From positions 1 through 29,792 of the IMG/VR virus record IMGVR_UViG_3300021368_001506: a stretch of DNA of 29,792 nt. One strand, written 5' to 3'. Source of the stretch: a virus. This document shows positions 1 through 29,792 of the stretch, piece by piece. Within the stretch, counting starts at the first letter, position 1. Each line of letters begins with the position of its first letter. The position numbers and the translations under genes were made by a program. Below the pieces are notes generated by a model. It made no database searches, had not been told where the DNA came from, and was given only the letters and a program-made list of their open reading frames with translations.

Positions 1-27
1 GCAGAAATAGAATTATTAAAGTCTTAA
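1..27 (+). CDS. 3' end of an upstream gene (partial)
   Basis: Frame 1 is open from the first base and reads AEIELLKS before a TAA at 25-27, three bases ahead of the next ATG. This fits the tail of a + strand gene cut by the window edge, since the genes that follow are equally tightly packed on the same strand. Eight residues cannot identify a product. Confidence 0.5.
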   Translation, partial: AEIELLKS

Positions 28-30
28 AAA

Positions 31-282
31 ATGAAAAGAAACACTATTACTGTAGAGCAAGGATATACACAAGATGATATTGATAATATCACCACACAGT
101 TACCATACCAGCTTTCAGAAATCTCTGGGCTTTCAAGAGGTGCTGAGGATTATGAAGATATAGAAATACACTTTTTATTTGTTCTAGCTAACGATTTTTA
201 TAAAGATGCTTTAACAGCAGAGCAAATAGCTGACATGGAAAGATATTTACCAGAAAACTATCAAGACTTATATACAGACTAA
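31..282 (+). CDS. Small acidic protein of unknown function
   Basis: This is an 83-residue ORF with an ATG preceded by an A-run and no Shine-Dalgarno sequence, as elsewhere in the window. The protein is acidic, with many Asp, Glu and Tyr, and is predicted to be mostly helical. It has no membrane segment, cysteine or recognisable catalytic motif. I do not recognise the family. It starts three bases after the upstream stop and is followed by a 65 bp A/T-rich spacer, so it is probably co-transcribed with the preceding gene. Its place on the coding strand of a dense phage gene array is the main support for it being real. Confidence 0.6.
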   Translation: MKRNTITVEQGYTQDDIDNITTQLPYQLSEISGLSRGAEDYEDIEIHFLFVLANDFYKDALTAEQIADMERYLPENYQDLYTD

Positions 283-347
283 GTAAAAACCACATAAAAT
301 AAGTGATATACTAATTATAACCAAATATTAACTTTAAAACCAAAACC

Positions 348-665
348 ATGACATTTTTTTACCGGACTAGCTCGTGGGGCAGTCAACAAAGAACCGATCA
401 AGAAACCATTAAATTTTGGGAGCATTTATCTTCCAAAGCTAACTGGCGTATTGTGAAACTACCAAATGGTTATTATCAAACCGAATACAAACACATAAAC
501 TGCGACTGTAATCCAGAAAAGGATTTAGGTTGTAAAGACTGGGTGGATGTTACTAGGCGAGAAACAATTGAAGCCGCTGAAAACGCAATCGATGCTTCAG
601 TAGAACACTACAAAAAGAAAGTAGAGTTCTCGCAAGGACCAGTGGTAGTTAAAACCTTTAAGTAA
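348..665 (+). CDS. Conserved-looking small phage protein with a CxC...C cluster
   Basis: This is a 105-residue protein. The N-terminus is Ser/Thr/Trp-rich. The middle has a strand-like stretch (WRIVKLPNGYYQTEY, residues 33-47) followed by Cys52, Cys54 and Cys62. The C-terminal half is helical (about 70-93) and ends in a basic VVVKTFK. Three closely spaced cysteines could bind metal, but a full four-ligand site is not evident. The composition resembles small hypothetical proteins I associate with marine phages, by impression only, and I cannot assign a function. A 65 bp A/T-rich spacer precedes it, the longest gap near the window start, so a promoter there is possible but none is convincing. 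The gene ends 29 bp before the GroEL gene. Confidence 0.65.
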   Translation: MTFFYRTSSWGSQQRTDQETIKFWEHLSSKANWRIVKLPNGYYQTEYKHINCDCNPEKDLGCKDWVDVTRRETIEAAENAIDASVEHYKKKVEFSQGPVVVKTFK

Positions 666-694
666 TAAATACTATAATCTAATTTAATTTAATC

Positions 695-2251
695 ATGTCA
701 GACGCAATTGTCAAAAACCTTAACTTCGGAGGCGAAGCTAGGGAACAAGTATTTAAAGGTATTGAAAAACTCACAAAAGCCGTTAGCTCCACTTTAGGGG
801 CTAGCGGTAAATGTGTGATGCTAGAGGACAATCAAGGAAAACCATTAATCACAAAAGATGGTGTTACTGTAGCAGATTCAATAGTACTTTTAGATCCAGT
901 AGAAAACATGGGAGCCACGCTATTAAAAGAAGCGGCTCGCAAAACAGTACAGGAAGCCGGTGACGGCACAACAACAGCAACAGTGTTAGCTCATGCTATT
1001 TTAAAAGAAGCATATAAGCAAGCTGATAAATCAAACTCTAGAGAGTTGAAAAACGGTATTAATTCGGCTGTAACTAAAGTTGTTAAATATTTAGAAAAAA
1101 TATCAGTACCAGTAGAGGGTAATATGATAGATCAAATAGCAACAATATCAACAAATAATGATGCTGATCTTGGTGAAGTTATTGCTGATGCGTTTAGGTC
1201 TGTAGATAAAACAGGTATTGTAATGATGGAGACCTCAGCCTCTGGTGATACTGAAATGGAAGTTATAGAAGGAGTTCAATACGGAAAAGGTTTAAAGAAC
1301 TCTCACTTTATAACAAATAAACAAAATAAATCTGCAGAGCTAGACAATCCGCTAGTGTTGATTGTTGAATCGCCTGTAGAATCAATTAGACAAATTCAAA
1401 GCGTTTTAGAGTTTGTCATTAAGAATAACAAGCAATTGCTAATCATTGGTGATTTAGAGCAAACAGTTTTAACTGCTCTGGCAATGAACAAAAGCAAAGG
1501 CAATATAAAAGTTAATGTTGTAGATGCGCCGACTTACGGTACAAACAAACAACAAATGCTAAATGATTTATCTCTGCTAACTGGAGCTACAATCATAAAC
1601 GAAGATCTTGGAGATGATATGGATCTAATCCAACCAGAGCATTTAGGTACATGTTTAAAATCTATAACAACATATGAGCAAACTATTTTACAAGTAGAGA
1701 ATCAGTCTCAAGAAGTTTTAGATATTATATCAGATTTAAAAGACAAGTTAGTAACTGAGAAAAATCCTAACGAACTTGTCAAGTTAGAAAAACGTCTTTC
1801 GATGCTTGCGGCAAAAATTGCTACAGTAAAAGTCGGTGCAAATTCTGATATTGAACTTAAAGAAAAAACAGATAGGGTTGAAGATGCCATCTGTGCTACT
1901 AAAGCTGCGATCAAAGAAGGCATAGTCCCAGGAGGTGGTATTGCTTTATTAAATGCTTCAAATACTATTAAGCCAACTAAGTTTGGCGAAGATGTGTTAC
2001 TAGAAGCAATTAAGGCGCCATTTAAGACCATTTTAGATAATGCTGGTATTACGGACTATGATGAGCCAACAACACGCGGTAGAGGTTTAAACGTGGTTAC
2101 AGGAAATATGGTAAATATGATTAAATCAGGAATTATTGATCCTCTACAAGTTACAAAAAGCGCACTTCAAAACGCAGCTTCAGTAGCAACTACCATATTG
2201 TCAACCGATTGTGTAATTAATAATTTACGTATCAATGAAGGCAATAGGTAA
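695..2251 (+). CDS. groEL: Phage-encoded chaperonin GroEL (Cpn60)
   Basis: A 518-residue group I chaperonin that would form the ATP-driven folding ring. The nucleotide-site residues are present: ITKDG with Asp55 (E. coli D52), GDGTTTAT at 89-96 with Asp90 (D87), and VEDA with Asp397 (D398) followed by the family signature EGIVPGGG at 408-415. Equatorial, intermediate and apical domains align end to end with E. coli GroEL with few indels. Three features are odd. The usual LGPKG loop reads LGASG (34-38). Several apical substrate-binding positions are changed: by my hand alignment Y199 is Leu200, Y203 is His204, L234 is Gln235 and V263 is Ala263. The C-terminus ends without the Gly-Gly-Met tail. 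The last 17 bases overlap the GroES gene, so the two are translationally coupled. The substrate is unknown; capsid protein folding is the obvious candidate. Confidence 0.97.
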   Translation: MSDAIVKNLNFGGEAREQVFKGIEKLTKAVSSTLGASGKCVMLEDNQGKPLITKDGVTVADSIVLLDPVENMGATLLKEAARKTVQEAGDGTTTATVLAHAILKEAYKQADKSNSRELKNGINSAVTKVVKYLEKISVPVEGNMIDQIATISTNNDADLGEVIADAFRSVDKTGIVMMETSASGDTEMEVIEGVQYGKGLKNSHFITNKQNKSAELDNPLVLIVESPVESIRQIQSVLEFVIKNNKQLLIIGDLEQTVLTALAMNKSKGNIKVNVVDAPTYGTNKQQMLNDLSLLTGATIINEDLGDDMDLIQPEHLGTCLKSITTYEQTILQVENQSQEVLDIISDLKDKLVTEKNPNELVKLEKRLSMLAAKIATVKVGANSDIELKEKTDRVEDAICATKAAIKEGIVPGGGIALLNASNTIKPTKFGEDVLLEAIKAPFKTILDNAGITDYDEPTTRGRGLNVVTGNMVNMIKSGIIDPLQVTKSALQNAASVATTILSTDCVINNLRINEGNR

Positions 2252-2495
2252 AAATTTAATTATACAAAAGGTAAAAGAAGGAACTACCAAAACAAAAGGT
2301 GGTTTACTTCTTGCTGATTCTCATAAAGAGGATATAAGATATATAGAAGCTAATATAGTTTCTGTCGGCGATGAAATTGTTGGATTAAAAGAAAACGATA
2401 GTATTTTTTTTGATCGGCACGCTGGCCATAAAATAGAAGTAAATAAAGATATATATCACGTCATTAAAGTTTCAGACGTAGTTGTTGTTTTATGA
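2235..2495 (+). CDS. groES: Cochaperonin GroES (Cpn10), apparently without the roof hairpin
   Basis: An 86-residue cochaperonin, the lid of the GroEL ring. The mobile loop is present with the GroEL-contacting hydrophobic tripeptide (GGLLL at 22-26, equivalent to GGIVL of E. coli GroES). The barrel strands follow, ending in a hydrophobic VVVVL. E. coli GroES has 97 residues. Between AVG and VGDIVIF it carries a roof beta-hairpin, whereas here SVG (43-45) is joined to the next strand by only a short DEIVGLKEND segment, so most of the roof hairpin appears missing. T4 gp31 is known to lack this hairpin too. The gene starts inside the 3' end of groEL and its stop overlaps the next ATG (ATGA), so all three genes are coupled. 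Confidence 0.95.
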   Translation: MKAIGKNLIIQKVKEGTTKTKGGLLLADSHKEDIRYIEANIVSVGDEIVGLKENDSIFFDRHAGHKIEVNKDIYHVIKVSDVVVVL

Positions 2496-2938
2496 GAAGG
2501 CTTGACGTAAGTCAACTCAAGGAAATTGGCTTATTAAAACATTATCGAACAATTCGTAAATGGGCTTGCAAAAACAACAACTTAAACGATGCTGATTTAG
2601 AGTTACTTATATACCTAGAATGTATGGAGTACTTTACCAAGCAAGACTTTAAAGATGGTGTTTATGCGTATTCCTGGGATAACAGAAGATGGAATAGATT
2701 ATTGAAAGAAGGCTGGATTGTTGTTTGGAGAAAAAGAAATAGAACAACACAGAAATACCATATATATCAAGTGTCGTTTAAGTTTAAGCAATTGAGTTCT
2801 AGAATATATAGAATAATGCTTGGTGAAGATGACATACCCACTAGCGATAGAAGAAATAATATAATGCAAGGTAAAACTTATACTGACGCGGTTTTACGAT
2901 TTGCGATTAATAATGTCAACAAAGATAAAACAAGATGA
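2492..2938 (+). CDS. Probable winged-helix DNA-binding protein
   Basis: A 148-residue basic protein. Residues about 36-112 read like a winged helix-turn-helix of the MarR type: helix (DADLELLIYLECMEYF), short linker, a second helix with SWDNRRWNRLLKEGW as the probable recognition segment, then two strands joined by a basic RKRNRTTQKY wing. A further helix follows (QLSSRIYRIMLGE). The C-terminus is helical and basic. The family assignment is from this pattern only. The gene overlaps groES by 4 bp and the following gene by 4 bp, so it belongs to the chaperonin operon. It could be a phage transcription regulator or a DNA-binding packaging accessory; nothing in the sequence decides between these. 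Confidence 0.7.
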   Translation: MRRLDVSQLKEIGLLKHYRTIRKWACKNNNLNDADLELLIYLECMEYFTKQDFKDGVYAYSWDNRRWNRLLKEGWIVVWRKRNRTTQKYHIYQVSFKFKQLSSRIYRIMLGEDDIPTSDRRNNIMQGKTYTDAVLRFAINNVNKDKTR

Positions 2939-3249
2939 ACAACCTAGCAATTGATCCATTAACTGGTCAACCAATTAACCCAGCTGCTAAACAACAGGTT
3001 CAGCCAACTTTAACGCCGCTAGCTCCTAATGGTATGCCAGTGCAACCAGTTGCTGCTCAAATCCCTAATCCAGCTGTATATGGTGATCCGCGTGTTATGA
3101 ACACCGGTATGGCTATGTATGGATCTCCTGAAATGAGACAAAACAGCGTTGCTTATATGACTGAAGCTCAAGAAGATGCTTTTGGCCCAGGAAGCAAAGT
3201 GTATGAAAGTGGAAACACTGAAATTTATAATGCATTAAAAAACAAATAA
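2935..3249 (+). CDS. Pro/Met/Gln-rich small protein of unknown function
   Basis: A 104-residue protein of low complexity in its first half, with many Pro, Gln, Ala and Asn and no secondary-structure-like pattern (about residues 8-50), followed by TGMAMYGSPEM at 57-67 and a short helical C-terminus. A related TGxxMYxxxP element occurs twice in the gene at 3778, which hints at a shared role. The disordered look and position among other small genes would suit a virion-associated linker or scaffold accessory, but this is a guess. The start codon overlaps the stop of the preceding gene. Confidence 0.65.
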   Translation: MNNLAIDPLTGQPINPAAKQQVQPTLTPLAPNGMPVQPVAAQIPNPAVYGDPRVMNTGMAMYGSPEMRQNSVAYMTEAQEDAFGPGSKVYESGNTEIYNALKNK

Positions 3250-3251
3250 TT

Positions 3252-3470
3252 ATGGAACACGCTATTGATAAAATCAAAAAAAATCCTAAGTTATCAGGAC
3301 AGATTGGTGAAAATGCTATTTGGGACGGACCGTTAGATAAAACAGGTTTCCCAATGGGTAAAGGATCTAGTTCTGGTAAAGACGGAATGGAAGTTAGCAA
3401 ATATCCTTGTAAATATTCAGACCAACCTATTACTAGCAAAGCAATGGGTCGTGGCAGAATGGTGCGATAA
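3252..3470 (+). CDS. Small Gly/Lys-rich protein of unknown function
   Basis: A 72-residue basic protein with a short helical N-terminus (EHAIDKIKKNP), then a Gly/Ser/Lys-rich region (FPMGKGSSSGKDGM, about 36-49) and a basic end, GRGRMVR. There is one Cys and no membrane segment. It starts two bases after the previous stop, and its TAA shares its last base with the next ATG (TAATG), so it is translated together with its neighbours. I do not recognise the family. Basic, glycine-rich small proteins in such clusters can be minor virion or nucleic-acid-binding proteins, but nothing here proves either. Confidence 0.6.
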   Translation: MEHAIDKIKKNPKLSGQIGENAIWDGPLDKTGFPMGKGSSSGKDGMEVSKYPCKYSDQPITSKAMGRGRMVR

Positions 3471-3760
3471 TGGCAGACAAAAGTAAAATGGCTTGTAATA
3501 AGCCTGTTAAGTCTGACAGAGCCGGGAAGAAAAAAATGGTAAAAGCCTGCGCTAATGGTAAAGAAAAATTAATTCACTTTGGTGCAACTGGTTATGGTCA
3601 TAATTATTCTGCTGCAGCTAGGAAATCTTTTAAAGCGCGTCATAAATGCGGTGAAGCAAAAGATAAATTAACCGCTCGTTATTGGGCGTGTAAAAATCTA
3701 TGGGCCGGTAAAGGCGGTAGTAAAAAATCAAGTCCAAAAGGAATTAGAGGTAAATATTAA
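3470..3760 (+). CDS. Lys/Cys-rich basic protein, possible nucleic-acid or zinc binder
   Basis: A 96-residue, strongly basic protein (many Lys and Arg) with four well-spaced cysteines: ACNKP (Cys9), KACANG (Cys27), RHKCGEA (Cys57) and YWACKN (Cys73). The core IHFGATGYGHNYSAAARKSF followed by KARHKC and KLTARYWACK looks like a conserved element seen in many environmental phage genomes, recalled from general familiarity and not searched. Four Cys plus His residues could form a metal site. The C-terminus is a flexible Gly/Ser/Lys tail. The high charge suits a DNA- or RNA-associated protein, perhaps packaged in the virion. Function unknown. Confidence 0.75.
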   Translation: MADKSKMACNKPVKSDRAGKKKMVKACANGKEKLIHFGATGYGHNYSAAARKSFKARHKCGEAKDKLTARYWACKNLWAGKGGSKKSSPKGIRGKY

Positions 3761-3777
3761 TAAATAAACTAAACAAA

Positions 3778-4068
3778 ATGGGAAAAGCTGAAAAATATGA
3801 TATGTCTATGGCATATAACAAGAATCTACGACCAAGTGCTAGATTACATTATTTAGAAAACGCTCGTCACGATAAAGACACTGGAGCTGCAATGTATAAA
3901 AAAAGCCCAGCTACAGCTAAGTGTGGTCCTCGTATGGAATCCGCTAAGCAAGAACGAGCTAATCTTATGAAAGATATGCCTGTAGATAACCGAGCTACTG
4001 GTGTTGGAATGTACGATGGTCCTGCAATGAAAGGAACATTTATGAGCAAGCACTGTAACTGTCGTTAA
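3778..4068 (+). CDS. Met/Ala/Lys-rich small protein with an internal TGxxMY repeat
   Basis: A 96-residue basic protein with two related elements: TGAAMYKKSP (35-44) and TGVGMYDGPAMKG (74-86). The same element occurs once in the product of the gene at 2935. Cys49 and a terminal CNC (93-95) are the only cysteines. Between the elements lies a charged helical stretch (MESAKQERANLMKDM). There is no membrane segment or known catalytic motif. The start is an ATG after an A-rich leader, and the gene ends one base before the next ATG. The repeat suggests a short interaction motif shared by small proteins of this cluster. Function unknown. Confidence 0.65.
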   Translation: MGKAEKYDMSMAYNKNLRPSARLHYLENARHDKDTGAAMYKKSPATAKCGPRMESAKQERANLMKDMPVDNRATGVGMYDGPAMKGTFMSKHCNCR

Positions 4069-4069
4069 T

Positions 4070-4384
4070 ATGGCTTTTAAAATAAATCCACCTTACGTAG
4101 TAGACAACACACCTATACATATGGTAGATTTAGAAGAAGGTGTTATGGGTAGAACTAATAAAAACGGTGTTATACTCATAAACAAAAAATTGAGTGATAA
4201 AGATATTAAGAAAGTTATTGCTCACGAAAAAGTACATGTTAATCAGTTTAAAAATGGAGATCTTGATTACGACGATAAAAACGTTTATTGGAAAGGCGTA
4301 ACTTATTCAAGATCAAAAATAAACGAAGGTAATAAAAAACTGCCGTGGGAAATACCGGCATATAAAGCTTCAAACAATGTCTAA
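4070..4384 (+). CDS. Small HExxH zinc metallopeptidase-like protein
   Basis: A 104-residue protein with a gluzincin-type active site. AHEKVH places the HExxH at 52-56 (His52, Glu53 and His56 as metal ligands and catalytic base), and LPWEIPAY supplies Glu94 as a likely third ligand, followed by a Tyr. Between them lies the Asp/Asn-rich GDLDYDDKNVYWKG. The protein has no signal peptide and is little more than a minimal catalytic core. It overlaps the holin-like gene by 8 bp, which raises the possibility that it is a lysis peptidase, but virion maturation or an intracellular role are equally possible. The peptidase assignment rests on the motif alone. Confidence 0.72.
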   Translation: MAFKINPPYVVDNTPIHMVDLEEGVMGRTNKNGVILINKKLSDKDIKKVIAHEKVHVNQFKNGDLDYDDKNVYWKGVTYSRSKINEGNKKLPWEIPAYKASNNV

Positions 4385-4835
4385 GAAACCATTTAAAGAA
4401 ACAACTGTTGGTAAAATGCTAGTTGGTGCAGCTGGTTTAATTAACCCTACGCTAGGTAGCGTTTTAGCTGGAATTACATCTCCTAAAGATGCTATTGCCG
4501 CTATTACAAAGTCTGATATACCTCAAGATGATAAAATCAAGCTTCAGACTATGATTTACGAGCAGCAAGTAAAAGAAATGCAAGAAATTAGTGATCGTTG
4601 GAGCGCTGATTCAATTTCTGACAGTTGGCTTAGTAAAAACGTTCGCCCATTAGTTTTAGTGTGGTGTATTGTTATATTTACACTCGCTGGCATACTAGAT
4701 AGTGTTCAAGGAATACCGTTTCAAATCAATGCTCTTTGGAACGATACATTTGAAAAAGTTATGATGGCTGTTGTTCTTGCTTATTTTGGTGGTAGAACTA
4801 CAGAGAAAGCAACAAATTTATTTAAGAAAAAGTAA
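4377..4835 (+). CDS. Holin-like membrane protein (3-TM family)
   Basis: A 152-residue protein. The N-terminal part contains an Ala/Gly/Leu-rich segment (about 13-33). A charged helical middle (50-80) follows, then SDSWLSKNVRPLVLVWCIVI beginning a membrane segment at about 90-107, a short loop, and a second membrane segment at about 126-141 ending in YFGGRTTEK. The order Trp-Leu-x-Lys-x-x-Arg-Pro, membrane helix, loop, membrane helix, YFGGR, Glu-Lys matches the three-TM holin family first described in gene transfer agents (established knowledge). A holin would make the inner-membrane hole at the end of infection. It directly overlaps the metallopeptidase gene and precedes a secreted protein, so these three may act together. 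Confidence 0.78.
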   Translation: MSKKPFKETTVGKMLVGAAGLINPTLGSVLAGITSPKDAIAAITKSDIPQDDKIKLQTMIYEQQVKEMQEISDRWSADSISDSWLSKNVRPLVLVWCIVIFTLAGILDSVQGIPFQINALWNDTFEKVMMAVVLAYFGGRTTEKATNLFKKK

Positions 4836-4862
4836 TTTTTTACGATAATATTCATATATTTA

Positions 4863-4888
4863 GTGTGTTAACTTTAAATCAAACACAC
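4863..4888 (+). promoter_or_regulatory. Inverted repeat in the leader of the secreted-protein gene
   Basis: GTGTGTT at 4863-4869 is the exact reverse complement of AACACAC at 4882-4888, with a 12-base A/T-rich loop. It ends six bases before the ATG at 4895, so an RNA hairpin here would sit in the initiation region; as DNA it could be an operator. Just upstream, TATATTTAG at 4855-4863 partly resembles the Bacteroidota -7 box (TAnnTTTG), but no clear -33 box is present. This is the only gene in this stretch with its own leader of about 60 bp. Confidence 0.35.
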
Positions 4889-4894
4889 AATATT

Positions 4895-5221
4895 ATGAAA
4901 AACGTTCTTTTATTATTAGCTTTTATTTTTTCAACAAATTTATTTGCGCAAAAACAATTCAATGGAGTTTGGAAACACGATTACTCTAGTGCTATTTTAA
5001 CAATCAATTTAGATACAGTAGAGCCAAACAATATTACGGTCTACAATCCCGAAACAAATAATATTTTTCACGAAAATATTATACAAGTAAAAAACAACGA
5101 AATGCTAGTTGTTGCTGTTTTTGATGACAATAGTAATTATAGTTGTAAATACATATTAAAAAAACCAAATGAGCTTTATTGCTACATGGACGATTACATA
5201 TTAATTTATAAAAAACAATAA
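4895..5221 (+). CDS. Small exported protein with signal peptide
   Basis: A 108-residue protein from the ATG at 4895. An in-frame GTG 30 bases upstream would add ten polar residues in front of the signal peptide and would start inside the inverted repeat, so I reject it. Residues 1-18 are a typical signal peptide (KN, then VLLLLAFIF, then STNLFA) with probable cleavage before Gln19. There is no lipobox Cys. The mature part (about 90 residues) alternates hydrophobic and polar residues, has FNGVW near its start and two Cys, and would suit a small beta-barrel or sandwich, perhaps lipocalin-like; this is a guess. Such proteins are common in flavobacterial genomes, so host origin is plausible. It could act on the envelope during lysis or block superinfection. 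Confidence 0.75.
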   Translation: MKNVLLLLAFIFSTNLFAQKQFNGVWKHDYSSAILTINLDTVEPNNITVYNPETNNIFHENIIQVKNNEMLVVAVFDDNSNYSCKYILKKPNELYCYMDDYILIYKKQ

Positions 5222-5222
5222 A

Positions 5223-5696
5223 ATGCCTTACAAACAAAAACCGGGCCGTGGCCCAATGATGAAAACCGGAAGAGGTTTAAGAAAAGATCTACTTGGTCCA
5301 GCTGCTCACGAGCCTGGTCATGATGGTGAAGAAGACCCAAGATTTAAGTATAATGATCAGGGTCAACAAATCGGTATGAAAGACCCTAGGACAGGTGGTT
5401 ATTATACTCCTAGCGACAAAGCGTTTAAAGCTATGAAAGCTAAAGCTGAAAAAATAGGGCGTGCTCCTAGACCGTATAAAGGAAGATTTACTGAATTTGG
5501 GGATAAAGATAGAGCGGCTGGTTTTGTAAGTCAAGCAGGAGAATTTAAAAGAGCAACTAACAAAAGACAGTTAGAAAGCCTAAGAAAGGAATATGATAAA
5601 GATAGAAGAAATTACGAAGCTGAAGAAAAACGAAGAGCTGAAAGACGCGGCAGGTATTTAGATTATACTGGCACAACAATAAAAAAAATAAAATAA
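5223..5696 (+). CDS. Basic, charged protein with C-terminal coiled coil, unknown function
   Basis: A 157-residue, Lys/Arg-rich protein. The first third is Gly/Pro-rich and probably disordered, the middle includes GGYYTPSDKAFKAMKAKAEK, and residues about 113-145 form a highly charged helix (NKRQLESLRKEYDKDRRNYE and on) with coiled-coil character. There are no cysteines, membrane segments or catalytic motifs. It starts one base after the stop of the exported protein and ends 27 bp before the next gene. A virion or DNA-associated role would fit the composition, but I do not recognise the family. Confidence 0.65.
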   Translation: MPYKQKPGRGPMMKTGRGLRKDLLGPAAHEPGHDGEEDPRFKYNDQGQQIGMKDPRTGGYYTPSDKAFKAMKAKAEKIGRAPRPYKGRFTEFGDKDRAAGFVSQAGEFKRATNKRQLESLRKEYDKDRRNYEAEEKRRAERRGRYLDYTGTTIKKIK

Positions 5697-5723
5697 TAAA
5701 TTCAATCAATTAAATTTAATTAA

Positions 5724-6002
5724 ATGAGTAAAGTAAAAGAAATTAAAAATGTAATTTCTGAAGAGCAGTTGTCTAGTATTAACGAGCAACAAAATCTGCT
5801 TAATGAAATTATTCACCGCATCGGTCTTATTGAAACAGAGAAACACAGTTTATTACACCGTGTTGCTGAAATAAATAAGAAAGTAGAAGAAATCAAACTA
5901 GAACTTGAGCAAGAATATGGCAAGGTTAGTATTGATTTAAAAACTGGTGAATACTCTCCAATCGAAGAAGAAGATAATGCAGTCGATAATAAGGAAAATT
6001 AG
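5724..6002 (+). CDS. Small coiled-coil protein, unknown function
   Basis: A 92-residue protein dominated by two long amphipathic helices, about 13-35 and 39-66, with leucine/isoleucine heptad spacing, joined by LIETEKHS. A short strand-like GKVSIDLKTGEY and an acidic tail follow. The overall look is prefoldin-like: a hairpin of helices. The start ATG follows an A/T-rich leader (TTTAATTAA). The 3' end overlaps the next gene by 26 bases. It probably oligomerises; role unknown. Confidence 0.7.
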   Translation: MSKVKEIKNVISEEQLSSINEQQNLLNEIIHRIGLIETEKHSLLHRVAEINKKVEEIKLELEQEYGKVSIDLKTGEYSPIEEEDNAVDNKEN

Positions 6003-6204
6003 CATTGGCGCTGATTACAAAAACGATGCCATGCATTATTCTTTAGGCCAAACGGTTTATGGAGGGCATGAGATAGCATATATAATCTTCGACAATACTG
6101 ATAATTCATATAACATTCACATAAAAAAAGACAACGAGGTTATGCCATGGAAGAAATTTAATTCTAACATGGCTATATCTGTTGAATATGATTTAGAATA
6201 CTAA
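5977..6204 (+). CDS. Small beta-rich protein of unknown function
   Basis: A 75-residue protein from the ATG at 5977. The same frame can be extended to a GTG at 5947, but that would increase the overlap with the coiled-coil gene from 26 to 56 bases, and the added lysine-rich residues look like out-of-frame coding, so I prefer 5977. The core ISIGADYKNDAMHYSLGQ, then alternating hydrophobic residues (IAYIIFDN, YNIHIKK, VMPWKKF, ISVEYDLEY), suggests a small beta sheet. No motif gives a function. Its stop overlaps the next start by one base (TAATG). Confidence 0.65.
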   Translation: MQSIIRKISIGADYKNDAMHYSLGQTVYGGHEIAYIIFDNTDNSYNIHIKKDNEVMPWKKFNSNMAISVEYDLEY

Positions 6205-6809
6205 TGAATAGTTTATATGATTTTATCGTAAAACCATATGGTGGTAGATACGATAATTCTATTAAAGTTGATGGCAAGGAACTTGTCTTGAATACTAGAA
6301 TAGAAGCGTTTAAGGCTGTTAATAATATAGCTGAAGTCGTAGCCGTACCATTAGCATATAAAACCGATATAAAAGTAGGTGATAAAATAATAATTCATCA
6401 CAATGTATTTAGGGTTTTTTATGATATGCGTGGTAAAAAGAAAAACAGTAGATCAATGTTTATTGATAACCAGTTTTTCGTAGCACCAGATCAAATATAT
6501 ATGTATGGTGGTTTTGGTGATTGGAAAGCTTTTGGCAACAGATGTTTCGTTATGCCGCTAAAAAATAATGATCCTCTATCAAACGAAAAAGAAAGAAAGC
6601 TTATTGGGATACTAAAGTACGGAAATAAGTCCTTAGAAGCGCTTAAAATAACTCCTGGTGATTTAGTTGGGTATACTCCTTATGGTGAATTTGATTTTAT
6701 CGTAGATAACCAGCGGTTATATTGTATGAAATCAAATGATATTGTAATTAAATATGAGTACCAAGGAGACGAAGTTGAAAATAATCCAAGCTGGGCGAAA
6801 AGCAGTTGA
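6204..6809 (+). CDS. Two-part GroES-like (cochaperonin-like) protein
   Basis: A 201-residue protein with two regions that resemble GroES half-barrels. Residues 40-68 read NIAEVVAVPLAYKTDIKVGD then KIIIHHNVF, the GroES order of a strand, a loop, then VGD followed by a strand. Residues 133-185 read IGILKYGNKSLEALKITPGD, LVGYTPY, FDFIVDNQRLY and SNDIVIKY, which lines up residue pattern for residue pattern with the second half of the phage's own GroES (GD, hydrophobic strand, x-x-VNK-x-IY, SDVVVV). No clear mobile loop with a GGIVL-like tripeptide is visible. It may be a diverged second cochaperonin or a structural protein using the same fold. It lies five genes before TerL and overlaps the following gene by 56 bases. 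Confidence 0.6.
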   Translation: MNSLYDFIVKPYGGRYDNSIKVDGKELVLNTRIEAFKAVNNIAEVVAVPLAYKTDIKVGDKIIIHHNVFRVFYDMRGKKKNSRSMFIDNQFFVAPDQIYMYGGFGDWKAFGNRCFVMPLKNNDPLSNEKERKLIGILKYGNKSLEALKITPGDLVGYTPYGEFDFIVDNQRLYCMKSNDIVIKYEYQGDEVENNPSWAKSS

Positions 6810-7035
6810 TGAGTTAATTAAGGTAGCAGAAGAAAAGATCGTTGACTCAGGCGATGACATCTCGGCTGACAGACTTAAAAATGCTGCCGCTACTAAAAAA
6901 CTAGCAGTCTTCGATGCTTTTGAAATTCTTAACAGAATACAAGACGAAGAAGATATGCTAAATGACAAGCCTAAAGAAGAAAAGGAAGAAAAGTCCAAAT
7001 CATTTAAAGGCTTTGCTGAAGGGAGATCAAGATAA
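6754..7035 (+). CDS. Candidate terminase small subunit
   Basis: A 93-residue, mostly helical, charged protein with KIIQAGRKAVDELIKVAEEK as the first helix and LKNAAATKKLAVFDAFEILN as the second, then an acidic and basic tail ending in FKGFAEGRSR. It starts inside the preceding gene (56-base overlap in another frame), and its stop shares a base with the TerL start (TAATG). The position directly before TerL and the small helical make-up are the reasons for the call. There is no recognisable helix-turn-helix, so DNA-end recognition is inferred and not shown. It could be another packaging accessory. Confidence 0.45.
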   Translation: MSTKETKLKIIQAGRKAVDELIKVAEEKIVDSGDDISADRLKNAAATKKLAVFDAFEILNRIQDEEDMLNDKPKEEKEEKSKSFKGFAEGRSR

Positions 7036-9245
7036 TGTATCAGCAAACGTTATATAAAATTTTATCAGATCACATCAAGCCAAATGTAGTTAAAAGAAAT
7101 AATCGATACAGCAAATGGGCGTATGGTTATAACAAGGAGCATGATATGGTTATTATCAGTAAATCTGGTAAAATAGGAGAGATCTACGAGATACAAGGTC
7201 TTAAAATAGCTCTTCCAAAACAAGAAGAAGTTCGTAAGTTTGATTCTGACAAATGGGAATATACAGAATATCCTAAAGAATTAAAAAAAATAAAAACCGT
7301 TTTTGATTGGAGAGAATATCCTCAAGAGTTTCAAGAAAAATGGTATGATTACATAGACGATGAGTTTAAATATAGAGATGAAGGGTTTTGGTTTTATAAT
7401 AAGAGCGTTCCAACTTATATCACTGGCACTCATTACATGTACTTGCAGTGGTCCAAAATTGATGTTGGGAAGCCAGACTTTAGACAAGCAAACAGATTAT
7501 TCTTTATATTCTGGGAAGCTTGTAAGGCAGATGAAAGATGCTACGGCATGTGCTACCTTAAGAACAGACGTTCAGGATTTAGCTTTATGGCCTCAGGTGA
7601 GACCGTTAACCAAGCAACAATATCAAGTGACTCAAGATTTGGTATATTATCCAAATCAGGACCGGATGCTAAAAAAATGTTTACAGACAAGGTGGTACCA
7701 ATATCGGTTAACTACCCTTTCTTCTTTAAACCAATACAAGACGGTATGGACCGTCCGAAAACAGAATTAGCATATAGAGTTCCAGCCTCTAAATTTACTA
7801 GACGCAAACTAGACACAAACGAAAAAGTTGAAGACTTAGAAGGTCTTGATACAACGATCGACTGGAAAAACACGGGTGACAACTCCTATGATGGTGAGAA
7901 ACTAAAGTTATTAGTTCACGACGAAAGCGGTAAGTGGGAAAAGCCAAACAACATATTAAATAACTGGCGTGTAACTAAAACAACACTACGCCTTGGTTCT
8001 AGGATTATTGGTAAGTGTATGATGGGAAGTACGTCTAACGCATTGGATAAAGGTGGGGACAACTTCAAAAAACTATATCAAGATTCAGACGTTACTAAAC
8101 GAAACGCCAATGGACAGACTCGCTCGGGACTATATTCTTTGTTCATACCTATGGAATGGAATTACGAAGGATACATTGACGCTTATGGAGCACCTGTATT
8201 TGACACACCAGAAAAACCAGTTGATGCGCCAGATGGGACTAAAATAGATTTAGGCGTAATTGATTACTGGCAAAATGAAGTTGATGGTTTAAAAGAAGAC
8301 CAAGATGCTTTAAATGAATTTTACCGACAGTTTCCAAGAACAGAGCAGCACGCTTTTAGAGATGAAACAAAACAGTCGCTATTTAATCTTACAAAAATCT
8401 ATGAGCAAATAGATTACAACGAAGACGTAAATAACAAAACAATGGTCACTACTGGAAGCTTTCAGTGGGTGAACGGACAGAAAGACTCGATGGTAATTTT
8501 TGTGCCTCATAAGGACGGAAGATTCAATATAAGTTGGGTTCCACCTAAATATATGCAAAATCGAGTGATAGTAAAGAATGGGAGTAAACATCCTGGCAAC
8601 GAGCACTGTGGTGCTTTTGGGTGTGACCCATACGATATATCTGGTACAGTAGACGGTAGAGGATCTAATGGTTCGCTACACGGTCTTACTAAATTTTCAA
8701 TGGAAGACGTACCACCCAGTATGTTTTTCTTAGAATATATAGCCAGACCTCAAACAGCAGAAACATTTTTTGAAGACGTTTTAATGGCTTGCGTTTTTTA
8801 CGGTATGCCACTACTTGCTGAAAATAATAAACCTAGACTTCTATATCATTTTAAAAGAAGAGGTTACAGAGGTTTTGCAATGAATAGGCCAGATAAAGTT
8901 TGGAATAAACTTTCAACAACAGAAAGAGAAATAGGTGGAATACCTAACTCTAGCGAAGATATTAAGCAAGCTCATGCCGCTGCAATAGAATCTTATATAG
9001 AAAACTATGTTGGTTTTAGAGACCCAGGTTATGGTGACATGTATTTTCAAAGAACACTAGAAGACTGGGCAAAATTTAATATAAATAGTAGAACAAAGCA
9101 CGATGCTTCGATTAGTTCTGGTTTAGCTATAATGGCTTGTAATAAGCACTTGTATACGCCAGCAGCACCAATAAAAAGAGAAAATTATAATTTAGGATTT
9201 AAAAGATATGATAACACTGGTATCACGTCTAAAATAATAGAATAA
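7035..9245 (+). CDS. terL: Terminase large subunit (packaging ATPase and nuclease)
   Basis: A 736-residue DNA packaging motor. The ATPase part has a deviant Walker A, LKNRRSGFS (175-183), where the usual GKS/T lysine is replaced; Walker B LLVHDES (292-298) with Asp296-Glu297; and the coupling motif GSTSNA (331-336). The RNase H-like nuclease part starts near 520. GAFGCDPYD supplies Asp531, LLAENN supplies Glu596, and TKHDASISSG supplies Asp690, the three-acid pattern that cuts concatemeric DNA. The long N-terminal region (1-150) is rich in Tyr/Trp/Lys. The length is at the upper end of TerL but typical of large podoviruses. It is joined by TAATG to the gene before and directly abuts the portal. 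Confidence 0.93.
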   Translation: MYQQTLYKILSDHIKPNVVKRNNRYSKWAYGYNKEHDMVIISKSGKIGEIYEIQGLKIALPKQEEVRKFDSDKWEYTEYPKELKKIKTVFDWREYPQEFQEKWYDYIDDEFKYRDEGFWFYNKSVPTYITGTHYMYLQWSKIDVGKPDFRQANRLFFIFWEACKADERCYGMCYLKNRRSGFSFMASGETVNQATISSDSRFGILSKSGPDAKKMFTDKVVPISVNYPFFFKPIQDGMDRPKTELAYRVPASKFTRRKLDTNEKVEDLEGLDTTIDWKNTGDNSYDGEKLKLLVHDESGKWEKPNNILNNWRVTKTTLRLGSRIIGKCMMGSTSNALDKGGDNFKKLYQDSDVTKRNANGQTRSGLYSLFIPMEWNYEGYIDAYGAPVFDTPEKPVDAPDGTKIDLGVIDYWQNEVDGLKEDQDALNEFYRQFPRTEQHAFRDETKQSLFNLTKIYEQIDYNEDVNNKTMVTTGSFQWVNGQKDSMVIFVPHKDGRFNISWVPPKYMQNRVIVKNGSKHPGNEHCGAFGCDPYDISGTVDGRGSNGSLHGLTKFSMEDVPPSMFFLEYIARPQTAETFFEDVLMACVFYGMPLLAENNKPRLLYHFKRRGYRGFAMNRPDKVWNKLSTTEREIGGIPNSSEDIKQAHAAAIESYIENYVGFRDPGYGDMYFQRTLEDWAKFNINSRTKHDASISSGLAIMACNKHLYTPAAPIKRENYNLGFKRYDNTGITSKIIE

Positions 9246-11657
9246 ATGAACGTATATACAAATACAAATAGTTCTTTTCCTAGCCAAGTTGTTAGTGATG
9301 CGGAGAAAGCCAGCTTAGAATATGGCTTACAAGTGTCTAGGGCAATTGAGCAGGAATGGTTTGATCAGGGTAGAACTAATCAAAACAGATACCAAACTAA
9401 TTGGAATAATTTTCATCAATTAAGGCTATATGCTAGAGGAGAACAATCAGTTCAAAAATATAAAGATGAATTATCAATTAACGGTGATTTGTCTTATCTT
9501 AATTTAGACTGGAAACCAGTGCCGGTTATTTCTAAGTTTGTTGATATTGTTGTAAATGGTATATCACAAAAGACTTATGATATTAAAGCGTTTGCTCAAG
9601 ATCCTCAGTCTTTAAAGAAAAGAATAGACTATGCCGATAAAATTATTGGTGACATGTACGCTAAACCTGCAATTGAAAGGTTTCAAGAGTTATCTGGATT
9701 AAATATTAGTGAGTCTTCTTTATCGTTGGCGGAATTGCCAGCTAATGAAAATGAACTAGAGATACATATGCAGCTTAACTATAAGCAAGCTGTAGAAATT
9801 GCTGAGGAAGAAGCCATAAACAACGTTTTATCTAAAAACAAATATAATGACACTAGGCGTAGATTAAACTATGACTTAACTGTTCTTGGTATTGCTGCTG
9901 TTAAAACTAATTTCAATGTATCTAACGGTATTACTGTAGATTACGTAGATCCAGCATACATGGTTTATTCATATACAGAAGATCCTAATTTTGAAGATAT
10001 ATATTACGTTGGTGAAGTAAAAGCAATAACAATACCAGAGCTTAAAAAAGAGTTTCCATATATTTCAGAAGAAGAACTATATGAAATTCAACAAATGCCT
10101 GGTAATCGTCAATATATAACTGGTTGGGGTAATTATGATGAAAATACGGTTCAAGTTTTATACTTTGAATATAAGACATATATGAATCAAGTGTTTAAAA
10201 TTAAAAAGACTGATACTGGTCTTGAAAAAGCACTGGAAAAAACCGATGAATTTAATCCGCCACCAAATGATAATTTTGATAGAGTATCAAGAACTATAGA
10301 GGTTTTATACTCTGGCGCTAAAGTTATGGGTACCAATACAATGCTTAAGTGGGAACTTGCGGAAAACATGACAAGACCTTATGCAGATACTACTAAGGTT
10401 GTTATGAATTACAATATTTGCGCTCCTAGAATGTATAAAGGGCGTATTAATTCATTAGTTAGCAAAGTTACTGGTTTTGCTGATATGATTCAGTTAACAC
10501 ATTTAAAGCTGCAACAAGTGATGTCAAGAATTATTCCAGATGGTGTATTTTTAGACATGGACGGTTTAGCAGAAGTTGATCTTGGTAACGGAACAACATA
10601 CAATCCAGCGGAGGCTTTAAATATGTATTTCCAAACTGGTAGTATTGTCGGTAGGTCTTTAACACAAGATGGTGACTTAAATAGAGGCAAGGTTCCAGTT
10701 CAAGAACTAACATCGTCTTCTGGACAGGCTAAAATTGCTTCATTGATACAAACGTATCAATATTATTTACAAATGATTCGTGATGTGACGGGTCTTAACG
10801 AAGCAAGAGATGGTAGCAATCCTGACAAAGATGCTCTTCTTGGATTACAAAAAATGGCAGCTAATGCTTCTAATGTAGCAACGAGACATATTAATCAAGC
10901 AAGTAACTATTTGACAGTCAGGACTTGTGAAAATATTTCGTTAAAAATAAACGATGTTTTATCTTTTCCTTTAACTAAAAACGCATTAATGCAAAGTATA
11001 TCTGCTTTTAATGTAGAGGTGTTAAAAGAAATGGAGCAATTAAATATGTATGACTTTGGTTTATACCTTGAGTTAGAACCAGATGAAGAAGAAAAAGCGC
11101 AGTTAGAGCAAAACATACAAATAGCCCTTAAATCAGGCGGCATTGACCTAGATGATGCTATAGATATAAGACAAATAAAAAATCTTAAGCTTGCAAATGA
11201 ATTATTGAAGTTAAGAAAGCGTAAGAAACAAGAACAAGCGCAGCAAGCACAACTTGCTAATATTCAAGCTCAAGCTGAAGCAAATGCTAAGTCTTCTGAA
11301 AAAGCAGCTATGGCTGAGGTTCAAAAACAGCAAGCACTTACCGAGGTTAAAGTAAACGTTGAGCAAGCTAAATCTCAATTTGAGATACAACGAATGCAAA
11401 CTGAAGCTCAAATCAAAAAACAGTTAATGGCAGAAGAGTTTAATTATCAAATGCAATTAGCACAAGTAAGAGCAAATGCAGAGGCTGATAAAGAGCAAGA
11501 GATAGAAGATAGAAAAGACAAAAGAATTAGAATGCAAGGAACTCAGCAGAGTGAACTTATAGATCAAAGAAAAAACGATACACTACCTAAAGACTTTGAG
11601 TCCGCTGGTAATGATACATTAGGTGGTTTTAGCCTAGAAGCATTTTCGCCTAAATAG
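9246..11657 (+). CDS. Portal protein
   Basis: An 803-residue protein immediately after TerL, the classical portal position. The core has YDLTVLGIAAVKTNFNVSNG (about 205-224) and later a segment VTGLNEARDGSN (514-525) followed by a helix with KMAANASNVATRHINQASNY, resembling the stem/crown helices of large podovirus portals. Residues about 655-765 are a continuous Gln/Ala/Glu/Lys-rich helix (QAQQAQLANIQAQAEA and onward), as expected for an extended barrel or coiled coil inside the capsid. The portal is the dodecameric ring through which DNA enters and leaves. The start codon directly follows the TerL stop, and no Shine-Dalgarno sequence is visible. Confidence 0.87.
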   Translation: MNVYTNTNSSFPSQVVSDAEKASLEYGLQVSRAIEQEWFDQGRTNQNRYQTNWNNFHQLRLYARGEQSVQKYKDELSINGDLSYLNLDWKPVPVISKFVDIVVNGISQKTYDIKAFAQDPQSLKKRIDYADKIIGDMYAKPAIERFQELSGLNISESSLSLAELPANENELEIHMQLNYKQAVEIAEEEAINNVLSKNKYNDTRRRLNYDLTVLGIAAVKTNFNVSNGITVDYVDPAYMVYSYTEDPNFEDIYYVGEVKAITIPELKKEFPYISEEELYEIQQMPGNRQYITGWGNYDENTVQVLYFEYKTYMNQVFKIKKTDTGLEKALEKTDEFNPPPNDNFDRVSRTIEVLYSGAKVMGTNTMLKWELAENMTRPYADTTKVVMNYNICAPRMYKGRINSLVSKVTGFADMIQLTHLKLQQVMSRIIPDGVFLDMDGLAEVDLGNGTTYNPAEALNMYFQTGSIVGRSLTQDGDLNRGKVPVQELTSSSGQAKIASLIQTYQYYLQMIRDVTGLNEARDGSNPDKDALLGLQKMAANASNVATRHINQASNYLTVRTCENISLKINDVLSFPLTKNALMQSISAFNVEVLKEMEQLNMYDFGLYLELEPDEEEKAQLEQNIQIALKSGGIDLDDAIDIRQIKNLKLANELLKLRKRKKQEQAQQAQLANIQAQAEANAKSSEKAAMAEVQKQQALTEVKVNVEQAKSQFEIQRMQTEAQIKKQLMAEEFNYQMQLAQVRANAEADKEQEIEDRKDKRIRMQGTQQSELIDQRKNDTLPKDFESAGNDTLGGFSLEAFSPK

Positions 11658-11687
11658 AACAATTAATTAATTATATATTATTTTATC

Positions 11688-12884
11688 ATGTCAACACAAG
11701 TAAAACAAGAAGGGGATTTCAAGTTGAAAAAACCTAAAGCTAAACAATTGGGTAAAGTTGATGAGGTTGTTAAAGTAGATTTAAGCAAACCTAAACAACA
11801 AGAAGAAGAACCAATTAAAGTAGATTTAACAAAAAAAGAAGAAGATGCCGTTCAAGAGCAAAGCACAAATGACAGCAATGTTACTGTCGAAGGATCCGAA
11901 AACAGTAGCAACAGCGAAGAAGTGGTTGAAGAAGTACGGCCCACCGAAGAGGAAAAAGAAGTAGTATTACAAGAAATTACAGAAGAAGAAGTTAAAGAAG
12001 AAGTTAAAGCAACTAAACAAGAACTTAAAGAAGCTGTAGAAGAAACAAAAGAAACAGGTAAGCCACTTCCAGAAAACATTGAAAAGCTTGTTGCTTTTAT
12101 GGAGGAAACAGGTGGTAACATAGAAGACTATGTTCGGTTAAATGCTGATTATTCTAAAGTAGATCAAAATACTTTGCTTAGAGAATATTATAAACAAAGC
12201 AAACCATACTTAAATCAAGAAGAAGTTACTTTATTAATGGAAGATAACTTTAAGTATGATGAAGAAATAGATGATGAGCGAGACATCAGAAGAAAAAAAC
12301 TCGCATTTAAAGAAGAAGTTGCAAAAGCCCAAAACTTTTTAGAGCAAACAAAGAGTAAATATTACGACGAAATCAAGTTGAGACCCGGCGTAACTCAAGA
12401 GCAAAAAAAAGCAATGGATTTTTTCAACCGATATAACGAAGAGCAAAATACACGTGCTCAGCAACACGAGAACTTTAAAAACCAAACTAAAAACTTTTTT
12501 GCAAACGATTTCAAAGGTTTTGATTTCAATTTAGGAGAAAAAAAGTTTAGATATGGTATTCAAAATCCTTCTCAAATTGCCGATACTCAATCAGACATTA
12601 ACAATGTAGTTGGGAAGTTCCTAGACGATAAAGGTAATGTTACAGACACAAGTGGGTATCATAAAGCTATGTATGCTGCTATGAATGCTGATAAATTAGC
12701 AAGTCATTTTTATGAACAAGGAAAAGCTGACGCAACAAAAAATATAGTTGCATCGTCTAAAAATCCTAGTTCTGGAGAACCAAGAAAAGCTCCAGAAAAT
12801 GTTTATATAAACGGACTTAAAGTTAAAGCAATTAGTGGCATGGATTCTTCAAAACTTAAAATTAAAACAAAGAAATTTAACTAA
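11688..12884 (+). CDS. Putative capsid scaffolding protein
   Basis: A 398-residue, very acidic protein between portal and major capsid protein, the usual place for a scaffold. The first 150 residues are Glu/Lys/Val-rich and largely disordered or coiled-coil. KVDL occurs twice there (KVDLSKPK, then KVDLTKKE), and the 14-base unit TTAAAGTAGATTTA is repeated at 11770 and 11815. Residues about 145-225 are helical (YVRLNADYSKVDQNTLLREY and neighbours). The C-terminal third is rich in Lys and Asn. The composition suits an internal scaffold that is removed after assembly. No protease domain is seen in it. The leader is A/T-rich. Sequence alone does not exclude another internal head protein. Confidence 0.65.
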   Translation: MSTQVKQEGDFKLKKPKAKQLGKVDEVVKVDLSKPKQQEEEPIKVDLTKKEEDAVQEQSTNDSNVTVEGSENSSNSEEVVEEVRPTEEEKEVVLQEITEEEVKEEVKATKQELKEAVEETKETGKPLPENIEKLVAFMEETGGNIEDYVRLNADYSKVDQNTLLREYYKQSKPYLNQEEVTLLMEDNFKYDEEIDDERDIRRKKLAFKEEVAKAQNFLEQTKSKYYDEIKLRPGVTQEQKKAMDFFNRYNEEQNTRAQQHENFKNQTKNFFANDFKGFDFNLGEKKFRYGIQNPSQIADTQSDINNVVGKFLDDKGNVTDTSGYHKAMYAAMNADKLASHFYEQGKADATKNIVASSKNPSSGEPRKAPENVYINGLKVKAISGMDSSKLKIKTKKFN

Positions 12885-12900
12885 TTAAAACTTTAAAATT

Positions 12901-14337
12901 ATGGCTGTAGTAAGTCCTGCGTTTGGGTCAATTGTCCCATCACAGAAACAGCAATTGCTAAGTACAAACTACTTAAACTTTGCTGACGGGAGTGGAAATG
13001 ATTTCGCTCAACAATATTTACCTGAAATTTACGAACAAGAAGTAGAACGTTATGGAAACCGTACTCTTTCTGGATTCTTGCGTATGGTTGGCGCTGAGAT
13101 GCCAATGACTTCTGATCAAGTTGTTTGGTCAGAACAAAATCGTTTACACATTGCTTATGATGGTTTAACAGCTACTGCTGCTACAACTATCCGCATTGTG
13201 CAAAGCGCTTCTGTACAAGGTGTTATTTCTCAAAACCAAACTATTGTAGTTATGAACACTGCAAATGGTGATGAAGTAAAATGTCTTGTAACAGGTGTTA
13301 CCGGTACTTCTGGTACTTCTGGTAACTACGATCTTACTGTACTACCTTACACTCAAGCTGATTTAGCTGGTGGTGGTGCTGGTGAGGTTACTCTTTATGA
13401 TGCCGTTACTCCGATTACAACTTTGAAAATCTTTGTATACGGTTCTGAATTTGCTAAAGGTACAACTGATGCAAGTCTTATGTCTGTTGTTCCTCAGTTC
13501 ACTCAATACAACAATAAGCCAATCATTATCAAAGAACGTTACGAAGTAAGTGGTTCTGATATGGCTCAAATTGGTTGGGTTGAAGTTGCTACTGAAGAAG
13601 GTGCCTCAGGATTCTTGTGGTACTTGAAAGCAGAATCTGAAACTCGTTTACGATTTGAAGATTACTTAGAAATGGCCGTTGTAGAAGGTGAGCAAGTTTC
13701 TGCTACATCTGCTATCACTGGTGTTACTGGTACTGAAGGTCTTTTCGCCGCTATTCGTGGCCGTGGAAACGTTCTTGCCAACTTCACCGCTGCTGCTGGT
13801 TTAGCTGAATTTGATTCTATCCTTAAGAATCTTGATACTCAAGGAGCTATTGAAGAAAACATGCTTTTCTTGAATCGTGCTACTTCTTTGGATTTCGATG
13901 ATATGCTAGCTGATCTTTCTGACGGTGCTAATGGTGGTACTGCTTATGGATTATTTGAAAACTCTGCTGAAATGGCCTTGAATCTTGGATTCAGTGGTTT
14001 CCGTAGAGGTTCTTATGATTTCTATAAGACTGACTGGAAATACTTGAACGATGCCTCAACTCGTGGCGGTGTAGCCGTTAACGCTATTGATGGTGTTCTT
14101 GTTCCTGCTGGTACATCAACTGTTTACGATCAAATTCTTGGAACTAATATCCGTCGTCCTTTCCTACACACTCGTTACCGTGCTTCACAAGGTGATGATC
14201 GTCGTATGAAAAACTGGGTAACTGGTTCTGCTGGTGGTGCTTACACCTCTAATCTTGATGCTATGGAAGTACACTTCCTATCTGAAAGATGTTTAGTGGT
14301 TCAAGGTGCTAACAACTTTGTATTGTTCACAGCTTAA
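12901..14337 (+). CDS. Major capsid protein
   Basis: A 478-residue protein following portal and scaffold. The N-terminal arm includes FAQQYLPEIYEQEVERYGNR, then an alternating beta pattern, a Gly/Thr-rich loop (GTSGTSG near 137) and a long folded C-terminal part ending in ERCLVVQGANNFVLFTA. The size and position fit an HK97-fold capsid protein, the most abundant virion protein. Codon use differs from its neighbours: of 21 Arg codons I counted 17 CGT and 2 AGA, whereas TerL, portal and tail genes mostly use AGA/AGG. This is the signature of very high expression. A strong terminator lies just downstream. The start ATG follows an A/T-rich leader. Confidence 0.9.
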   Translation: MAVVSPAFGSIVPSQKQQLLSTNYLNFADGSGNDFAQQYLPEIYEQEVERYGNRTLSGFLRMVGAEMPMTSDQVVWSEQNRLHIAYDGLTATAATTIRIVQSASVQGVISQNQTIVVMNTANGDEVKCLVTGVTGTSGTSGNYDLTVLPYTQADLAGGGAGEVTLYDAVTPITTLKIFVYGSEFAKGTTDASLMSVVPQFTQYNNKPIIIKERYEVSGSDMAQIGWVEVATEEGASGFLWYLKAESETRLRFEDYLEMAVVEGEQVSATSAITGVTGTEGLFAAIRGRGNVLANFTAAAGLAEFDSILKNLDTQGAIEENMLFLNRATSLDFDDMLADLSDGANGGTAYGLFENSAEMALNLGFSGFRRGSYDFYKTDWKYLNDASTRGGVAVNAIDGVLVPAGTSTVYDQILGTNIRRPFLHTRYRASQGDDRRMKNWVTGSAGGAYTSNLDAMEVHFLSERCLVVQGANNFVLFTA

Positions 14338-14347
14338 TTATTTTTTT

Positions 14348-14386
14348 AAGGTCAAGGGCCCTTCGGGGCCCAAAGCCTTATTTTTA
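14348..14386 (+). terminator. Intrinsic terminator after the major capsid gene (UUCG loop)
   Basis: GGGCCC (14356-14361), loop TTCG (14362-14365) and GGGCCC (14366-14371) form a perfect 6 bp GC stem closed by the very stable C(UUCG)G tetraloop. An outer AAGG/CCTT pair (14348-14351 with 14376-14379) flanks it across a small internal loop, and a T-run follows. It begins 11 bases after the capsid stop. It should end many transcripts after the capsid gene and let only some continue downstream, matching the high dose needed of the capsid protein. Confidence 0.88.
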
Positions 14387-14407
14387 ACTATTTAATTTTA
14401 TTATATC

Positions 14408-15244
14408 ATGGCAACAGCTAAAAAAGCTCCTGCAAAACCAAAGAAGGTTGCAGTTGAGCAAGTTATTGAAACCCCTGTAGTTTCTAAAAAACAAGAACCT
14501 AAAAAACCAACTTGGGAATTAAAAGACAGAACGTATTTGTTAAAAGGTAATTCTACACCGCTTACGTTTACGCTTCAATCACGACACACGCGTCGTTATC
14601 CTTTGTTGTATTTTGATAAAGATACTGCAGAACAAAAAGAACTAAGATATGCTACTAACCATACATCTCCATTTGTTCAAGAGCAAAAAGGAGAGGCTAC
14701 GTTAGGACATATTGTTTTCAAAGACGGCGTACTTACAGTACCTAAAGAAAGACAAAATTTACAAAAATTATTATCACTATATCATCCAGCATTAAACAGC
14801 AAATATTATGAGTTTGATTCTGTTGAAATTGCTGAAGATGAACTAGATGATCTTGAAATCCAAATTGATGCTTTAAATGCAGCAAGAACTATGGACATCG
14901 ATCAAGCAGAAGCTATTATGCGAGTAGAGCTTGGTTCTAAAGTGTCTACTATGAGTTCTAAAGAGTTAAAGCGTGATTTGTTATTGTTTGCAAAGAAAAA
15001 CCCATACTTATTTATGGAACTTGCTAATGATGATAACGTGCATTTAAGAAATGTAGCTATTAGAGCAACAGAACTTAATATTTTAAGATTGTCACCAGAT
15101 CAACGATCGTTCCACTGGGGATCTAATGATAGAAAACTAATGAACGTGCCTTTTGATGAAAATCCATATTCAGCTATAGCTGCTTGGTTTAAAACAGACG
15201 AAGGTGTTGAAGTCTATAGAAGTATAGAGAAAAACTTAAAATAA
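14408..15244 (+). CDS. Conserved-looking head-associated protein, function unknown
   Basis: A 278-residue protein with an Ala/Lys/Pro N-terminal tail (about 1-38), then a beta-rich region containing the motif STPLTFTLQSRHTRRYPLLY (49-68) and IVFKDGVLTVPKERQNLQKL. A helical domain follows from about 145, with the helix IDQAEAIMRVELGSKV near 165-180. I recognise this overall pattern as common in marine podovirus genomes next to the capsid gene, by impression, but have no assigned function. The lysine/proline-rich tail could touch packaged DNA or the capsid. It sits between two hairpins, so it may be transcribed at a different level from the capsid and the connector genes. Confidence 0.7.
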   Translation: MATAKKAPAKPKKVAVEQVIETPVVSKKQEPKKPTWELKDRTYLLKGNSTPLTFTLQSRHTRRYPLLYFDKDTAEQKELRYATNHTSPFVQEQKGEATLGHIVFKDGVLTVPKERQNLQKLLSLYHPALNSKYYEFDSVEIAEDELDDLEIQIDALNAARTMDIDQAEAIMRVELGSKVSTMSSKELKRDLLLFAKKNPYLFMELANDDNVHLRNVAIRATELNILRLSPDQRSFHWGSNDRKLMNVPFDENPYSAIAAWFKTDEGVEVYRSIEKNLK

Positions 15245-15254
15245 CATGTAATAC

Positions 15255-15292
15255 TAATATGGGGTAGCCGCTTTTGCGGCTGCCTTGTATTA
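15255..15292 (+). terminator. Long hairpin after the head-associated gene
   Basis: Positions 15255-15271 pair with 15276-15292 to give a 17 bp stem around a TTTT loop. The inner nine pairs, including GTAGCCGC with GCGGCTGC, are strong (one G-T); three of the outer pairs are G-T wobbles. There is no clear T-run directly after the stem; the following bases are A-rich. It may be a terminator or an RNA-processing hairpin. It lies ten bases after the stop of one gene and 14 before the next ATG. Confidence 0.6.
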
Positions 15293-15306
15293 TAATAAAA
15301 AATAAA

Positions 15307-16092
15307 ATGGCATTAAACGTAGATACAGTTTACAAGACAGTGTTGCTTATAATGAATAAAGAGCAGAGAGGTTATATCACTCCTGATGAATTCAACAAAA
15401 TAGCTACACAGGTTCAATTGCAAATTTTTGAAAATTATTTTGAAGATTATACACAGCAACTACGTGTGCCTCAAAATACTAGTGAGTATTCTGAAAGACT
15501 AAAAGAATTAGATAATAAAATATCTATCTTTAAAACAGAAGCATATGGGGGAGCAACAACAAATGATGTTAGATATTTTGCTCCATCTGGAAACATACCA
15601 GGATATTTTCTACCTCCGGTTGTTACTTCTGCTAGTATGCCATCATCTCAAAGTCCTCAAACTCAAGTATATAAATTAGGATCTGTCATATATATACCGC
15701 AGGTTGGGTATGAAGTAGAATGTCAAAGACTACAAAAAAATGATTTTTTACAAATCAACAAATCTCCACTAACACGTCCTGATATTTCTTTTCCACAGTA
15801 TTTATGGGAAAACGAAAAAATTACTTTATATCCACAAACAATAAACAATACTAATAATATAAAAATATCATATATTAGAAAGCCTTTAGACGTTATATGG
15901 GGGTATACGCAAAGCGGAAACGCGTATATATATGATCCTAATACATCTGTTTGGCCTGAGTTAGATAGCACAGAACAAGTAAACTTTATATTAAAAGTTT
16001 TAATTTATATGGGTATAATAGTAAATGACCCATTAGTTATACAGGCGGCCGCAGCTGAATCACAAAAAATTGAAGTTAACGCTAAAAGCTAA
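15307..16092 (+). CDS. Head-tail connector-like structural protein
   Basis: A 261-residue protein from the ATG at 15307. An in-frame ATG at 15274 lies inside the hairpin stem/loop region, so I reject it. The N-terminus LLIMNKEQRGYITPDEFNKI is followed by a helix with QVQLQIFENYFEDY and heptad-like residues to about residue 60. The rest is beta-rich with a Pro/Ser linker (VTSASMPSSQSPQ) and ends in a helix. The N-terminal NKEQRGY..PDEFN pattern is one I associate with minor virion proteins of marine podoviruses. The position between capsid and tail genes suggests a ring or adaptor under the portal. The next gene starts six bases downstream. Confidence 0.65.
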   Translation: MALNVDTVYKTVLLIMNKEQRGYITPDEFNKIATQVQLQIFENYFEDYTQQLRVPQNTSEYSERLKELDNKISIFKTEAYGGATTNDVRYFAPSGNIPGYFLPPVVTSASMPSSQSPQTQVYKLGSVIYIPQVGYEVECQRLQKNDFLQINKSPLTRPDISFPQYLWENEKITLYPQTINNTNNIKISYIRKPLDVIWGYTQSGNAYIYDPNTSVWPELDSTEQVNFILKVLIYMGIIVNDPLVIQAAAAESQKIEVNAKS

Positions 16093-16098
16093 TAAGAT

Positions 16099-17334
16099 AT
16101 GCCTATTCCAAATGGTGGACTAATCACCGAAACTAATCAACAATATTACGAAGGAGCCCAAGGGTTTCAACAGGATTCAGGAGGTACGTTAACTGCGTTT
16201 ACCACAACTTTTGATACAGAGTTAACATTTGGTAGTTATAATCCCGCTGACGCTGATTATGTTTTAAATAACTTTAAACTATATACCAGTGCTACTGGAT
16301 TACCAGATTCATATACTGAGTATACCTCAGCTTATACTGTTTCTGGAAACACAATAACATTTGGTGTAGCTCCAGCCGCTAACACTTTCATTATCGTGCA
16401 GTTAAAGTCACTTTCAGGTGGTAATTATGGGGCTAAAGACGCTTATGGAACAGCAGTAAATGAAAACTATGGTAGCTACGCTTATATAACACTAAATGAT
16501 ATAGTTAATAATTTTTTAATTGCATACGTAGGTCAAGATAAGTTAATACCGAGTGTAAATAGAACAGATGTTTTGTTTCACGCAAAACGTGGTCTTCAAG
16601 AGTTTAGCTACGATACACTAAGAAGTATCAAGTCTCAAGAGCTTACCATACCACCGAGCCTTAGTGTTGTTATACCTCAAGACTATGTAAATTACACGGC
16701 TGTGTCTTGGATCGATCAGCTAGGTGTTAAAAGACCTATTTACCCAGCAAACAACTTACATAAAAATCCATATGAAATACCAGTACAAGACGACGCAGGT
16801 ATACCAACACAAGATGACATCGGAGATAACATAGAAGGTACATCTCAAATAAACCAACGTTGGGATGCTGCTAATGTTATTTTAATTAACGGCGCTTGGA
16901 TGTTGTATGACTATAACCAAGGTTTGGACTACTGGAACTATTATGATGGTGGTTTTATGAATTACTATGGTCAACAATATGGTATTGACGGGCAATATGC
17001 TCAATATAATGGTTGGTTTACAATAGATGCTCGCGAAGGTAAAATGTCTTTTTCAAGTAATTTAAAAGACGCTCTTATACTATTAGAGTACATCTCTGAC
17101 GGTTTAGCATACGAACTGGACACTAGAGTACCTAAGATGGCAGAAGAAGCCTTATATGCTCATATATTGCACTCTATTATTTCTACAAGAATTAATCAAC
17201 CAGAATACGTTGTGCAAAGACTAAAGAAAGAAAGAAGTGCTAAACTAAGAAATGCTAAAATTAGATTATCAAACATAAAACTTGATGAAATAGTACAGGT
17301 TATGCGTAGTAAATCTAAATGGATAAAACACTAG
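16099..17334 (+). CDS. Head-tail adaptor-like protein with an N-terminal beta domain
   Basis: A 411-residue protein. Residues 34-103 form a beta domain (FTTTFDTELTFGSYNPADA, then SAYTVSGNTITFGVAPAANT) with a pattern like the N-terminal domains of T7-type tail fibres. From about 127 (YAYITLNDIVNNFL) the protein resembles a tail-tube or adaptor subunit, with helices such as NRTDVLFHAKRGLQEFSYDT and a long C-terminal basic helix set (VPKMAEEALYAHILHSIIST, then lysine-rich). A Tyr/Gly/Gln/Asn-rich segment lies at about 271-306 (YNQGLDYWNYYDGG and on). The order after the connector gene suggests the ring joining portal to tail. A fusion of fibre-anchor-like and adaptor domains is a possibility. 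Confidence 0.62.
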   Translation: MPIPNGGLITETNQQYYEGAQGFQQDSGGTLTAFTTTFDTELTFGSYNPADADYVLNNFKLYTSATGLPDSYTEYTSAYTVSGNTITFGVAPAANTFIIVQLKSLSGGNYGAKDAYGTAVNENYGSYAYITLNDIVNNFLIAYVGQDKLIPSVNRTDVLFHAKRGLQEFSYDTLRSIKSQELTIPPSLSVVIPQDYVNYTAVSWIDQLGVKRPIYPANNLHKNPYEIPVQDDAGIPTQDDIGDNIEGTSQINQRWDAANVILINGAWMLYDYNQGLDYWNYYDGGFMNYYGQQYGIDGQYAQYNGWFTIDAREGKMSFSSNLKDALILLEYISDGLAYELDTRVPKMAEEALYAHILHSIISTRINQPEYVVQRLKKERSAKLRNAKIRLSNIKLDEIVQVMRSKSKWIKH

Positions 17335-17340
17335 AATTAA

Positions 17341-20300
17341 ATGGCTGAAATCAAAAACACTTTTATAAAGTCTAAGATGAACAAAGATCTTGATGATCGT
17401 ATTGTTCCTCCTGGTGAATATCGAGATGCTTTAAATATACAAATAAGTAGATCAGAAGGTGACGATGTTGGTGCTTTAGAAACTGTACTAGGTAACGAGT
17501 TGTTTTTTGGTGAAGAAACATATAACACTTGTATTGGTGCTTATGCTGATGTACAGAATCAAGTTGTTTATTATTTTGTCACAGACTATATAGACGCTTC
17601 TGCTGATGGATTATCAAATAGAGCGCCAGATGATGCTTATTGTGCTATAATTAAATATGATGCTGTAACTTTTTTCAAAACAGTTTTAGTTAAAGGTAGT
17701 TTTTTAAATTTTTCTGCAAGAAGCCAAATTACAGGCGTTAATATAATTGAAGATCTTTTATTCTGGACTGATAACAGAAATCAACCAAGAAAAATAAATG
17801 TTAGAAGAGCAGCAGAGCTTCCTGCTGAACAGCCAGAAAGCGGTAGAGGTCCAACCTCTCTTATTCCAACACCATATTACACTTCAGAAGATCAAATATC
17901 TGTAGCAAAATATTATCCCCATTCTCCTATATTACTTTTAAATTTATACGATACCGTGGCTGGTAATGTTGCTGATGACTCAACAATGACTAATCCCACT
18001 GAGCAATATTATCCGGGTGGCACAAATCCAAAGCCAGATTATGATTCTAGTTGGCCTGGTGATCCAGAATATTTATCTGATAAATTTATACGCTTAAGTT
18101 ATAGATTTAAATTTGATGATAATGAGTATTCGCTAATGGCGCCTTTTACGCAACCATGTTTTATACCAAAACAATTTGGATATTTTTTAGGTGGTGATAA
18201 TCTAAAAACATACGAAAGTACTATTGTTGATTTTTTCGAAAACAATGTTACTCAAATTATAGCCAATATATCTTTCGAGTCTTTAAGACCAGATTTAGAT
18301 TTACATATAAAAGAGGTAGATATATTATATAAAGAATCTGATGCTTTACAAGTTAAAGTTATAGAAACAATACCTATAAATACTATAGTTAATAGAATAC
18401 AAGAAAATTATACTAGAACCAGTGGTAATGGTTATGTTTATGATTACAAGTATATTTCTACAAAACCATATAAATCTTTACCAGAAGATCAAATAACAAG
18501 AGTATACGACCAAGTTCCAACAAGAGCTTTAGCTCAAGAGGTTTCTGGCAATAGAGTTATATATGGTAATTTTACCACGACACAATCACAACCTAAAACT
18601 TTAGATTATAGTGTTTCTTTTCAAAACAAATTAAGCTTAGCAAACGGTGGAACTAATCAAATAGAATATCCAAACCATACAGTAAAACAGAATAGAAACT
18701 ACCAGTTGGGCGTTATTTTAGCTGATAGATATGGTAGACAATCAAGTGTTATACTTTCCTCAAGAGATACTAACGTAACTAGTGGTGGCGCTAGCTATGG
18801 TGGTTCTACAATATATGTACCATATAAGCCAAATAGTGGTGCCACGCCGATGAACTGGCCTGGCTACGCGCTGCAAATGTTAATCAATGAGCCAATACCA
18901 AATCTTGATCAAACAGATGTTCAAAACTATCCGGGACTGTATAAAGATTACAACAAAGGCGTTGATAGAGTGACAGTTACTACTCCTGGCTCAACATATT
19001 CTACAGGAAACAATATAGCTACTACTGGTGGTACTGGAAGCGGGTTAACGGTAGATATAATTAGTACTGGAGGTTTAGGTGCTGTATCAGAAGCATTTGT
19101 TAATAATCCTGGAACTGGATATGTCACTGGTGATGTTGTAACAATAACTGGAGGTGACGGCGCAGCTGAATTAACAGTAACTGTTCTACCAGCAAATCCA
19201 TTAGGGTGGTATTCTTACAAAATAGTTGTTAGACAAACCGAGCAAGATTATTATAACTGTTATCTTCCTGGTATATTAAATGGTTTTCCAGATAGTTATG
19301 TTGAAGGCCCTACTTTTGGACTTAATAGATTCGCAAATATTGTTTTAATAAACGATAATATAAATAAAATACCAAGAGATTTAGAAGAGGTTGGTCCTGA
19401 TCAAAAACAATACAGGAGTGCTGTTAGATTATTTGGTAGAGTTGCACCACTTAACCAAACTGGCCCATCATATAATAATTATAACCAACAATATTATCCT
19501 AGTACAATTGCTGATTCTGTTACTTCTATATCAACTTTAGAAGATGTAAACTATAATGGAACTACTTTAGGAACAATTCAAACAGGTGGTACTTCAAGTT
19601 ACACATTAGATTATGAAGAGTTTTTCCAATATACTACTAATCCGCTAATAGCAAAACTAAGTACTACAGACCCTATAGGAAAGCAAAATATAACTAATAC
19701 TGGCGCTCCTTCTTATTCATATACGCTGGCTGTTTATGAAACAGATCCAGTAGAATCTTTATTAGATATTTACTGGGAAACAACGTCGACTGGTATTATT
19801 AGTGAGTTAAACTCTTTAATACAAGAAGGCGGTTATGAAGGTGCTGTTGATTTTAATGGGTTTCAATTTATATTGGCTGAAAATAGCTTACCAGGAACTA
19901 ATTGTTTTCAAGGGCCTATTCAAGTTTTAAATGGCTTTGGTGCTGTAATTGACGATGATATTGAATATGAGCTAGTTAGTGTAACAAATAAACTTGGAAT
20001 TAATGTTTCAGAAAAATTTGTTTTAGTTGCATCTGGAGCTGGTGGCCCTGCTGATCCAAAAAGCTTTAATATAAGGACTACAGCTATTTCAAGTGGTGAT
20101 ACTAGTGATTCGTTTTTCTATTATGGCCCTGTTGTAGCATTGAACACTTTTATATTTACAATAAAATGTACATACACAAATCCATCTACAACAGATGTTA
20201 CTGTAAGTAATTTAGTTATAAATGATCAAGAGCTTATAAATATATTTCCAGAAATATACACACTACCTGGTTTTCCAGTTCCACCAGTAAACTGTAGTAT

Positions 20301-21135
20301 ACTAGGAAATGCAATAACCACATGTAATCCTATACCAATCCCTTCTTCATCTATACAAGCTCCAGTTGTAACAGATACAGTTATATATAATTTTGGGGTT
20401 TCAAATGGATCTCTTTGTGGTGGTGATAACTTTTCAGATAACTTGACCGTTGAGTTTCCTGGTATGGATACAGATGTTTTTGAAGCGGGGTTAATTAATC
20501 CTAACGATCCATCAAGATATGAAATAAAAGTAAAGGCTGGAGCCACGTCGGATATTAATCCTAAAGATGTTGTAATAAAAGTTACCGACGCTGGTGGTTT
20601 AATTCGTTACTGTGGTACTCCGCCTAATTTACCTAAAATCACGTACACTGTAATACCAGAATTAAACATAAACTATGATTTAGATGGTAATGGTGAACCA
20701 ATTTGTGATGTTGGTGCTGAAGACGGATCTGGAGCTTGGGACAATAACACTAAAATTGGTAGATTAAGATATAGTATATTATGGCAAGGACTTGACAATG
20801 GTCAAACTTACGATGTTGAATTTGTAATGGGGCCTAATACTGGGATTTGGCCTACTCAAGCTGTACAAATAAACGGAGTGGCACCAGGCGCAACAGAAAC
20901 TGTAGTTGCAACAACGTCAACATGCCCTGATCCAATAACAACTTTTACTGGTGATGCTACTGGTTTGAAAAGACAATATTTCGATGTTTGGTGGGAGGGT
21001 ATTACCGCTAATCTTAATTTTACCATAAAAATGTCTGTTGGTGGAGCTGTGATTAAAACAGTACCTGCAAACTGGCGCGCTAATTTAACTATATTAGGAG
21101 TAACAAGTTGTGTTGGTGGTCAATGCTCCCCTTAA
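17341..21135 (+). CDS. Large tail protein (stabilisation/muzzle-like)
   Basis: A 1264-residue protein. The N-terminus IKNTFIKSKMNKDLDDRIVP, followed by GEYRDALNIQIS and EGDDVGALETVLGN, is a pattern I know from tail stabilisation or muzzle proteins of podoviruses. The N-terminal half is likely a beta-propeller or beta-rich ring. Residues 544-617 hold two copies of a 25-30 residue glycine-rich unit (PGSTYSTGNNIATTGGTGSG and PGTGYVTGDVVTITGGDG). The region after 760 is a chain of Ig-like or cadherin-like beta modules, and the protein ends with Cys-containing SCVGGQCSP. The modules may project outward and touch the host surface. Exact fold and homology need a profile search. Confidence 0.72.
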   Translation: MAEIKNTFIKSKMNKDLDDRIVPPGEYRDALNIQISRSEGDDVGALETVLGNELFFGEETYNTCIGAYADVQNQVVYYFVTDYIDASADGLSNRAPDDAYCAIIKYDAVTFFKTVLVKGSFLNFSARSQITGVNIIEDLLFWTDNRNQPRKINVRRAAELPAEQPESGRGPTSLIPTPYYTSEDQISVAKYYPHSPILLLNLYDTVAGNVADDSTMTNPTEQYYPGGTNPKPDYDSSWPGDPEYLSDKFIRLSYRFKFDDNEYSLMAPFTQPCFIPKQFGYFLGGDNLKTYESTIVDFFENNVTQIIANISFESLRPDLDLHIKEVDILYKESDALQVKVIETIPINTIVNRIQENYTRTSGNGYVYDYKYISTKPYKSLPEDQITRVYDQVPTRALAQEVSGNRVIYGNFTTTQSQPKTLDYSVSFQNKLSLANGGTNQIEYPNHTVKQNRNYQLGVILADRYGRQSSVILSSRDTNVTSGGASYGGSTIYVPYKPNSGATPMNWPGYALQMLINEPIPNLDQTDVQNYPGLYKDYNKGVDRVTVTTPGSTYSTGNNIATTGGTGSGLTVDIISTGGLGAVSEAFVNNPGTGYVTGDVVTITGGDGAAELTVTVLPANPLGWYSYKIVVRQTEQDYYNCYLPGILNGFPDSYVEGPTFGLNRFANIVLINDNINKIPRDLEEVGPDQKQYRSAVRLFGRVAPLNQTGPSYNNYNQQYYPSTIADSVTSISTLEDVNYNGTTLGTIQTGGTSSYTLDYEEFFQYTTNPLIAKLSTTDPIGKQNITNTGAPSYSYTLAVYETDPVESLLDIYWETTSTGIISELNSLIQEGGYEGAVDFNGFQFILAENSLPGTNCFQGPIQVLNGFGAVIDDDIEYELVSVTNKLGINVSEKFVLVASGAGGPADPKSFNIRTTAISSGDTSDSFFYYGPVVALNTFIFTIKCTYTNPSTTDVTVSNLVINDQELINIFPEIYTLPGFPVPPVNCSILGNAITTCNPIPIPSSSIQAPVVTDTVIYNFGVSNGSLCGGDNFSDNLTVEFPGMDTDVFEAGLINPNDPSRYEIKVKAGATSDINPKDVVIKVTDAGGLIRYCGTPPNLPKITYTVIPELNINYDLDGNGEPICDVGAEDGSGAWDNNTKIGRLRYSILWQGLDNGQTYDVEFVMGPNTGIWPTQAVQINGVAPGATETVVATTSTCPDPITTFTGDATGLKRQYFDVWWEGITANLNFTIKMSVGGAVIKTVPANWRANLTILGVTSCVGGQCSP

Positions 21136-21170
21136 CCAGTAATTAACAAAAAAAATAAGTAATTATTAAT

Positions 21171-22862
21171 ATGGCTACTGTAATAGAAGTAAAATATTTC
21201 AATTCGTTTTGGCTAAAAACAGTTAATGATGTTAGTGCTTCACCCGTGTTTCCAAATGGTTATCCATATAACACTGGTAGTAAAGCGTTACCTTTATTAG
21301 GTGGTGGTACACTTCCAAGCTTTCCTGGAACAGGTGCCGACGCAACAGCTACTGGTTTAAATATAAATTGGTTTATAGAAGAATCAAGAATTAGAGGTGG
21401 TTATAATAACACTCAAATAGATCTTGGTGTAAGAGCATATATTGTTGAAGATGTCACCGAGCAACAAAACAGAATAAATTCATTGATATATTCTGGTGTA
21501 TATAACTCTAGAACAGGTATAAATAATACTAATCAGTTTTCAGTTGGTAAAGATATAGTTAAAAGCTTAAATCCTGCAAATGGATCAATACAAAAGCTAT
21601 TTGCTGAAAACACAAATATGACTATATTCCAAGAGTCAAAAGTTAGTTCAGCATTAATTAACAAAGACGCTATTTATTCAGCTGAAGGTACACCTGTACA
21701 AACAACATCTAACTTAGTTATTGGGCAAATACAGCCTTATTTAGGTGAATATGGTATTTCAACAAATCCAGAGTCATTTGCTTACTATGGTTATCAAAAA
21801 TACTTCACAGATAAAGACCGAGGAGTTGTTTTAAGGTTGTCTAGAGACGGTATTACTGAAATATCGCAATATGGTATGATGGATTATTTTAGAGACAATC
21901 TAGCCACTTTAAATGATAACTATCTATGGAGCGTAACTTGTGGCCCTACAACAGCGTCAACTGTTGGCAATAGTAAATCAATAGATGTCAATGGTGCAGA
22001 TTTAAATACTGTGTTGGTTGGTATGTCTGTTATTGTTGATGGTGTTTTTACAGCTTTTATAACTAAAGTAACACCTAGTCCAGTAGGTGGTGTAGTACTT
22101 ATTGATAGAGCAGCTACAATTACTGCTGGTGAAAACGTATTGTTTCAATCAACCGCTCCTTCAAGAGCTTTAGGTGGTTACGATATACACAATAAAAACT
22201 ATGTATTATCTCTACAAACAGGAGCTCAGTACACAGATGACACATTGACTACGCCAACAAACTACTCAACAGCAGCGTTTGATGAGCTTATAAACGGTTG
22301 GGTTGGCTTCTTTAGCTATAAACCTTCACAAATGTTTAACATAAAGAGTGATTTTTATTCTTTACAGTTTGCTAATATTTGGAAACATTACTCTTCTTTA
22401 GTAAATGTTTGCAGTTTTTATGGAACAGAAACATCTAGTAATATTACATTTGTATTTAATAAAGATTCTTCTATAAATAAAGTTTTCCAAACTGTTAACT
22501 ACGAAGGAGATAACGGTTGGTTAGTAGAAAGCTTTATATCTGATCCAACTGGTTATGATTTTTCAAGTAATTCTTGGAGAACATATAATGATCAAACTCA
22601 AGGAGTTTTAAGTTATGTAGACGGTACTTATACGGACGGAGGTATTACTTATCACTCAGGTTTTAATAGAAAAGAAAATAAATATTACGCAAATCTAATT
22701 AATACCTCTACGGCTCAGCCTGGTGAAGTTGTTTTTGGAGCGGATATTTCAGGAATAAAAGGAAGATTTGCTACTGTTAAGTTTGCAGTAGACTCTTCAA
22801 CAGACCCAGGAGGCACAAAAGAACTATGGTCTGTAGGAACAAAAATAAACTATATAAGATAA
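21171..22862 (+). CDS. Tail beta-structure protein
   Basis: A 563-residue protein with Gly/Asn/Ser/Tyr-rich beta repeats and no signal peptide. A conserved-looking stretch SRIRGGYNNTQIDLGVRAYI (about 71-90) is followed by helical QQNRINSLIYSGVYNSRTGI, then a region with SYKPSQMFNIKSDFYSLQ (about 384-401). The overall make-up resembles the second half of P22 gp10/T7 gp12-type tail tube proteins, so I propose a nozzle or lower tail part acting with the 1264-residue product. It follows that gene by 35 bp. There are few Lys/Glu helices and no catalytic motif. A receptor-binding role is possible but no sugar-cleaving motif is seen. Confidence 0.55.
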   Translation: MATVIEVKYFNSFWLKTVNDVSASPVFPNGYPYNTGSKALPLLGGGTLPSFPGTGADATATGLNINWFIEESRIRGGYNNTQIDLGVRAYIVEDVTEQQNRINSLIYSGVYNSRTGINNTNQFSVGKDIVKSLNPANGSIQKLFAENTNMTIFQESKVSSALINKDAIYSAEGTPVQTTSNLVIGQIQPYLGEYGISTNPESFAYYGYQKYFTDKDRGVVLRLSRDGITEISQYGMMDYFRDNLATLNDNYLWSVTCGPTTASTVGNSKSIDVNGADLNTVLVGMSVIVDGVFTAFITKVTPSPVGGVVLIDRAATITAGENVLFQSTAPSRALGGYDIHNKNYVLSLQTGAQYTDDTLTTPTNYSTAAFDELINGWVGFFSYKPSQMFNIKSDFYSLQFANIWKHYSSLVNVCSFYGTETSSNITFVFNKDSSINKVFQTVNYEGDNGWLVESFISDPTGYDFSSNSWRTYNDQTQGVLSYVDGTYTDGGITYHSGFNRKENKYYANLINTSTAQPGEVVFGADISGIKGRFATVKFAVDSSTDPGGTKELWSVGTKINYIR

Positions 22863-22879
22863 TTTAAAAAAATAAAATT

Positions 22880-23704
22880 ATGCCAGGACCACTATTAGCA
22901 ATAGCAGGCGCGTCAGCAGCAATTAACATAGTTGGAGGACTCATTGGAAGCGGTAAAGCAAAAAAGCAAGCTGCCGCGGCAAGAAGAGAACAATTAAGAC
23001 AACAGCAAGCCATAGAAGCTTTAAAAGAGCAAAGACCAGCTATAATAAATCCATACGCTGGTGTTACTGATTTAAGTGAACTTGCTGTAGATTTATCTGG
23101 TCAATTAGACAATCCTTATGCTAATCTTGGAGTTGCAACACAAGCTGCTGAAATACAAATGGAGCAAACCGATATGGCGTTAGCAAATACATTAGATACT
23201 TTAGCTGCTACCGGCGCTAGTGCGGGTGGTGCAACTGCTCTTGCTCAAGCTGCTTTAGCTAGTAAGAAAGGCGTTGCTGCTAGTATTGAACAGCAAGAAG
23301 CTCAAAACGAAAAACTTAGAGCGCAAGGAGAACAACAGTTGCAGCAAATGAAAATATCTGAGCAACAAAGATTACAAAGCATAGCTATATCAGAAGGCCA
23401 AAGAGTACAACAAGCTGAAGCTGCTGGTAAGCAATTTATGTTCCAAGCCGAAGAACAAAGAATATCACAAGATATAAATAGAGCAGCCGGGCTTCAAGAT
23501 AGAGCAATGGCAATGGAAGCACAAGCGAATGAAGCCTCAGCGGCGGCTATAGGTGGTATGATTGGTGGTATAGGTAGTATCGCTAGCTCTTTAGTGGCTT
23601 CTGGTGCTTTAGAAGGAACGACGGTTCAAGACACGCAACAAACATCTGGACAATACGATTTTCAAAGTTATTCGCCTAGTGGTGGCGGAGGGCTTTATGA
23701 TTAA
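22880..23704 (+). CDS. Internal virion (ejection) protein, T7 gp14-like
   Basis: A 274-residue protein with a hydrophobic N-terminal helix LLAIAGASAAINIVGGLIG (5-23), a long Gln/Ala/Glu-rich helical middle (about 28-220), and a second Gly/Ala/Ile-rich membrane-like helix AAIGGMIGGIGSIASSLVAS (222-241). This architecture, two membrane-seeking segments around a helical rod, matches small podovirus ejection proteins of the T7 gp14 type, which enter the cell envelope with the DNA. The C-terminal tail SGQYDFQS (256-263), then Gly-rich, is repeated in the next gene (see repeats). Position after tail genes and before two larger probable ejection proteins supports the call. Confidence 0.72.
   Translation: MPGPLLAIAGASAAINIVGGLIGSGKAKKQAAAARREQLRQQQAIEALKEQRPAIINPYAGVTDLSELAVDLSGQLDNPYANLGVATQAAEIQMEQTDMALANTLDTLAATGASAGGATALAQAALASKKGVAASIEQQEAQNEKLRAQGEQQLQQMKISEQQRLQSIAISEGQRVQQAEAAGKQFMFQAEEQRISQDINRAAGLQDRAMAMEAQANEASAAAIGGMIGGIGSIASSLVASGALEGTTVQDTQQTSGQYDFQSYSPSGGGGLYD
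23645..23664 (+). repeat. 20 bp direct repeat, copy 1
   Basis: TCTGGACAATACGATTTTCA is identical to positions 24203-24222. Here it encodes SGQYDF near the C-terminus of the gp14-like protein. The exact match plus similar flanking bases is more than chance would give within 600 bp. Confidence 0.85.
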
Positions 23705-23722
23705 TAAAAAAAAATAAATAAA

Positions 23723-25333
23723 ATGTCATACGAAAACCCAGCCCTTATCGTAGATAGATCTGCAGCTATATTATCTCAAGGCTTCGCCAGTGCGGCACAA
23801 TCTTTAGCTAAAGGCATCGATGTATATACTCAAAGATATAACGAGCGATTAGAAGAGCAAAGAAAAAGAGCTGAACAATTAAAAAGAGATAATTCAAATG
23901 CCATCATCGCTGCTGGTAAAGCTTCTCAAAGATTTACAGCAGATGCGAATAAGTTTGGAATAAAACAACCTACAGCTGTAACTGAAGACTTTATAAATAA
24001 TATTTATCTTCCTAAAGTTCAATCATTAGGCGAAGAATATAGAAAACAAGCCGCTATTGCATATAATCCAAATAACACCGACGAACAAATTGTAGCTGCA
24101 AACGATGCTTTAACTAAGATAGAAAGTGATTTAAAATTAATTCAAAATAAAGCAGCAAATAATGAACTTGATAGAGATAGCGCAAGAGATATTGTAGATA
24201 ATTCTGGACAATACGATTTTCATAGCTTTGGCGATTTAACTGCTGGTGAATCTAGATTATTTATTTCAGCTGTTGCTGCCGACAAAAAATTTGGATATGT
24301 TAACGAAAATTATTCATATAGAGTAACTACAGATGAAAATGACAATGAGGTTTATAAGTTTGAGCCTAGAAATGAAAGTGTTAAAGCTTTTGAAGTAGTA
24401 AAAGACGGTTCGACCTCTGGGTTTTTAGAAAACTTTGCTAGTAAAGGCTATATTCCTGATAATGATTTAGCTACTTTTAATGAAACATCACAAATAGTTG
24501 GTAAAAACAACATGCTAAATAAAAAATTTGCTGGTACTACTGAAACAGTAACATTAAAAGATGGCAGAAGAGAAATGAGAACCGTGTACAACACAAAAGA
24601 TATTTTGACGGCATATACTCCTTTTGTTACTGAAACAACAGCAAGATTAATGTCTATAGATGCTCAAAATCCTTCTGATCAAAATAAAACAATAACTGGT
24701 TTTTTAACAAGAATAGGTTATAGCGAAGAAGAAATAAATGAGGTTTTTAGCGATAATGTTGCTAGCGAGCAAGAAATAAATAAAGCTGTTGAAACTTACG
24801 TATTAAATAACTTTACCTCTAACAAGTATAAGTTGAAAAATGATGGTAATATATACACTGTAGATTCAACTTTACAACCTGAAAAACCAGAAAAACTTAC
24901 CGATCAGCAAAGAGCGGCTATGACTGATCAACAACTATTTAATATAGCAGTTGAAAAAACAGATGAAATTTTACAAGCCCAACAAGGTGGCAAACAAGAA
25001 GTTATGTTAGAGTTTATGAAAGGAATTGATCCTAGCTTAAACGCAACTACTTCTGAGGATTATTTATTAAGAACAGGAGCTTTAGTTTATGAAGATGATG
25101 ATAACTTAGAACAAAGAGAGGAAAAACTAAAAGTAGCCGCACAAGAAGAAGATATACCACCAATTGGAATAGTTAGATATAGTATTGGACAATCCGGGAA
25201 TGTTAGAAGAAAATCAGCCCAAGCACTAGATAATAAAGAATCTATATTAAGATTTGTTGCTCAAAGCTATAGAAAAGGTGGCAAAAATATGGAAATATTA
25301 ATTGACCAATACATTAATCCACAATTACCTTAA
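23723..25333 (+). CDS. Probable internal virion protein
   Basis: A 536-residue, largely helical protein. An amphipathic N-terminal half includes AAQSLAKGIDVYTQRYNERL (24-43), and mixed-charge helices continue to the end. There is no signal peptide or clear membrane segment. Residues 161-169 (SGQYDFHSF) repeat the C-terminal tail of the preceding protein at the DNA level. Size, helical character and place between the gp14-like gene and a very large gene mirror the T7 gp14-gp15-gp16 order, so I infer a middle-sized ejection protein. Sequence similarity to T7 gp15 is not visible by eye. It starts after an A-rich leader, and the next gene begins 10 bases after its stop. Confidence 0.6.
   Translation: MSYENPALIVDRSAAILSQGFASAAQSLAKGIDVYTQRYNERLEEQRKRAEQLKRDNSNAIIAAGKASQRFTADANKFGIKQPTAVTEDFINNIYLPKVQSLGEEYRKQAAIAYNPNNTDEQIVAANDALTKIESDLKLIQNKAANNELDRDSARDIVDNSGQYDFHSFGDLTAGESRLFISAVAADKKFGYVNENYSYRVTTDENDNEVYKFEPRNESVKAFEVVKDGSTSGFLENFASKGYIPDNDLATFNETSQIVGKNNMLNKKFAGTTETVTLKDGRREMRTVYNTKDILTAYTPFVTETTARLMSIDAQNPSDQNKTITGFLTRIGYSEEEINEVFSDNVASEQEINKAVETYVLNNFTSNKYKLKNDGNIYTVDSTLQPEKPEKLTDQQRAAMTDQQLFNIAVEKTDEILQAQQGGKQEVMLEFMKGIDPSLNATTSEDYLLRTGALVYEDDDNLEQREEKLKVAAQEEDIPPIGIVRYSIGQSGNVRRKSAQALDNKESILRFVAQSYRKGGKNMEILIDQYINPQLP
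24203..24222 (+). repeat. 20 bp direct repeat, copy 2
   Basis: Identical to 23645-23664. Here it codes SGQYDFHS in the interior of the probable internal virion protein, in the same reading register (first base of Ser). The few bases downstream are also similar (TCAAAGTTAT in copy 1, TCATAGCTTT in copy 2). Confidence 0.85.
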
Positions 25334-25343
25334 ATAAAAACAC

Positions 25344-28300
25344 ATGCCTAAATATAAGTATAAAGGAGCCGACTTTACATTACAAGAAGTTGTTGAAGCT
25401 GCTGAAAAAAGAAATCTAACACTAGATAATTATATTAAACAGTTTGAAATTGAGGTTATTGAAGATGATTCTTTTCAAACAGGTCCTGTAGTGGAGACTG
25501 CGGTTGCGGGGCCAATGACCGAAGCTCAACAACAAGCAGTCGATACGGTATCTGTATTGGAAGATACTTCTTTGGAATCACCAGAAGTTGATGGTAAGCT
25601 AGAATTTCCTTATGAAGCTGATTATGCCGATCAGCTAAAGGCTTATGAAAAAAAACACAATGATATTTTATCTGCTTCAAATGGTTATGAATATTTACAA
25701 GACAAACCATTAGAAGAAAGAGAGTTTATTGCATCTAAATTTGCTATAGCGCCTACTAGAACAATTCGTATTTTAAATGAAGAAACACAAAAATACGAAG
25801 AAAAAGCTAGACCAGATGCTTTAGAAGCTGTAAAAAAAGAAATGCCTACCAACTTTGCAGACTATAATACCCCACAAGAATTTAACGTAGCTGTAAATCA
25901 AACTATAGCAAAGTCTTTAGAAAATGATCCACTGATTAATTTCGAGATAAACAAATCAATAGAGTTAAATAAACCTAAAATTGAAGCTAAAAAAAGAGAA
26001 CTTGAGTCAAGTTATGACTTAAGTAATCCAGAAAACGTAGATAAAGCAAACGAAGAATTAAATAGTTTTATAAACGAAACAGTATTTCAACCTGTAATTG
26101 ATAGTGACTTATACGAGAAAACGGTAAAAGAATTAGACTTAGTTACAAGCGAAGCAGCTTCTGAAGCTAATAATCAATATGCTAATTATTATAGAAAAGA
26201 TCAAAGATCAAAAGATTCTTTTTTAAGCGCTTTAGATGCTATTAGAATTTCTAGTATAAAAAATAATGCTTCAGCAGTTTCTTATGTTGTTGATTTTATA
26301 GAAGGTGTTACAAGAGGCGGTATTGGTTTGGGTGTTGGAATTAAAGAAGCTGAGATTTCTGGAGAGCAAGGAAACTTAGTTAAAAACTCAAGTGAATTAG
26401 ATAAAATTGAAAAAGATTTAGAAGCAGGAATTATATCTCTTGAAGATGAGGCTACTTACGGTGACATTCAATTTACAAAAGGAGGCAATATTGTAGGTCA
26501 ACAAACCGGTACTATTCAAGATAAAATAAATTACTTAGAATCTCAACTTGAAAAAGATAGAAAAGATATTATAGGTAAAATTGAATCTAAAGTTGAAAAA
26601 GAAAAAAGATTAGACTTATTTCAACAAGCTGATTTAGATGATGGTATAGACTTGAGAGATATAATAATGACCGTTGGAGAAGCTGTTCCAAGTCTTACAG
26701 CAATGTCAGTTGGAACTGCAACTAGAAACCCATATTTAACTGGATTAGGTTTTGCAACTATTTTTAGTTCAGAATATGGAAATAATTATTACCAAGCCTT
26801 GGTTCAAGGTTTACAAAACGATGGAATCGAAACTACCCCTGAAAATATAGCTAAAGCAATAGAAGAGGATAAATATGCTAATAAAGCTACAGCCGCAGCA
26901 ACAGCCGCTATATCAACCGGCTTAGAAAGACTAGGTGCTTTAAAAATTGTAAAAAATACAATGAAAGCATTAAGACTAGGTGATGATTTAGCTTCTGGAC
27001 TTGGATCTTTATATAAAGGAGAAATAAAAAAGTTTGGTATAGGTTTAGTTGGAGCGGGTAAAAGACAAGCTAAAAGTGGTCTTGGTGAATTCTTAACAGA
27101 AGGAGCTCAAACGGGAATAAGTCAAGTATCAACTGGGTTACAACTTGGCGGTATTCAAGATACTTTTAAATATTTAGAAGCAAAACCAATAGTTACTAGC
27201 GGAAAAGCCGGTGCAATAGTTGGTACTGTTTTACCGTTTGGATCTTCAGTTTATACGCAAAGCACAGTAGAACTTAGAAATGCCGCAAGAGATGTTGCTA
27301 CTAAGTTTGATATGGGTAAGTTTGGAAAAAACTTTAAAGAAGCAAACCAGTTTTTTAAAGGCGCTGAGCAAAATTTAAAAAATAAATTTGAAACAGGAGA
27401 GTTAACAGAAGAACAATACCAACAAGAAGTCGATAATTTAAGTTCTTTTAGAAACACTGGATTAAAAATACCTAAAGAGTTTTCAACAAACTCAAAGCAA
27501 AAGATTTTTGATTTAATGGTTGAAAGAGATAATCTATCTAGACAAATAGAAGATTTAGATCCTCAAACAACTATAGAAGAACAAGATAGAATAAAAGCAA
27601 TAAATACTGAAATAGCAGAAATAGCCGCAAAAGAAAAAGTGTCTAAAGGACTTAAAGGAGTTACTGCTAGTATTGCCAAATTAGAAGGTAGACCTTTAGA
27701 AGCGTTTGAAAATACTGAGGAATTTAACAAAGCTATTGATCAAGATCCAGATATTCCACAAAAACAAAAAGAAGAAGCTAAAGAAGCGGAAGGTATTTTT
27801 GTTGGAAAAGGTAAAATATACATTGACAAACAAAAAGCTGCTAAAGTTGGAAATATTGGAGTTGGAGCTCATGAGTTTTTACACCCAATACTAAATGCTT
27901 TAGTTGGTGATGTAAACAAACAAGAAAAAATAGTTAATGATTTTGAAAAATTATTAAGTAAGAGTCAGCAAGCTAAAATGAATAGACTTTTAGAAGTTTA
28001 TAAAGATAAAGACACAGGTGTTTTAGATCCTAAAAAAAGAGCATCTGAATATTTAACTGTTTTTTCTAATGCCATAATTGACGGTGAAATAAAATACAAT
28101 GAGAATATATTTAAAAGAATAGGTGAATATTTACTTAGACTTTTTGGTAGAGAGGGTGGTTTTAAAAACGCAAATTTTGAAAGCGCTGAAGGTGTTTATA
28201 GTTTCTTAAAAGAATACAATAGAACTATACAAAAAGAAACTGGTTTAAGCGAAAGAGCTTTAGAGTTAATTAAAAAGCGTGAAGCTGAAACTGGGGTTAA

Positions 28301-29792
28301 AGTAGCTGAGGTAGATATATTAAATATACCACAGTTTTCAAAAACAGATTTAAAATCTGAAATAGATACTTTTGTTCAGGAAGATGGAGCAAAAAAATAT
28401 GATACAAAAGCAGAGTTTCAAATGTCTGATGACTTTGCAAATGCGTATACCAAAATCACTGACAGCAACTTATTAGATGGCAGTGTACTTAGTATAATTA
28501 ATAGAGACGATAACTTATCAGGATTATCAGATGATGTTAAAGCAGAGATAATTGAAAAGACTAAAGAAAATGTTTCGATGCGTTTTCTACAGAACTTTGA
28601 TCCTGCTAAAAACGAAAGTTTATTTGGCTGGATGCTTGGTAAAAACGGAGCACTTGGCTTTGCGGTATTAGATGTTAAAAAAGATTACGCTAAAACAGCA
28701 AGAGAAACATCGTTAGACATTCCAGCTGGTGAGCGTGGTTTTGTCGGTGATATTGCTGTAGAACCTACAACTGAAGAGGCTATAGACGAAGCAATTAAAG
28801 TAACTAGAGCCGAGGCTAAGTTAATAGATCCGGTTGATATTATTACAGATAAAGCTACTAGAGATAAATATAGAGAAACTGTACAGTCTAAGATAGAAAA
28901 CTTGACAGATAAACAACTGTCTTTCAAGAACTTAAAAGATTTAGCACCTGAGATTACAGCTGAGGTATTTGGCGTACCAGTTAAAAAAGTTGTTGATCCA
29001 ACTGCAAACCTTAGCAAAGGCGATGCCACTAATGCTCAAATGTTTATCACTAAAAACGCTGATAAACTTATAAAGCTATTACCTGAAGGTGCTGTTTTAG
29101 AGGCTGCTACGGAAAAACTTATAGGCACATCAACTGGTGTTCCTAAAAAACTACTTGATGCTTTTTATGATAAACAAGAGCGTATAACTAAAAAAGCTGG
29201 TTTATTTCCATACAAGAAAAAACCAAATATTACAAAAGAAGATTTCTTAGCAGCGTTTGGAATTGTTGAAGGTAAAAAAGCGCCTGACTTTAGTCCAAGA
29301 TCAGCTGAAGCTCAAGCAACAAAAGGTCTTATGTCTTTGTTTGGCAGACTTATGACCAATACAACGGTCAGAAAAGAATTAGCTAAAACACCTGGAACTG
29401 AAGCTGTTGTGCAAGATATTGCCGCGGGTAAAGCCCCACTTCAGTTTAGCCGTAAAGCGAGAACCGCTTTGGATCTTTCTAGTAATGCTATAAACTTTAA
29501 AGATAAGCAACAATTAACTGATGGTCGCAATGCTTTAATAAAATTAGCAAAAGCTTTAGGGCCAGAAAAAACAATGAAATATTTACTTCCTACTGTACAA
29601 TCACAATGGGGTTTGTTAGGTGGTAAATTTGTTGTTGATGATTCTAAAGGATTTACAAAAGTAACAAAAGAAGATGGTAAGTTTAGAACAAATCAATTTT
29701 TAACATTAGGAAGAAAAGATTTTTTTGATTTAATAGATGGCACGGCATTTGATTCTGCTAAATATGAAAAAGGCAAAACATTTGCAACTATT
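25344..29792 (+). CDS. Very large internal virion/ejection protein with HExxH motif (3' end outside window)
   Basis: The frame is open from the ATG at 25344 to the last base, 1483 codons without a stop. I followed the frame by residues at several points. Candidate parts: an N-terminal helical module (YKGADFTLQEVVEAAEKRNL, 6-25); acidic helices to about 310; three hydrophobic, Gly/Ala-rich stretches near 312-334, 441-475 and 623-637; a metalloprotease motif AHEFLH with His843, Glu844 and His847; a helical patch near 1068-1117 (ENVSMRFLQNFDPAKNESLF) that faintly recalls sigma-region-2-like helices; and QFS(K/R) sites at 997 and 1367. The order suits the largest ejection protein of a podovirus (T7 gp16 position) with enzymatic cargo. 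Which substrate the protease part cuts is unknown. Confidence 0.75.
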   Translation, partial: MPKYKYKGADFTLQEVVEAAEKRNLTLDNYIKQFEIEVIEDDSFQTGPVVETAVAGPMTEAQQQAVDTVSVLEDTSLESPEVDGKLEFPYEADYADQLKAYEKKHNDILSASNGYEYLQDKPLEEREFIASKFAIAPTRTIRILNEETQKYEEKARPDALEAVKKEMPTNFADYNTPQEFNVAVNQTIAKSLENDPLINFEINKSIELNKPKIEAKKRELESSYDLSNPENVDKANEELNSFINETVFQPVIDSDLYEKTVKELDLVTSEAASEANNQYANYYRKDQRSKDSFLSALDAIRISSIKNNASAVSYVVDFIEGVTRGGIGLGVGIKEAEISGEQGNLVKNSSELDKIEKDLEAGIISLEDEATYGDIQFTKGGNIVGQQTGTIQDKINYLESQLEKDRKDIIGKIESKVEKEKRLDLFQQADLDDGIDLRDIIMTVGEAVPSLTAMSVGTATRNPYLTGLGFATIFSSEYGNNYYQALVQGLQNDGIETTPENIAKAIEEDKYANKATAAATAAISTGLERLGALKIVKNTMKALRLGDDLASGLGSLYKGEIKKFGIGLVGAGKRQAKSGLGEFLTEGAQTGISQVSTGLQLGGIQDTFKYLEAKPIVTSGKAGAIVGTVLPFGSSVYTQSTVELRNAARDVATKFDMGKFGKNFKEANQFFKGAEQNLKNKFETGELTEEQYQQEVDNLSSFRNTGLKIPKEFSTNSKQKIFDLMVERDNLSRQIEDLDPQTTIEEQDRIKAINTEIAEIAAKEKVSKGLKGVTASIAKLEGRPLEAFENTEEFNKAIDQDPDIPQKQKEEAKEAEGIFVGKGKIYIDKQKAAKVGNIGVGAHEFLHPILNALVGDVNKQEKIVNDFEKLLSKSQQAKMNRLLEVYKDKDTGVLDPKKRASEYLTVFSNAIIDGEIKYNENIFKRIGEYLLRLFGREGGFKNANFESAEGVYSFLKEYNRTIQKETGLSERALELIKKREAETGVKVAEVDILNIPQFSKTDLKSEIDTFVQEDGAKKYDTKAEFQMSDDFANAYTKITDSNLLDGSVLSIINRDDNLSGLSDDVKAEIIEKTKENVSMRFLQNFDPAKNESLFGWMLGKNGALGFAVLDVKKDYAKTARETSLDIPAGERGFVGDIAVEPTTEEAIDEAIKVTRAEAKLIDPVDIITDKATRDKYRETVQSKIENLTDKQLSFKNLKDLAPEITAEVFGVPVKKVVDPTANLSKGDATNAQMFITKNADKLIKLLPEGAVLEAATEKLIGTSTGVPKKLLDAFYDKQERITKKAGLFPYKKKPNITKEDFLAAFGIVEGKKAPDFSPRSAEAQATKGLMSLFGRLMTNTTVRKELAKTPGTEAVVQDIAAGKAPLQFSRKARTALDLSSNAINFKDKQQLTDGRNALIKLAKALGPEKTMKYLLPTVQSQWGLLGGKFVVDDSKGFTKVTKEDGKFRTNQFLTLGRKDFFDLIDGTAFDSAKYEKGKTFATI

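Follow-up and report, generated by a model that had tools for sequence, protein, structure and literature searches.

The window, i.e. the whole stretch of viral DNA analysed here (29,792 nucleotides, IMG/VR record IMGVR_UViG_3300021368_001506), ends in a very large gene of the virion block. Its product contains a short metalloprotease-like motif, HEFLH, and two QFS(K/R) sites, which raises the question whether the former belongs to a genuine peptidase domain and whether the latter divide the protein into modules.

Genomic setting of the giant protein and affiliation of the phage

The ORF was confirmed to be very large and unfinished, as originally predicted (Table 1). Recovery of its 3' end, proposed as a check, did not succeed: the last 42 bases had no exact match, and no relative of residues 1367 to 1483 was found among the viral contigs searched. 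The ORF closes the virion block, coming after a gene with a crassvirus muzzle C-terminal domain and two further genes that gave no family match worth naming in Pfam or PHROGs. As the ORF follows these genes in a block that also contains terminase and portal, its description as lying at the ejectosome position is fair. The phage also encodes GroEL and GroES. The N-terminal variable region (residues 86 to 674) is replaced by unrelated sequence in L002, the nearest relative. The hydrophobic patches ascribed to the protein turned out to be weak and not transmembrane-like; the segments at approximately 315 to 635 are rich in small residues, with a best 19-residue Kyte-Doolittle mean of 1.22, the usual transmembrane threshold being approximately 1.6.

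Table 1. Features of the giant protein and its surroundings (positions in the window)
Feature	Position	Strand	Remarks
Terminase large subunit and portal (context)	7035..11657	+	used for placing the phage
Muzzle-like tail gene, upstream	21171..22862	+	PF25729 E 2.7e-11; phrog_14478 E 2.4e-43
Giant virion-block ORF	25344..29792	+	ATG start, 1483 codons, 3' open at contig end
N-terminal segment, residues 1-85	25344..25598	+	common to 9/80 other giants examined
N-terminal variable region, residues 86-674	25599..27365	+	weak hydrophobic and small-residue segments
Zincin-like metallopeptidase (MPTase) domain, residues 773-981	27660..28286	+	predicted from 94-sequence alignment, AlphaFold2 and Peptidase_M78 matches among members
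HEFLH motif, residues 843-847	27870..27884	+	H843, E844, H847 invariant, 94/94
E902, candidate third zinc ligand	28047..28049	+	invariant, 94/94; helix of model residues 124-140
QFSK border site, residues 997-1000	28332..28343	+	within stretch with pLDDT mostly <50
Module between both QFS sites (searched as residues 998-1366)	28335..29441	+	present in 24/81 giants, window included
Putative sigma-factor region-2-like helical part, residues 1027-1124	28422..28715	+	VIA and hhalign
QFSR border site, residues 1367-1370	29442..29453	+	pLDDT drops <50 here
Start of next module, truncated by contig end	29454..29792	+	relatives: none found

By terminase and portal, the window falls among Flavobacteriia podoviruses. 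All 87 terminase matches among 50,697 phage records belonged to Flavobacterium, Cellulophaga, Tenacibaculum or Maribacter phages or to ctfjg026. The terminase does not place the window in Crassvirales, none of these matches coming from the crassvirus group; a muzzle domain as in that order is present in the upstream gene. By its sequence the phage is placed as a marine Bacteroidota podovirus, with Elemovirus, Pervagoviridae and Pachyviridae among its relatives. The cargo proteins of crassvirus phiCrAss001 are likewise large, packed with the DNA and ejected (PMC10172136), and the window shares the muzzle-domain gene, but it differs in the grouping of terminase and portal; the phiCrAss001 paper does not mention a protease or peptidase (PMC10172136).

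Elemovirus, Callevirus phi38:1 and Baltivirus phi18:3 have giant last virion proteins at the same position. The same-position genes of relatives encode 1691 to 3859 aa, mostly annotated as structural, among them that of elemoB ('structural'), while the annotation of phi18:3 gp123 derives from MS/MS. The elemoB protein has the zincin domain in common with the window type (E 4e-7 to L005). Unlike the window, phi38:1 and phi18:3 lack HExxH, including the MS-detected gp123, and show no motif excess. Full-length relatives of the giant measure 2125 aa (L002), 2201 aa (L005) and 2733 aa (L006). A virion location of the window protein is supported, not proven, and from its position and relatives the protein would be ejected. 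Searches of the window protein against Pfam and PHROGs gave no informative match and no Pfam peptidase, and tblastn against phage records with the whole window protein, the L002 protein or the 998-1366 module returned nothing useful.

A zincin-type metallopeptidase domain

HExxH arose in only 2 of 2000 shuffles of the window protein, which is poor in histidine. In an alignment of 94 homologous domains, whose members were selected for HExxH but without regard to E902, only H843, E844, H847 and E902 are invariant; E902 is also conserved in 43 of 43 sequences of a separate alignment, and a smaller comparison of 5 sequences likewise supports a zincin. The AlphaFold2 model (pLDDT 86.0, pTM 0.81) has, according to its secondary-structure string, strands 13-16, 45-48 and 52-56 and helices 19-28, 68-82 and 124-140. 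HExxH lies on helix 68-82 and the glutamate on the later helix 124-140, the arrangement that defines zincin-like MPTases. Among the 94 members, 17 match Peptidase_M78 of Pfam (IrrE/ImmA-like) with E values up to 0.1, the lowest being 1.3e-7; the domain of the window is not one of them.

Structural comparisons were less specific. The best VIA match of the zincin model was a zincin, at only Z 4.4 (rmsd 5.5, 146 aligned), and toxin, collagenase and other zincins at Z 2.3-4.4 were mixed with unrelated helical proteins, values that may reflect a common arrangement and nothing more. Foldseek against the PDB gave no significant match (all E >1), PDB sequence searches with the zincin and module profiles found nothing, and BFVD yielded nothing beyond borderline hits on giant phage proteins (lowest E 3.7e-3).

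That HEFLH is a chance helix without catalysis is very improbable. The missing Pfam peptidase match of the window alone and the Foldseek result would fit such a helix, but across 94 domains invariance is limited to four catalytic-type residues, the model topology is zincin-like and 17 members match Peptidase_M78. Chance occurrence of HExxH was rejected from the shuffles, the 94-domain invariance and the predicted structure. The test set for the motif asked for a non-catalytic helix lacking a third ligand; carried out to the extent feasible, it gave no refutation, E902 being invariant. The embedded metalloprotease motif of the original prediction thus holds, alignment and model agreeing, and HEFLH is judged from both to be part of a real zincin-type metallopeptidase domain.

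The combination had been called unusual. It has a precedent: in 2017 Iyer et al. described zincin-like MPTases within phage 'polyvalent proteins', which are very large and injected (PMC5512222). Like the window protein, these are giant and multidomain, with an embedded MPTase bearing HExxH and a later-helix glutamate, and both self-processing and module shuffling were proposed for them (PMC5512222). In the portions consulted neither a cleavage motif nor a sigma-like module is given, and 'sigma' is absent from the main text (PMC5512222). For the window family, a border motif was found and tested here.

The QFS(K/R) motif at module borders

The window protein contains QFSK at 997-1000 and QFSR at 1367-1370; at least two QFS[KR] occurred in 1 of 2000 shuffles. 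Both sites fall in low-pLDDT linkers of the predicted structure, and at QFSR 1367 similarity to L002 and L005 stops 4-7 residues past the site. In 42 non-redundant giants, window excluded, 38 QFS[KR] were counted versus 1.50 expected (shuffle maximum 6, 200 shuffles). Of these, 37 lie C-terminal of the protease (66,090 residues) and 1 N-terminal (27,491 residues), and 36 of the 37 C-terminal sites are no more than 5 aa away from a homology breakpoint, versus 20.9% of all C-side residues. No enrichment was found in 267 other ORFs of the same loci (1 versus 1.65 expected). The shuffles and this control reject an origin from composition or as a general trait of these phages' proteins. A conserved residue of a single domain was rejected as well, the sites falling into 37 flank clusters even though single linkage merged many.

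A second set was assembled from the C terminus and comprised 34 non-redundant giants; of its 80 loci, 9 were excluded because their ORFs were open at the 5' end, and 13 contigs already seen were excluded as well. In this set only 6 QFS[KR] were counted versus 1.5 expected (maximum 5, 200 shuffles), and just 2 of the 6 lay at breakpoints. Wider forms replicated: FS[KR] was found 79 times versus 34 expected and FS[KR][TSN] 28 times versus 6.4, and FS[KR][STNA] lay at breakpoints in 29 of 40 cases, versus a background of 18.1%. The second letter of the motif appears to vary by lineage, with Q in the window and K elsewhere. The tabulation by group left out L156, of 574 aa, and L133, a near relative of L134; elemoB and ctfjg026 gave a weaker signal (5 sites versus 2.5 expected).

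Nine giants have no HExxH. Five of them have a degenerate zincin domain, with EELFH instead of HExxH in those whose alignment was read, yet hold xFSK sites; in four, 13 xFSK lie outside conserved blocks (10,752 residues) versus 4.0 expected. The motif can therefore occur without an intact catalytic site. Giants without any zincin fold show no excess (2 sites versus 2.2 expected, 3 proteins). The motif is enriched, one-sided and coincident with module breakpoints, and the suggestion that QFS(K/R) may mark domain borders is strongly borne out, as the strongest signal of the analysis.

A possibly sigma-like module between the two sites

The module between the QFS sites is 98% identical to that of L002, with flanks that diverge or are unrelated. 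Residues 1027-1124 align in VIA to sigma region 2 with Z 8.3 (rmsd 3.2 A, 81 aligned), at low sequence identity, in a part of the model with pLDDT of approximately 45-77 and with a Z near chance level for helical bundles; T7 gp15-gp16 also aligns to this part (Z 5.5). With controls, hhalign against five E. coli sigma factors gave Prob 75.3 (P 2.5e-5). Pfam sigma models, including Sigma70_r2, did not match the module, the profile of residues 1150-1366 showed no helix-turn-helix of sigma region 4 (hhalign Prob 1.4), and Foldseek of the module-bearing model against the PDB gave nothing useful. Other parts of the first model, although predicted with more confidence (pLDDT of approximately 78-92 in 1165-1244), had no listed fold match, from which a new fold cannot be concluded. 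From profile and model, a sigma-region-2-like fold in the module is supported but not proven. The original prediction did not include this module.

Proposed mechanism and alternatives

The reading we favour, at about even confidence, is that of a modular polyvalent cargo protein whose zincin would cut the chain at xFS(K/R) borders and free modules, one of them sigma-like. Several unrelated domains in one polypeptide, as in polyvalent proteins, are represented by the zincin and the sigma-like module; among 20 giants, Zeta_toxin and AAA matches occur in 2 and LPD18 in 1. The giant protein would be produced late in infection, enter the virion during packing and leave it alongside the DNA. Its N-terminal part is probably ejection-related and would be followed by the zincin-type metallopeptidase and by downstream modules joined through putatively flexible linkers bearing hydrophobic-(Q/K)-F-S-(K/R)-(T/S/N). 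The zincin most likely cleaves at these motifs, in assembly or post-injection, releasing the modules; cleavage, its timing and the embedded zincin as its agent are steps that we infer. The first released module (QFSK997 to QFSR1367) may bind host RNA polymerase and initiate early transcription.

Against this reading stand the xFSK sites retained by relatives with degenerate HExxH, which argue against simple self-cleavage, the missing HExxH of phi18:3 gp123, and the N4 virion RNA polymerase, which has an HExxH domain and is packaged unprocessed (PMC5512222). N4 gp50 resembles the window protein in its size and HExxH domain, and it is ejected and serves transcription, as the window protein would; but it carries a whole single-chain RNA polymerase and is packaged uncut, whereas the window has a putative sigma-region-2-like module only (PMC12633501, PMC5512222).

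The retained sites would also be expected if a phage maturation protease or host enzyme cut the borders in trans, the zincin being otherwise employed or lineage-limited. A separate prohead protease reportedly processes the head proteins of jumbo phage SPN3US. We consider cutting in trans unlikely: the other ORFs show no enrichment of the motif, so a general virion protease would require specificity for one protein, and giants lacking the zincin fold have no excess. Comparably unlikely is that nothing is cut and that xFS(K/R) acts as a motif for linkage or docking (packing, tail threading, chaperone binding) at which modules recombine. The position of the sites at breakpoints and in low-confidence linkers, their retention beside degenerate zincins and the phage-encoded GroEL and GroES agree with a docking motif, but the sites are one-sided and their sequence is too specific for a generic linker. 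That the zincin is an effector cleaving a host protein post-injection, its own chain untouched, was raised as an alternative for MPTases of polyvalent proteins (PMC5512222); it leaves the repeated border motif unexplained and is improbable here.

Self-processing at border motifs remains the preferred reading. Its fullest form, a phage polyprotein self-cut at the linear code hydrophobic-(Q/K)-F-S-(K/R)-(T/S/N) and carrying a virion-borne sigma-like factor that takes host RNA polymerase before phage gene expression, is put forward tentatively and is rather doubtful.

Self-processing of injected polyvalent proteins was proposed in 2017, with no cutting sequence given in the parts of that proposal consulted (PMC5512222). 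The border motif provides candidate cutting sites across many uncultured phages, by which the idea becomes testable, and a simple means of dividing giant proteins into modules for annotation. If the sigma-like reading is true, the module would represent a further route to virion-started transcription, besides a packaged RNA polymerase or host sigma alone.

The giant gene and its phage

The last, large open reading frame (ORF) of the virion block, originally predicted to be unfinished, is genuine and runs open to the contig end. The HExxH motif and the two QFS(K/R) sites read in its product are likewise present (see table); HExxH arose in 2 of 2000 shuffles of the protein and at least two QFS[KR] in 1 of 2000. 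Among 50,697 phage records, 87 were matched by the terminase of the window, a 29,792-base virus record (68 from Flavobacterium, including Elemovirus, 15 Cellulophaga, 2 Tenacibaculum, 1 Maribacter and ctfjg026, the last with 63%), and the portal matched 87 records with an identical breakdown of names. Four relatives carry a giant gene at the same position; for that of phi18:3, the record gives MS/MS support. The C-terminal domain of the giants is also encoded on 10 contigs from bacterial or archaeal bins (2 Flavobacteriaceae, 1 Crocinitomicaceae, 1 Sphingobacteriales, 2 Bacteroidetes, 4 other; binning is unreliable). Given the names of the relatives and these bin labels, a marine Bacteroidota host is likely.

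PHROG 14478 (1474 positions) spans two adjoining window genes, which suggests that a fused form exists elsewhere. The GroEL/GroES genes are also found in Elemovirus.

Features of the window and giant genes at the same position in relatives
Feature	Nucleotides	Residues of giant	Detail
GroEL-like gene	695-2251		phrog_5725, E 1e-130
GroES-like gene	6204-6809		phrog_13932, E 1.5e-23
Gene upstream of muzzle-like gene	17341-21135		start of PHROG 14478
Muzzle-like gene, upstream of giant	21171-22862		crassvirus muzzle C-terminal domain; later part of PHROG 14478
Giant ORF	25344-29792		
N-terminal short domain	25344-25598		
Zincin domain		773-981	
HExxH		843-847	HEFLH
Border motif		997	QFSK
Module		998-1366	
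Sigma-region-2-like part		1027-1124	
Border motif		1367	QFSR
elemoB giant			3694 aa
ctfjg026 giant			3859 aa
phi38:1 giant			1691 aa
phi18:3 giant			1935 aa

Relatives of the giant protein

With the whole window protein as query, one relative (L002) was found in viral contigs, and its full-length homologue retrieved two more (L005 and L006). A search with a zincin-domain alignment yielded 126 relatives from 499 candidate stretches; ORFs of the best 80 and the window form the first set of 81 giants. All 81 contain HExxH, a count that is not independent because the search patterns favoured this motif. The second set was obtained with an alignment of the C-terminal domain (QQSSRPD...ILAFANTP), built without regard to the protease, which found at least 591 relatives among 599 candidate stretches in viral contigs. 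Of these 80 were kept, 71 being 5'-complete, 62 with and nine without HExxH. The ctfjg026 giant (L007:741-12320) has two HEFGH motifs 885 residues apart; its annotation as 'reticulocyte binding/rhoptry protein' is probably a misannotation.

The giants, L017, L018 and L019 among them, begin with a short domain that occurs twice in some relatives. An acidic stretch rich in Ser and Asp (e.g. DTSLESPEVD) comes next, and the two together are possibly a packaging tag.

Zincin domain

Across 94 aligned domains, only H843, E844, H847 and E902 are invariant, and E902 played no part in selecting them. The AlphaFold2 model of this alignment (pLDDT 86.0, pTM 0.81) has a three-stranded sheet and, behind it, helix 68-82 with HExxH and helix 124-140 with E902, the topology described for metallopeptidases (MPTases) of polyvalent proteins in the accessible part of PMC5512222. 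Invariant residues and modelled topology together bear out the embedded metalloprotease motif of the original prediction. When members were scanned one by one against Pfam, Peptidase_M78 was matched by 17 of 94 (best E 1.3e-7), SprT-like by 6 and DUF6782 by 5; the window's own domain matched none of the three. Foldseek of the model against the PDB gave nothing significant, and the best VIA match (Z 4.4) was a zincin. Five of the nine HExxH-less giants (L122, L133, L134, L138 and L167) keep the zincin domain with a degenerated HExxH (EELFH in the L134 and L167 alignments) and, judged by sequence, form a natural pseudoprotease group.

Border motif

In 42 first-set giants (non-redundant at 60%, window not included), QFS[KR] was observed 38 times, compared to a mean of 1.50 and a maximum of 6 in 200 shuffles. 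Of these sites, 37 are C-terminal of HExxH (66,090 residues) and a single one is N-terminal (27,491 residues). The 267 other ORFs of these loci contain one QFS[KR] (1.65 expected), located in L062 in the ORF directly after a seemingly split giant. This giant (L062:7022-13941) comprises ORFs of 1585 and 707 aa, with QFSK about 56 residues into the second. At FS[KR] sites I/L/V are preferred at position -2, and the residue following K/R is preferably T/S/N (first set) or S/N/A (second set). Since position -1 differs between the sets (Q at 39 of 99 C-side sites in the 42 giants plus window, K at 22 of 62 in the second set, where QFS[KR] alone was observed only 6 times versus 1.5), Q is a lineage-specific form of a broader motif.

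Alignment ends between giants lie within 5 residues of FS[KR] in 241 of 3878 cases, versus 50.7 expected for random positions (sd 11.4, maximum 102 of 500). Such an end was found within 5 residues of 36 of 37 C-side QFS[KR] and 67 of 112 FS[KR] (background 20.9% of all C-side residues; 4.8-30.6% for 15 other short patterns), so that the suggested role of QFS(K/R) as domain borders is strongly supported. In the second set, the same applies to 40 of 68 FS[KR] and 29 of 40 FS[KR][STNA] (background 18.1%). Every 20-residue bin of residues 981-1340 shows 95-100% identity between window and L002, and their similarity stops no more than 7 residues past QFSR; the left edge is less sharp, nucleotide identity being already 88% at 961-980. 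For residues 86-674, no counterpart was found in L002. Model confidence falls below or near 50 at both QFS sites.

A block DFDDTL...LTARP...FADD stands shortly before an FSK site in the 20-giant consensus (alignment A6; e.g. L022 and L049). It presumably resembles HAD phosphatases and had no Pfam match.

Sigma-region-2-like module

In the model of residues 765-1395 (pLDDT 63.7 overall, about 45-77 across the sigma-like part), the sigma-like part matched sigma factor region 2 in VIA (SigH, Z 8.3, rmsd 3.2, 81 residues; an alphaproteobacterial RpoE, Z 7.9; the T4 gp55 complex, Z 7.2). Among the 50 matches listed, 48 have RNA polymerase or sigma titles, sigma chains being very redundant in the PDB; the other two are 5b0l and T7 gp15-gp16 (Z 5.5). 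Independently of the structural alignment, the module profile was compared by hhalign with five E. coli sigma factors, which gave Prob 75.3 (0.1 for the reversed profile) and P 2.5e-5, with region 2 paired to residues 1031-1105. Among 38 slices along 20 giants, two overlapping the module were the sole scorers (28.5 and 24.7; next 1.0). The module profile matches 107 of 152 giants, which is partly circular as some built the profile. Because Pfam sigma models did not match the module, region 4 was not found by hhalign (Prob 1.4) and Foldseek E-values were not significant, the module is termed sigma-region-2-like and not classed as a sigma factor.

Proposed cargo polyprotein

The first interpretation proved largely right and is extended here; its metallopeptidase is not new in kind, MPTases of polyvalent proteins being already known (PMC5512222, accessible part). 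The comparison with N4 vRNAP, a giant ejected protein containing HExxH, is drawn from the accessible parts of PMC12633501 and PMC5512222. The accessible part of PMC7824862 places phage sigma factors in jumbo phages and not in injected polyproteins; 'virion-associated sigma factor' did not occur in the literature searched, nor was a description of the border motif found in its accessible parts.

One-sided placement, confinement to giants and border position fit protease sites. The clearest objection to the zincin cutting its own sites is that the five giants with a degenerate zincin retain xFSK; the four counted have 1.21 sites per thousand residues, versus 1.11 and 0.85 in the sets with active zincin. 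Three giants without the zincin fold (0.32) and phi38:1 plus phi18:3 (0.28) are at background; these counts are low, and the proteins are related to one another. The motif thus follows the zincin fold more closely than its catalytic residues, so that xFS(K/R) sites could also be cut in trans, or serve for docking and stay uncut. A cargo polyprotein is the most economical reading of the window giant: its N-terminal part would serve packing and ejection, followed by the zincin and then by modules separated by sites for it. The C-terminal domain of the giants marks a large, nearly undescribed phage group.
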